A DNA stretch of 64,000 nt from Nitzschia sp. pyKryTriq1 (taxonomy: Eukaryota; Bacillariophyta; Bacillariophyceae; Bacillariales; Bacillariaceae): contig OY101126.1 of assembly GCA_956465555.1 (NCBI GenBank), forward strand, positions 1,530,501 through 1,594,500. Reading direction: 5' to 3'. The notes beneath the pieces are model-generated. The model ran no database searches, was not told the origin of the DNA, and saw only the letters and a program-made list of their open reading frames with translations. Made by a program: the position numbers and the translations under genes. Below are positions 1 through 64,000 of this stretch, in pieces (the first letter of the stretch is position 1; every line of letters starts with the position of its first letter).

Positions 1-864
1 GTGCAAGCGGAAGCGGCCAAGATATGCCAGTCTTCATTCGGATACGTTTTCTGCACTGCGATTGGCAAAACGTTGGAACTTGAAGCAACTGAGTTTTTAG
101 GATTCTCAAAAAGTGTTTTCGGAAGTTGGGACGCACATGCTGCATCCTTTCAAAAACAGACTGCCAGTCTCTCCAATAATATCAAAGTTGGTGTCGGCGT
201 TGTCTCAGCAATCCGAGCCGGAAGTCAAGCAATGAAGCAGGTCGATGCTGCGCAGAAACAAAAGATGGAACAAAACCCGGATGGGAAGCCATCGTCACCC
301 CTAGATGCTAGCAATGCGAAAGAAACAATGGAGAAGCTTGAGGATACTCTTCCAGCAATTCTAGAGCTTGCTTGGGCGTTCAACGTGCGCGACATTTCTA
401 GGACCCTAAAAAAGGTCTGTCATAAACTTTTTTTCGATGCATCAGTTGATAGGGAAGTGCGTTGGAAACGCGCGGAAGCTGGTACGTACTGCCTGTATGG
501 CTGCCTGTGTGTCTGTTGTGCAGTAGCCAGTCAGTGGCAGCGATGGTAAAACTCGGACTTCACCGCTTCCTCATGCGATCTTTTGTTCTTCTTTCGTAAT
601 TCAGTTCGGATCCTCGGCCGGGAGTTTTATGCCATAGGGAAAGCAAGTGAGATTACTCGGACTCTAAATGAAAAGGGCGAAGATAAGAACGACATCAAGC
701 TTAGAGCTGAAATCGCGGCAATGACAACGCTTGCAAAAGCCCAGGGCCAAGAAATCACGGAAGCGGAAGCAGAATTTCTGATTCGACAACAGCGGCAGAT
801 GAAGCAGGCGGCAACCAATACAACAACGGCTGCGTCGGCACATCAGAAAGAAAATGGAACGTAG
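1..864 (+). CDS. DnaJ C-terminal X-domain protein, 5' end outside window
   Basis: Two exons, 1-481 and 605-864, joined over a 123-bp GT-AG intron (482-604) give 246 codons including stop. The joined codons read RAEAVRILGREF across the splice, which restores the family pattern; the unspliced frame runs into stops. The start has SFGYVFCTAIGKT followed by LEATEFLGF, and the middle has DISRTLKKVCHKLFFD. These match the X domain that follows the J domain in plant and stramenopile DnaJ proteins of the DNAJ10 type. The J domain itself should lie left of the window. The tail is helical, charged and Gln-rich. Family role: co-chaperone for Hsp70; the client is unknown. The first codon shown (GTG) is only the window edge, not a start. 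Confidence 0.8.
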
Positions 865-1410
865 CTTCCTTCGCTGTGCACGAAACTATTTACTTTTAAT
901 TGGAATACGTATTAGTTTTAACTTGTAATCAGCTTGTTTTTGTACATGCAGCGACGTGTAATTCCTGCTACCGGCACGATGATTTTCTTGCGCTTTAGTG
1001 TTTGTGGCGGTCGCATCTCTACGCTGCTGGGAAATCGGGGTCGAACAAGTAACAAACAAACTGCTGTGTACACACATGCACTTACGATTCGATATTTTTG
1101 ACACTTTCTCGGAAAGCCTATCAGAAACCATTATTATTTAAGCCTACTTCGTCCGGAGCACCCGTTCCGGTGTATCCTACTCTACAGTAGGAAGATCACA
1201 TTGCTCACATGTGTTTCATACGGCGTACCGTTGTGAACATGTGATAGCCACACTTTCTCGGAAAGCATCAGTAATTGTCATTATTCATGGATCACGCACA
1301 CAAAAACCCAAGCGAGCATACTCACGCACACCGGATTCTCCCGACAAACACCCAGAGGGACCCAACCCGGCCGGCCAAAAAAAGGTGGCTCCTAGTGTGA
1401 AGAGCCATTT

Positions 1411-1797
1411 CAAAAACACTATTGAGATGGCACCCGACCTCTTCCGTTGTGGACCGATTCCGCAAATATAAATCACCACAACAAATTTCACTTTCCCCAA
1501 CGGTACCACGTGACGTCCCTCACTCCCCGTAAATCTCCGCGAATGTCCACTCCCTCAGAAATGGCTAACGGCGGACTAAGCAAAATACATTTTCATACCA
1601 CAACTCAAAAACAGTATTGAGATGGCACCCGAACTCTTCCATTGTGGACCGATCCCGCAAATATAAATCACCACAACAAATTTCAATTTCCCCAACGGTA
1701 CCACGTGACGCCCCTCACTTCCCGTAAGTCTCCGCGAATGTCCACTCCCTCGGAAATGGCTAACAGCGGACTAAGCAAAATTCATTTTCATTTTGCT
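1411..1797. repeat. 195-bp direct tandem repeat, two copies
   Basis: Copy 1 begins at 1411 and copy 2 at 1606. Both run from CAAAAACA-TATTGAGATGGC through CCCCAACGGTACCACGTGACG to AATGGCTAAC-GCGGACTAAG. They differ at scattered positions, so the duplication is not recent. Each holds one CACGTG core. No coding content is evident. Confidence 0.85.
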
Positions 1798-1978
1798 ATA
1801 ATGCTAACATTATCTTATCTACTTATATCATTATATGCATACTGCAAAATAACCTTGAATAACTTAGGTTCCACACGGTCAAAGGAATTTGTAAACCTGC
1901 GGTAGCCATACTTCATCGAAAAGCCGATCACACGCCAAAGCATTGATCTCCTATCTTAAGAGAGCTTCGTTTCAAGTC

Positions 1979-2304
1979 TTTGGCATGCCAACCGGAGACA
2001 GCTTGGCAAGCTTCGAGATACATTGGTGCAGCAGAACTCACCTCATAGGTTTGAATCATCTATAAGGGAAAGCAGCCAAATATGATAGCCGATAAAATAT
2101 TCCCTCCATCATCTCGCCCAGGTAAAATGAATTTGATGGACTTTTGGCATGCCAACCGGAGACAGCTTGGCAAGCTTCGATATGCATTGGTGCAGCAGAA
2201 CTCACCGCAAAGATTTGAATCATCTAAAAGGGAAAGCAGCCAAATATGATAGCCGATAAAATATTCCCTCAATCATCTCGCCCAGATTAAATGAATTTGA
2301 TGAA
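1979..2304. repeat. 164-bp direct tandem repeat, two copies
   Basis: TGGCATGCCAACCGGAGACA starts at 1981 and again at 2145. The copies stay alignable through GGGAAAGCAGCCAAATATGA and ATCTCGCCCAG to AATGAATTTGATG. Similarity is high with scattered substitutions. No gene is recognised in either copy. Confidence 0.85.
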
Positions 2305-2651
2305 CTTCTGGTAGCAAATATGAATAGCTTTAGGAAGATTTCCGAAGATCAGATAAGCACTGGCTCGACTTATTTCGATCTAAGATCAATCGTTACACTT
2401 TCAACAAGCTCATTCGACTATTCCTTATTTATGCCCGTGCTGACAACATTTCTAAGAAACACAACCTGTCAAAGGACTGATGAAGTCATTAAATATTCCG
2501 AGTACAAGCGTGTATGGAAAAAACTCAGGACAGGAGGCGACACATCCTCTGGAGCCAGCTTTTAACGATCATGTTTTCTAGCTTTTAACCAAAAGGGAAA
2601 AAAACATATAAGACTTAACAAATAAGCCTATTTATGTAGTTACTGGCCGTT

Positions 2652-2770
2652 TTTGAATATTTTAGCTCATTTGGCTGTTGTTGATCATGATTTGCTACTG
2701 CCTGCAAGAGCTTTGAATATTTAGCTTATTTGGCTATTGTTGATCATGATTTGCTACTGCCTGCAAGAGT
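2652..2770. repeat. About 60-bp tandem repeat, two copies
   Basis: The string from TTTGAATATTT-AGCT through TTGATCATGATTTGCTACTG to CCTGCAAGAG occurs twice, about 59-60 bp apart, with only a few differences. It is non-coding as far as can be seen. Confidence 0.8.
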
Positions 2771-3897
2771 GCAAATCTGTTTGATGTTGCTTCTCCAATC
2801 CTTCGATGCTACGTCGCTGCGAGAAAGAATGAACGTAGGACTAGGAGGACACGATGACGGTTGCTATTCATTTCTCGAAGATGGGAGAAAGAAACACTCC
2901 ACACGACAACATCGAGTATGAGACCTGTTTTAGCTATCGACTATTAGCGCTCCTTGGCAGGAAAGCTTTGATAGGAAAGGAACTTGCCATATCCATCTTT
3001 GGAACAAAACGAGCCCCCAAAATGACACTACACACGACAACAAATTCAAAATATGTTACGCGGTAGGGTTTTACCCTTGTACTGTCGGTGGGCAGTGATC
3101 ATTTTGAGTTCACAAGCAAAAGGAGAGGAGAAAGGGAAGGAGAGTTCGCATTAATACATCTGATTTTTTCGAAAGCCTAGCAGTCAACATTGTTTTTTGC
3201 TCGGCTAAGTGATTCAAGTTAAAGATAAAAAGAGAAAGCACATTGCGTTTAAGATGTTCAGAATTATGCCTGCCCGAAAGATCACTCCAAAAACCTCGCA
3301 CCTAGGTTTCTGAGTTAGGTGTGAAGTCCGTTTTAACTCAGTCCGGAGGGTTTGCCAGGATGTAGTTAGAGAACGCTCGAAAGAGATGATGCAAGCAAAC
3401 GCAAGCAGCATCGACGGTTTCATTCATAGGCAGAAAAGTTTCTTAAATAATAGAAAGAGTAATGGGATAAGAATCTTTGACCGGAAAAAGTATGCAAGAC
3501 GCAACGAAAAAGAGTTGCAAAGGGGTTTCTTCTTGTTCGAATGGATTCAACCACTCTCACCGCGGAAAATCTCTTGACACATCGAGGGCTTGCATTGCGG
3601 AAGCACAAACCACGAACGACGAAGTGGTCCGAGCGAAACTCGACTGACAAAAAGGAAAGTAGGGAAGGGACATGGTTTGCGGAGACCGCCAATACAAGCT
3701 GACTTTGCAGGCAAGCCCTCTTTGGACGATAAATAGCAAGTTTGTTTTAATTTCTCCCGCTCGCCTGCTTCTATTGTGGTGAAGCCAGACTCGAAGGATT
3801 ATTGGAGGAGCCTGAGAGCAGTCCATATCGGATTTATCCCAAAGACTTTTTTATATTTTATTTGTTATGTTCTCGGGCATTTTTGCAAACTTTGGCC

Positions 3898-4111
3898 GAC
3901 GGATGTTCGTACGATACCCAATAACCACCACAATCTTCGATTAGCCTTTATCACGAGTGCTTATGAGCGTAAATATGAAACAACCGGGTCGAACGTCGAT
4001 ATTGCGACGGATGTTCGTACGATACCCAATAACCACCACAATCTTCGATTAGCCTTTATCACGAGTGCTTATGAGCGTAAATATGAAACAACCGGGTCGA
4101 ACGTCGATATT
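3898..4111. repeat. 108-bp tandem duplication, nearly identical copies
   Basis: Copies at 3898-4005 and 4006-4113 are identical over about 106 bp. The period is exactly 36 codons, so a plus-strand frame stays open through both. That frame has no ATG and resembles no family. The near-identity implies a recent event, unlike the diverged duplications nearby. Confidence 0.9.
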
Positions 4112-4600
4112 CAACAATAAATCTTTTAAACCATATTTGAAAATTTGAAAATTGGAAGCTTAAGAAAGTATCCCCGGATCCATTCATAGTTGAGGACCGG
4201 AAGACGAAGAATAAGAAAATGAGGTTTCCTCGGCGTGAGAGAGTACAGGACCTGCTTCCGCCGCGCAGACAATTGCATTACTATCCTACGGGTTGGCGTA
4301 GAATAAGAGTACATCTATTTAACACACTCGACACTACAATGAACAAGGGAAAATTGATCATGTTTTCAATTAAACTCTATACGGGTCGAACGTGGATATT
4401 CAACAATAAATCTTTTAAACCTCATATTTGAAAATTGGAAGCTTAAGAAAGCATGCTGTATAGCTAGTATAGAGAATTCATAGCTCCGGTCATGAGTTCA
4501 GACGACGAACCAGAAGATGACGACTCGCTAGAGGTCTCGTCGGCGTGAGAGTACGGGACCTGGTGTTTCCTCGGCAGCCGCAGCTCCCCAGGGCCGGTTT
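4092..4600. repeat. Tandem duplication including the 3' end of the acetyltransferase gene
   Basis: GGGTCGAACGT-GATATTCAA starts at 4094 and again at 4383, followed in both by ACAATAAATCTTTTAAACC and ATTGGAAGCTTAAGAAAG. CTCGGCGTGAGAGAGTAC-GGACCTG near 4230 matches the last codons of the acetyltransferase near 4540. Offsets of 289 and 310 bp show indels. The left copy is therefore a diverged relic of the gene's last codons and 3' flank. Confidence 0.7.
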
Positions 4601-5345
4601 TCCATACCTTTTTCCCAAACAGTGCGTTCGTCCCTTGTGATGTTGTTGCACATGGAAGCATCTTTCTCATAAAATAGGCGTCTTCGCCGTCCTGGTAGTA
4701 AGAAGGAATAATTTGTGCAATTTCGTATCCATCTTCCTGATATAACCGGCACGCAGCTTGGTTGGACGTCCTGACGTGCAGTCCACAGCTCTGAATTCCG
4801 TGATACTGCAAGTGGTGGTGGAGCTGTGTCATGAGCGTCTTGGCAAGCCCCAGCCGTCGAAAATCGTGGTGCACCGCCAGGCTGGTAACATGCCCCAGAG
4901 TCTCCACTCGGTTTGCGCCGGAGATCGGGTCATTATAGTCTACAATCGGCCGAGATTCGATCTTCCCCAAGACGTACGCAACGATCTTTGGCTCTGAGTG
5001 CCCTCGGTTGGGTCCAAAGTTGAAGAGATGCCTGTCCTGGTCGCTGACGCCCATCCGCGCATTATCGCCAGTGACGCCAGAAACATCCTCGGCCACCAGA
5101 GCGAGGTCCGGCCACTGCCGAAGGTGCGAGCAGTAGAACTGGGAATTGTAGTTTTCCGGAAGACACGCAAGGTTGCAGTTCTGAATTGAAGGAACGTCTG
5201 TCCGCGTAGCCAAACGAAGCTGGATGTTCTGCGTCTGTGGAAGAACAATTCGAGCTTTCTCGCCGGTAGTCGCCAGCGCAGTTGCGGTGCTACGTAGTAG
5301 CGCAAAAAGAAGCAGCTTTGCCTGATCTGCTGGCCGTTTCATCAT
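4464..5345 (-). CDS. NAA10: NAA10/ARD1-type N-alpha-acetyltransferase
   Basis: A 293-aa intronless frame starting at the tandem ATGs at 5345/5342. Residues 41-230 form a GNAT domain with NatA catalytic hallmarks: NCNLACLPENY (57-66), HVTSLAVHHDFRRLGLA (152-168, with the acetyl-CoA-binding RRLGLA), LHVRTSNQAA and YYQDGEDAYFM (217-226). The family acetylates nascent protein N-termini on the ribosome with NAA15. Two oddities stand out. About 30 residues (near 88-118) are inserted between the first strands. An N-terminal extension contains a hydrophobic stretch, LLLFALL with ALA, not found in cytosolic NAA10. It could be an organelle-targeting leader, but no clear ASAFAP-type motif follows. The C-terminal 60 residues are Ser-rich. 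The gene end was duplicated downstream. Confidence 0.9.
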   Translation of the reverse strand: MMKRPADQAKLLLFALLRSTATALATTGEKARIVLPQTQNIQLRLATRTDVPSIQNCNLACLPENYNSQFYCSHLRQWPDLALVAEDVSGVTGDNARMGVSDQDRHLFNFGPNRGHSEPKIVAYVLGKIESRPIVDYNDPISGANRVETLGHVTSLAVHHDFRRLGLAKTLMTQLHHHLQYHGIQSCGLHVRTSNQAACRLYQEDGYEIAQIIPSYYQDGEDAYFMRKMLPCATTSQGTNALFGKKVWKTGPGELRLPRKHQVPYSHADETSSESSSSGSSSELMTGAMNSLY

Positions 5346-6274
5346 TACATCAAAAGAAGAGGGGGGGAGTGGGTAGTGGACAGCGACAGCGACAGGAAGA
5401 CCAACTCATACAGCCCTTGCGCAGCTTTCAAAGTGCAGCTGCTGCTGCTGCGCTGAGATGCTGACTGTCTGTTTTGCATGTTGCGAATTGGCTCCAAGCA
5501 AGCTATTACGCAAGAACTTCAAGCATAAGCAAGGGGACGACCGTTCTATTCACACCGCTCCCACCTAACAGTACCGCTGCGTACAGTATGTACCGTACTG
5601 TACCGCAGCGGTGCAGTAGGCGCGTCTGTGCGTGCACCCGAAGTTCTGTTCGTACTTCTGCACGCTTGTGTCGCGATGACGTTGAATAATATGGGAATTT
5701 CGAGCTCGAGTGTATCGTAAAGCAGTACTTGCACTGCTACTCAGATTCTCCTCCCACTTCTCGCTCTCATTGCAGTAGTCCTTTCTCTACCGGTACTGTA
5801 GAAAGTAGAGTGGGTCTACTCCTCGTCGTAGCTACTAGAGAGCGAGAGCTCCTCTGGACTTAGCTCTACTAGAGTACTACTTTGTCGTAAAGCAGCGAAA
5901 AAGTGCACTGTCTAATAGAGTACTACTAGTAGCAAGAGACACGAGTAGCTAGCTAGTAGAGTACTCTACTTTCTAATCTCTACTCTACTCTAGACTAGAG
6001 AGAGAGAGAGAGAGAGAGAAATAGAAAAGTAGCTAGTAGTATACTACTGCTGACTTGTTCTTGTTCGACGTACCTGACACACGTACTTTACCACGAGTTG
6101 TGTAGGGCACTCTTTCTAGAGTAACCTACCGTTACGAGACATCTGCCACAAGTACTGTAGGTGAAATTAAGAATGCCTTGGTCAATCGATCAAATAATGG
6201 CTTCCCTATTTTTATGGTGATAGTAGTACAGGTACGAGCTCCCCACACCCATTAGTACACACAAGGATACGACA
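5346..6274. other. Intergenic, low complexity
   Basis: No gene is seen. From about 5780 to 6060 the sequence is dominated by CTCTACTAGAGTACTAC-type runs and ends in a GA dinucleotide run. Upstream of the acetyltransferase start, near 5585-5615, lie TGTACCG/GTACAGTA strings like those in other promoter regions here. Confidence 0.6.
5996..6019. repeat. (GA)n microsatellite
   Basis: About twelve GA units follow the CTCTACTCTAGACTAGAG tract. Confidence 0.9.
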
Positions 6275-8448
6275 TTAGTCGACCTTGAGCGATCCAAAGA
6301 TGGTCTTGTTGAACCATAGACTGGAGGCGACACCAATGAAGCCCGTCATGAGGAAAAGTCCAATACTTACCAACCCCATGTAGCCAAAGTAGAGCACATA
6401 GGTGGTAAATGAATTGGCCTCCAGTTGTTGAAAGTAGACGAACGAATAAAGGAATACGTAGATGGCAGTTGATCCAGCCGTGCCAAACGAGCGCCACCAC
6501 CAATGATAGTCTTCGTTGCACAGTTGGAAATAGGTGAAGAGCAACGTGATTTCGGCACATGTGATGATGAGGATGAAGAACACCAAGAGAAGGAACCCAA
6601 AGACGTAATAGTAGTAATCCATCCACACAGATGCCATGATGAAATATAGTTCCACAAAGCATGCGCCGAAAGGCAAGATTCCTCCAATCATGAGAGTGAA
6701 AGGGACTCCCATGAACCACGGTTGATCTGGGATTTGACGAGGGATACTTGATGTCTTAACGGGGAATTCAATGGCATCCTGCTTGTACCCGAAATAGGCT
6801 CCCAAGAAGACAAGTGGCATTGAGATTCCAAACCACAAAACAATGAGCACCAACATAGTTGTGAACGGTACAGCGTCGGTACTTCCATACGACCATGCCA
6901 TGATATCCATCGTGAAAAAGAGCAAAAAGGACAGGCCTGGGAAGCCCAGAGCAGTGCAAATGGTAGCATACTGCCAGGCTTTGCCTTTGAATGTTTTGTA
7001 CAGGCGCGCGGTGACGTATCCAGACACCACTCCCATGAGTACGTAAAAGAGAAGTTCCGCCATGAGCAAGAAACCACGCTTTGCGGGGCTAAGGAATCCT
7101 AGAGCTGAGAAAATAATCGTCCAAAAGGTCATGCACAAAAGCTGGGCTCCCGTTCCACAGCAAACAGAGAGGAACAACGGCGAGAATGAAGGAGGTCGGA
7201 AGACGTCAGCGTGGACTAGTTTCCATCCCTTTTCTTCTAGATCATCTGCCTTTTCTTCATCGGTAGCCAGGCGATTGTATCTTGCAAGATCTTGCCTGAG
7301 GTTTCTGAGGAGAATGGCGATGATCATGGCTGACAAGACGGAAACGATGACGATACTGTTGGCAATGGACAACCAATGGACTTTGGCGGGGATTGCGTTG
7401 TCCATGCTCAAGTAGATATCCCATCTCGATGCCCAGTGCAATTCATCGTTTTCTACCCAGTGTACATCGTAGGTGAACAATACCTTTCCGCTGGCGGGCT
7501 GGGGGACTCGGTTAATATCCGTGACCATTTCGTAGCTGGTATGTTCCCGTTCCGAGAGAGGAATGTTTTGGTTGCAGCTTGCAATCGGGTTGTTGATGGT
7601 GGCCCACTTGACCAGGCGGGGCACCTCGTCATCGTTCGCAGTGATATCCTCGTTCTTGTCTGAGACGGGAACAAAGTCGTGCTTGATGCTGAAGGGTTCT
7701 ACGGTGAATCTGACCACGCGGTACTTGTTGAGCTGGTCCTCTACAGGGTGGTACATGATCTCAATATTGACGTGGTTGTGTATGTATGCTTTGTGGTCTT
7801 CTTCCGCGACAAATCCCACGGGGAACCCCTGCCAGTAGCGGGTGGTGATGGTGGAGTCGTCCTCGACCTTGGAAGCCGCCGAGAGGTTGTCCACGATCCA
7901 GTTGTTGTGGTACTCCTTGCGGATCGCCTTGACGACCTTGTTGGGGCTCATGCCGCGGCTCTCGCCCAGGCCCAGGTTGCTCAGACATAATTGCTCACAG
8001 TACATTTCCTCCTTCATCTTGAGCAGGTAAGGCGAGCTCTCGATGCGGTCTCCTGAGAGGAACTCGCCCAGATTTTCGTTGTCCATGCGCGGGCCTCCGT
8101 CCGGCTGGCAGAAGGGCAGCTTGTAGTAGTCGACGGGCATCAGCGTCTTGCTGGACGTCATCTTGTTCACCTTGAGCTTGACGCTGGTTGGAGAGGGTGG
8201 GGCGGCACAGCACAGCACACGACAGTCACACGGTGAGTACAGGCACAGGCACAGGCAGAACCATAACTGCACGACCCGCAGATTCAGATACGAAACGTCA
8301 TGCAAACTTACACATCGCCCTCCTCAAATGACTGCGGATTGACACCCGGCAGGTAGAATGCATGGCTTTGGCTGAAGAGCCAGCTATTCAGGGCCGTCGC
8401 TAGTAACAAAAAACGGGTCATCGTAGAGAAATGATTCACCATTGTCAT
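6275..8448 (-). CDS. Transmembrane 9 superfamily protein (nonaspanin)
   Basis: Exon 1 (8312-8448) and exon 2 (6275-8183) are joined over a 128-bp GT-AG intron (8184-8311), giving 681 aa. The splice joins SFEEGDV to VKLKVNKMTSS. FYLPGVNPQSFEEGD is the typical nonaspanin start just after the signal peptide (FLLLATALNSWLFSQSHA). A lumenal domain of about 250 residues follows, then WVENDELHWASRWDIYL, the first membrane helix, the loop GWKLVHADVFRPP and eight more helices. The last residues, SLKVD, form the KxD COPI-type Golgi retention signal of this family. Nonaspanins act in Golgi/endosomal membranes in protein sorting. Start: the ATG at 8448 was chosen because it follows AAA and keeps the signal peptide near the N-terminus; ATGs at 8442 and 8421 are also possible. 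It is divergent with the next gene. Confidence 0.93.
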
Positions 8449-8892
8449 TTTCGGTCTTGCACGGTGTGATGCTGAGCTTGGTGCCTGCCGCTGCCGTTTC
8501 AACGATATTTTGCCGATCCCGCGGTACTGTACCAGTTTACCAGGGTATGTACTCGTACTGCAGGTACTGTACCAGGTACCTGTAGGCGGTACTTGTGTTC
8601 AGCACTTGTGACTGGTAACGGTGGGACGGATGATGATGGGAACAGGGAGAAAAGGGGGCGCCAGTTCGCCAGAGGCCAGAGCTTGCCATCGGGTCCAGTG
8701 GATCGAACGGACAATTTTCTACGAACATCTGATGAGGTGACATTTTTTTTTTTTTAAAATGCATACTGGTACCGTAAAACGAGACAATCTCTCGCTGCTT
8801 GTACTCTCTGTAGAGCCTACTACTTCTTGTACACGTAGCTAGAGTGCATGATCCCCTTGTTGTGATTAGAGTCCTATTACTAGAGTAAAACG
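8449..8892. other. Divergent intergenic region with poly-T
   Basis: This lies between two divergent genes. It contains GTACTGTACCAG repeats near 8525-8580 and a T homopolymer near 8743-8757. No other feature is seen. Confidence 0.5.
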
Positions 8893-10233
8893 ATGAGTAT
8901 GACGGATGACCATACGTGTAACGGTACCGAGAGCAACGCTTGCGAAGCTTCAAGTATTACGCGCATGGATACGCAAACGAGGACAAAAAATTGCACAAAT
9001 CCTTTCGATGACGGTCACCGACCTGAAAACGTCCGACATCTTTGCACTCAAATATCGGAATATCCCATCTTTCAGCATCAACGCAATGCGCAGGTCCACG
9101 TCTACGCCGACGCCTTGCCGGAGGAAATTGTAGATGCTGCCTATCGAAAGACGGTGGAATCAGGGCAGCCGGCTTGGGGTGACTACGTTACGGTCCAGCA
9201 GGCGAAAGACTTCTGGGCTGCTTCCGCTGCTGGTGGTTCTTCTTCCGCATTGTCTTCAGAAAACCTCGTTGTGGCGCTGGTTGCCCACTACCTTGAACTT
9301 TCGTTGGGAGAAGGGAAACAAGCTCGTCCATCGGCACATTTTGACGTGGATGGTAATAGCACACCCTCGCCGCTGTGGAACCGCTCTGACATGGAAGAAC
9401 AAGCTCACGGCGTGGCCGTGTGGGGGCTTGCGGCGCAGGTGAACTCAGAAGTCCCCTACCACCTGGACTACGCCGAACAAATAAGATACGAAACCAACGT
9501 GATTGTGCCCCCACTGCTCGCCGGAACCTTACAGTGCACAAGAGACAAAATCGCAGGAGGCGATTTTCTCGTCTCTCTCGAGGGAATTCAACACTACGAG
9601 AACCACGGTTTCAAGCAATGCAAAAGCTCCATAGACCAAGAAGACATGGTCTGTATCCCTTATCATTTCAATCAATTGACTTGTCACCTCGGAAACTTAC
9701 CGCATGCCAGCACTAAGATCGAACACATTCAAGGAACGCAGAAGCGAGTCATTATTGGATTCAATGTGTTTGGACATGATGTCGGGCCTCGCGTGCAGGA
9801 GGCACCGGAACACTCGGAACAGTTCAGAAGGAAAATTCAGGCACAGAGGGCCGTCCTATGTAGTACCAACAGTAGAAAGGGAGTGTCGCTTGAGCGCTTA
9901 AAGCAGAATAAGCCCTTGGCAAAGTTGCTGGTGCTCGCCAAACGCGAAAGAATCAAGCAGCAGTATCAGGAAGCGCAGCAACGACTTGCTGCAGATATAC
10001 CCAAGTATCTGCCAGCGACCGTTTCTTTCCTCATGAATCGATTTTATTCCCCAAATACAGATTTGTGCTGGCCGGCCTCTCCCACTGATGTTCAGGTCTA
10101 TATCCACCATCAGATCCAGCAAGGTCGCTTCTCACCCGCTGAGTCCTCGAACGAGAACGATTTGTATCATTCCAACGGTTTGATTTCTCCTCAAGTAACT
10201 ATAGTAATGCACGGGGCCGGGGCTGCACAGTAA
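8893..10233 (+). CDS. Putative 2-oxoglutarate/Fe(II) oxygenase-like protein
   Basis: An intronless 446-aa frame starting at ATG 8893. No named orthologue is recognised. Residues 188-290 carry what looks like the iron and co-substrate site of a double-stranded beta-helix dioxygenase. H190 and D192 lie in PYHLDYAEQ. The distal histidine is H271 in NLPHAST. R285 in QKRVIIGF follows 14 residues later, where 2-oxoglutarate is usually bound. Strand-like hydrophobic segments (TNVIVPPLLAGTLQC, GGDFLVSLEG) sit between them as expected for the fold. The C-terminal 130 residues are helical and charged. No signal peptide is seen, so it is probably cytosolic or nuclear. Substrate is unknown. The triad assignment is inference from spacing. 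Confidence 0.65.
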   Translation: MSMTDDHTCNGTESNACEASSITRMDTQTRTKNCTNPFDDGHRPENVRHLCTQISEYPIFQHQRNAQVHVYADALPEEIVDAAYRKTVESGQPAWGDYVTVQQAKDFWAASAAGGSSSALSSENLVVALVAHYLELSLGEGKQARPSAHFDVDGNSTPSPLWNRSDMEEQAHGVAVWGLAAQVNSEVPYHLDYAEQIRYETNVIVPPLLAGTLQCTRDKIAGGDFLVSLEGIQHYENHGFKQCKSSIDQEDMVCIPYHFNQLTCHLGNLPHASTKIEHIQGTQKRVIIGFNVFGHDVGPRVQEAPEHSEQFRRKIQAQRAVLCSTNSRKGVSLERLKQNKPLAKLLVLAKRERIKQQYQEAQQRLAADIPKYLPATVSFLMNRFYSPNTDLCWPASPTDVQVYIHHQIQQGRFSPAESSNENDLYHSNGLISPQVTIVMHGAGAAQ

Positions 10234-10369
10234 AATAGGTGCTGGTAGCTTAAAAGCAAAGAATGGGTGAATTGGTTATCATCTGATTCGTGCAGTAATT
10301 GTACCGCGGTACTAGCAAAGCAACAGCTGCGTAGATGATCTGGTATTTTTAATAGATTACGACGGTTGT

Positions 10370-12002
10370 TCAACGAAAGGCGTTCATTCCACCAAGGGAG
10401 GAGAAGGGGTCATTCTTGGCAGTGGGGGCGCTGCCGCCCATGGGAGTCCCAAAACCCCCATCACCGCCATCGCCACCACCTGACTGCTGCATACCTCCAT
10501 TGATACCCATACCCATGCCCATTGGATTCTGATTGCCCATGTTCATATTCATTTGTTGCATACCCTGCATCATCGAGTTGAAGTTATTGTTGTTTTGCTG
10601 ATGATTTCCATTCATCATTCCGCCCATCATTTGCTGTTGTGGATTCATCATCATCATATTTTGCTGACCATTCATTCCCATCTGGCTTTGTTGTTGCGGA
10701 TTCATCATGTTCTGCATCATCATATTATGCTGTTGGTTATTTTGTTGGTTTTGGGGCATATTTTGCATGCCCATCATATTGCGATTCATCATCATCATTT
10801 GGTGCTGCTGCTGCTGCTGTTGTGGCACCATGCCGCCACTGTTCATATTCATATTCATGCCACCGTGAGTGTTGTGGTTGTTGCCACCAGCACCCATCAT
10901 CATCAAGTTGTGGTGATTCATTCCCGATGAAGCGGGTGCGAAACTCATTGGTTGGGGTGGCGTGTTGAACAAAGCCAAGATAGAATCAGCCGATGCAGGC
11001 GGTTTTGCCACTGTGGCAGAAGGCGGTGCTAGGAATTCCGAGCCAGGAGCCGATGGAGCCGGTGCTCGCTGTGGTGCAGGCAAAGGTGCTGGAGTCGCCG
11101 AAGGCTGCGAGGCGAAGGGATCTGCTGGTGTTGCTACTGGTGCTGGAGCAGCCGATGCCGAAGGTGCAAATGGGTCATGGACCGGTGTGGACGAAGCTGG
11201 AGCCGGCGCTGGGGCTGGGGAGAAATCTCCAAAGTCCAGAAGATCCATGACGACTGGAGCCGACACGGGAGCAGGAGCCACGCTAGGTCGCGACGCTGGT
11301 GCAGGCGTAGGGGCCTCCATCTGACTGTGCGCCGTTCTCATGTGAGCCTGTCTATTTGCCACGCGTTGCCTAGCCACATCCGAGGGCGTTCCACGACTAG
11401 GTGAGGGTCCAGGCCCTGAACTAGGACTCTGTGGAATGGCAGCGGGGTTTCCCACATTGGCGTATCCCGATGGATCGAAATACTTTCGGCGTTCATATTT
11501 GTCGCGGATGAAACGCTCCCGAGTGGGCCCGTCTGCCAAGTTTGTGGGTTTTGCCATTCCAGACTGCGCCAAGCGGGCCTCAAAAATCGAGTTGACGACA
11601 GCATTGCCTCCATTTTCCATCGCGCGGACTTCCTCCTCTTTCCCTGATTGACCAACAGGAACAATGGAAAGGCGATTGAGTGAGACGACATGGCGTGAGA
11701 GCCAGGCAGTACACGTGCAAGTACAAGTATAAATACTAGGACTTCGCTTCGAATTTTCACTTACAGGAGTCGAGGTTGACGCTGCGAACAAAGCTAATGT
11801 GGACTCCGAGACGCCGATGAGAGCCCGAGCACTCCAAGCAGCAAAAAGCGCCAATCTTTGTCGTTCCAGGAGGCGAACCAGGAGGGGGCACAACCAGAGA
11901 CGCCCACGTGGGCTTTTTCTCGGGGCAGTCAGAACAAATTTGATTGTCCGGGCGCAGCATCAGCACCTTCAGCCGTTTTTTCAGCGCTTTCTGGTCCGCC
12001 AT
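10370..12002 (-). CDS. Arf GTPase-activating protein with Met/Asn/Gln-rich tail
   Basis: Exon 1 (11765-12002) and exon 2 (10370-11643) are joined over a 121-bp intron (11644-11764), giving 503 aa. The splice restores [19 protein letters not shown], the canonical Arf-GAP sequence. The zinc finger is C23-x2-C26 then C55-x2-C58, with arginine finger R63 in HRRLGVHIS. The spacing between cysteine pairs is about 12 residues longer than usual because of a Pro/Gly-rich loop ([13 protein letters not shown]). After the domain come [14 protein letters not shown], a Pro/Ala-rich linker with DLLDFGDF and DPFA motifs, and a C-terminal third of Met, Asn and Gln runs. The layout resembles SMAP/AGFG proteins acting on Arf in vesicle traffic. 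The in-frame TTG further upstream is not a start. Confidence 0.9.
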
Positions 12003-12965
12003 TTTGGTTTTGGTTTTCAAATAAATTTAATTTCAAATCACTCAATCTTAGCTTGGTGTTTCTGGAGCTGGTTCCGTGGACGATGACAATGACACTGATA
12101 ATGACACTCGCACCGGGACGACTGCACTATGAGTAGGAGTACTATTTGTATCAGTATTTCGCAACAGCAACTACCGGTACGAGTATTTGGGACACCGACA
12201 CCAATAGTCTAACTCGCATTACTTGTACAAGTACATATCGATATGTACCGGTACCTGGTAGCAGGTACCGCACAACACAAATTAATGACCGTCCACCGGT
12301 GGTACCGGAATGTACTGTACGTGTACAGTAGCCGCTTTTGTTTCGTCGCGTGTCTGGCGTACTCGCAATCGAGCCGGGCAGACATAGCATGCCGGCGCTC
12401 CAGTCCAAGGTCCAAGGGAAAGTCGAAGTCGAAGTGGTCAAAACGCACGACGTACGCACGCACCAAGGAAAGTGTACCGGTGTACTTGTGTGATACAGTA
12501 TTGCTGCAGCGAGTGAGCTGCGGTACCGTAGCTAGTAAGACATCATCTCTCCCGACCATCACCCTCTAGCTCCTGTATGAGTACCTAATAGTACTCTACT
12601 CCTACCTCATCGCCAAGAGAGTCTAGCTAGAGAGCCATGCTCTAGTCTTTCTTGTGTCCAAGAAGAAGAACATCAAGAGCCAAAAATCTGAAAACCGCCA
12701 CCGTGCCACCTCTCGTATGTCCAATTTTGATTTGCCATAATTATAGTTAGAAATTTGAAAATGTACAAGTTATTTCTAAAATAATATATCAAGTATAAAC
12801 GGCATGAGATGGACTGCCCTCGTGGTTCGGCTCTTTTGTGGTGGGCAAGTATCAGCAGTGTCTAGTAGTAGTGTGTCTTGAGTGGTGTAGTCGTACGAGC
12901 ACTGACAGTTGCCCACATACAGTATTAGCCGGAGCGATCCATCTTTCGTCTTTTTTTGGTAATCT
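12003..12965. other. Intergenic
   Basis: No gene is supported. It contains GTACCGGTACCTGGTAGCAGG near 12247-12270, other TACCGGT strings and a CTAGCTAGAGAG patch near 12620. It covers the 5' flank of the Arf-GAP gene and the 3' flank of the DUF1279 gene. Confidence 0.5.
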
Positions 12966-13520
12966 TTAAGCATCGCTCTCTGAAGCTGGCTCCTTCCCAA
13001 TTAACTTGGCCACGACGGGTGTCAAAATTACAGTCGGAGGAAAGCGGATCGGGCTTGCCGCCTTATGGGCGGCATACGCGATCGCGAAGGTGCCGGCCTT
13101 GTCAGCAGCGTCAGAAGTCTCAATTCCGACATTGGCCAAAAGAGAGCTGACGTCAACACCGTTGTCCACAAGGACGTAGCAAATGGCAAAGCTGACAATG
13201 GCAAGAGGAATTGAAGTGGCAAGGTATGCAATTCCGTATTTCTTCAGTAAGGACTTGGCTGATTCCCCATCCCCTTCCTTGGCAGCCTGGACGAGACCCG
13301 CTTCCAAACCAAACTGCTCGGTTGTAGCTTCGACGTCGGGTTTTTCTTTCGTCAGAAGATTCAAAGAACTCGACTTGGACTTGGACTTGGGCTTCGAATT
13401 CGACTGCTGGAAAACTCGTTGAAGTTGAATTCGATTTGTTCTCGCAACGGGCTGGAAGGAGAGAGCAGCGCCCACAAGAGCGAGGACCACGAACAGTGGA
13501 AATGAGAGGGAGCGCATCAT
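12966..13520 (-). CDS. Plastid-targeted DUF1279 (FAM210-like) membrane protein
   Basis: An intronless 184-aa product from ATG 13520 (13517 also possible). Residues 1-19 form a hydrophobic signal peptide ending before ALSFQP (19-24). This fits the diatom ASAFAP-type motif in which Phe follows the signal cleavage site and directs proteins into the four-membrane plastid. A basic Ser/Lys/Arg-rich transit-like segment follows. Residues 91-175 match DUF1279: LLKKYGIAYLATSIPLAI, a membrane segment ending in NGVDVSSLLANVGI, then GTFAIAYAAHKAASPIRFPP and ILTPVVAKLIG. Animal FAM210 relatives act in mitochondria; the plastid role is not known. The longer upstream open frame (to 13787) is ignored because the signal peptide must be N-terminal. 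Confidence 0.85.
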   Translation of the reverse strand: MMRSLSFPLFVVLALVGAALSFQPVARTNRIQLQRVFQQSNSKPKSKSKSSSLNLLTKEKPDVEATTEQFGLEAGLVQAAKEGDGESAKSLLKKYGIAYLATSIPLAIVSFAICYVLVDNGVDVSSLLANVGIETSDAADKAGTFAIAYAAHKAASPIRFPPTVILTPVVAKLIGKEPASESDA

Positions 13521-14325
13521 TTGGAGGGGTAGCTTAGCTTTGATAGGGGACTTGAGCTGCTTGAAAGAAAATGTCAAGCTGGCTGGTTTGGGTTGTGCAC
13601 ATTCATGTGCGTGGAAATCGGAAGAAAACTGCAACTTGCGTTTCTGCAGAAGAATGCCGTGCATGATGATTGATTGATGTTGGACCGACGCACCAGCGAG
13701 CGATGCGATGATCGATGTTGCGTCAGCTGAAAGAGGAACGGTATTTGGAAGCCACTCAACACGTGGAAGGTCCGACTTACCGTCCACAAAAATAGACTAA
13801 AACGACCCGATTATTTATTCATTCCTATCGCCGTTACGGTTTACGGTAGACTTGTACTTGTACCGTACCCTTACAATTACAGCGGTAGCGGTACTTCTTG
13901 CTTGTTGTGTGGTAGAACTACCGGTACTACATACTGTAGCTCCATCTCTACTACTACTACTCTACCGGTACCGGTAGTAGAGTAGAGAAGAGAGAGTAGA
14001 GCAGTAGCTCTACCACTAGCTAGAGTAGTAAAGTACTCTCTACTCTACTACTAGAGTAGCGTACTAGTAGCTCTACTACTACTACTAGGTACTACTCTCT
14101 AGAGGAGATAAGTAGAGTTGTAGAGTGAGAGTAGTAGAGACCTCTACTCTACTACTACTAGCTAGTTGCTACTCTACTACTACTACGAATAGTCCCTTTA
14201 TTAACCCTACCGGTATGTCTTCAATAAATAAAGAATGTAAAGAGATATTACTAGTAACACGATGGGGTTTATTGTCCATCCTGCTACTGTATGTGGAAAA
14301 TTGAAGTGGAGGAGCAAACTGAATC
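13521..14325. other. Intergenic, CTA/TAG trinucleotide tracts
   Basis: Upstream of the DUF1279 start the sequence passes through TACCGGTACCGGTAG strings (about 13960-13980). From 13930 to 14190 it is almost entirely CTA/TAG/GAG trinucleotide mixtures. The open frame at 13530-13790 has no independent support. No RNA gene is seen. Confidence 0.6.
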
Positions 14326-16283
14326 CTATCCTGCTCCTTTCGATGCAGCAGGGGCTGGCTCTACCGGTAGTTGCGCATGCTCTGATTTCCAAAGGAGAGG
14401 CAATCGTACAACAAGAGCTGTAATATCGTCCCTGTAGTCCCCTTCTTCTTCGTGCCATTTAGCGGCAGCGGTCTCGATCAACGACTGGCATGCTCGGGTG
14501 GCACCGCGGTGCAAGTTATCTGCAACCACCTTGACGGCTTCTTCGGAAGAAATAAACTCCCACACACCATCTGTCGCGAAAATGACGAATTCATCGTTCT
14601 CTGTTACATCATGGAAGCTGACTACTGGCTCTGCGATGACCCCAACTTCCTTTACTGCGTGATCCCCAATACTACGAGCCATTGCCAGTCCGATTTGAGT
14701 GCAATCAGCATCAAGCCACACTCGTGCCGACAACCCAGGCTCTGGGGGCGGCGAAACGAAGCCTCCCATCTTTTCTATCCTGGCCTGCTCTTCTGGCAAA
14801 TCCGGGTTTTGATCTTTGGTCAAGTCCACCGCAACATAACCGCCCCCATCGGCAGAACCATTAGTAGCGCGCCTAGCCATCACCGCCCTGGAATCCCCCG
14901 CATTTGCCAAGACAAGTTGCTGTTCCCTGAGAAGTGCAACACAGGCAGTCGTCCCCGCATAAAGGGGTTCGATCAATTTCTCAATTTTGAGCGACTCGTC
15001 CACTCCCAAAAAGGTATCTTTGAATGCTGTCTCGATATCTTTTTCAAAATCTAGATGTTTTTCTAGTCTTCGCTGCACCTCGTGCAAGGCATATTGTGCC
15101 ACCAACTCTCCCCCTTGTCCATGTCCTGTTGTTGAAAGCGTAGTAGCAGTAGCAGTAGCAGTAGCCAAAGAGGGTTAGACACACTGTTTTGCATATACAC
15201 ATGATACGAATATGGTAGAACTCCGTGGCACACTCCTGCTCCTCTGGTACCGGTACAAGTATTCTTACCATCATACACGGCAAATAGAGCCGTTCTGGCA
15301 CAATTTCCGTAGGGAAACGCAACTCCACCCCTATCTGGATTGATTTTGGCAGCTGTGGTCGGTTTGTCGGGATCGTGCACACCATTTCTGCCGTTTGTGG
15401 GTTGCAACAGCCATTCGTTGTCTTCATCATCATCGTCCAGTACGTAATCCTCTTCGTAGATGGGCTCTACCCCATGGCACGAAAAAGTCCCCACGATGTC
15501 TCTCGGAAAAGGCAACGTTCGTTCATCTTCGTGCAGATGACGCGTGTGTCGTTTCTTCCATTTTGGCTGCTGGTCTGGCGGATGTCCCGCATCCGCTGGC
15601 AGCCTTTGTGGTGGCGCCGACTTTTGCTGGTAGAGCTGGTGCACCGACGGCGACGGAGGAGGATGCGCTAGGAGTTCTGCAGCATGCACTGTCCGCGACT
15701 TGAGGCGACCCTGCCCAGATTCCATGGAACTCTGCGAAACCTCCGAGTTCCGACGTCTTCGTTGCTGTGGCGGCTCCTGCGCTTCATCCAAGGAGGATTC
15801 ATCTTCTCGTTTGTGGGTTAGAGACAAGCGCCGCTTTCGAAAGGAGTGTGCTTTCTCTTCCCCGTTCCCGTGGGCATCGGCCTCGGCCTCGGCTTCGGTT
15901 TCGGTGGTGTGGGTTGGTTCTTTTGGTTCTTCTTCCTGAGGGTGTTGGTGCTGGTGGTTCTGCTGAACAAGCTGCTGGTCATTGTTATCATTTTTGTCGC
16001 TTCTCGTGCTTTTGAGCTGCGGCGTTTCCTCCTCGAACGGAGACTGGAATGCAAATGGGTCATCGCTGTCATTGTCGTTGTCGTTGTCAATGTTCTTATC
16101 GCCATCTTCCCCGTTCCCTTGGTTCTGGTGCTCCAAATGCTGCTGATGCTGCTGCTGCTTCTCCTTTTCCTCGGCCAGCTGCCTCAAGTTGGTCAAGCTG
16201 AGCCGTCGCTTGCGAAATGTGAGGCTTTTATCCTCGGCAGACGCGCCAACGTCGTCGCTCAGCGTTGACTGTTCATTGTCCAT
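14326..16283 (-). CDS. PP2C-type protein phosphatase with long regulatory N-terminus
   Basis: Exon 1 (15269-16283) and exon 2 (14326-15125) are joined over a 143-bp intron (15126-15268), giving 604 aa. The splice rebuilds ALFAVYDGHGQGG, the metal-binding DGHG motif. Other PP2C motifs are GTTACVALL, LANAGDSRAVM, DQNPDLPEEQARIEKMGGFV, AMARSIGDHAVK, FVIFATDGVWEF and DDITALVVRL. The catalytic half is complete and metal-binding Asp residues are present. The first 270 residues are low-complexity and acidic/Gln/Asn-rich. They contain the same motif twice, FRKRRLSLT, a textbook PKA-type target (R-R-x-S). Start: ATG 16283; the in-frame TTG six bases upstream is ignored. It is divergent with DPM3. Confidence 0.92.
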
Positions 16284-17189
16284 GTTCAATGTTCAATGTT
16301 TAATGCTGCAAGAGCTGGAACGAGCAATGCAATGCAACGAAGCGAAAGGAAAGGAAAGGAAACGAAAACCGGAAAGCTACTTCGTACGAACAGGTATGGT
16401 GTGTGATATTCGTATGTGATACCGTATGTGATATCTGATACGAGTATGTGATATTCGTATGTGGTATGTGCACTTGCTCTACTCTCCTCGTACCGGTAGC
16501 AGAGACTTTTTACAGTATCTGTGATGGACAATGCGGACGATGGACACGAGTTCTGGTACAAGTACGAACTTCAAACTGGGTCATCGCAATCGACCGGTTG
16601 TTTTGTGTTGTGGCATTCGTTCCGGCTCCATTTTCATCATGCTCTTTTTCATGTGTGAGGTGTGAGGTATGTGTCTGTCATTCGTCCATCCTTCTTTTTT
16701 GTGCGGTTGTCGTGCGTGGATGATCGACAGTGGTGGATCGCCTGCTGGATGGATCGCCTCATTCTGGCATTGGAATCATTGATAGGGCCTTTTTGATATT
16801 TTCCGAATCTTTCTTTGACGACTTCGGTGGTGGCAGACGTACAACGAACAGACGGTAGGTCGTTCGCGCTCGCACCGTGACCGTTCGAGTTTCGAGTTCG
16901 AGTACATACATCAGCATCGTAAATCATCGCACAACGCATACCGGTACAACATAGCATACAACAGCATGCAAAAGCATACAACAGCAACACACAACACACA
17001 ACTCTCATCTCCTTGTTTTGCATCCACATCGCTCTCATCCTTCATCCTTCATCCTCCTCCTCACATCCCGGTACCGGTACACCTACTCGCTCGCCCTGCC
17101 ATCACAGCGGTACAAACACAAGCACTCTGCGAATACCACAATCAAAATCACAATCACAATCAAAATCACAATCTCACAATCACACCAAT
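16284..17189. other. Divergent intergenic region between PP2C and DPM3 genes
   Basis: No gene is supported. It contains repeated TGTGATATTCGTATGTG strings near 16400-16470, GGAAAGGAAAGGAAACG at 16345, and CACATCCCGGTACCGGTACAC near 17065. Just before the DPM3 start lies a run of CAATCAAAATCACAATC repeats (17140-17185), probably 5' untranslated. Confidence 0.5.
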
Positions 17190-17453
17190 ATGCTCCGCTA
17201 CCAGATATTCCTAAGCTTCGGAGTGCTGTTCCTTTCGGTCTGGTACTCGGCGCTCCAGTTCAACTTTTCTGAGGACCCCTTGGTGCAGTACGCTCCCGTC
17301 TGGGCCATTCTGCTACTGGGACTTTACGCGGTATCGAGCATCGCCATTGGCCTCGCAAACTTCAAAGACACGCCGGAAGCAGCTGCTGAGATTGAACAGC
17401 AAGTCAAAGAGGCAAAGGCGGCGATGGCCAAGAGGGGAGTCATCAAGGAATAG
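17190..17453 (+). CDS. DPM3: Dolichol-phosphate mannosyltransferase subunit 3
   Basis: An 87-aa intronless protein from ATG 17190, after CACACCAAT. It has two membrane helices (FLSFGVLFLSVWYSALQF and WAILLLGLYAVSSIAIGLA) followed by FKDTPEAAAEIEQQVKEAKA and KRGVI. Length, topology and the C-terminal pattern (F-x-D-x-x-E-A-A-x-E-L-x-x-x-I-x-E-A-x-x-x-x-x-x-R-G) match DPM3. In animals DPM3 anchors catalytic DPM1 in the ER membrane for dolichol-phosphate-mannose synthesis, used in N-glycans, GPI anchors and O-mannosylation. The open frame continues upstream, but that part is CA-rich leader. Confidence 0.88.
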   Translation: MLRYQIFLSFGVLFLSVWYSALQFNFSEDPLVQYAPVWAILLLGLYAVSSIAIGLANFKDTPEAAAEIEQQVKEAKAAMAKRGVIKE

Positions 17454-18304
17454 AAATGGAAGTAGAACTAGTAGAAGTAGAAGTAGAAGTAGAAGTAGCA
17501 AAACATGAAGAATGAGCTACATCCGACATCCGACATGCCACGCTCATGTTCCAGTACTCCGATACTCGCACTCGCACTCGCACTCGCACTCGCACTTTGA
17601 CTGGTGATACAGCACGGATACTGGAGCGTTGGCTGGGGGTAAGACCACTACGAGTTGATCTGACAAACACGCATACACACACACACCCACGCCGATGGAG
17701 TGCATGGCGAATAATATAAAATGGCAATGGGTGACGACCGTCAAAAAATGTACATTCTCCGCAACAAAGAGTGATGGCGTCGCTTGATGAAGTTGTTTCC
17801 TACCGGTACTTTCTACTTCCTACTTTCTGTTTCATGATCTGATCAATGACCACGCCGAATGATGACAAAGGGATAGTTTTTAATGATGATTCAAAGTTAA
17901 TAAATTTAGAGTATACTGCTGCACCCAATGGCGCCATCGTCGGTAAGATTTATTTTTTCGTGTTTTCGAGGAGCATGTGCTTTTGAGCGCTTGTGAGAAG
18001 TTCCCACTACCACTAGTACGACCCGCATCAACCGAAACTACATTGAGTGTGTCCTCATTCGCTCTCCTAGATCATGAAAATGTTGAAATATCATTGCCTA
18101 TTACCTATCCCCCGCTGCGTGTTCTGTGTTCTGGCTTTTTCATATAATAGCAGTGCATGGTGTTGTTGTGGGTGATAGCAGTTGCAGCAGTTTCTCATGT
18201 TTCCGCCTCTCTTTCGAATATAAAGAGTGCGAAAAAACAAACCAAACCAAACCAAACGATGGGCGAGGGTGTCAAGCCCGGAATCTGACATCGTAGTACT
18301 GCTA
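17454..18304. other. Intergenic with microsatellites
   Basis: The 3' flank of DPM3 has a GAAGTA run (17460-17500) and an ACTCGC hexamer run (17564-17596). The rest is unremarkable, and it lies downstream of both flanking genes. Confidence 0.5.
17564..17596. repeat. (ACTCGC)n microsatellite
   Basis: More than five hexamer units in tandem. Confidence 0.9.
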
Positions 18305-19480
18305 CTAAACAATATCGTCCACCACTTGAACATCGGGATACCGTCGTCGCAAGGACATTTCATACGTCAGGGGGGTCTCTTCTTCAGCATGTTCTTGTTG
18401 TTTTTGTTGTTGCGTGTCATTCGGATTCGGATTCGGATTCGGATTATTGTGCCGATATTGTTGATTCACTTGGATGCCTAGTTTGCGAGCCATGTACGTC
18501 TCTTGGAGTAGTACATTGGTCAATTGATGAGGCAACATTGATTCTTCGTCGTCTCGTGGTAAAATGGGTGTATTGCCCATGGCTGAGGTGAACATGATCA
18601 TTCTCGCTAGGGCACTGAATGTTGAAATCACGTGTCCGACACACAGAATGGTAAGGACGGTCAAACAAATGGCACCTGTACTCGCCTCATCTTGCACGTT
18701 GATCCACCAAAACAAAACTATCGAAACCAATGAAATCCAATTTCACATGTTCATAGGTTCACATGTACACGTTCACATTTTCATATGGAAAGGACATTGA
18801 TGATGAGAGACAGATCCTGAATCGTCGCTCGCGCTCACAACCATCACAACCATCACAACCATCACATGCAGCACGAACTGTACTTCGTACTTCATACAGT
18901 GCCGGTACGTACCATTCCATATGAAGAAGGTCACAATCGAGGCAAAGGTCAATCGGCTGGGCAACGTAGCAGCGTACAATCCCACGTCACACCGTAAAAT
19001 CAGGGCCACATTTTCATGTCCGACACATCGAAAGACACCAAAGGCAGTATAGTTGGCCAATACGGCGGCTCCAGTCAAAATAATCGAGACAATCAACATG
19101 ATTCCCGTGGCATATTCCAAGGGCGCTTCGTACGGTCCGGTTCGCAAGGAATTTCGAACATCGGTCACCAGCCGACTCGGACTGTAGTAGGTTCCAACTT
19201 CAGCCGCAAACAGCAAGGATAGGAAGATCTGCGTACTCGCAAATCGTCCCGTAACAATATCGAGCAGTTCTTTCGTTTGATGCGGTTCTCTGTGGCTCCA
19301 AATCAAATGCCGACGCCATAATGAAGTCAATTCGACAGAAAAAAAGACATCTTTCAGCCGCAGCAACCGGAATTGTTCCCACAGGCGCCATCTAGTGCTG
19401 CGAGGTTCTTGCAGAATTTTACGAGCGTTGACTTTGACTCGGACGACTTCCTTGGGCGTTGTAGAGTGGATGGGGAACAT
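18305..19480 (-). CDS. Unknown four-helix membrane protein
   Basis: Exon 1 (18913-19480) and exon 2 (18305-18717) are joined over a 195-bp GT-AG intron (18718-18912), giving 326 aa from ATG 19480. The splice falls inside a hydrophobic helix and joins FFIWN to VLFWWINV. Four membrane segments are visible: TQIFLSLLFAAEVG, GIMLIVSIILTGAAVLANY, FASIVTFFIWNVLFWW and AICLTVLTILCVGHVIS. The N-terminal 65 residues are basic and the C-terminal tail has NPNPNPN and Gln runs. No family is recognised. It is divergent with the secreted Cys-rich gene at 20118. Confidence 0.7.
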
Positions 19481-20117
19481 GCTGTTGTTGTTGTTGTTGT
19501 TGTTCTTTTGTTGTCCTTGTTGTTGACACTCATACGGTACTAAGAGCTAGAATACGTGTTGTATTGCGGTACCGTACCGGTAGGCGGTGTTGTGCTTCTG
19601 TTGATGGGCGCGCTTCTTCGATACCGCTACGTACCGTACCCTATGTACCAGGTACCGGCGTATGTGATACCGGTGTTATGTCTTTGTCGATTTCGACTGG
19701 GAAGCCGGAGAACGGAGAACCGTACCACTGTATGTACATCATGGAACATAGTACTTGTACTACCGGTGCTGTGACACGTGACACCACTGTTCGATTTTAG
19801 TATCGTACCGGTTGGACAAAGGTTGGACCGGTACGAAGTCAGGTACTGTACTGTACTGCTGTACTGTACGGTATGTACGGTATGTACGGTACCGGTACTG
19901 TACTTGTACAGTAGCCCGGGTACAGGTTTAGGTGTAGTAGTCCGTCTAATCAATCGCCGTTGTTTTTCGCACGAACGACATCAAACACACGACGAACTAA
20001 AATGCACCAACACGAACAACTCGCCCATCCAACATCCAACATCCAATATTACTCCAATTCATTCAATACTGCACCTACCGGTACCGGTACCGGTACACTT
20101 GCTCTTGTAGTCTAAAG
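19481..20117. other. Divergent intergenic region rich in GGTACC/ACCGGT
   Basis: No gene is supported. It has a GTT run at 19483-19503, dense GTACCGGTAC and TACTGTACTGTAC strings at 19560-19920, and three overlapping ACCGGT units directly upstream of the next gene (20077-20097). Confidence 0.55.
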
Positions 20118-21077
20118 ATGACAGCAGCCCCGAAGCTGACTCTCTTTAATACCGTTGTCGTTGTCTCTTTGCTGATCGCCCCAGTGGCGCCGCAGTGCGT
20201 CATTTGCCCAGATGGCACCAAGAACCTAGCATTCCCGGATCGGATCGTTCCATTCTTCAACTTGGACGGAGGGAACGCAAACCCCTCCTGCCAGCAACTG
20301 GCAGATGCAGCAGAAGCGGCAGATTCAAGGATGGTCGACTGCGATCTCGTCAAAGCGCAAGCTGGCTACTGTGGATGCGATGGGGTGCAGCCGGAGCAAA
20401 AGTGCAGCTTCTGTCCGGACGGCGCGGAGCCCGCGAACAAGGACCTTGTGGCTCCTTCCACCGATGTCTGCGGGGACTTGTACACCTACGCCGAGTACCT
20501 CAGCGAAGAAGACTGCGGATCCAGAAGGTTCAACTCAATGCAAGGACTCGCCTACATTTGCGGCTGCCCGGGCGTTAAAGCACAGTGCAGTCTATGCCCC
20601 GATGGCTCGCCCCCTCCGCTGCTCGACAAGGAAGCGCAGCCAACGGGCGAGACTTGCAGCGAAATGGCCTTGATCATCGAAGCCTTCACTGCTGACGTTT
20701 GCGTGGACTCCGATACCACCGTATTGGTCAGTGCCGCGAGATGTGGCTGTGCGGACTCAAAATTTCCTGTCTGCTCTGTACAGCAGAACACCCATCTATG
20801 TACTCACGAATTGTTGGATACCGTGCCGGATCAAGACTGCGAGTGCCATAGCTTCTGTGATGGAGAGTGGGTTCAATGCCACAACTTTCCTGGTGGTCTC
20901 TTGAATAGTCAAGTCTGCACAGGCGTGCCAGTCAGTGGATGCAATCGAGCTAGTGCCACGGGGCAAAATACTTCTGCCGCCACGTCTGCGACGCAGCTAG
21001 GAACCTCAAGCATCATCACTATTGCTTTTGCGGTCGGCTCTGTCCTCATACTCTTTACCAATATAATGTACTCGTAG
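20118..21077 (+). CDS. Secreted protein with three six-Cys CPDG modules
   Basis: A 319-aa intronless protein. A signal peptide (residues 1-25, VVVVSLLIAPVAPQ) is followed by three modules of about 60 residues. Each begins C-x-x-CPDG (CVICPDG, CSFCPDG, CSLCPDG), has two or three spaced cysteines and ends in C-G-C. A fourth, divergent Cys-rich part (CTHELLDTVPDQDCECHSFC) and a Ser/Thr spacer follow. A C-terminal hydrophobic segment (IITIAFAVGSVLILF) could be a membrane anchor or GPI signal. The module recurs, diverged, in the gene at 35099. No function is known; a cell-surface or frustule-associated role is speculation. Confidence 0.85.
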   Translation: MTAAPKLTLFNTVVVVSLLIAPVAPQCVICPDGTKNLAFPDRIVPFFNLDGGNANPSCQQLADAAEAADSRMVDCDLVKAQAGYCGCDGVQPEQKCSFCPDGAEPANKDLVAPSTDVCGDLYTYAEYLSEEDCGSRRFNSMQGLAYICGCPGVKAQCSLCPDGSPPPLLDKEAQPTGETCSEMALIIEAFTADVCVDSDTTVLVSAARCGCADSKFPVCSVQQNTHLCTHELLDTVPDQDCECHSFCDGEWVQCHNFPGGLLNSQVCTGVPVSGCNRASATGQNTSAATSATQLGTSSIITIAFAVGSVLILFTNIMYS

Positions 21078-21144
21078 TCTCTATTGTATGTGCGTCGAAT
21101 TTATTGATCATAGTTACTACGTACGTACAGTCATCTTGTTCAGA

Positions 21145-24100
21145 TTATACGAGAAGGTAACGGGTGCCTCCCTCAGTTTCAACGATTTCACCGGGCTTCG
21201 GCTTTGTTCCTTTTGGCAGCGGCGGTGTCGTTATTCTAGTGCCATCCTTGAATCCCTCCTTATTGGACACGAATCCTGTGATCGATCCATCCGAATTCTG
21301 CCACCAACGAGCGATCGAAGCTACATTCGAAGAGTATTCTTCTGAGGACGAGCTCTTTGTCCCTACTGATGATTCTGTCGTTGGTTGGGCTTTCACTTTG
21401 GCATCCTTCGAGCCCCCCATGCCGTTGAACCCATCGAAAGAAAACATAGAAAATAGTATGTTTTGACTCGACTTTTTGGTGCTGGAACCACTTGCTGGTC
21501 CTTTGCTCACAGTGCTCTTCTCTGCTTCTGCACCATTCGGTCCAGGCGTAACCAAGGATGGCTTCGTCGCGACGGACTCGTGCGTACCGGTAGGGACCTT
21601 CTTTACTTCTTTTGAGTTGCGCGCCCCCGGGAGCGCGTTTCCTGGCTTTGTATCGGAAGCTAAGCCGTTCGGTTTTGGGCTCTCTGACGTCAAAAAGAAT
21701 GGTCGCGATGCCTCGTCCTCTGGATTCCAACCCGCCAATTCTTCTGCATCGTCCAAACGTTCCAGAAAGAAAAGGTCGTCAGATAGACCCTGTGATTCCA
21801 TTCCTGTAGTGCTCGTTTGGCTCGAGCTAGCCTTTGAACCATCAGCTGCATTTCCTCGCTTTGATTCGTCGCCAAAGCTAGAACTCGGTAATTTCATTCC
21901 ATCCTTGAAGGAGCCAAAAAAGAAGCCTTCCACGGCACGAACCTCATTCGCTTCCTTGCTGGTAGCCGCTGTTTTATCCCCTTTTGATGAGCTTTCCCCC
22001 CCAAAGAAAGAAAAGAAATTGAGGCCATTGGGTTGTTCAGATTTCCCATCTTGCTCAGAGGCTTTTGGCTTAACTCCCTCTGTCCCTTTGTTATCGCTAT
22101 CCCTTTGCTGTCGTAGCTTTTCGCTTTCAGACACCAAACTCTCGCGAATTTCAATCAATTCTTTTGTTTCTTCTTTAGCTCGCTTTGTGGCCAGTTCATT
22201 GTCTGCTCGCCTCGCGGCGACATCGGCAGCTTCCGTTGCTAGTTGATCCCCTGACTTTTTTGCAGTCGGAGATGGGCGAGCAGAGCCTTTCTTGGAAAAA
22301 TCTCCAAACATTTTTGATACCTGTCCCAGCAAGGAAGTATCTGCCGGCGCTTCACCGTTTTTGGAACCAGTCGAGACCGACGACCGATTTGAAGCGGAAC
22401 CGCCAGTCGTGGCGGAATTCTTCGTCGAGTTTAAAGCAAGTGGTGGCTGAGGAGCCTCCTCCAGCCTTGTCAACTTATCACCATTTGGCTGGGTAGTCAC
22501 AGGGGATGCAGAGCGGGTCAAATCACGGGTCTCTCTACTTCCACGATTGCTAGCACCATTGCCGAGAAAAGCAACAGCACCGTTGGGAATCATGTTCTTC
22601 TTTTCGACGACGGGCCCAAGGCTAGACGGAGACGTACTCTTTGTTGGAACGCGAGCTGCCAAGAAACTAGACGAAGTCGTAATATTGCGGCCCGTCCCAT
22701 TAGTGCCATTCGCGATGGTAGTTTCATTTCCGGATTTAACCAGCGTCGCCTCATCCTTCGATACTTTGGGCAACCTACTTTCTTTCGCCACCCTTTCACG
22801 ACGTTCCTTCTCGGCTTCCTCTTTTAACCATTCAAGCCCCACTGCCCGCTCGCGCCGGAGCGCATCCTCACGGGACTTGGATACTGGCACTTCTGCTCGC
22901 TCCTTTGGTGTGGTCTCGTTCTTCTTTTTCATGGCAGCATCGAGAGCCCTAAGCTTTGCTTGAGAGACTTTTTCCTCTCGTGCCAGTTTCTCGCCTCGTT
23001 CCAGGCGTGCCTGTTCAGCTTCTGCCTTCAGCCTTGCAATATCTGCCATTCGTTGTAGCTTTAGTTCCGCATCATCAAGTGAACTAAATTTTCTCTGAGG
23101 CTCATTTGGTGTTGACCCACTTCTTTTCTGAAGAGCCAAATTGAGAGATTCCACTTTGATTTCCATGGCATCTGTGGAGCTCTCTTCGGCCGACACTCGT
23201 GGTCTTTTTGGCAGGTCATACTTTTTTGGCTGCGCTTCCTTCGTGCGGCGTTCTTTGTCGGCTTCCGCTTTGAGCCTGGCAATTTCTCTCGCCCTCTCAA
23301 GCTTTAGTTCATCCTCCCTTCGCTTAGCCTGGTCTTCATCTTGCTCGATCTTCGACGAACCGTTTCCGCTCGGAGACAAATGATCCGTAAACTGGAGCTC
23401 TGGGTCGTTGGCCTCATCAGTTGCCTCGATGATCGGTCTCTGCCTTTCGGTTTCTTCATCGAGACGCCTGGCATTGGTTTCTTCATTTGCTTGCGTTGTT
23501 GCCTGTTGATTTTCTGCTCGTCTCGCGGCGACATCGGTAGCTTCCGCAGCTATTTGATCCCCTGCCTTTTCTGCAGTCGGAGATGGGCGAGCAGAGTCTT
23601 TTTTGGAAAAATCTCCAAACATTTTTGGACCTTGGCCCAGCAAGGAAGTATCTGCCAGTGCTTCACCATTCTTGGTACCGGTCGAGGCCGCCGAACGATT
23701 TGCAGCAGGAACACCAGTCGTGACGAAACTCTTCGTCGAGTTTGAAGAAAGTGATGGCTGAGGCCCGTCCTGGAGCCTTGTCGCCTTGATACCATTTGGC
23801 TGGGTAGTCCCTGGGGATTTGCCGAGAAAAGCAACTGCACCGTCAGGGATCATGGCATCTGTGGCTTTTTCTTCGGCCGACCCTCGTGGCATTTCTGGCA
23901 TGTCAAACTTTCTTGGCTGCGTTTCCCTCGTGCGGCGTTCCTTGTCGGCTTCCGCTTTGAGTCTGGAAATTTCTCTCGCCCTCTCAAGCTTTAGTTCATC
24001 ACCGAGACGCTTAGCAGACAAATAATCCGTCAACGGGAGGTCAGGATCGTTGGACTTTTCAGTTGCCTCGATGATCGGTCGCCTCCTTTCGTTTTGTCCC

Positions 24101-27100
24101 TCAAGACGCCTATCAGATTTCTCTGTTTGGCCAGATTCCTTCTGTGTTGAGCTTGCTACTTCCAAGTCTTGATTCTCGCCACCCCCGACTTCATTTTTGC
24201 GCGTCGTGAACGGGAGGTCGGGATCGTTGGGCTCATCAGTTGACTCGATGATCGGTTTCCGCCTTTCGGCTTCAAGACGTCTGGCAGGGTCATCTGTTTG
24301 GCCAGATGCCTTTTGCGCTGAACTTGCTACTTCCAAGTCTTGATTCTCGCCACCCCCGATTTCGTTTCTGCGCATCGTAAACGGGAGGTCGGGATCGTTG
24401 GTCTCTTCTGATGCCTCGATGATCGGTCTCCACCGTCCGTTTTTTCCGTCAAGACGCTTAGCAGGCTTCTCTGTTTGGCCAAATGACTTCTGCGCTGAAC
24501 TTGCTACTTCCGAGTCTTGATTCTCGCCACCCCCGACTTCGATTTGGCGCGTTGTAAACGGGAGGTCAGGAGCGTTGGTCTCGTCAGTTGCCTCGATGAT
24601 TGGTCTCCGCCTTTCGGTTTCTTGGTCAAGACGCCTGGCAATAATTTCTTTTTGTTCTTTTTTTGTGTCCTGTTGATTGTCTTCTCGCCCCGCGGCGACA
24701 TCGTCAGGTACCGCTGCAGGTTGTGCCCGTGACTTTTTTGCTGTCGGAGAAGGCCGCGCGGAGCCTTTCTTCGAGAAATCTCCAAACATTTTTGATAATT
24801 GGCCCAGCAACGAAGTATCCGCTGGTGCTTCAGATATCTTCTGCGTTGAACTTGTTTCTTCAAAATCTTGATTCTCGCCACCCACGACTTCATTTTTGCG
24901 CGTAGCAAAAGATAAGTTGGGAGCATTGGTCTCTTCAATTGTCTCGATGATCTGTCTCCACCTTGTGGATTCTCCGTTAAAACGAATGTCAGGGTCCTCT
25001 GTTTGGCCAGATGCCTTCTGCGCTGAACTTACTACTTCCGAGTCTTGATCCTCGCCGTCACCGACTTCGTTTTTGGTCGTCGTAAACGGGAGGTCGGGAT
25101 CGTTAGTCTTTTCAGTTGCCTCGATCATTGGGCTCATCCTTTTGGATTCTCCCTCAAGACGCCAGGCACCTTTCTCTGTTTGGCCGACTGCCTTCTGCGC
25201 TGAACTTACTACTTCTGAGTCTTGATCCTCGCCACCCCCGACTTCGATTTGACGCATCGTAAAGGGGAGGTCGGGATCGTTGGTTTCTTCAGATGCCTCG
25301 ATGATCGGGCTCCTCCTTTTGGTTTCTCCGTCAAGACGCCTGGCACCTTTCTCTGTTTGGCCGACTGACTTCTGCACTGAACTTGCTACTTCCAAGTCTT
25401 GATTCTCGTCACCCCCGACTTCGCTTTTGGTCGTCGTAAACGGGAGGTCGGGATCGTTGGTCTCTTCAGATGCCTCGATGATCGGGCTCCTCCTTTTGGT
25501 TTCTCCGTCAAGACGCCAGGCAGGCTTATCTGTTTGGCCAGATGCCTTCTGCGTTGAGCTTGCTACTTCCAAGTCTTGATTCTCGTCACCCCCGACTTCG
25601 ATTTGGCGCGTCGTAAACGTGAGGTCGGGATCGTTGGCCTCTTCATATGCCTCGATGATCGGGCTTCGCCGTTCGGTTTCTCTGTCAAGACGCCTGGCAC
25701 GTTTCTCTGTTTGGCCAACTGACTTCTGCGCTGAACTTGCTACTTCCGAATCTTGATTCTCGTCAACACCGACTTCGTTTGTGCGCCTCTCGCGATTCAG
25801 CATTACACCATAGCTACTTGGTGGGAGAAAGTCTGATTTTTCAGTCTGGCCACGCATTTTGTTTAGTTCCAACTGCGCCTCGGCTTCAATGTTTTTATGA
25901 CGACGCTGACGCTCCCTGTTTTTTGCTGCATCCCTACTCCTAGTAGATGGAGTAAACCCTTTGCGCAAAGTTTCCTCCTCAACCAATGCAGCTTTTTCCT
26001 GCGCCTGCTTGGCGGCTATCTCTCGAAGCCTTGCCTCTTCTTCTAGCTTGCGTTTCAATTCTTCGGCTTCACGCTTTGCTCGCGCAAGTGCCTCTTTTCG
26101 CTCAGCTTCCTCTTTACTTTTGGCATCTTCCTCGATGGCTTGGCGGCGCATTTCCTCCACGGCAAGCCGAGCCTTTTGCTCCTCAAGATCAACCCGCTCC
26201 AATTCCGCAGCCAGCTGTTCTTTTTTTTGCGTTTCTTCGGCTTCCCGACGGCGTTTCTCCATTTGAAGACGTCTTTCCTCAATGCCGCCGAGTAATCGAA
26301 ACTTTTCATTTTGCTTCACGTGCAGCTCATCAAGGGCGTCATTCTCATTCTTCGAGAGCCTGGTTTCGCTTGAATCTTTCGCATCCGGAGAAGAAGTTTG
26401 GTCGGCTTGGGCAGTGGTCTTTAGGTTGGTATCATACAGCCGCAATTCCTCCCTCTCCTGCGCTTGCTGGTCCGCGATCCCACGAAGTCGGGCCTCTTCT
26501 TCTCGCTTGCGTTTTATTTCTGTGGCTTCACGCTTTGCTCGTGCCTGTTCCTCTTTTCGTCGAACGTCCTCTCTGCCCTTTCCGTCTTCCTCGATGGCTT
26601 GGCGACGCATCTTTTGGATAGCTAGCCAGGCTTTTTGCTCTTCCCACTCTACACTTTTCATCTCAAAAGTCAATTTTCGCTTTCGTTCCATTTCTACAGC
26701 GTCTTGACGGCGATTTTCTTTTTTCAGTCTTTCGTCGTCCAAGTCCATGATGAATCGGAGCTTTTCAGACTGTTGTATCTGGATCTGATCGAGATATTTG
26801 TCGTCGCCTTTCAAGTTGAATGCGGCTTTTGCATTTGGTTCCATACCTTTTGCATCGCGTTTTTGACGGTCCTCTTGTAGTCTCAGCTCTTCCCGCTCCT
26901 GTGCCTGCCGACGTGCCAGTGACCGTATTCGTGTTTCTTCCGCTAGTCGCCTCTTGTGATCTTCACTCTGTTGCTTCGCCCGTTTTTTGATCTTCTCAAT
27001 CTTGCGCCTTTCATCATCTTGAACAGCTTGGCGACGCATCTCCTCGATCGACGATCTTGCCTTCTGCTCTTCCCAATCGACTGCTTTCATTTCATCGGCC

Positions 27101-30100
27101 AATCGTATCTTCTTTTCCTTATCCCGGGATTCTCGACGGAGTTTTTCAGTCTGCAGGCGTTCTTCGTCTAATTCTGCGAGGAGTCGGAGCTTCTCAGCTT
27201 GCTGAAGCTGTATTTCGTCTACCGCCTCTTTCTCCATTTCCCTTCTCTCACTTTGTGCCTCTGAGGCGCGCTTTGCAACCTCATCCTTTCGACGCAACTC
27301 GTCCCTTTCCTCTGCTTGTCGCACCGCGATTTCACGTAGGCGTGCTTCTTCTCCCGCGCGACGCTGCTTCTCAGCTGCAACTTTTTCCTCAGAGAGCTCA
27401 GACTGACCACTTTCGCGTTCTTTCTCGCTTTCTACCATCGGCACACTCCCTTTCTTTGTCATTGAAACTGTGGCCTCCTTGGACTTCGTCTCTACTAGGT
27501 CAGACGCCTGTTTTTCGGCAAGCTTATGAGCTGTCTCTACTTGCTCTTTGCGGACGCTGACCCGACGTTCCGATTGTTGTCTTCTGCGTTGCTCGGCTCT
27601 CTGCTCAATGTCATCGAGATCGTCCCCTGTCGCAACAGATGGAGAGCCGGGAGGTACCTGACCCTCTTTTACATCGCCAACGACGCCTGACGACAACGAA
27701 CCTGCAGAGGGAACAGAAGTTTGGTTCGAGTCGATTTCAGTTTTGCTAAGCTCAGGGAAAAGTCTCGCGCTTGGGTTTTCGTTGGTCGGAAGGCCACTCT
27801 TCTGCAGTGATTTAGCGAACGATCCAAAAGGAGAGAACGTGGTGGTTGGAGGCTTCGAGCCAATCTCGTATTTGGTCAGCGGGGGGAAAGGTTTTGCGCT
27901 TGGTTTTTCTTTTTCCTCATCTTCGCTGGTCGGCTCGGCTTTCACTTCATCATCGCTCGTAGGAGGGCTACTCTTCTCCAATGAATTAGCGAAGGATCCA
28001 AAAGGAGACGACGCGGTGGTTGGAGGCTTCGAGCCGATCTCGTTTTTGGTCAGCGGGGGGAAAGGTTTTATGCTTGGCGTGTCCTTTTCCTCATCTTCGC
28101 TGTTTGACTCTACTTTCGGTTCATCCTTGCTTGTAGGAGGACCACTCTTCTCCAAGGAATTGGCGAAGGATCCAAAAGGAGAGAACGTGGTGGTTGGAGG
28201 CTTCGAGCCAATCTCGTTTTTGGTCAGCGGGGGGAAAGGTTTTGCGCTTGGTTTGTCGTTTTCCTCACCTTCGCTGGTCGGCTCGGCTTTCACTTCATCA
28301 TCGCTCGTAGGAGGGCTACTCTTCTCCAATGAATTAGCGAAGGATCCAAAAGGAGACGACGCGGTGGTTGGAGGCTTCGAGCCGATCTCGTTTTTGGTCA
28401 GCGGGGGGAAAGGTTTTGCGCTTGGCGTGTCCTTTTCCTCATCTTCGCTGTTTGACTCTACTTTCGGTTCATCCTTGCTTGTAGGAGGACCACTCTTCTC
28501 CAAGGAATTGGCGAAGGATCCAAAAGGAGAGAACGTGGTGGTTGGAGGCTTCGAGCCAATCTCGTTTTTGGTCAGCGGGGGGAAAGGTTTTGCGCTTGGC
28601 TTGTCGTTTTCCTCACCCTCGCTGCTCGGCTCTGCTTTCGGGTCATTCTTGCTTGCAGGAGGGCTACTCTTCTCCAAGGAATTGGCGAAGGATCCGAAGG
28701 GTGGAAACGTGGTGGTTGGAGGCTTCGAGCCGCCCTCGTTTTTGGTCAACGGGGGGAAAGGTTTTATGCTTGGCTTGTCGTTTTCCTCACCTTGGCTGAT
28801 CAGCTCTGCTTTCGGGTCATCCTTGCTTGCAGGAGGGCTACTCTTCTCGAATGGATTGGAGAAGGATCCGAAGGGTGGAAACGTGGTGGTAGGAGATTTC
28901 GAGCCAATCTCGTTTTTGGTCAGCGGAGGGAAAGGTTTTGTGCTTGGCTTTTCGTTTTCCTCACCTTCGCTGGTCGGCTCGGCTTTCACTTCATCATCGC
29001 TTTTTGTGGGGCTGTTCTTGTCCGTGGTAGCAGCAAAGGCGCCAAAAGAAGGAATTCCTTCCTTTTTCTTGAGTTCAGGGAATGCTTCAACGCCTGGCGC
29101 ATCGTCCTTGCCTGGGTTTACTTTCTGCGCATCGCTCATGTAGGAACCCAAGGGCGAAAAGGGAGATGTTGGTTTCTTGCCTCCCTTATTCTCAATTTCA
29201 TCACTACTCTTGGGAGGACCACTGTTATCGACGGAGCTCGTGTAGGAGCCGAAGGGCGAGAAGGGAGACGTTGGTTTCTGCTCGCCCTTATTCTCAAATT
29301 TAGGAAATGCTCGTATGTCCCCGTCAGTGCTTGATCCTTCTTTTGCTTTTTTATCGCTCTTCGGAGGACCACTCTTTTCGATAGAACTCACATAAGAACC
29401 AAAGGACGAAAACTTGGTTTGTCCATCGACCTTATTTTTGTCGTCGCTGGTTTCAGGGCCGTTCTTGTCGTTTGAGCCGGCGAACGGGCTAAAGGAAGAA
29501 AATTTCTGACCCGATTGGTCTGATTTCGGTTCATCAGCGGAACTGTCGTTTGAGATTATTCCCTCAGATTCTTGTTCCGCTTCCATGGCTCTATCTTCTG
29601 AGCCAAATGAGCGTGACTTGGATGACCAGGGCACGGACTCGCTGCTATCCACAAATCGGGAACTCGCTTTCACAGCTACAACGCCATCATCGGAAATTCC
29701 AACTGCTCGAGCCTTCTCCCCATCAAGGTCGACTTTCGGCGATTCATCTGGATCAATGTCGGTTGGAGCCCATGGTTCATCCTCTTTCGGTCTTTCGAAC
29801 AGACTTCCGCTGAAAATCGATGACAGTGAATTCGTATTGAAGAACGAATTCTTCGGTTCCGCCGGCGCATCGTCTTCTTCAGCGTCGCGTCTATCCCTTT
29901 CTGCTCTGATCCGCGCTTCCTCGATGCGCCTACGATTTTCTTCAGACTTTCGTTCTCGGGCCTGTTCTGCCGCTCTGGCCTCCTTCGCACGGAATCTGGT
30001 TTCCTCTTCGTCGAAATAATTCTTTTCTTCACGTACACTATTCATGTTTGCAATTCTTTCTCCTCCCGCCTCTTCCACGCGCCGCTGTTGATCGAGTAGA

Positions 30101-32532
30101 GCCTCGGCTTGCTTGCGTCGTCGCTCTTCTTCCTCATCGCTTTCACGTCTCATCCGTCTCTTTTCCATTTCGGCCGCCCTCATGACTCTCTCCGACTTGC
30201 CCTCCTTTTCTTCACGCACCCGCTTCATGGCTGCAATTTTTTCAGCCTCCGCCTCCTCGATTCGCCGCTGATGATCAAGCAGTTCCTGGGCATAACTTCG
30301 ACTTAGCTCATCGTCGTCCATGCCATCGTCGCTCTGAGGCTTCTGCGGCTTCTGCGATTGGAAAGGTTGCTGTACATTTTCCTCCTCCACGCGCGGGCTT
30401 CCTTGATTCATCAACGATTCTTCCTCTCCAGCCCGACTGCGACGCTCCATCTCAAAACGAAGCCTATTCTCTTCCTCTGTTTGGATCGACACTACCCGCC
30501 CTTTAAGGATATTTTGCATTTCCGCCCTTCGTTTTGCCTCGGCAAATGCTGCCAGTCTAGCTTCTTGCGCAGCCTTTCGTGCTTCAATCTCCATAGCCTT
30601 TTTCTTCGTCGCCTCCGCAAATTCCTCAAGTCTTCGCTTTGCCAACATTTTGCTATGTTCTTCTTCTTCGGTCCGTCGGCGTTTTTCCTCTTCTCTCGCA
30701 ATCTGTTCTTGCCGTTCTGCTTCGATGCGAGCTTCTTCTTGTCGAAGGCGCTCTTCTGCTTCTGCCAGTTCTAACGTTCTTTGCTCTAGCAACTTGATTT
30801 GCTCTTCCGCCTTTCGTTGCGCTTCGTGGAGAGCCTCCAGCCGAGCCTCTTCTCGCACCCTCAGTTCTTCTCTTTTGGCAGCTTCCTCCTGGGCTTTTTG
30901 TCGCGCTTGATTCTTCCACCCTGATTTATTATCACCCGGCTGACTCACAGAGAGATACGAATTGGATATTGAATCTTGTTCGGACTTATACGCGTTTGGT
31001 AGGGTGTCGACAATGGTTGTAGCCGAAGAGGTTTTAGCTCGCTTGGGATTCTTCTTCTTGGATTTCGGGGGAATGGTTTCGGTCGAGGAGGGGGTTGCTC
31101 GCTTGGGAATAATCTTCTCCTCTGGTGCCGTGGGAATATTGCGTGTCGGGGAGGTTGCTGCCTTGGGAGTCTTTTTCTCTTGTGTCGGGGGAGTCTCATT
31201 TAGCCTACTAGTAGGCTTTGACCTGGAGGAAGCCTGTCGGTCTAGCATCTTGCTTGATGATGATGATGATGATTCTGAGGAAGACGGAAGTAAGGGTATT
31301 TCATTCCTTTTTGTTTCACCCCCGAGGAGGTAGTATGCCACCTCCTCCTCCTGCAATAGAAGATTGTATTCCTCCGCCGTCAAATCGGCAAATTCGTTGA
31401 GATTCACTGTCTTGCCTGTCCGACGGTAGTGCCTTTCGACTTGCTCAAAATTGGCTCGGAATATTTCGAGTCTTTGTTCATCAAAATCTTTGTCGTAATA
31501 TTTGCACCACTCGTTGTACACCTCCCTGGCTCGATCTATTGGGGTTCTGCTAGTATTTGACTTCAGCTGCTTTGTCGTACGAGCAGCCTTTTGAGGCCGG
31601 ACCTTGCTCGGAGACGGCGATTCAATCATTCCATTCTCCTGAAGCTGCTTCGCTTCTTCCGTCGTAAGATCTGCGAGTTCATTTAGCTCGATCCAGCGGT
31701 CGTTGGCACCGGTAGCAAAATATTGGCGTTCCAGTTGTCTCAAGTGCGCGCCGAATATTTCCATCCGAGCCTCATTGAACGTCTTGGAAAAGAATTTGAT
31801 GTAATCTCGATATACATTTTTAATCTTGTCCGCCCGATCCGTTGCCAGCTCATTTCTGAATTTTTCAAAGTCTATTTCGACAGTGGGTTCTCCCGCCAAG
31901 GCTCCCAGAAAGAAGTTCCTGGATTGATCTTGCGTCCTTGCGACTGGCGTGGAAATAGAAGGAATTGAGCGTTTCGACGACGGTCTAGAACTACTAGAGG
32001 ACAGTGGCCCATACACCTGGTCTTGATCTGGATCTTCATCTTGAGCCTGAGTGATGCTTTCTTGCTTGATCGCCATGAACTCTTCGGGACTGCAGTCTCC
32101 AAATTCGTTCAAGCGCCTTGGCGGAGGCGCCGGCCGTCGCAGTTCGCGGGCTCGCTGCGCCACCATGGCATTTGCCTCCATGAGAGCTCGGTAGTTCTTT
32201 TGAAAGTGTTGGAAGCGCTCGGCGTCGAAGGGGCCCTTCTGGAACCGGGCGCGCCAGGCGTCGTAGGCTTCTCGCGTGCTGGATAGGAATTCTTCCGAGC
32301 CGTCGTCGTCCATCGCTGCTGCCTTCAGGTACTTGTGCCAGTGCTGGTCGTACGAGTGATCATGGAATCGTCGCGGCGGCCCAACCCCGGGGCGCACCGA
32401 GACCCCGGCCTGACCAACTGCTGGGGGCGACGACGACGACGACGAGAGAAACGCGTTGCATGGAACTGGAGCACTGCTGGACGTCAGTGCTGCCAGGAAG
32501 AAGGTCACCGCGGCGGGGGTGGCAAGTCGCAT
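21145..32532 (-). CDS. Giant I29-propeptide / coiled-coil / repeat protein
   Basis: One uninterrupted frame of 3795 codons from ATG 32532. Order of parts: signal peptide ending PCNA with F next (cleavage near 27, diatom plastid-type context). Three cathepsin-propeptide (Inhibitor_I29) modules follow at about 88-153, 238-297 and 337-392, e.g. EVYNEWCKYYDKDFDEQRLE with LNEFADLTAEEY. No papain-like peptidase domain follows. Then a Ser/Pro/Lys linker and a long charged coiled coil (about 540-960, EERLRQEEARIEAERQEQ-type). A 58-aa repeat array (about 1197-1590), a second coiled coil (about 1600-2250), a 59-aa repeat array (about 2245-2840) and blocks with SLLGQ..KMFGDFSKK come next. A C-terminal module of about 55 residues follows (IARWWQNSDGSITGFVSN ... 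GGTRYLLV). A papain-inhibiting or plastid/secretory scaffold role is possible but not shown. Many plus-strand frames over this gene are shadows. Confidence 0.9.
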   Translation of the reverse strand: MRLATPAAVTFFLAALTSSSAPVPCNAFLSSSSSSPPAVGQAGVSVRPGVGPPRRFHDHSYDQHWHKYLKAAAMDDDGSEEFLSSTREAYDAWRARFQKGPFDAERFQHFQKNYRALMEANAMVAQRARELRRPAPPPRRLNEFGDCSPEEFMAIKQESITQAQDEDPDQDQVYGPLSSSSSRPSSKRSIPSISTPVARTQDQSRNFFLGALAGEPTVEIDFEKFRNELATDRADKIKNVYRDYIKFFSKTFNEARMEIFGAHLRQLERQYFATGANDRWIELNELADLTTEEAKQLQENGMIESPSPSKVRPQKAARTTKQLKSNTSRTPIDRAREVYNEWCKYYDKDFDEQRLEIFRANFEQVERHYRRTGKTVNLNEFADLTAEEYNLLLQEEEVAYYLLGGETKRNEIPLLPSSSESSSSSSSKMLDRQASSRSKPTSRLNETPPTQEKKTPKAATSPTRNIPTAPEEKIIPKRATPSSTETIPPKSKKKNPKRAKTSSATTIVDTLPNAYKSEQDSISNSYLSVSQPGDNKSGWKNQARQKAQEEAAKREELRVREEARLEALHEAQRKAEEQIKLLEQRTLELAEAEERLRQEEARIEAERQEQIAREEEKRRRTEEEEHSKMLAKRRLEEFAEATKKKAMEIEARKAAQEARLAAFAEAKRRAEMQNILKGRVVSIQTEEENRLRFEMERRSRAGEEESLMNQGSPRVEEENVQQPFQSQKPQKPQSDDGMDDDELSRSYAQELLDHQRRIEEAEAEKIAAMKRVREEKEGKSERVMRAAEMEKRRMRRESDEEEERRRKQAEALLDQQRRVEEAGGERIANMNSVREEKNYFDEEETRFRAKEARAAEQARERKSEENRRRIEEARIRAERDRRDAEEDDAPAEPKNSFFNTNSLSSIFSGSLFERPKEDEPWAPTDIDPDESPKVDLDGEKARAVGISDDGVVAVKASSRFVDSSESVPWSSKSRSFGSEDRAMEAEQESEGIISNDSSADEPKSDQSGQKFSSFSPFAGSNDKNGPETSDDKNKVDGQTKFSSFGSYVSSIEKSGPPKSDKKAKEGSSTDGDIRAFPKFENKGEQKPTSPFSPFGSYTSSVDNSGPPKSSDEIENKGGKKPTSPFSPLGSYMSDAQKVNPGKDDAPGVEAFPELKKKEGIPSFGAFAATTDKNSPTKSDDEVKAEPTSEGEENEKPSTKPFPPLTKNEIGSKSPTTTFPPFGSFSNPFEKSSPPASKDDPKAELISQGEENDKPSIKPFPPLTKNEGGSKPPTTTFPPFGSFANSLEKSSPPASKNDPKAEPSSEGEENDKPSAKPFPPLTKNEIGSKPPTTTFSPFGSFANSLEKSGPPTSKDEPKVESNSEDEEKDTPSAKPFPPLTKNEIGSKPPTTASSPFGSFANSLEKSSPPTSDDEVKAEPTSEGEENDKPSAKPFPPLTKNEIGSKPPTTTFSPFGSFANSLEKSGPPTSKDEPKVESNSEDEEKDTPSIKPFPPLTKNEIGSKPPTTASSPFGSFANSLEKSSPPTSDDEVKAEPTSEDEEKEKPSAKPFPPLTKYEIGSKPPTTTFSPFGSFAKSLQKSGLPTNENPSARLFPELSKTEIDSNQTSVPSAGSLSSGVVGDVKEGQVPPGSPSVATGDDLDDIEQRAEQRRRQQSERRVSVRKEQVETAHKLAEKQASDLVETKSKEATVSMTKKGSVPMVESEKERESGQSELSEEKVAAEKQRRAGEEARLREIAVRQAEERDELRRKDEVAKRASEAQSERREMEKEAVDEIQLQQAEKLRLLAELDEERLQTEKLRRESRDKEKKIRLADEMKAVDWEEQKARSSIEEMRRQAVQDDERRKIEKIKKRAKQQSEDHKRRLAEETRIRSLARRQAQEREELRLQEDRQKRDAKGMEPNAKAAFNLKGDDKYLDQIQIQQSEKLRFIMDLDDERLKKENRRQDAVEMERKRKLTFEMKSVEWEEQKAWLAIQKMRRQAIEEDGKGREDVRRKEEQARAKREATEIKRKREEEARLRGIADQQAQEREELRLYDTNLKTTAQADQTSSPDAKDSSETRLSKNENDALDELHVKQNEKFRLLGGIEERRLQMEKRRREAEETQKKEQLAAELERVDLEEQKARLAVEEMRRQAIEEDAKSKEEAERKEALARAKREAEELKRKLEEEARLREIAAKQAQEKAALVEEETLRKGFTPSTRSRDAAKNRERQRRHKNIEAEAQLELNKMRGQTEKSDFLPPSSYGVMLNRERRTNEVGVDENQDSEVASSAQKSVGQTEKRARRLDRETERRSPIIEAYEEANDPDLTFTTRQIEVGGDENQDLEVASSTQKASGQTDKPAWRLDGETKRRSPIIEASEETNDPDLPFTTTKSEVGGDENQDLEVASSVQKSVGQTEKGARRLDGETKRRSPIIEASEETNDPDLPFTMRQIEVGGGEDQDSEVVSSAQKAVGQTEKGAWRLEGESKRMSPMIEATEKTNDPDLPFTTTKNEVGDGEDQDSEVVSSAQKASGQTEDPDIRFNGESTRWRQIIETIEETNAPNLSFATRKNEVVGGENQDFEETSSTQKISEAPADTSLLGQLSKMFGDFSKKGSARPSPTAKKSRAQPAAVPDDVAAGREDNQQDTKKEQKEIIARRLDQETERRRPIIEATDETNAPDLPFTTRQIEVGGGENQDSEVASSAQKSFGQTEKPAKRLDGKNGRWRPIIEASEETNDPDLPFTMRRNEIGGGENQDLEVASSAQKASGQTDDPARRLEAERRKPIIESTDEPNDPDLPFTTRKNEVGGGENQDLEVASSTQKESGQTEKSDRRLEGQNERRRPIIEATEKSNDPDLPLTDYLSAKRLGDELKLERAREISRLKAEADKERRTRETQPRKFDMPEMPRGSAEEKATDAMIPDGAVAFLGKSPGTTQPNGIKATRLQDGPQPSLSSNSTKSFVTTGVPAANRSAASTGTKNGEALADTSLLGQGPKMFGDFSKKDSARPSPTAEKAGDQIAAEATDVAARRAENQQATTQANEETNARRLDEETERQRPIIEATDEANDPELQFTDHLSPSGNGSSKIEQDEDQAKRREDELKLERAREIARLKAEADKERRTKEAQPKKYDLPKRPRVSAEESSTDAMEIKVESLNLALQKRSGSTPNEPQRKFSSLDDAELKLQRMADIARLKAEAEQARLERGEKLAREEKVSQAKLRALDAAMKKKNETTPKERAEVPVSKSREDALRRERAVGLEWLKEEAEKERRERVAKESRLPKVSKDEATLVKSGNETTIANGTNGTGRNITTSSSFLAARVPTKSTSPSSLGPVVEKKNMIPNGAVAFLGNGASNRGSRETRDLTRSASPVTTQPNGDKLTRLEEAPQPPLALNSTKNSATTGGSASNRSSVSTGSKNGEAPADTSLLGQVSKMFGDFSKKGSARPSPTAKKSGDQLATEAADVAARRADNELATKRAKEETKELIEIRESLVSESEKLRQQRDSDNKGTEGVKPKASEQDGKSEQPNGLNFFSFFGGESSSKGDKTAATSKEANEVRAVEGFFFGSFKDGMKLPSSSFGDESKRGNAADGSKASSSQTSTTGMESQGLSDDLFFLERLDDAEELAGWNPEDEASRPFFLTSESPKPNGLASDTKPGNALPGARNSKEVKKVPTGTHESVATKPSLVTPGPNGAEAEKSTVSKGPASGSSTKKSSQNILFSMFSFDGFNGMGGSKDAKVKAQPTTESSVGTKSSSSEEYSSNVASIARWWQNSDGSITGFVSNKEGFKDGTRITTPPLPKGTKPKPGEIVETEGGTRYLLV
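24020..25800 (-). repeat. 59-aa (177-bp) tandem repeats inside the giant gene
   Basis: Ten units with core PIIEASEETNDPDLPFTT, EVGG.ENQDLEVASS.QKS and GQTEK.ARRLDGE. Period 177 bp is measured between TTTCTCTGTTTGGCC sites at 25171 and 25348. One unit boundary (about 24660-24840) is interrupted by an inserted SLLGQ-KMFGDFSKKG block. An eleventh, isolated unit lies near 23400. Confidence 0.85.
27765..28940 (-). repeat. 58-aa (174-bp) tandem repeats inside the giant gene
   Basis: Seven units with core KPFPPLTKNEIGSKPPTT, PFGSFANSLEKS and an acidic spacer. In the later units two subtypes alternate (SGPPTSKDEPKVESNSEDEE and SSPPTSDDEVKAEPTSEGEE), so the recent expansion unit is a 348-bp dimer. 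Degenerate relatives (PFSPFGSY..S) extend toward 29500. Confidence 0.88.
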
Positions 32533-33148
32533 CGTGGTGGAAAGTCAGAGGGAGCGCTACTCTGTACAAGAACCTGGACCTGGACCTGGACCTGGACCTG
32601 GTATGAATACAAGTACAACTACAAGTACAACTTCACGAAGTATTGTTTCGAGTATGGTGCCTTCCTCTCGCAAGACAAAAAAGGCGCCAAAATGATGGAG
32701 AGTGGAGGCAAGATAATAATGCACTTAGCATGTCAACACAACATAAAACGAAGAACTTACCGGTAGGAAATTGTGGGTAAAACGTGTGACGTTTGTGCAT
32801 TGGGTGACGTTGCGTGCTCTGGTGCGACATCCACCAGCCAATCATGTGGCGTTAGCGACATGACGTCTTTTTCGCTGTCCTGTATTTCCCGTCCGTCCTC
32901 GGACCGCTCTTTTTTCAACTTCAAAGAGCAACTCCAAGCCAGCTCGCTACACATATCATTTCGTTTTATACAGGCATGAGGATATAATAAATCGAATAGG
33001 GCTGGCGCGGAATATCAAAGAAGAACCCGGGCATGCAGTGTCCGCCTGCGCTGATGAAACTAACAACAATCAACAACAATCAACAACAATCAACATCGTC
33101 CAACTTCCAACATCAGCAACAGCACAAAAAAGGAAATGGAAATCGACC
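32533..33148. other. Divergent intergenic region between giant gene and DCAF7
   Basis: It holds an ACCTGG hexamer run close to the giant gene's start and CAACAACAATCAACAACAAT repeats (33061-33095) just before the DCAF7 start, probably its leader. No other gene is supported. Confidence 0.5.
32572..32601. repeat. (ACCTGG)5 microsatellite
   Basis: Five perfect hexamers, 40 bp upstream of the giant gene's ATG. Confidence 0.9.
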
Positions 33149-34479
33149 ATGGCGGACCCAAGCTACAGCACGGATGGATCCAACGCTGCGCCTAGGAAAG
33201 AGATCTACACCTACAAGGCACCATGGACGGTATTTTCCATGGGATGGAGTCGAAGGTAAGAGAGAATCAGGAACAGGAGCAGGAACGGGGACTGCACGAG
33301 TACAGGTACAGCTACAGGTACCGGCTCCTCGTTCTGCTGGTACTATACCAGGACCACTCACTCTACCTGTAAATGTACAGAAACCTACCGTGCCACTCCC
33401 ATCTTTCTCACCTGGCTTGCCTGCCTGCATTCATTCGTGCTTCGCAGACCCGATCCGACTGCCATGTTCCGTCTTGCCATCGGGAGCTACGTGGAGCAGT
33501 ACTCGAACGTAGTGTCCATCATCAAGAAAAATCCCGGCGAGGGGAATCTTTACCAAGCGGCCGAGTTCGATCACCCCTACCCCTGCACCAAGTTGATGTG
33601 GTCGCCCGACATGCGCCTGGGCGCCAACGATTTGCTTGCTACTACCGGCGACTATCTCCGCATTTGGTCCGTGACAGATGACGGATCAGGGCAAAACATG
33701 CAGGTGCAGAAGGAAGCCCTGCTCAACAACAACAAAACATCAGAGTACTGCGCCCCCCTCACGTCCTTCGACTGGAACGAAACGGACCCTACCATTCTTG
33801 GAACTAGCTCGATAGACACCACCTGTACCATATGGGACGTAGCGACTCAAACGGCGCGCACACAACTGATTGCTCATGACAGAGAGGTTTTTGATATTGC
33901 ATTCGCGCGTGGAAAAGACGTATTTGCTTCGGTCGGCGGGGATGGATCTGTTCGTATGTTCGACCTTAGATCCCTGGAACATTCCACCATCATTTACGAA
34001 TCTCCGGATCTAGACCCGCTATTGAGGTTGGAATGGAACAAACAAGATCCCAACTATTTGGCTACGTTCATGGTGGACTCCCGAAGAACCATCATTCTAG
34101 ACATTAGAGTTCCATCCTTGCCGGTGGCAGAGCTTGGAGGCCATCTAGGGTGTGTCAATGCGGTCGCCTGGGCTCCGCACTCCTCCTGTCATATTTGTAC
34201 AGCGGGTGACGATTCACAAGCTCTTATTTGGGATTTGAGTGCCATGCCGAAACGACCAGTCGATGATCCTATCTTGGCATACAACGCCGATGGCGAAATC
34301 AACAATTTGGAATGGAGTGCCAGCCAACCCGACTGGGTCAGCATTGCCTTCAAAGACAAGTTGCAAATCTGTGAGTTGGAATGGTTGTTGCGAAGTTCAA
34401 AAACATTTGCTGGTTCGACACAGACTCACCCCTTGGATGATTTTTGCTTTATAACTTTGTTCGTACAGTGAGGGTATAG
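33149..34479 (+). CDS. DCAF7: DCAF7/WDR68 (LWD/TTG1-family) WD40 protein
   Basis: Three exons, 33149-33255, 33448-34370 and 34469-34479, with introns of 192 and 98 bp, give 346 aa. Exon 1 encodes KEIYTYKAPWTVFSMGWSRR. Exon 2 starts RPDPTAMFRLAIGSYVEQY, exactly the family start, then WD repeats (SIDTTCTIWDV, GGDGSVRMFDLRSLEHS, GDDSQALIWDLSAMP). Exon 3 is only 11 nt: it converts QIC-plus-stop-less read-through into LQILRV-stop, the usual C-terminus of WDR68. The family is a scaffold for DYRK/HIPK kinases, CUL4-DDB1 ligase and, in plants, clock and bHLH-MYB complexes. Length and ends match well. Confidence 0.95.
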
Positions 34480-35098
34480 GGATGGTATAACGATACAGCA
34501 CGTCGCCGTAGGGCCTGCGAGTCAATCGTTGTCAAATGAAAATGCAGCGTTCGGTGACCGACCGCTTCTTGAGCCATGTTAATTTGGCCGAGAGGTTCGG
34601 TTTAGACATCACGAGGCATGATGCATCATACATGATGAGAATACCGGTACCGATACGTACAGAACTTGTACTCCGTCCACCTGAGAGAATGCTATCATCA
34701 TTATTATGTGTGATCAGAGTTAGAGTTGAAAACCTCATTCATTCTCTTTCCCCGACAGCCGCACGACATCACTATAAAAGATATTCCTCGAAAGACAGGA
34801 ACTAGGAATGTACTTGTTGTCGGGTGGGACCGAAATACACAGAACCGGTCGGTGTCTAATCTCATGGAAAGCAGAAAATATTAATTTAAATCCTAACTTT
34901 CGCACACTTTAACAACTTGTTACTTGAAAATATCTACTTTTGATAATTATACCAGCAGTTGGCCTCTTGGGCAAGGGATGTCCCGTTCGTATTCGTCCAC
35001 GGCGACGGCGACTCGTCCCCTTCCACTCTTGACTATCCATACCGGTAGGACATGCGACAGAACCAAAGAAGCGGGAAGGCAGGCTGAACGCATAGCAA
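34480..35098. other. Intergenic
   Basis: No gene is supported in this convergent region. Isolated ATACCGGTACCGATACG occurs near 34640. Confidence 0.5.
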
Positions 35099-35689
35099 TT
35101 ACCAAATCATATTGAACGCTCCCACCAAAGCAATCCAAACTAGAGCTGTTTGCTTTGTAGACACACCTGACGTTGGGGGAGGCGTGGGAGACCTGGTGGG
35201 TCGCCTTGTCGGTTCACCAGTGGGTTCAGGAGACTCGGTAGGCGACCGTGAGGGCTTTCGGGAATCTCGTTCACAGCCGCACGGTTCATCAGCAATCTCT
35301 TGCACTGTGGGGCAGAAGGTCTGATTGAAACCTCCCCTTTGCGCCACTGTGAATGCGGCGGCGCAGGTCGTCAATCCTTGATCCTCGCCGGGGATATCAA
35401 TGATGCCACCTGGGTCAGTGGAGACTCCACCTCCACAGAGATCGCAGATGAATTCGACGCACTCGCACGGTTCCTGCACTAGCGGTTGCAACTCCTCACA
35501 CTGCGCATCGCTGATAGCGCCCGAATCAGCGATCTCTTGAATCTCAGCACATGTGCGGCTTTCACGTCCTGGGATCTCGACGACGCCGTCTTCGTTTCCG
35601 ATCATCATGTCTGGTCCGCAAGGGCTGCAGGCAGCAGAGCCGCCCAAGAAGAAGGCAGAGAGCAAAGTTAAGGTCAACCTAAGATTCAT
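35099..35689 (-). CDS. Secreted six-Cys-module protein with Pro/Thr stalk
   Basis: A 196-aa product from ATG 35689 (the in-frame GTG at 35704 is not used). Signal peptide NLRLTLTLLSAFFLGGSA is followed by two modules. Each runs C-x-x-C, about 25 residues with VEIPG/IDIPG, then TC, then C, then EPC-x-C (CSPCGPDMM ... EPCECVEF; CDLCGGGVS ... EPCGCERD). A stalk of SRSPTESPEPTGEPTRRPTR type leads to a hydrophobic C-terminus (ALVWIALVGAF), possibly a GPI signal. The module resembles those of the gene at 20118. Function unknown. Confidence 0.82.
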   Translation of the reverse strand: MNLRLTLTLLSAFFLGGSAACSPCGPDMMIGNEDGVVEIPGRESRTCAEIQEIADSGAISDAQCEELQPLVQEPCECVEFICDLCGGGVSTDPGGIIDIPGEDQGLTTCAAAFTVAQRGGFNQTFCPTVQEIADEPCGCERDSRKPSRSPTESPEPTGEPTRRPTRSPTPPPTSGVSTKQTALVWIALVGAFNMIW

Positions 35690-36848
35690 CTTGTTGCGAC
35701 GCACGTGAGAATATCTGTAAAAAAGAAGTGCAATAAGTCGTCGAAGTAGAAGTAGTGTCGTTCGTCTTGACTCTTGACAGCTACTACTGGACTACTAGCT
35801 AGTAGAGCGCGGACAGCGGTGATGATGGTCGGTGATATTATTTATTTGATTATTCGTGGACGATTTTCATGCGGAAGCTGGAACGACTTAAATTGTGAGA
35901 CCCGACGAAAAAGAGCCAGCCAGGCACAAACAAATTCAAATGATGCATGTCTCTAAGAAAAGCTTCCGTTCACTACAACAAAGACGTCGTATGAGTGTCC
36001 TATCATAAAAATATTTAGAGGTCAGGTCGTCCGAAATTTTAGTTGTATTGGTGTTGCCGGCGCGCACAAAAGGTTGAGGGTGGAGGGGGCAGTGGTCGGA
36101 GGCAATAATACCCTCTTCTCTAAGTTTCTCTCTACCGTACCGTACTTTGCGTACAGTATTTCACGGGCACTCTACAGTATACCGGTACATACAGTACCGT
36201 ACCAGTACGTTCCTTGTCAGGCGCCCCTTCAATCCCAAAATTCTCCCCCAAGGCTGCGCAGATACGCGCGTGTGGGCAGCGGCCCCACCATCGCGCTCCA
36301 GTGGCTAAGTTTTATAATTCTTTCATCTTAAGGAAAAGCTCCGGAGGACAAATTGGGAAAAAAAAAGTTGGAAAAATTACTTAGGCGGTACTTAGGCAAA
36401 ATGGTTGACAAGAGCTACCTCTTTGGTTTTGTAACCTTTCGGCCATGAAGTTGCATCAAAATTTACCTCTTAATAAGGAGTTTCGGGGTATGCAAGAGTT
36501 GGAGGCGTTGGTTGTGCCTGTGGTGAGCAGGAGGGGATCAATTGCCGTTGATTAAATGTTATTTCGGTGGAATGAATGGCGAATTTCTTCGATGGGTGTT
36601 CGGTAAAAAAAAAACCAAAAAAATTCAAGTGAACCCCATTTGAACTCCTGACAAATTCAGGATGCCACAGACCAATTTCCAACCATTTCCAACTCCATCG
36701 ACTGAGGCGTAAATAAGAGCCTAATGGAGGCTATAAAGAAGGCTATAAAATCAATATTCAGGCTCTAGAAGAGAAATAATGTGACCGGTTCCTATTTCAC
36801 TGTTTTACAATAATATGACAAATAATAATAGATATGGATACACCCAGT
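35690..36848. other. Intergenic
   Basis: No supported gene. TACCGTACC/GTACAGTA strings occur at 36135-36210. The stretch 36350-36720 is AT-rich and featureless. Confidence 0.5.
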
Positions 36849-37790
36849 TCAATCATTCCATACTGCAGGATCAAGGGCTTCGGCGCTGTTTTTGAACTCA
36901 ATCAAGTCATCCATATTGTTTGGATAAATAGAAACAGGGTGATAGTGGATGGTTTCAGACATAATAGTGGCTCCTTCATCATCCTTGCCGTCTTTGATCT
37001 CACTCAATCGGTACCAGCCAATGATTCCCCAGCCACCTCTTTCGTTCACAAAGTGCAACATATCACGAAAACCTTGACGTACTTGGATTATATTTTGACG
37101 CAATGTTTCTGTGGCTATGTTTGTGACCGGATTGTTAACTGTAAACGCCATTTGAGTGAATTCCCAGGAGGTGAACTCCGCATCAATATCCATACCGGTA
37201 TCAGCAACTCTGATCCTGGTATTGAATCTAATGACGTTGTCTCCTGCACCTGGAGCCTGGGAGTAGCACCCACACCGGTCAACATGCGTTCTCTGTCTGT
37301 CGCAGAAAGTCCCCCCACAGGAAACATCAATAGCTACTGCATGGAGCAGCTGAAACAAATGTGTCTGTGAAGGGTGGAATTGAGATCATTTATTTCGACG
37401 GGCCATCCAATGAAGGATATGTGCAACCTTTGGTAAATATTCTGTTCAAAAAAGTTGAACGGAGTGACTTGATTAAGCAACGTGATCTTGTCAAAATGAC
37501 TAACATTGTTGCAGTTGTACCTAGACGAGACCAAAATAACCAACCAAAGTACAAGTATAAGGCTGGGACCAGTGACAAGTACAACGCAATCTCGCGCTGC
37601 CAGCGCCAAACCACACTCGGACATTCTGAAGGCCCCTCGTTTACACATATCAGAAGTAGTAGAGCAGAGACTACGAGTACTCCACTCTGCCGCAGGTGCG
37701 GCAGCCCAACTTGTAGACCACCATGGACTTGCGGCAGTTGCCGTCTGCAAAACAGTTTCCACTTGAGCAATTACAAGGTCGATCGCAGTA
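36849..37790 (-). CDS. Secreted-type Cys-rich protein, 5' end unresolved
   Basis: Two coding segments can be joined in phase over a 336-bp GT-AG intron (37350-37685). The upstream exon, about 37686-37790, reads DRPCNCSSGNCFADGNC and KLGCRTCGR. The last exon, 36849-37349, reads DVSCGGTFCDRQ, GCYSQAPGAGDNVI, then a domain with FVNERGGWGIIGWYRLSEI and HYHPVSIYPNN, ending at a stop. The donor used (GTGGAG) is weak. An in-frame stop lies just upstream of the first segment, so at least one more 5' exon, expected to hold a signal peptide, was not found. A large CTA tract and an inverted repeat sit where it should be. It could also be a decayed copy. No function known. Confidence 0.45.
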
Positions 37791-38434
37791 GTAGTAGTAC
37801 TACTACTGCTACTACTACTACTACTACTAGAGTAGAGAGTAATTGCGACCGGTAGCTAATAGCTACCGGTGCCGTAGTAGAGAGTAGTATCAATTGGAAG
37901 TTGAAAGCGAACCCACAACCTCCAAAAATAACACGTGAGCGAGGCGCTTCGTTCTTTTGTTCCAGTGAGGCCGACTTACTTCTGACAAGAGTTACAAGTA
38001 TCAGTATCGATCCAGTAGGCCCTACTCGCACAGTCCGTGCAGCGCAGTATTCAAGCTTTTGCTAAAAGCAAGCACAAAAATTCTGCTGTTTCTCCGATGG
38101 GCCTTCTTCTCGTGATGTAGAGTTCTCGTTGTTGGAAGATAATCTAAATACGACAACAACCCCATCTAGTAGGTTCTCCTTTAGAGTTCTCGTTGCGTTG
38201 GAATAGGGAATAGTGTTCTGGGTTCTGGGTTCGCCAGTACGGATACTGTACAACTACCGGTATGGCCACGGGGAAACGAACCACATAACCAACACTCCTC
38301 GCTCCCAACTCCCAACCCACTGATCTTTCCAACACGGCGCCACTGTCACCAAACTCTCTCGCATGGAAATGGGATATTATAAGCCATTAGCTATTAGCTA
38401 GCAGGATAATACCGACACAAGCAAACACACTGAC
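37791..38434. other. Intergenic with perfect inverted repeat and CTA tract
   Basis: A TAC/TAG trinucleotide tract (37787-37835) is followed by an inverted repeat (listed separately). Further right, AGAGTTCTCGTTG occurs twice near 38120 and 38180. It probably contains the promoter of the histidine kinase and perhaps a missed 5' exon of the minus-strand gene. Confidence 0.45.
37848..37870. repeat. Perfect 11-bp inverted repeat
   Basis: ACCGGTAGCTA, one spacer base, then TAGCTACCGGT. It could form a hairpin in RNA or a cruciform in DNA, and contains the ACCGGT core common in this window. Confidence 0.9.
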
Positions 38435-41433
38435 ATGCCCAAACCAAAACCAAAACCGGAAACAATAAAATCCAGCGACACACAAATATGTGTGCTACGC
38501 GTATGCTTCGTCACGACTTTGATTGCAGCGGCAGGTGTATGCGGCGTGGTGGCCTACTCGATGACTCGGCGCCTGGAGCATGAAATGGCGCTATCCACTT
38601 TCGACAACATCGCAGACTCTGCCCTGCTTCGAGCCCAGCAATTAGTGAGTATCAAGATCGAAGGGGCGAGTCTTCTCGCTGAACTCTACAGCAGCTCCTT
38701 CCCCGACCCCGACCAATGGCCGTTCGTGTCGCTTCCTGGCTTCACGGCAGCCGCCTCCCGCATCGGTCTCATGGCACGTCCCACGGACGGAGCGATGGAT
38801 AGAATCCAATCGTTTGCAATGAATATGCTCATCAACCCAGATCAAGTCGAGTCGTTCGAGCAGCATGCCAAGCAAGTCTTCGAAGAACAAGGATACCCAG
38901 AAGGAACGGGCTACAATGAAGGGGTAGGATTTGGTATCTTTCACTTTGATCGAAATAAGACAAGGTGCAGAAGTGGTACCGGTACAGGCGAAGCGGACTC
39001 TGACGAATATCAGAGTTCCCAAAATATCTCTGCCCCTCTTTTCCAAGGAAACACGGAAAATCTCATGTCAATTATGCTGTTGGATCTACACCATACACAC
39101 GATGTTGGTCCCTGGATCGACAGCCTCCTCGATTGTGCGCAAGAACTCAACGAACAAAGTAGTTGCAATCAACAGTGGCATAGTTGCTCATACGGTTTGA
39201 TTCCTTGTTCCTACACAACGAGCTCGCACAAACTCCTCTTCAATGATGGTGAGCCTTTGGTGAACATTGGTGTTCCAATATTTCCTTCTGGTGGCAAGCA
39301 TCAGGTGACAGGGATCGTGACTACTGTCATTGCTTGGTCCGAAGCGTTGAATACGTGTATTCCATCGTATCTCAAAGGTATTCGGGCAGTGATTTCTCCT
39401 TCCGATGGAGGGGAGCCATATACTTACGAGATCAACAACGGCGTTGCTACTCTTCTTGGCCGAGGCGATCACCACGATCCTGCACTTGGCAAGTACGCGC
39501 ATTCCATTATTCTTAATGGCATTTTTTCAATTTCGAGAGCCGCCCCGCTTTCGGTCGAATACACCCTCACTCTTACCCCAACCCAAGAAACCTTCGAGGA
39601 TTTCTACACATTCATCCCAGTGATGGTGTGCGTTGGCTTCGTGGCGATTATTGGCATCTGTACTCTTGTCTTTTCGGGTTACGATTACCTCGTAAGAGAC
39701 CAAGCCCGTCGACGAACTGCCATTCTGGACTTGAAACGGCGATTTGTTCGGTTTGTTTCCCATGAAATCCGAACACCCCTCAATACAAGTTGCATGGGAC
39801 TAGATCTACTGAATGCTGACCTCCAAGAATTCTCGAAGGCCATATCGAAACCCCACCCACCAGAACAAAGCAGCAAAGATGCAGACTATGATACCACCAA
39901 AATCAAAGTATCCGAATGGCTCGATATTATGGGTGACGTGATGGACAATTGTCGCAACTCTGTCTCTGTTCTGAATGATATACTCTCCTACGACAAAATC
40001 GAGGCTGGGACACTGCACCTCGAAATGGATCCAGTCAACATATGGGAGATAGCTCGCAAGACGGTAGGTGAGTTTCAGATACAGGCAAAGACAAATGATA
40101 TCACTTTGATTCTGAACGAGGAGAACGGCTTGATCGACGATCCCAGTGTGTTGTGTGCCCCGTGTGCTGGTGCTGCAGGACAACTTCTCGAAGAGCGATA
40201 TTGCGTTCTAGGTGACAGCATTCGATTGGCTCAAGTGCTTCGCAATCTGATCTCGAACGCACTGAAATTCAGTCCGGCCCACCACCGTGTTGTTGCATCC
40301 ATCGTTTACAAGCCACAACAGCAGGAGTGCAATTCTCTCGAGGATAGACGCCATAAACACCATTTCTTGAAGGCTGCTACTGCCCATTCCGACTTTGGCT
40401 CGATATCATCTTTGGCCAAGTCTTCTAGGACGCAGGATGAAAGCGAGTGCGAGCCTTTGCCGCGATGCGGCTCTATTGAAATATCAGTTTGCGACGAAGG
40501 CGTCGGTATGGATGAATACCAGCTTCAACTTTTGTTTGGAGAGGGCGTACAATTTGATGCCAACAGACTGCAGCACGGTGGAGGATCGGGCCTCGGGTTA
40601 TTCATATCTCGCAATATCATCTTGCAGCACGGTGGAAGCATCGAGGCTGATTCAGATGGGCCCGGGCTTGGATCCACATTCAAAGTGGAGTTGCCGTTAT
40701 ATTATCGCCGTCCGATGATAGTGACAGCCGTCGCCGCAAAGTCACCTCGTTTGTGCAAGGAAACAACAGTCAAGACGAGTGGGCAGGCGATGACTACTAC
40801 TACTCCAGTGGTTGCTCGAGACAGTGAGTGCTCTTCGGGTCGCCACCGACGCATCTTGGTTGTAGAAGACGTTGTCTCGAATAGCAAGATGCTGTGTAGA
40901 CTTCTAGAGCGCGCTGGTCATGAATGCACCACGGCTATGAACGGTCAAGAGGCCGTAGACATGATCAAAGAAGACATGGAGATGTCTGCCGTTGTGGACG
41001 GTGCTTTGAAGCAGCAGCACGATATAGAGCGACAGTCCTTTGACACGATACTGATTGACAACGAGATGCGTAAGTTGATACTATTGGAAACCTCCTTGGT
41101 GCAGGCCGTACTCACTCGTTTTCTGACCTTGTCTTCCCCCATACTACTAAATGATGTCGGCTCGTGTTGCAACACCCTTCCCTTCCCTTCCCTTTCCTTT
41201 CCTTTCCTTTCCTTTCCTTTCCTTCCTCGTCAGCCATCATGGACGGCCCCAATGCCACCAGAATCATTCGATCCCTCGGTTTCCGGGGAGTCATATTCGG
41301 CTGTACAGGCAACGTGTTACAGGAGGATATCGCGTCCTTTAAAGATCATGGAGCGGACGATGTGGTTGCCAAACCCATTCGATATTCCAAGATTGAAGAG
41401 TGCTGGGCGAAGCATCATTCCGCTACCAGCTAG
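38435..41433 (+). CDS. Membrane hybrid histidine kinase
   Basis: Exon 1 (38435-41069) and exon 2 (41234-41433) are joined over a 164-bp intron (41070-41233), giving 944 aa. Membrane helix at about 21-42, an extracytoplasmic sensor of about 350 residues (CHASE-like opening DSALLRAQQLVSIKIEGA), and a second helix at about 393-414. HisKA follows with H443 in RFVSHEIRTPLN. The ATP-binding domain has ISNALKFSP, CDEGVGMDEYQ and GGGSGLGLFISRNI. A C-terminal receiver has ILVVEDVVSN, phospho-acceptor D875 in ILIDNEMPIMDGP (codons interrupted by the intron) and VAKPI. All residues for phosphotransfer are present. Without splicing the receiver is destroyed. A phosphotransfer (HPt) partner is not in the window. 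The ligand is unknown. Confidence 0.92.
41171..41226. repeat. CCTTT/CCCTT pentamer tract in the kinase intron
   Basis: About ten CCCTT and CCTTT units directly before the CAG acceptor at 41231-41233. It serves as an extended polypyrimidine tract. Confidence 0.85.
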
Positions 41434-41580
41434 CTCGTAGCTCCCTCTTCCCTTCATAATATTATCAACTACTAGCTCTAGTAGCTAGTAGTAGGTAGAC
41501 TAGACTACAAGTCTACTACCGAGTAATTCTCTACTTTTCGTCGAATAGATAATTGCTTTTAAAAATAACTTTTATTGTTT

Positions 41581-43012
41581 TTATCTCTTCTTCTTTGGTC
41601 GATTTTCCATATTGTTTGGTTGTTCTTCTTCCTGGTCCGTCGTAAAATCAGCGGCTTCATTCCATTCAAAATCCTTAAAGTCGGTATCCAAGAACGTTCC
41701 CGACTCTGGAACTTGGATTTGATGGAGATTATTACTATTGTTGTTATTGTTGTCGTTGTCGTCGTTGTTGTCATCATCATCGTCCACCATTAATAAAAGT
41801 CGGGGTCCATTGTGTGGAATGGGTTCTTTGATTTCAACGGGTTCATGTTCCGACAATCCCTGTTCTTGTCGGATTCGTTGTTCTACGAATCGTCGACGTT
41901 GACAATTTTCGGAGAATGCAATAATTCCTTCCAAATAAAAGGACGCGGGTGTAATTGCAGGATCATGGTTGTGATTGTTGTGATTGCTGTGATTGTTGTT
42001 GTTGTTGTGATTGAGTTGTAATTGTTTGACAAGACGTTGATAGGCTGGATCTTTTTCTGCCTTGACCTTTTGTAGCTCCTTGACGATATCGTCACAGAGA
42101 GCATCCGAGACCAAGGATCTTCCTGGCAACAATGGCAGTTCCGTGAGTTGATCTCGAATCTTGTCCGTGTCCTGTGTTATGTTATTTTATGTTATGTTAT
42201 GTTATGTTATGTTATATCATTGGATGGATAGATGGATGGATGGATGGTAGAGTATGATAGATATAGTGTGAAGTATGAAAGTATGACGTATGAGTGTTTT
42301 TTTCACAGCACGCCTACAGTACGAGTCGTCTCACTGTACTGTACTGTACTGTATATATTTGTATCAACAGGTAAAAGGTACGTACCGTGTATGCCATACT
42401 GACAGAGGCTGCCATCATGAGACTGAGCATCGAATCAAAGGCGAACCAAATGGTACGAATGACAAAGTTTTTGGATCGCGGAAAGTCCTTTCGTAGTGCG
42501 ACTTGAAAGGGATTGTTGCTGTTGCTGTTGCTGTTGCTATTGAAGGTGGAGTTTGGATTGCTGAGTTGATAGGATCCGTCTCCAGGAGGTGGTGTATTGT
42601 GCATGCTCGTATTCATGTTGTTCATGCCAGTCTTGCCCGCATTTTGCTGCTGGTGTTGCTGCTGCTGTTGGGCCATCATCATTCTTCGTTGATAGACCCA
42701 TCGGCCAATGTAAATGGGTCCCTTTCGGAGGACCAAAAAAGTGACGACGCCCGCAGCGATTCCTTCCTTGATTCCCATTCCATGCAGCTGCTGAAAGGCT
42801 GCCTTTTCTCCCTCGCCCATTTGGTATTTGATGCCCGACGCTTCGGACTGTCGAGTCATGGCTTCGAGTCGAAGAGTGGCGACTCGTTTGAATCGTTCAA
42901 AGAGCAGCATTTCCTGCTTTCTCTCTTTGAGTTGCTTTTGCAATTGTTTGTTGCCGTTGCTGTTGCTGCTTTCATGGTTGTTGTTGTTGCTGTTGTTGTT
43001 ATTGGAAGCCAT
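41581..43012 (-). CDS. Unknown Asn-rich protein with two hydrophobic segments
   Basis: Exon 1 (42386-43012) and exon 2 (41581-42171) are joined over a 214-bp GT-AG intron (42172-42385), giving 405 aa from ATG 43012. The splice joins SVSMAYT to DTDKIRDQLTELP. The N-terminus is Asn/Ser-rich. It is followed by a basic helical region (QLKERKQEMLLFERFKRVA), a hydrophobic stretch (GIAAGVVTFLVLRKGPIYIG) and Gln/Asn/Ser linkers. A second hydrophobic helix (FAFDSMLSLMMAASVSMAY) precedes a soluble C-terminus with NHNNHNH and DDDDDNND runs. No family is recognised; an organelle or ER membrane protein is possible. The intron carries ATGTT and GGAT repeats. Confidence 0.7.
42176..42247. repeat. ATGTT and GGAT short tandem repeats inside an intron
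   Basis: TTATG pentamers (42178-42215), then GATG tetramers (42222-42247), within the intron of the Asn-rich protein gene. Confidence 0.85.
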
Positions 43013-43356
43013 GGTGCATTTGTATTATTCTTGTGTGTTGTGTGTTGTGTGTTATGATGTGATGTGTGCAAATGAGATCGTCTAAATAATACTGCAGTCT
43101 TCAGACAACATCGATCGTCATCGTCGCGATCATCCAGTAAGTGCCCGATGATCTTCTTCGCGTTCTTCATGCATCGCGATTGTCTTGATGACGCATGACG
43201 CGCGATTGACGATTGTGGATTGATGTTGAGTCCAAGATTTCTCCGTCTGACCGCCTATCCTTTGTGATCGTATGAATCATTCTTCGGGACGCCAAAAATA
43301 GATTGCCACCATTCCTTACCGCTGCCACCGTTTCCTATGATTGGCATCGACTGGAC
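43013..43356. other. Short intergenic region
   Basis: It contains TGTGTTGTGTGTTGTGTGTT near 43034 and ATCGTCATCGTCGCGATCATC near 43110. No gene is seen. Confidence 0.4.
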
Positions 43357-43557
43357 ATGGGATTGAGAGGCGATTCATATACAATGGGGCCTAACTACTT
43401 ATATCTAAACTCCATCAACAATGCTATGGAGATGCTTCGGATCAATCCCAATATCATCCGCAGGGACCTGATTGCAAACCCTGCTGCCGTTGCGAAAAAG
43501 AAAGAAAAGAAGAAACGCGCTTATTCGCCCGAAAGCAAGAAGAATACGCATAAATGA
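43357..43557 (+). CDS. Possible small basic protein (66 aa)
   Basis: ATG 43357 begins MGLRGDSYTMGPNYLYLNS, then NAMEMLRINPNIIRRDLI and a Lys-rich tail (VAKKKEKKKRAYSPE). Amino-acid composition looks protein-like and the tail looks nuclear-localising, but no family is recognised. The open frame extends upstream of the ATG, so it may be the last exon of a larger gene whose earlier exons I could not find. It is convergent with the alcohol dehydrogenase gene. Confidence 0.3.
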   Translation: MGLRGDSYTMGPNYLYLNSINNAMEMLRINPNIIRRDLIANPAAVAKKKEKKKRAYSPESKKNTHK

Positions 43558-43582
43558 AGATATAAATGAATAAATTCATCAT

Positions 43583-44812
43583 CTATAATCGAGCGCTACT
43601 GTACCTACTATCATTATTAGAAGGTGAAGAATCATCATCAAAGTTTGTAATCATCACCATGCCCAATGGACTAGCTTGATCCATCGCTTCCAAAGCTCGG
43701 CATCCTTCTTCTAGCGACACTTCGGCATGGACGAGTTGACAAGGATCCATCGAGGGAGTTTTGGCGACGAGGTCCAACAGATCTGGCAAGACATTGGCAT
43801 CAAAGCCGTGTGATCCTATTATCGTCACTTCCTTTCCTGCCACTCGACTCATGGGAATAGACGGGGGAGTATGGGGCAATCCTACTTGCACCATGCATCC
43901 ACCCGGTCGGGTAGCGTAGACCGCGGCTTCACTCGTAGTAGCAAAGCCAGCGGCGTCCAAGGTGAGGTCAACGCCATCATCGTCACCGGCGCCGCCAAGC
44001 CTAGACAATATCATCATCTGTACTACTCCTTCAGCTATCTGTTTCGAGGATTGTTTTGGTTGAACTTGGACGGTATGAGTCGCCCCCAATGATTTTGCTT
44101 TCTCGAGAGCCTGGATAGAAACGTCGACCGCCACAATGACGCTTGCCGTTCGAGCTGCAGCGAGCATGATACATGATAATCCTAGCCCTCCACATCCAAA
44201 GACTGCCACCGACTGTCCTTCTTTCAAGTTTCCTTGTTGATAGATAGCCCGATAGGCTGTCGTAAATCGACATCCCAAGGCGGCCGCTTGGACAAAGGAA
44301 ATGCCACTGGGTAGTCGCCGTACGTTTCGATCGGCTCTCGGAACCGCCACGTACTCGGCAAAGCTCCCCCACTGCGTAAATCCCGGCTGCTTTTGATCGG
44401 CACAAATTGTGGGTTGATTCCGAGGAGGCTGGCAGTAGCGACAGCTTCCACAGCTCAAGATAAAGGGAATTGCTACCCGATCGCCCAGTTGGATCTTGTC
44501 CACTAGACTTCCCGCGTCCACCACGACTCCACTGAATTCATGACCGGGACAAAACGGAAGGCCGTGTTGATGAATATCTCCATCATGACCCTTCCAACCG
44601 TGCCAGTCACTTCGACAAACCCCCGTGGCCATGACTCGGATCAACACCCCATCGTCGGGGGTGCGAGGAATCGGAACGTCTTGCTGAACGCGAATGGGCC
44701 CACCAAAAGATTCGTAAATGGCAGCTTTCATCGTTCTTGCTGCTGCTGCCGCTGCCGCTGCCGCTGCTGTTGTTGCTGTTGCTGTTGCTACTGCAGTTGC
44801 TGTTGTCACCAT
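43583..44812 (-). CDS. Zinc-dependent alcohol dehydrogenase (MDR family)
   Basis: A 409-aa intronless frame. Catalytic zinc ligands appear in GVCRSDWHG (C66, H71 region) and PGHEFSG (H91, E92). The structural zinc lobe is C121-x2-C124-x2-C127-x9-C137. The Rossmann motif is VAVFGCGGLGLS, and VIVAVD ends with the acidic residue that favours NAD(H). The order and length fit medium-chain dehydrogenases acting on alcohols or aldehydes; the substrate cannot be read. The first 27 codons (VTTATAVATATATT then Ala run) come from a GCA/ACA microsatellite, so the true start may be M28 (44731), where the family normally begins (MKAAIYESFGG). It is divergent with the gene at 45728. Confidence 0.9.
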   Translation of the reverse strand: MVTTATAVATATATTAAAAAAAAAARTMKAAIYESFGGPIRVQQDVPIPRTPDDGVLIRVMATGVCRSDWHGWKGHDGDIHQHGLPFCPGHEFSGVVVDAGSLVDKIQLGDRVAIPFILSCGSCRYCQPPRNQPTICADQKQPGFTQWGSFAEYVAVPRADRNVRRLPSGISFVQAAALGCRFTTAYRAIYQQGNLKEGQSVAVFGCGGLGLSCIMLAAARTASVIVAVDVSIQALEKAKSLGATHTVQVQPKQSSKQIAEGVVQMMILSRLGGAGDDDGVDLTLDAAGFATTSEAAVYATRPGGCMVQVGLPHTPPSIPMSRVAGKEVTIIGSHGFDANVLPDLLDLVAKTPSMDPCQLVHAEVSLEEGCRALEAMDQASPLGMVMITNFDDDSSPSNNDSRYSSARL

Positions 44813-45727
44813 GATCTTGCGTGCCCAAATAAGTCTCTGTACCGGTATCTATGACGTACGTATCGATACTACAAGTCATGTAGCATATTATGTCTCTCGG
44901 CTTCAGAGAGTGTTGTTGCTGTTTGTTGTGAGAGAGCAAGGTGCATCGAAAGCATTATCGTCATCAACAACATCTTAACTTCTATTACCCTTGTTCTGGC
45001 GGCAGAGAAAAAAATGGCGGGAAGAATAAATCGTTTCACAGGTTTGGGTGAAGGCCAGACGGGATCATCCGACGTCATCATTGCGATGCGATCGCATCGA
45101 TCCCGCCAGACTCGAAGACGATGTCGTCAGTCGTCGCTCGTCAGACCTCGCGCCGAATAAGAAAAGATGATCCTATTCTACGTGGTTTGTTATCGAAACC
45201 CTTCTTTATTCTTCTTTACTATACCTGCCTTGCTTTTTGGTTCTCCCGGCCATCCCTTCAAACCGTTCTCTAAAACCGGACCAACGCGAAGTCGTGTGCA
45301 CGACTGGAACCGGAAAGAATGTCATCGATCAATCACAAAACATCCTCTCTACAGTACTGTATCTTCAAGGACCATCGAGAAGTCCGAAGAAGACTGGAAC
45401 GTGAAGCGACCCTCTCATCTCACACCAATCCACATTCAAAAATATTCTGATCGATGATTCGCCGCCTCTTCCATTTCACTCTAAAATCCAATCCCATCAT
45501 CATCGTCGTCCCATCTTCTATCGAGCGATTCACATTATAATAATTCTATCCGTTTTGATAGCCGACACCTACCATCAGCTGAGACCCCACGACTCACTCT
45601 CTCTATAACTCGCTTTTGACATCATCGTCACGTTACGCATACATACCCGTACCGCACCACCGTTTCATTCACATTCACATTCACACACAACACTCACGCA
45701 CTCATAAAAAAACCAATTCAATAGAAT
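44813..45727. other. Divergent intergenic region
   Basis: No gene is supported. It includes CTGTACCGGTATC near 44838 and a CATTCACATTCACATTCACAC run near 45668 in the probable leader of the next gene. Confidence 0.45.
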
Positions 45728-47608
45728 ATGAACAACAATATGATGACAAAGAAGACGAAGAACAAGCTCACGTTTGCTGCCAGCATGAGCAACCACCATC
45801 ACCCAACAACGAGCAGCATCAACAGCAACAATCCCAAAACTACTACTACTACTGCTAGCAGCAGGCTGCTGTTGCATAACAACAACACCACAACCTACAA
45901 TGAGAGTGGTGGTGCTCTCTTTCGGTCGGTGAGCATGGACGTAGTGGTGGAGCCGTCACTTCATCATCATCATCATCAGCATCATTTTGCCCATGATCAT
46001 TCGACAACGACGACAACGATTCCCTTTCGTGGTACGATTAGACTCTCAAAGTCTCACTCGACTCCAATTCCATCATCAGACTTGCCAAAGAGCGGTACTG
46101 CAAGTACAAGTACAAGTTGTACAAGTACTGCTACTTCTTCTACTACTAGTAGTGATGAACAAGAACCGTGGGTATGGAAGCTCTTGCCGCACCAAGTACG
46201 TCCCGTCCCCATTTACCATCCCTTGGAACATACGGCCATTACTGTTTACGAGGATGATGTTCTTCCCCTGGACGAAATCACACGGCGCATTTCGACATTT
46301 TTGAAACAAGAATCGATCCCTGCCAAGTATGACGATGATCGCGGCCGAGTCAGCTGCATGACGGAAGGTCTTGTCAAGTTTGTCGTTCAGCTTTGGAGAA
46401 AAACACCAATTACAACTACAACAACAACAACAAATACTGGTAGTAATGGTGTTAGTGGTGGTGGTGGTATAGTGGTCGAGGTCCAGCGTCGCCAAGGATG
46501 TTGTATCGCCATGCAAGCCATCCGGCATCATCTATTGGACGCCATCCTAATGGGGACTGGACAACCATATTATTATGAACGTCATTATTGTCAACATCCT
46601 CATCATCGCGCGCTGGTGGGCTCTACCACCACCGCCACCGCCACGATGATCACCAACAGCCCCAGCAGCAAGACTACCAGTACTAGTACTACGACTTGTT
46701 GTCCTCGAACCACTTGTGGCATCCTTCAAAACTTGGTCGAACGAACGGCACGATCCTTGCCCCCACCACCACCCAACCATCATCTTCCCTGCGGCTCGGC
46801 GGCGCTGGACTTGGCCAAGAGATTATTGAAAAGCGATCGTTTGGACGCCCAACGACTGGCATTGGAATCTCTTTGTAGTTTGACCAATCCCGCCCAAGTG
46901 TTTTTGAGAGATGCCGACCAAATCTCACGGATCATTCTACTTGGTGTTGGTGGCGGTAGTGATGATCATGATGATGCTTCTGATGATGATAATGATCATT
47001 CCGAATGGCAAGAATTGTTGGGTCGGTATTTTGAAAAGTATCACATTAGTAGTGCTCATATGCATGACGACGATGGCAACGACAACGATAACAACAACAA
47101 CAACAACAACAACAATAACCACGGAGGTGGCAATGCCAGCAGTATGAATTTGGATTACCAGCAAGGCGAATTGATGGGTGAATTACACTTTCTGGCACTC
47201 AAGGTTGTGAGTCAAGCGATCGAGTCCCTTGTCGTCGCTCCTCCTGGTGCTGGAGCAGCAAACCACAAGAACCAATTTTCGTTTTCCACCCCCTTTTGGA
47301 CGACCGTCCTTCAGGCACTCTACTACAATGTGACTGTTGCCACACATCGTCCACTCGAGGCCGCATGGTCGATTCGATCTTTGCGTCATTTGCAATCCGT
47401 ACAACCCGACGATTTCTTGCTGCAATTCTTCTTGATCATTCTTGAAATTCCCAAAAGCAGCCAGCAGCAACATGCTGCTGGACGACTCCTCTATGAAAGT
47501 CTCGTCAAGGCTCATGACTTTGGAAGGCAGCAAAATAGATCGCTTCAAGTGGAAACGGAACAATGGATGGGACGACTCGACTGGGATTTGCTTACTAGTA
47601 GTAGCTAG
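45728..47608 (+). CDS. Unknown low-complexity protein, possible helical-repeat region
   Basis: An intronless 626-aa frame from ATG 45728. The first 150 residues are Asn/Thr/His/Ser runs. A conserved-looking part follows (EDDVLPLDEITRRISTFLKQ, TEGLVKFVVQLWR, IVVEVQRRQGCCIAMQAIRH). A helical segment comes next (ALDLAKRLLKSDRLDAQRLA, then LESLCSLTNPAQVFLRDADQ) that resembles armadillo/HEAT helices. Further helices follow after an Asn/Asp/His insertion. The EITRRISTFL...VEVQRR part looks like a KA1-like fold, but that is a weak impression. Function unknown. Confidence 0.7.
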   Translation: MNNNMMTKKTKNKLTFAASMSNHHHPTTSSINSNNPKTTTTTASSRLLLHNNNTTTYNESGGALFRSVSMDVVVEPSLHHHHHQHHFAHDHSTTTTTIPFRGTIRLSKSHSTPIPSSDLPKSGTASTSTSCTSTATSSTTSSDEQEPWVWKLLPHQVRPVPIYHPLEHTAITVYEDDVLPLDEITRRISTFLKQESIPAKYDDDRGRVSCMTEGLVKFVVQLWRKTPITTTTTTTNTGSNGVSGGGGIVVEVQRRQGCCIAMQAIRHHLLDAILMGTGQPYYYERHYCQHPHHRALVGSTTTATATMITNSPSSKTTSTSTTTCCPRTTCGILQNLVERTARSLPPPPPNHHLPCGSAALDLAKRLLKSDRLDAQRLALESLCSLTNPAQVFLRDADQISRIILLGVGGGSDDHDDASDDDNDHSEWQELLGRYFEKYHISSAHMHDDDGNDNDNNNNNNNNNNHGGGNASSMNLDYQQGELMGELHFLALKVVSQAIESLVVAPPGAGAANHKNQFSFSTPFWTTVLQALYYNVTVATHRPLEAAWSIRSLRHLQSVQPDDFLLQFFLIILEIPKSSQQQHAAGRLLYESLVKAHDFGRQQNRSLQVETEQWMGRLDWDLLTSSS

Positions 47609-47987
47609 CTAGCAGCTAGAGTAGTAGAGCAGCTAAGAGTAGCTACGAGAGCCTGCTGCTCAAGCCAAAGACGACAGATGGCCAGTACTTGGTAATGGTA
47701 ATGGTACTGGTACTGTATTTAATTCAAAAGGATATACGACAAAGTAATAGAGAAAATTGACCCACCTCAAACCTGAAAGTGTCTCAACTACTACTAGTAG
47801 TAGTATTACTACTCTAGTAGTACTATTAGTACAAGTAGTAGTAGAAGAAGAAGCATAACAAGGCTCCAATTACTTTATCATGATTTTTAGGCGCGAATGA
47901 ATACACATAGTGATGGTGGTGATGATGCTGATTTTGTTGTTGGCTTGGCTTGGCTTGGCTTGAGTTGACTGGCATAATACGTACTGT
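47609..47987. other. Convergent intergenic region, CTA/TAG and GTA tracts
   Basis: It contains CTAGCTAGCAGCTAGAGTAG (47605-47630), GGTAATGGTACTGGTACTG (47698) and a TACTAGTAGTAGTAT tract (47790-47840). A TTGGC pentamer run lies at 47940-47965. No gene is seen. Confidence 0.5.
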
Positions 47988-49055
47988 TCAAACAGGCTTG
48001 TTCTTGAATATTTTCTTGGCCTTTTCTTCGTCCCCATCGACTCGATCGAGCGCCGTGACGAATCGTTTCACCTCTACCATACTCCTGAGTCGGAATCCAA
48101 TATTCGGACTATACCAATAGCGATCCTGTTGCCCCTTGGTCGCTCCTCCTGTTCGTTCAAACATGCGCTTGACCCATCCCTTGGGCCAATCACCGCCTCC
48201 ATTTCCGGGATAGGGTTCGTCCGGTGTTCCTTCAAATGTCATGGGGGCGGCGGATTTTCCTTTTCCAGGCGAAGGAGTAGCACTTGCCTTTTTCTTCTTG
48301 GGTGCTGCTGCTGCTGCTGCTGCTGGCTTGCTGGCAGTATCAGTATCAGCATCTCGTTTTCGCTTGGTCGAGGAAGAGGATGCTTCGGTGGGAAGGGGAG
48401 TGATTTTGGTGGGAGGAGCGGGGACACGAGCGGGCATTTGCTGCAGAGTGCGCTTGATGAGAGATTTGGCAGCGGGCTTTTTTCGAAACGGGGCCGCGGG
48501 ATTTTCTTTTTTGGGTGGAATACGACTACTGCTAGTAGTAGTAGTGGCAGTAGTAGTAGTCTTGGTATCAGTGTTGGTTTCGACCACGGCTTGTGTGGTT
48601 GCCTCGATTTGCGCTTGCAAGTTTGCCATTTTGCTAGCGGCCGACGTGGGCGTCATGGGCATATCCTCGTTGTCTTTGTCTTTTTCTTTCTCATCTTTGT
48701 CCTCCATTGGCATATTAGCGCCACTGGGACTCGCATCCACCTGGTTCACCTCGAGAGTGGAAGTCTTGGTCATGGTCAACAAGACCTCCGTGTCCGAATC
48801 GTTACCAGCATCCACGGCAACCGCCACCACATCGGCGTCGGCATCTGCATCGGCATCCGCCACAGCAACTGCAACCGCAACGTCATCGGTGGTACCCACC
48901 ACTGCATCAACTGCATCGGCAACTTCAGCAGCAGCAGCAGCAGCAGCGTCCGCAACGTTGGTTTCGGTCGTTGCAGCGCCATTGGAGGTTGCTACTGCAT
49001 CTGCGTCTGCACTTGTTGCACTTGCAGCCTTGGACAAAAACATGGGAACGCGCAT
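47988..49055 (-). CDS. Methyl-CpG-binding-domain (MBD)-like nuclear protein
   Basis: A 355-aa intronless frame from ATG 49055. Residues 289-336 match the MBD/TAM fold: WPKGWVKRMFERTGGATKG, QQDRYWYSPNIGFRLRS, MVEVKRFV. The pattern is P-x-G-W, G-x-x-x-G, D-x-Y-Y-x-S-P, F-R-S and E-V-x-x-F. The remaining N-terminal part is low-complexity (Ala/Asp/Val repeats, Lys-rich SLIKRTLQQ, KRKRDADTD and APKKKKAS nuclear-localisation-like strings). The family reads methylated CpG or acts in chromatin complexes without methyl binding; which applies cannot be seen. The large plus-strand frames across it are shadows of its biased codons. Confidence 0.82.
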   Translation of the reverse strand: MRVPMFLSKAASATSADADAVATSNGAATTETNVADAAAAAAAEVADAVDAVVGTTDDVAVAVAVADADADADADVVAVAVDAGNDSDTEVLLTMTKTSTLEVNQVDASPSGANMPMEDKDEKEKDKDNEDMPMTPTSAASKMANLQAQIEATTQAVVETNTDTKTTTTATTTTSSSRIPPKKENPAAPFRKKPAAKSLIKRTLQQMPARVPAPPTKITPLPTEASSSSTKRKRDADTDTASKPAAAAAAAPKKKKASATPSPGKGKSAAPMTFEGTPDEPYPGNGGGDWPKGWVKRMFERTGGATKGQQDRYWYSPNIGFRLRSMVEVKRFVTALDRVDGDEEKAKKIFKNKPV

Positions 49056-50756
49056 GATTGCAACGATAATGGTGATGATACAGTGTATGTATCAGGTACA
49101 AAGTGCACTACTGTCTGCCCCCGGTTGCTCTCCTAGCTACTACTAGTAGTAGTACCGGTAGATGGAGCAGGGTATTAGAATAGGGTGGATACAATACAGT
49201 TCGAATGAAAGAGCGCTCGATGATGCGCTGCATAGTTTCCTTGATTGCTCTTCTACTATTGCATGCTGTGCATAGTGCGCAGCGCCCTTCCTCCCTCAAC
49301 TTTTACTGTAACACTCTCTCTCTCTTGCTGCGTGTCTCTCTCTCGTCTCGGGCGCGCTCTGTCCCGTCCCATCCCCCTCCCGTCAATTTTTTTATTTAAA
49401 AAAAGGGGGTCATTTGTCATTTGGGGGTTTCTGTGGAGGCGTCCGTCGGTCTGCTCGATTATTCGAATCGTACGAACCAAATGGATAGGCCGCCGCACCG
49501 CGTCTAACAACGACTACGTCAGGTCAGCTTCGTCCGCGCAGCCCAGAACTAGGAAATACAAAAGGGTTGGAGGCATGGGTCAGACTTACTAAGGTCTGGC
49601 CGCCCTCAGCCCAGTGGGACTGGGACAGTCCCGAGATGGAGGTCTCGAAAGACCAGCGGGTGGGATTGGGCGGGCCATTTTTAACTAAACTATTTCTCCT
49701 CAAACACAACACTGTTTGCCATTCTACTTTTATTGAATGGACTGCAGTGCGTTTTTAGGGTGAAGAACAGAATAATTAGGTGCAGTTCTTGTATTACGTG
49801 TATGTGGGTATTGGAATGCGTGCATATAATTGAATAGTTATTTAAAGGAGATAGCGCTACGGGCATAGGATTTTTCGCTCTCCTGATGAAGCACAAAGTG
49901 CAGTTAGTGGGAAGAAGGAGACTCCCAGTACTCTGTTCGAGAACAAGATACATCTTATCATCAGCAGCAGTTCTGCACTGCGTTGCGTTGCCTGCGTTGC
50001 TCGGCGTTCACAGAATACAAGCACAAAGTGCAGTTAGTCGGAAGAAGGAGACTCCCAGTTATGTTCGAGAACAAGATACATATCATCAGCAGCAGTTCTG
50101 CTCTGCGTTGCGTTGCCTGCGTTGCTCGGCGTTCACAGAATACAAGCACAAAGTGCAGTTAGTGGGAAGAAGGAGACTCCCAGTAATCTGTTCGAGAACA
50201 AGATGCATATCTTCAGCAGCAGTTCTGCTCTGCGTTGCGTTGCCTGCGTTGCTCGGCGTTCACAGAATACAAGCACAAAGTGCAGTTAGTGGGAATATAT
50301 GGAACGTTGGATAAGAATATAAAATATATATCTACATATAGATATGAATATTGAAACAAAAGTCTGTATCGTTTTGGTTCCTTCAAGACATTTTTGTCTG
50401 AAGTTTCATCATTCATGGCCAAATTTTTCACCTCTAGCTAGACCCTTGCATCTATCTTCTTTACGCCTGCGTAGATGTATAAAAGAATTTACCTCCACTT
50501 CGGAGTCCGTTGTCACAAATTTGGGCTTTTCCAAGAGATTTCAACATGAGCTTTTGAGCTTCGCTTTCCTGTTGAATTCGGTAGTGAAGCTACTGGAGAC
50601 GGGTTTGCAGATTGCTCAACATCATGCTGTGGGAAACGCGACGGTTGATCTGATGATGATATTCCATGGAGCTCATAAAATCAATATCTGGAAACTTCAC
50701 ATCCTTCGATATTTCTTCACCGCCGACTCGTCGACTTACCAAACAAAACTACAAAG
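49056..50756. other. Intergenic with minisatellite
   Basis: 49140-49160 is a TAGTAGTAGTACCGG tract. 49567-49700 has strong local pairing (GGTCTCGAAAGACC and GGGACTGGGACAGTCCC) and might be transcribed, but no RNA family is recognised. A 125-130 bp minisatellite follows, and 50330-50756 is the AT-rich 5' flank of the lectin-like gene. Confidence 0.45.
49891..50297. repeat. 125-130 bp minisatellite, three copies plus a partial
   Basis: GCACAAAGTGCAGTTAGT starts at 49891, 50021, 50146 and 50273. Each unit continues with AGAAGGAGACTCCCAGT, GTTCGAGAACAAGAT and CTGCGTTGCGTTGCCTGCG to TTCACAGAATACAA. The differing lengths (130, 125, 127 bp) break any reading frame, so it is not a coding repeat. Confidence 0.9.
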
Positions 50757-51694
50757 ATGAAATTTGGTGCTACTACTATCGCTATTGTTCTGGCTTATGC
50801 TGGTGCCGCAACCGCCCAAGGTTCCCTGACTCGAGGAAGCACCACCAATCGCCGTGGTGCCGATGAGCGAAGATTGTCGCCGTCCGGAAAGGGATCAGTA
50901 AGTATACTACATCTAACATCATCTTGTTGGATGATGATCGTATGCATTCTCTTGCCCGCAGCATGGCTCCTACTAATACTACCGTTCTAATTCTTCTTGC
51001 AATTTTCGCGACTCGCAATAACAACACTACTACATTCTTTACTACTACTACCCTTCAGTGCCCCCCCGAGAAATGCGATGGCTTGGAGTACTGGAAGTAC
51101 GTCGACTACTCTACTAATGCCGCTTTGGTCGGTGGAAATATCCCATTTAACTACGTTTTGGAACAAACGCCTCCCGGGTGCATCTTGGCGCCCGTAAGTA
51201 GCATGGCTGACCTCCTGGAAATCCAAGCGGCGATACCTGTTATCTATACCGATGCGAAAGCCAATGCTTGGGTTGGCATTACCAAGGCTGCCAGCGATGT
51301 CTTTGCGGATGGCACTATCGTCCTACGTCGCGAAGATTGGGTAAACCTTGATGGAAGCAAAGGTAAGTTAGTACGACTGGTGGTGGTATCCAGAAAACAA
51401 GCCAGCCATGCTGTTCGGGATATCGCATCGAGCCTTCTTGCTGCCGCCGCTTGTTACTACTATTTCTTTGTCTCACCGCCGGTCGTCGCTCCACCACAAT
51501 ACACAACAGTTCCCGCTTCGGCAGATCTCTGGAATGGGGTGGAACCGAACAACAGCCCTCCTCTCCAAACCAAGGCTCACTGGTACGGATCCTCTGGCGG
51601 CAAGCTTCGTGACGTGAATGCTGATGGCAACACTGGGCCCAAGATTCTTGCTGCTGTATACAAGTGCTGCTTTGACCTATGCGTTGAAGAATAA
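50757..51694 (+). CDS. Secreted C-type-lectin-like protein
   Basis: Three exons, 50757-50897, 51059-51362 and 51510-51694, with introns of 161 and 147 bp, give 209 aa. Signal peptide KFGATTIAIVLAYAGAATAQ. After the first splice come CPPEKCDGLEYWKYVDYST and LEQTPPGCILAPVSSMADLL. Then the lectin core NAWVGITKAASDVFADGT, WVNLDGSK spliced to VPASADLWNGVEPNN, and ILAAVYKCCFDLC. W-x-G-x-EPN-N matches the calcium/mannose-type EPN motif of C-type lectin domains, and AWVGI matches the WIGL region. Exported; ligand unknown. The weak point is the C-terminus: the usual final Cys spacing is loose and another 3' exon cannot be excluded. Confidence 0.75.
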
Positions 51695-52391
51695 CTCGGC
51701 CTCAAACGCGATTGGTAACCGGAGAATTGCAATCAACCTATATGTTCAAGAAAAGAAAAGAAAAGAAAAACAAGTTCTCATCATCTCGATTGTTGGAAGT
51801 GGGGAGGCGTGCCGCTGTACTAATAAGAGAATTTGATCGACTATTATCTACTTTTTGCTGCTGGATGAGTTCTTCCTCTCAAGCCCGACGAACCTCCAAA
51901 CAGCAAGCAAACAGCAAATAATTATTTTCTATTAGTAGTGACACGTTTTACCCAAACAATGTTCTCTCAAGAAGAATCATTACATCATCATCATCATAAT
52001 ATTCTTCTTCTTCTTCTTAGTCGCGGAGGAAACCACCAGCAGAAACAAAAAGGCACATGATGTCGTGATGAATAGAGCGCTCGATCTCGATCTTGACTGC
52101 TGGTGGTGGTAGTGGTAGTGGTTGAGGCGAATGAAGAAACACCATCCGTTGTTGGTCGTTGAGCATGATCATGAAGAAGCAAGCGCGTAGTTGTAGTAGC
52201 AGTAGTACTAGTAGTAGTAGAAACAAGTCGAATGATGTTGGCGGAATAATCTTCGTCCCATCAGTGGCATTCCTCGTTCCTCGATCTTCTTGTAGTACTA
52301 AATATATCGATCGATCGCGGTGATCGTAACAGAAGGATTGGCGCATATGAAATAATCTTGAAGAAGGCTGGACCGAGAATTGGTGGCGGGG

Positions 52392-52420
52392 GTCGTCGTC
52401 GTCGTCGTCGTCGTCGTCGT
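52392..52420. repeat. (GTC)n microsatellite
   Basis: About nine uninterrupted trinucleotide units. Confidence 0.9.
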
Positions 52421-52589
52421 TCTTCGAGGATCGGACAAATAATACAGTAGTAAGACATGATGCGCAGCGATTCTTCTTCTTGAAACGAAACGAGAAGACT
52501 GTCGATGGGAGGTCTCTGTACTGTAGATGGAATTCACTCGCGGCTGGTTCTATTTTCTATTCTCGCCGTCCTCTATCTGTTGGCTATTT

Positions 52590-52623
<34 letters not shown>
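52590..52623. repeat. (GTT)n microsatellite
   Basis: About eleven uninterrupted trinucleotide units. Confidence 0.9.
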
Positions 52624-53094
52624 CGCTGGATCAGCATTCTCCATCAACGCACACACAGAATAGAGAACAACTACACAAACGAGTTCCCTATGTATCCATC
52701 ATGCAACCGGTAGCTTCTTCACGCAACGCTGTTGCTGTACCTGGTAGAGGCGGATGACGAGAGGACGGAAATGCTAACACATTTAGTTTTCTGTGCTCCT
52801 CTTCGGAGAAGCAATCTCAACAATAACGCGACGCGGCCGGCATATAAGCAACAAAACAACAACAACTACAGTACTACACTACGCCGCCGCTACGGCACGC
52901 ACACATTATTATTATTATGATTTCATCGATAGGATGATGATGATGATGATGATGATTCTGCCCATGCATATGTATTTAAAGTTGGTCTTTGGTTCTGTCG
53001 TTCTTACTATATTAGGATGAGAAGAGGCGAGGCCGACGAGCTCGTTCACAATAAAGTATATATATACCTCTTCTTTTTCTTCGGTTAGGATTAA

Positions 53095-53117
53095 TGCTGC
53101 TGCTGCTGCTGCTGCTG
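53095..53117. repeat. (CTG)n microsatellite
   Basis: About seven CTG units just downstream of the Ser/Pro repeat gene's stop. Confidence 0.9.
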
Positions 53118-53143
53118 TCCAATTTTACTACTCGGAGGTTTCT

Positions 53144-56100
53144 TCATACAATAACAGTGCACTGATTTCGGTCTGCATAAGATGTGCATGTGGCACTGGC
53201 TTGAGCATGACCATCGTTCCTGTTGTTGGCCTGAGCGCAGCAGGAACAACATTCGTCTGACGGGAAAAAAACACCACTCGCGGTACCAGTGGGCCTTGTA
53301 GCCGTCTCACCTTGTGCCAGACCGAACGGGACGCCAGTTGGTGACGTGATGATTGCAGGTGATGAGGGGCTAGCTTTTGTACAAAATCCAGTCGGGGTTG
53401 GGGTTGGATATTGTCTGGGACATGTATTAGTCGGTGCCGGAGTGGGAATTGGAGTTGGAATTCCCGTCGGTAATCGAGTGGGAACTGGAGTTGGTGGTAG
53501 AGTTGGACCTGGCGTCGGAGCCGCAGTGGGAAATGGAGTCGGAAATCCCGTCGTTAGTCGAGTGGGAACTGGAGTCGGTGGTAGATTGGGACCTGGCGTC
53601 GGAGCCGAAGTGGGAAATGGAGTCGGAAATCCCGTCGGTAGTCGAGTGGGGACCGGAGTCGGTGGTAGATTGGGACCTGGCGTCGGAGCGGCAGTCGGGA
53701 ATTGAGTTGGAGCGTTGGTCGGTTTCTTGCTCGGTTCGCTGCTCGGCTCTGAGCTCGGTTCCCGGCTGGGACTGCTGCTGGGTGTACTGCTGGGCTTGGT
53801 GCTCGGTTCAACGCTGGGCTCTGAGCTCGGTTCCCGGCTGGGACTACTGCTGGGCTTGCTGCTGGGCTTGCTGCTGGGGGAACCGCTGGGGGAACCGCTC
53901 GGCGTACTGCTGGGCTTGCTGCTCGGTTCACGGCTGGGCTCCGAGCTCGGTTCGGCACTGGGTGTACTGCTGGGCTTGCTGCTCGGCTTGCTGCTGGGAG
54001 TGGTGCTGGGCTTCGTACTCGGAGTGCTACTGGGCTTGCTGCTTGGTTCACTGCTCGGTTCGGCACTGGGTGTACTGCTGGGCTTGGTGCTCGGTTCACC
54101 GCTGGGCTCTGAGCGCGGTTCCCGGCTGGGACTGCTGCTGGGTTTGCTGCTGGGAGAACCGCTCGGCGTACTGCTGGGCTTGCTGCTCGGTTCACCGCTG
54201 GGCTCCGAGCTCGGTTCGGCACTGGGTGTACTGCTGGGCTTGCTGCTTGGCTCGCTGCTGGGAGTGGTGCTGGGCTTCATACTCGGAGTGCTACTGGGCT
54301 TGCTGCTTGGTTCACTGCTCGGTTATGCACTGGGTGTACTGCTGGGCTTGGTGCTCGGTTCACCGCTGGGCTCTGAGCTCGGTTCCCGGCTGGGACTGCT
54401 GCTGGGCTTGCTGCTGGGAGAACCGCTCGGCGTACTGCTGGGCTTGCTGCTCGGTTCACCGCTGGGCTCTGAGCTCGGTTCGGCACTGGGTGTACTGCTC
54501 GGCTTGCTGCTCGGTTCACGGCTGGGCTCCGAGCTCGGTTCGGCACTGGGTGTACTGCTGGGCTTGCTGCTGGGGGATCCGCTCGGCGTACTGCTGGGCT
54601 TGGTGCTTGGTTCACCGCTGGGCTCTGAGCTCGGTTCGGCACTGGGTGTACTGCTGGGCTTGCTGCTCGGCTCGCTGCTGGGAGTGGTGCTGGGCTTCGT
54701 ACTCGGAGTGCTACTGGGCTTTCTGCTTGGTTCACTGCTCGGTTATGCACTGGGTGTACTGCTGGGCTTGGTGCTCGGTTCACGGCTGGGCTCCGAGCTC
54801 GGTTCGGCACTGGGTGTACTGCTGGGCTTGCTGCTGGGGGATCCGCTCGGCGTACTGCTGGGCTTGGTGCTTGGTTCACCGCTGGGCTCTGAGCTCGGTT
54901 CGGCACTGGGTGTACTGCTGGGCTTGCTGCTCGGCTCGCTGCTGAGAGTGGTGCTGGGCTTCGTACTCGGAGTGCTACTGGGCTTTCGGCTTGGTTCGCT
55001 GCTCGGTTCTGCACTGGGTGTACTGCTGGGCTTGGTGCTCGGTTCAACGCTGGGCTCTGAGCTCGGTTCCCGGCTGGGACTGCTGCTGGGTTTGCTGCTG
55101 GGAGAACCGCTCGGCGTACTGCTGGGCTTGCTGCTCGGTTCACCGCTGGGCTCTGAGCTCGGTTCGGCACTGGGTGTACTGCTGGGCTCGCTGCTCGGCT
55201 CGCTGCTGGGAGTGGTGCTGGGCTTCGTACTCGGAGTGCTACTGGGCTTGCTGCTTGGTTCACTGCTCGGTTCGGCACTGGGTGTACTGCTGGGCTTGCT
55301 GCTCGGTTCACCGCTGGGCTCTGAGCTCGGTTCGGCACTTGGTGTACTGCTGGGCTTGCTGCTGGGCTTGCTGCTGGGGGATCCGCTCGGCGTACTGCTG
55401 GGCTGGCTGCTCGGTTCACCGCTGGGCGTTGAGCTCGGTTCAGAACTGGGTGTACTGCTGGGCTCGCTGCTCGGCTGGCTGCTGGGAGTGGTGCTGGGCT
55501 TCGTACTCGGAGTGCTAATGGGCTTGCTGCTTGGTTCACTGCTCGGTTCGGCACTGGGTGTACTGCTGGGCTTGGTGCTCGGTTCTCCCCTGGGCTCTGA
55601 GCTCGGTTCAGAACTGGGAGTACTGCTGGGCTCGCTGCTCGGCTCGCTGCTGGGAGTGGTGCTGGGCTTCGTAGTCGGAGTGCTACTGGGCTGGCTGCTT
55701 GGTTCACTGCTCGGTTCGGCACTGGGTGTACTGCTGGGCTTGTTGCTCGGTTCTTTGCTCAACTCAACTATTGATTCCAGAGACTCGTATCCGTTACCGA
55801 GCTCACCATTTTGGCTTTGAGCTAGAATGGCGTCATCTAGTGCATCGGTGAATTCTGCGATCATCTCTGCTTGAGTCAACACAGGTCTCAATTTACGCAT
55901 ATATTGATTTGAAGGATTTCCTCGCAGGTACCTCCGTCCCTTGTTTTTCTCTTCTATCGTGAATAGTGGTTCTGTTTCGGGACATCCTACACAGTTTACC
56001 CACGCCTTGATCTCGGTAATCAACGTGCCCTGGCTTGTGGCGTTTGCTTGGTCCTTCGCCTCGAACGTTTGCTGGACGATTGTCGAGTTTTGCATTTCCC

Positions 56101-56609
56101 GATAATATGCATCAACGCACTCGGTGCTATTAACTGTACTTCCACCTGTCACGTCATTATATGCTTTGACGATGAGATCTTCGACCAAATGTTGCTGTTT
56201 GTCTGTGAATGTACCGTAGAAGCCTACAAACACCAATGTAAGTGATCCTTCACTCTGCTGAGGGTCTTTCGGCAAATCTAGGCCACACGGACTGCTCGGC
56301 TTGCTGGTTGGCTTGCTGGTTGGCTTGCTGGTTGGCTTGCTGGTTGGCTTGCTGGTTCTCTTGCTGGTTGGCTTGCTGGTTCTCTTGCTGGTTGGCTTGC
56401 TGGTGGGTGTACTGCTGGGCTTGGTCTTTTTTTCTCCTTGTCTTTGTTTTCGCCTCGGTCTTGTTTTTGCCCTCTTCTTTTGCACCTGCTTCTTCAGTTG
56501 GCTGTGCGGCGAGATTCTTTGGCTTTGCGTCGACTCCTGTCATCGGAAACAACAAGAGCCGCCAAAGACAGTCCACGACAATCAAAGTCGTAGGAGTAAA
56601 TCTCTTCAT
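53144..56609 (-). CDS. Secreted Ser/Pro-rich repeat protein, frame interrupted
   Basis: Sense is set by the N-terminus: a signal peptide from ATG 56609 ([21 protein letters not shown]), a Lys/Glu-rich spacer, PTSK repeats (about 56293-56415) and a folded domain (55880-56290). The domain reads [46 protein letters not shown] and RRYLRG. Then a long array of PSSxPSxEPSS units (53730-55760), three 28-aa (84-bp) [19 protein letters not shown] units (53430-53700) and a Cys-rich tail (DECCSCCAQ ... RNQCTVIV). The frame changes by one base between signal peptide and PTSK array at a run of seven A (56427-56433). Two TAA codons sit in the array at 54323-54325 and 54743-54745. Splicing inside the array, an assembly error or a decayed gene could each explain this. 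Likely extracellular or wall-associated. Confidence 0.7.
53730..55760. repeat. 12-bp-based PSSx coding array with larger nested duplications
   Basis: The array consists of CTGCTGGGCTTG / CTGCTCGGTTCA-like dodecamers (plus-strand view). These are arranged in larger blocks of variable length containing GAGTGGTGCTGGGCTTCGTA and GGTTCGGCACTGGGTGTACT. Because units are multiples of 12 bp without common stops, several frames on both strands stay open. Confidence 0.9.
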
Positions 56610-57093
56610 GATGGTATGCCGTACTATTATGGAATGGATCGGTGGTGTTGGTGTTCTTGAAAGACTCTCCATACAACAACACAAACCCAAATAATATGAA
56701 CTGGTCGAGCTTTCTTTCGGCACGACATTATTTTTGCAGGTCGCGTTTTGGGCCCGTTTTGGATGAAAAGAAGGTTGCGTTTCGGTGAAACCTGTTTCAA
56801 TATGCCCTTTCGTTGGGGGTATAATACAGAGTCGATGACTCATCGCTCGGAAAACGCACGAACCACACGGACACAACAACAGGTAAGTCGTAGAATTTCT
56901 GCTGTGCAGTTTTGTTAGGGTTCTCACGTTCGCGATAGTTCTGTACTGCGATAAATGTTAGGTAATATAAGACTGCTCAAGTTAAAATCAGCCAGGTTGG
57001 CTAAAAAGGACTAAAAAATGACTTTTTGGAGGTTGCCAGCATTAGAATATAGATGTTTTGGTTGTCTTCAGATTCGTAGTGATTCGAAAGTTA
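56610..57093. other. Short intergenic region
   Basis: It holds the promoter side of the Ser/Pro repeat gene and whatever lies beyond the Helitron coding part. A small inverted repeat AGCCA-GGT-TGGCT sits near 56990. No CTRR Helitron terminus could be assigned. Confidence 0.4.
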
Positions 57094-60000
57094 TCAACAA
57101 ATTACGACCGTTATCAATTCGTATTCAGTGGTAAAACGACCATTGCACAAAAGCATCTGAATCAAAAATGCGGTTTTTCTCCTCGGAAGGACTGGAGTCC
57201 ACCAGACGACAGGAAGATGCCTATCCTTTCGCATGTAGAGAAATCTTGATGATAGTGCAGTCCATTCGTTATATTCTTGGGTCGTCAACTGCCTTGATCC
57301 TTGTGTTTGCACCAGATGTAATTGGTCGATTTTTTCCAACAATGAAACCAGTCTACGAATGATGCCGGGTTGCATTCCGGATGGTCGTCCAGTCAATGAC
57401 GACCGGCTTCGAAGTAAATCCAAACATGATCTGATAGCATTTACTCGCAGGAGGATCTGGTAGTTGAATCCATCTAACCACATACACTTGTCGATACGTA
57501 AGTGTAGATTGGTTTTCAAAAATGTCAAAGATTTCTCTGGATCGAAGAGAGGGCAGACTGATTTGCGCACAAACCATCGCGTATACTCAATAGGATTGTC
57601 AACAAAGAGCAGTTCCGGTGGCCGCATTGAAAAATGAGTGATCAGATCGGTCTTCAATGGAGCTTCGAGTTCATCACGGATCACATTGAGTTGTGCTGGA
57701 GTGAAAAGTCTTGAGCCGGGGAAACGGAGTTCAAGGCGCATGGTTTGGCCTGTGACTGCGAGTATTGCCTGAAGATCCGCGGGTCGTAGCCTGGCTGCTT
57801 TAATGTAGCGAGAATACGTAGCAGCTCGGTATTCCCTTGGACATACGGGTAAATGCAAGAAAAGACGGTTCGTAGTGACTAAATTTTGTTGTTGAATCAC
57901 CGCCAATGCTTCCATTTGAGTAAGGGGTCGGCCCACCACCTGAGGACGTTTCTTCTTCTCTTCCTTGTGCTTCTTCTCGTTGTGATGCTTAACGCTAGCA
58001 ATTTTGGTATTGTTGAGAACTTCAACCTCGGCTTTGGCTTTATCGGGAGCAGTAGCGGAAGGCGGAAATACATTCATTAATGCTACGGCATCGACAGCTG
58101 CAACGTAGTTTGCCAAGTAGTTTGAAACATGATCTGACGTTGCATATTGCAAATTGGACGATGAGGGATAACGAACGAAGAGATCAATGTTCGTCGGAGA
58201 GAACACTCCATCCTGCTTCGACGATCTAGGAATATGCCGTTGCAATTTCAAGTCTTCGTTGTTGATTTCGATATATCCTTCGCTGTTGGCTTCAGCAAAA
58301 CCAAGTTCTTCCAGTATCTCCAACGCTCGTGTGTTGTGTTGCACATGAATCGTTTGAATATAGTGAGAGCCGGGAGTTGGCGATGCCATGAAATTGGACG
58401 TCCTTTTACATACGTAGTATTCATTGCCGTGCTCATCAACTTTAGGAATTTGACAACGGGCATTACAATGATGGGTCAAAAATCGTCTTGCATCTTCCAA
58501 GATTTCTCTCAAGCAATCGAGAGATGAGATAATGCCTTGCTCTTTCAAACGTAGTAGATCTTCGTAACGTGCCAATTCGGCCAAACAGCCGTGGATCTTG
58601 TCGAGGACCTTTTCTCGACCCTCTTCGGTCGTGGTATCGATGCATGTTTTAAGAGCCGAATGGATGTGATCCACGTTCCCAGTCAAATCTTGGAATTCTT
58701 TCCGGTACCAAGCCCAGTCAATCGCCGTCAATGGTTGCTCCGGGCTATATATTATATACTTCATCCAGAGTTCCGAAAATACGTCCCACGACCTTTGCAC
58801 AAGAGAGGCACTCGATTTTCGCAAGATTTCTTCGGCTTCGACGGCATCTACTCCGTATTTCTCGCAAACTTTTCGCTTAGCTGTATCACTGGTGACCCAT
58901 TCTCGTAAACGTCGCAACCCTCGACAAGTAGATTGATTACAACTTTGGGTGAAAAAAAAATCCAAACCGTCTTCTTGGATCAACCGAGACAACTTGTGAA
59001 CATTGGCATGGTTTTCCACATCATCAGCGTAGAGCTCTTCGGTGTCTTCAGTACCTTTGAATGCGACCCCTTCGTTGGCATCTTGACGTTCAGCGAAACC
59101 ACGATGTAGAACAAGACGTGAATCTTGCCCGCGCAGGGCTAAATTGACTAGAGCATCCATCATCGTAAAATGATATCTGCTATCGGTACTTGTGAGCAAC
59201 GAAGGGTCGTTGATTCTAGTCAAGGCATGAGAGTGCATTGACGCTACTCCATACTTAGCCAAAGTGGTCTTGTCCGCCATGAGGGCGGTAGGAATACCTC
59301 CTAGTACGTCACCATCTTTCGTCGCAAAATAAAAGATGTCTGGGAATAGCGATGCCTCGGCATAGACAAGAGGAATACATTTTCCTTTTACTCTTGAGAC
59401 AATCTTCTGAAAGTAATACCGATGTTGCTTACAAAGACGAAGCTTTGCTTTTTTTCTGATTCAGCAATGTCCTTGTCTGTTGAATACAACATGCAGCGGA
59501 GCTGAAGCGATCTTGGGATCATCGGTCACAAGATTGACGGACAAAGGAGCATCATCATCAGTCGCAGCAGTAGATAATAGATTCTGTACCAAGCGTGAAC
59601 TTCTCTTTCTTTTCTTGCGTATGTGCTCCGTAGTAGTATTGCGTTGATTGGAACGCAAGGGAGGATTATCATCATCCATGTCATCATCGTCGTCTTCTTC
59701 ACTACTTTCATCACTCGAAGAGTCTTCGTCATCGTCCAAATAGTCATCTTGAAACAAATCCAACATAAATTCGTGCGGTTCGGTAGGGCCGAAAGCAGAA
59801 TGATTATCAGTGCCATCATCTTCTTTGCTTCGTCCTTCAGATGTAGATGACGAGTCGACAGATGAATCATCGCTTTCTTCGTCATCCTTTCCATCTTCAT
59901 CGATTGCATTTATTTCGGCAAAGCCGGTCGTTGCCGGATTATCTATACCCGGATTGATTGCTTTCCGGCATGATTGTACATTGAGAAGATAGCATCCATT

Positions 60001-60774
60001 CGACATTTTTTCTTGAAGATGCATTTGGTGGTCCTGACAAGTAGCACTCTTACACCCGTCACGAGGACATATGTATTTGGCCGGTTTTATGCACTTGTTG
60101 TTATCCACGGAACGCCATTCCTTTCTCATCGTAGGCTCTGATGGAACACTTCTGCAGCAGCATTGAGAGGAGTCATCCGGTGCTGTTATAAAAGGAACCA
60201 AGTGATCCGAACAATAAACAGCTGCCTGCCCACCGAGACATCTTAGATAGCGTTGTTTCATATGTTCAGCTGTAGAATTTCGAGAACGAACGTAGACAGC
60301 ATATCTAACGTATTCCGCTTCAATTGAAACACCCGGCTGACATTTCACGAAAGCAGATTTTTTCGATCGCTGCCACCACCAACCAGAATGATGGGTACCT
60401 CCATGCCTTGCGTAGATATATCCATCCCACCTATCTGATTTCTTATCGTTTCGTACTGACCAATCATCAGATCCTACAACCATTCGTAGTTCCCAGTTCA
60501 CAATGCCTTCTTCTTGAAGTTGTAAGATTCCTCCTCGTTCATCACTGAAGCGAACCAGAACGATATCGTCCGTTTGAGTAACAAACTCTGGAATGAATGT
60601 ATTGTCAAAAACAGACATGCCGCATTCAGAGGGCCATCTGAAATCGATACCATCGCGTAGACGAAGCTTGATTGGAATTGCTTGAGCTCGACTTTTGTTT
60701 GTACTTGGAAAAGAGAAGAATTTTCGGCTCATCGGAGAATCCCGTGACGTCATGCGGGATTGCTTCAATGCCAT
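57094..60774 (-). mobile_element. Helitron Rep coding region, helicase half missing
   Basis: One frame runs from ATG 60774 to 57094, interrupted by a single TGA at 59461-59463. The first part (437 aa) has a Cys/His cluster (YICPRDGCKSATCQDHQ) and an acidic region. After the TGA the frame continues KGKCIPLVYAEASLFPDIFY, an N-terminal Helitron-like string. Next comes DGLDFFFTQSCNQSTC, then the HUH motif H-I-H in EFQDLTGNVDHIHSALK (58660-58668). FLTHHCNARC follows, then two Rep tyrosines four residues apart in NYLANYVAAV (near 58107-58119); the usual lysines there are missing. HFSMRPPELLF and EYTRWFVRK lead toward where a Pif1-type helicase should start, but the frame ends. It is a rolling-circle DNA transposon fragment, probably not autonomous. 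Residue positions are by eye. Confidence 0.75.
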
Positions 60775-60821
60775 ATGGCTGTACCAAAAAAGTGGAAACG
60801 CTTAGTAGCGTGTGTAGAACC

Positions 60822-60842
60822 TGGTAGGAGTCTGTCCTACCA
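60822..60842. repeat. Perfect 8-bp hairpin near the Helitron 5' side
   Basis: TGGTAGGA, loop GTCTG, TCCTACCA, about 50 bp upstream of the Rep ATG. It might be part of the element's 5' region; this is inference from position only. Confidence 0.6.
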
Positions 60843-62169
60843 CCGAAATTCTGCGCAAAGAAGGGCGTCAAAATCCCGTGTTAATTTGTTTTATTCGTTA
60901 ACAAACCAATGAAGGCGAGACAGGAGCATCCGGGGAATTTTCTGAAACAAAAAAAAATCGCGCGTTTTACAGCGCTTTTCGTCGCTCTACTACTAGTAGA
61001 CTCATTTTGTACCGAGTTCTCCGATGAGTTTTGTACCATGTAATTGCAACACGTACACTAATTATCATGACACAGACACACACATAGACTCCAATACCGA
61101 GCGTACTGTACGTACCGGTACTACATCCTTGTGTCAACTCACACAGACAATCAAAATTCGAACACGTACACCAATAATAAAATTAATAGCACAGACATTT
61201 ACACCGACACACAACAAAAAGAACACCACCTAAATACACGCAACTGTTACCGTTTTCCCCCTCAATTTCACATCTCTCGTTCGTCTCAACATCAGGTCGA
61301 CCAACAACAATAATCCACTCATCTCTTCCTTTTATCATACTCTGACGATTGTTGCCAAAGAAATTTGACGCCCGACCGCCATTGTCTCCGTCCACCATTC
61401 GACCGTTAAACCAACGACTTCGTGAATTACGTAGAACTTGGTACACTTTAACGCCAATCGAATTTATTTTGCGCGCCGGGACTAGCCTTTGCTTTTCCTT
61501 CCTTATTAGTTCTGCCCTCGTCCGGGCTGTTCGTGGCGCGCGCACTGTGGGCCCATCCCCAGCTCGCGCAGGGTCGTGAGGGTCACTCCTCAGGAACGGC
61601 ACGGACCGTTATCGAGTCCGAATTGCACCGCGCCTTCGCTCGTGACGACATTACCATGACGCTAGCGCTCTGACTTGGAAGCATACATGTTCCACGTTTT
61701 CGTGGACGCCATAACATGCCCACCACAATTAGATTATCATTAATGTCCACTAACTTTTGATATATCATGCAGCAGCGTATTATCTACGACCAGGAACATT
61801 TTGTGTTCTCTTGTAGCTTTCTAGTAATAACTGAGTCGTCGTAGAAGATACCGTTTGTACGAATACTCTAGTCATTGTACTAGCGGTATTTCTATCAGTA
61901 CTACTCACAAGAGAAAGCGAAGAAGATATTCAGTCGATAGTGCCGTATTTTCAGTCTAAAGTACTGTTTGTTCTTCTTCCTACTACCATGCGATTCTAAA
62001 ATGCAGGCGTTCATTGATGAGTGAGAGTTGTTCTGTTACCTGTACATAATTAAATCATGTTTACACTTCTACATGTTCCTGTACACCGGGGAGGGGAGGG
62101 CTCGGCTCGATCAAGGGTATGCAATCGTAAAGGTGCCCCCTTTTGGAAAGGAATTAGGAATCTCAAAAC

Positions 62170-62246
62170 GAATTCAGACATTTGTCTGAATTCAATTCAG
62201 ACATTTGTCTGAATTCAATTCGCAATTCAGACATTTGTCTGAATTC
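62170..62246. repeat. Three tandem copies of a 22-24 bp palindrome
   Basis: Each copy is AATTCAGACA, TT, TGTCTGAATT: perfect 10-bp arms (11 bp in the first copy) around a two-base centre. Copies begin at 62171, 62194 and 62224, i.e. 23 and 30 bp apart. Self-pairing or binding of a dimeric protein is possible. Confidence 0.92.
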
Positions 62247-62785
62247 CGTCCATGGAAATCAGCCTGTGCAGTTTTCAAACGGGTCGGGGTTGGCTTCCGA
62301 ATCATCAAAGCCGCGCGACTCAGCCATGACCGTGACGTCAGCTGCCGGGAGCTCGAACATGATGCACGTATAAATGGCCCGGGCTTGACGGCTCAACGTC
62401 AGCAGTTGGCACGCATAAGAATGGCTTTGCAGGCGCGAAAACCGTTACTTTTCATGTGTGTTCTTCAAAAAGCCGACAGGATAGAACATCTACACGACAG
62501 ATGGCTATTGAGTCGATTGGGTCGATCGCGCAGTCACGTGTATTTACCCCACGTTGCAGGAACATGACACTACGATATGACACTACGACCAGACGCCATG
62601 GTCGGTATTATGATTATCATTGTTACTATTATGAATGACGATCATCATCATGACGAGGATATGAGTCGTCGTCAAGGAAGAAACGTTGACATTGTCACTG
62701 ATACTACTACTACTACTACTAGTATTATTATGTACTTTCATTCGATTACTACAAGAAAGGGTCGTCAAAGAAGTCTAGTCTTTGA

Positions 62786-64000
62786 TTAGTCGACGTCGCA
62801 GCCATTCGGGTCGAATGGTGGGAATGTATAACCAACAACCCAACGGCACTGCTCGTTACATTGCACATTGATGGGGTTGATGGTGTCATAGTAACCACAC
62901 TTGAAACACACATCATCGCTATCGCTGCAAATCCCAAGTGCAATATCGATCGGCTGCGTTGAGGAATAACCAAGATAATAGCATCCTTTTCTTCCATACG
63001 AGCAGCTCTTCGGACCTCGAATGTCAATAGAGGGCGACTTATAACCCACAGAATAGCATTGAAACCTGTCACTGGTGAGGTCGTTGGCCCTACAGCTGTC
63101 CGGTCCCACGTAGATATCTAATGCAGCTGCTCCGCCCAAGAATCTACAGCTAAAGTCACCATAGCACCCCCCATCTTTAATAACGAGAGAAATGCGCGAA
63201 TTAGCCGGGTCATCCCTCTGTTCACGCTCTGGGAAACTGGTAGCGGCAATAAATGAACATGACTGGTCGCCAACGCATGATGCCACACCAATTCGGGCAG
63301 TGGCTTGTGGATTCCCTTCGGCAATATTATAGCAAGCTTGGAATCCCCGACAAGCCTGGGGGCACAGTGTCACCTCGCCAGGGAAGTTGCAGACGGTGGC
63401 TTTTGGGATTGGATCTTCCCCGTCGACGCAGCACCTATTTTCCGGGTCAAGAAGACCACACCAATCCAAGATGTCTTGGTTGTTTCCTGTTTTGCAAAAA
63501 GAACCGGCAAGGCAAAAAGCACGAGTTTCTTCAGCAGGCGCTTGAGGTGCCGTGAGCTTACAGTAAGCCAACAGGGCTTCGATGGGTCCAGGGCACTTGT
63601 CGTTGAGAAAAGTATCGTACTCTGTCGCACAAGAAGCATCTGTGGCAAGCCTAGTGGCGAGCTGGCTGCAAGTAGGTGCTTGACAGTAGGCCTCAAGGCC
63701 ATCCTTGATATCGGCGTCAAGCGATGCATCACAACAGCCACAAGAGATAAACGTTTTGTCGCCGCCAATGCTTGTGTCTCCGGCTGGATGATTCATCAAG
63801 GCCTTATTGACTGCCGTCTTGTACTCACAACCAGTTTCAGCCTTGCTTGTTTTCTTAGTGTAGCACGTTGGAACCTTGTCAGCACCACAGATATCGCCAC
63901 CAGTTGAGCATTCGTCCTGGACCGGCATGAGCTGGCGCTGCTTCTTCGCCTGGTGTCCTTTAACCTTGCTTGGTGAATTCATGAGACGGCCACTCTTATA
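62786..64000 (-). CDS. Cys-rich repeat protein, 5' end at or beyond window edge
   Basis: 398 aa from ATG 63982; the frame stays open to the window edge, so the real start and a signal peptide may lie outside. The N-terminal half has many cysteines (CSTGGDICGADKVPTCY, ISCGCCDASL, AYCQAPTCSQL, NRCCVDGEDPIP). The second half repeats a motif of about 25-35 residues: ASCVGDQSCSFIAATS, GGCYGDFSCRFLGG, DSCRANDLTS, KSCSYGRKGCYYLGYSS, ICSDSDDVCFKCGYY. The alternation of short hydrophobic strands (ISLVIKDGG, LDIYVGPDS, IDIRGPKS) and Cys turns suggests a parallel beta-helix. Such repeats are common in secreted diatom proteins. Function unknown. Confidence 0.75.
   Translation of the reverse strand, partial: YKSGRLMNSPSKVKGHQAKKQRQLMPVQDECSTGGDICGADKVPTCYTKKTSKAETGCEYKTAVNKALMNHPAGDTSIGGDKTFISCGCCDASLDADIKDGLEAYCQAPTCSQLATRLATDASCATEYDTFLNDKCPGPIEALLAYCKLTAPQAPAEETRAFCLAGSFCKTGNNQDILDWCGLLDPENRCCVDGEDPIPKATVCNFPGEVTLCPQACRGFQACYNIAEGNPQATARIGVASCVGDQSCSFIAATSFPEREQRDDPANSRISLVIKDGGCYGDFSCRFLGGAAALDIYVGPDSCRANDLTSDRFQCYSVGYKSPSIDIRGPKSCSYGRKGCYYLGYSSTQPIDIALGICSDSDDVCFKCGYYDTINPINVQCNEQCRWVVGYTFPPFDPNGCDVD

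Follow-up and report, generated by a model that had tools for sequence, protein, structure and literature searches.

The I29 propeptide domain is usually regarded as a handle on papain-like enzymes, and the segment following its LNxFxD core passes through the active-site cleft. Several I29 units in tandem are found in salarin. The ERFNIN motif of such propeptides reads ExxxRxxxFxxNxxxIxxxN (PMC6355014), and CTLA-2alpha, an I29 protein standing without a peptidase, requires three Trp residues within the first two helices and a Cys residue near the cleft (PMC4089206). None of the literature titles and abstract openings surveyed names a diatom I29 protein of the architecture described below: the combination of I29 or cathepsin propeptide with diatoms leads to the oomycete papers PMC3790786 and PMC5700374, and the former counts I29 as one of the domains that diatom-specific genes are depleted in. 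A giant diatom protein with repeats also invites comparison with PYCO1, a diatom Rubisco linker which is characterized by the stickers KWSP and WxSM and a pI of 10.03 (PMC10288592).

The window analysed here, which is the whole 64,000-nt stretch of contig OY101126.1 from Nitzschia sp. pyKryTriq1, contains a giant ORF on the minus strand (32532 to 21145), which comprises 3,795 codons and a stop codon, is free of stops over 11.4 kb and codes for a 422-kDa protein with a pI of 5.4 and three Cys residues. The plus-strand reading of the same segment has stops throughout. There is an in-frame stop four codons upstream of the first ATG and an AATAAA sequence 39 nt past the stop codon. Since the frame is so long in DNA with a GC content of about 51%, it is not attributable to chance. 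The 11.4-kb coding stretch proposed in the first-pass annotation therefore stands as one open frame at the same coordinates, with the strand corrected to minus. All the features of the protein discussed below are likewise on the minus strand. Judged from the sequence, of which the function proposed below is a reading, the gene is real and its architecture is unusual, and it looks more like that of a long molecular tether than that of a protease or a classic inhibitor.

The giant gene is flanked on either side by small Cys-rich ORFs with signal-type N-termini (20118-21077, plus strand, and 35099-35704, minus strand), which have no Pfam match at E ≤ 0.01 and contain CxxC motifs looking similar by eye (CVICPDG and CSFCPDG; CSPCGPD). 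The former is convergent with the giant gene and its end is located 67 nt away. Head to head with the giant gene there is a gene coding for a WD40 protein (33437-34471, plus strand; PF00400, E 4.3e-14), which we take to resemble DCAF7/WDR68. Farther away are a FAM210A/B-like domain protein (12966-13787, minus strand; PF06916, E 2.4e-23), the N-terminus of which, GAALSFQP, is similar to diatom plastid presequences, and a PT-repeat protein with SSTPSxxPSSxPS units (53144-56957, minus strand; PF04886, E 6.9e-32 for the ORF at 54743-56485). The latter is spread across several overlapping frames, and an intron or a frameshift may split this cell-wall type gene. Both the PT-repeat protein and the GAALSFQP N-terminus are typical of diatoms.

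Close to the N-terminus of the giant protein three modules are located, namely M1 (residues 85-160, 32053-32280), M2 (residues 230-305, 31618-31845) and M3 (residues 330-400, 31333-31545), which are related to papain-family propeptides, as judged by sequence and by the predicted fold of M3. The I29 profile PF08246, with a Pfam gathering cut-off of 24.4 bits, matches the whole protein on two stretches (E 3.5e-11, 43.7 bits). Taken by itself, M3 clears the cut-off with 35.9 bits (E 9.8e-9; residues 339-389, profile positions 1-59 of 59), while M1 (21.3 bits, E 3.4e-4; residues 104-152) and M2 (15.7 bits, E 0.019; residues 246-293) match the profile below it. The two weaker modules are tied to the family through M3, with which M2 shares 45.8% identity over 59 columns (tblastn E 6.6e-14) and M1 30% over 76 columns (tblastn E 3.3e-5). 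Neither the M2-M3 Smith-Waterman score nor the M1-M3 score of 76 was equalled by any of 2,000 shuffles, and the direct M1-M2 score was equalled by 76 of 2,000. Thus, the three I29-type modules noticed in the first-pass annotation are borne out.

The pattern RxxxFxx[NH]xxx[IVL]xxx[NY], which was derived from the modules themselves, matches the 3,795-residue protein at three places, one in each module, always with LNE[FL][AG]D downstream. With regard to ERFNIN, R and F are present in all three modules and the first N in two (H in M2), the I position is occupied by L, L and V, the last N is retained in one module (Y in M2 and M3), and E is replaced with F in all three. The profile built from M1-M3 retrieved triticain alpha (E 3.4e-5), procerain B (5.3e-4) and procaricain (6.7e-4) from the PDB. 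AF2 predicts three helices for M3, with a mean pLDDT of 74.1 in the top model out of five and of 54-65 in the rest. Among the best 50 of its 75 Foldseek matches in the PDB, ranks 1-15 are all papain-family chains, propeptide or crammer, including ten chains titled as proform or proenzyme, 5jt8 twice, 4qrv, the cathepsin L propeptide and crammer. The top E-value is 0.016, none is ≤ 0.001, and the ranks directly after 15 are taken by unrelated proteins with a probability of at most 0.15. In the case of M3, structure prediction speaks for the I29 assignment. The position of M1 and M2 under the Pfam cut-off would suit a fossil, that is, an ancient peptidase precursor which lost its catalytic domain and left functionless propeptides in a low-complexity giant. 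Such an origin is very improbable, as all three cores are retained although M2 and M3 have diverged to saturation at synonymous sites (pN 0.44, pS 1.06).

The lack of a papain-like catalytic domain, also pointed out earlier, is confirmed: no peptidase C1 was found in the giant protein at E ≤ 1, I29 being its only Pfam family at that threshold, and no NCBIfam family matched it at E ≤ 0.1. Nor was a peptidase C1 found at E ≤ 0.01 in the 20 ORFs scanned out of the 48 other ORFs of the window with at least 150 aa. I29 modules without a peptidase might form a multi-headed cysteine-peptidase inhibitor, each module blocking a papain-like enzyme in the manner of CTLA-2, crammer and salarin and the long tail serving for localization. 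The cores RxxxFxx[N/H]xxx[IVL]xxx[N/Y] and LNE[F/L]xD kept in every module are in agreement with this, as are the Pfam match of M3, the similarity of its model to crammer and propeptide chains, and the existence of free-standing I29 inhibitors (PMC4089206).

The replacement of the ERFNIN E with F in all three modules speaks against it, and so does the segment following the LNxFxD core, which reads EFNEKYVGS in procaricain and EFSSIYLGT in procerain B, with Tyr and Gly in both. Counted without gaps from LNE[F/L]xD, the Tyr/Gly positions are occupied by K/E in M1, Q/N in M2 and L/E in M3. The residues expected in the peptidase cleft thus appear to be altered, which is suggestive only, because Amb a 11, a real proform, has Tyr without Gly as well (EFVNTYANS) and in M2 a Gly occurs just one position after the expected one; both points may be counted in favour of an inhibitor. 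In the Fasciola proform, Tyr is present right before the end of the alignment. Compared to the three Trp residues of CTLA-2alpha, there is one Trp in the region of the first two helices in M1 (Trp 93) and one in M3 (Trp 342), whereas the sole Trp of M2 (Trp 280) lies beyond the second helix, as judged by eye. The Cys residues of the giant protein are at positions 25, 147 and 343, with Cys 147 located within the M1 sequence NEFGDCS. Taken together, the altered cleft segment and the Trp/Cys pattern would make inhibition of the I29 type less likely, and an inhibitor leaves the remainder of the 3,795 residues without explanation. We consider a multi-headed inhibitor unlikely. Of the two roles suggested in the first-pass annotation, a peptidase trap and a structural scaffold, the latter is favoured, since the Tyr and Gly residues of the cleft appear to be replaced and the chain is made up mostly of charged helix-like blocks and disordered-looking repeats.

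Residues 1-27 (32452-32532) resemble a signal peptide, the 11-residue hydropathy maximum being 2.1 at residue 7, in line with the signal peptide proposed earlier. Ten cleavage positions pass a crude (-3,-1) rule, and one of them, after CNA, would make F the +1 residue. Judged by criteria from PMC4329603, residues 28-60 (32353-32451) constitute a Ser-rich, transit-peptide-like segment with eight Ser/Thr and three basic residues; no acidic residues occur at positions 28-57, the first one being at 58. For diatom plastid import, the residues that ASAFind allows at +1 are F, W, Y and L (PMC4329603), so the N-terminus fits an ER signal followed by F at +1, which is a diatom plastid-import pattern. 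Owing to the ten positions passing the crude rule, plastid routing stays only the likely reading. The earlier choice between a secreted and a plastid-targeted protein accordingly shifts towards the plastid on the possible +1 F and the acid-poor Ser-rich stretch, as a prediction and not a proof. The protein contains 16 N-glycosylation sequons versus 22.5 expected, three Cys residues and no second transmembrane-like segment, which gives little sign of an extracellular protein; the few Cys residues and sequons would fit a stromal protein better.

The same features bear upon the suggestion that the protein is secreted, has a structural role in the cell wall, the frustule or adhesive mucilage and carries I29 modules incidentally. 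Diatom walls commonly contain large repeat proteins, the N-terminus is of the signal type, and a PT-repeat protein is encoded in the same window. Against this stand the three Cys residues, the number of sequons below expectation, the lack of pentalysine clusters, and the contents of Ser (10.3%) and Lys (8.7%), which fall below silaffin-screen levels, making a secreted structural protein doubtful. A silica-protein type was rejected likewise, no pentalysine clusters being present in the giant protein.

A large part of the chain consists of charged helix-like blocks, six of which are long (146-185 residues): H1 (residues 540-700, 30433-30915), H2 (735-890, 29863-30330; measured at 745-890), H3 (1700-1880, 26893-27435), H4 (1905-2050, 26383-26820), H5 (2060-2215, 25888-26355) and H7 (3066-3250, 22783-23337). 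In H2, a dot-plot reveals a 52-residue stretch duplicated 61 residues further on, and H3 contains the first of three related units. The blocks were scored against shuffles for the hydrophobic moment at 3.5 residues per turn and for charge pairs at i,i+4. All six long blocks have more pairs of opposite charges at i,i+4 than the shuffles (z +3.9, +2.8, +2.9, +2.6, +4.4 and +3.2, H5 being the strongest) and fewer pairs of like charges (z -2.5 to -4.3); the salt z of the short block H6 (36 residues) is +1.5. The heptad moments are -0.4, +2.0, +0.2, 0.0, +1.1 and -0.1, respectively.

The long coiled coils reported in the first-pass annotation did not hold up. Clear heptad hydrophobic periodicity was not found in five of the six long blocks (moment z -0.4 to +1.1) and is borderline in H2, as compared with z values of +3.1 to +4.7 for tropomyosin (the whole protein and two overlapping pieces) and +3.4 for GCN4. 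For these two coiled coils, which make up the contrast set, salt z is -0.1 to +1.1. Scanning by the 56-residue-window rule gave no coiled-coil windows, and the periodicity part of the rule was passed by two windows, both within the repeat array A. The heptad test is not specific, as the non-helical arrays also give a heptad moment (z +3.0 for the Pro-rich array A and +2.6 for array B), and a high moment alone is thus no proof of a coiled coil. Charged composition, scarcity of Pro and Gly and enrichment of opposite charges at i,i+4 (z +2.6 to +4.4), all expected of ER/K helices, were found in six out of six long blocks. ER/K single alpha-helices are an established class, and on these statistics alone the charged blocks look like members of it.

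The several repeat arrays described in the first-pass annotation are corroborated for two arrays, A and B, by both Tandem Repeats Finder (TRF) and regularly spaced motif anchors. Array A (27718-29508) is built of SPFGSFANSLEKSxPP ... KPFPPLTKNEIGSKPPTT units with 12 motif anchors, the final eight of which are spaced exactly 58 residues apart, and has a two-unit order of 348 nt according to TRF. The motifs SPFGSFANSLEKS and KPFPPLTKNEIGSKPP are retained in most of its regular copies and could be binding motifs. Antisense to array A there is a 493-codon stop-to-stop frame (27662-29143, plus strand), which is probably just a consequence of the tandem repetition and not a gene. Array B (24004-25812) is made up of units about 59 residues long, RRLDGETKRRSPIIEASEETNDPDLPFTT..., arranged in two blocks that an L repeat separates. 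At 24028-25786, TRF detects a 177-nt unit in 10.0 copies, and the pattern used gives nine anchors, 57-59 residues apart inside the blocks; a further copy is located near residue 3033. The last third of the protein harbors three L repeats found by pattern match (DTSLLGQxxKMFGDFSKKxSARPSPTA; 24658-24825, 23491-23658 and 22180-22347), which share DTSLLGQ...KMFGDFSKK, together with four ELKLER-type helices. A Rubisco linker of the PYCO1 type was rejected, as neither KWSP nor WxSM occurs in the protein and its pI is 5.4 versus 10.03. The EPYC1-type motif [D/N]W[R/K]xx[LIVA] has no matches either.

Comparison of the repeat copies, in which the blocks overlap and the individual comparisons are therefore not independent, gave dN/dS values of 0.44-0.51 for array A (pN 0.12-0.23, pS 0.22-0.42; five overlapping comparisons) and 0.20-0.43 for the charged helices in three of four comparisons, the fourth being saturated (pN 0.28-0.36, pS 0.58-0.86 over all four). 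Selection on the protein is supported by this excess of synonymous over nonsynonymous change. The copies of array B are weakly constrained (dN/dS 0.59-0.95; pN 0.18-0.29, pS 0.22-0.42; four comparisons), and block 2828-2903 compared to that at 3057 has a dN/dS of 1.0 with no synonymous excess (pN 0.294, pS 0.293). Both of these observations would count against a tether.

The C-terminus probably forms a small domain (residues 3737-3795, 21148-21324). It belongs to a 72-residue stretch for which AF2, run on the single sequence, predicts five short strands; the best model reaches a pLDDT of 74.1 and the remaining four reach 50-53. The domain has no Pfam match, I29 being the only family of the protein, and no convincing sequence or fold match in the PDB. 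Okadaic acid binding protein 2-alpha was dismissed as a chance match (E 0.0076 for the chain, 3.5 and 110 for the stretches alone), and the fold matches, weak and scattered with the best E of 0.57, were also taken as chance. In the viral_contigs collection, 20 peptide-pattern stretches were obtained for this domain and 99 for the I29 alignment, and in genome_contigs 128 for the domain, none of them confirmed by tblastn; the degenerate DNA pattern for the domain had no matches in the two collections. As the collections scanned consist of viruses and prokaryotes, these absences say little about diatoms.

With a probability of roughly 0.4, the preferred reading is that of a giant, probably plastid-directed multivalent tether or scaffold in which I29 modules have been reused for docking, its main rivals being the salarin-like multi-headed inhibitor and the secreted structural protein. 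The three helical modules would act as docking domains at one end of the protein, with the I29 fold serving for binding and not for shutting off a peptidase, and the C-terminal domain would be the second anchor. The charged blocks would be stiff spacers, which, if fully helical (0.15 nm per residue), would each span 22-28 nm, with the 975 residues of the six long ones adding up to about 146 nm, and the repeat arrays might supply many similar weak binding sites. Such a tether could either keep its partners apart or crowd them together inside one compartment. I29 modules are known as peptidase-binding units, which counts against this tether, as do the absence of the PYCO1 stickers, the acidic pI, the nine alternative cleavage positions and the limited specificity of the heptad test. 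It is quite improbable, going further, that the protein is a plastid organiser, e.g. of a pyrenoid or of a thylakoid-associated condensate, in which a propeptide docking domain, rods exceeding 100 nm in sum and two sticker arrays would define a new class of giant scaffolds. Since the component pieces are known, the protein is not categorically new. Three I29 copies heading a peptidase-free giant would nevertheless suggest that this fold lends itself to structural roles, and if the plastid routing is true, the cell brings a protein exceeding 400 kDa across the membranes of a complex plastid.

Among known systems, the proregions of triticain alpha, procerain B and procaricain share with M1-M3 the I29 profile, LNE[F/L]xD and, apart from the substitutions given above, most of ERFNIN, along with the three-helix prediction for M3, whereas the giant protein has three copies, no peptidase following them and changed cleft residues. 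CTLA-2alpha, crammer, BCPI and salarin also represent I29 without a peptidase (PMC4089206). These are small inhibitors, however, and here I29 stands at the head of a 422-kDa chain that further comprises charged blocks and repeats. The charged blocks are similar to ER/K single alpha-helices in that about half of their residues are charged, Pro and Gly are few, i,i+4 salt pairs are enriched and no clear heptad signal is seen; they differ in being assigned by statistics alone. Finally, PYCO1 (PMC10288592) resembles the giant protein by analogy in its regular tandem repeats and its location in the diatom plastid, targeting being predicted in our case, while the giant protein is far larger, lacks KWSP and WxSM, is acidic instead of basic, and combines I29 modules with charged blocks.
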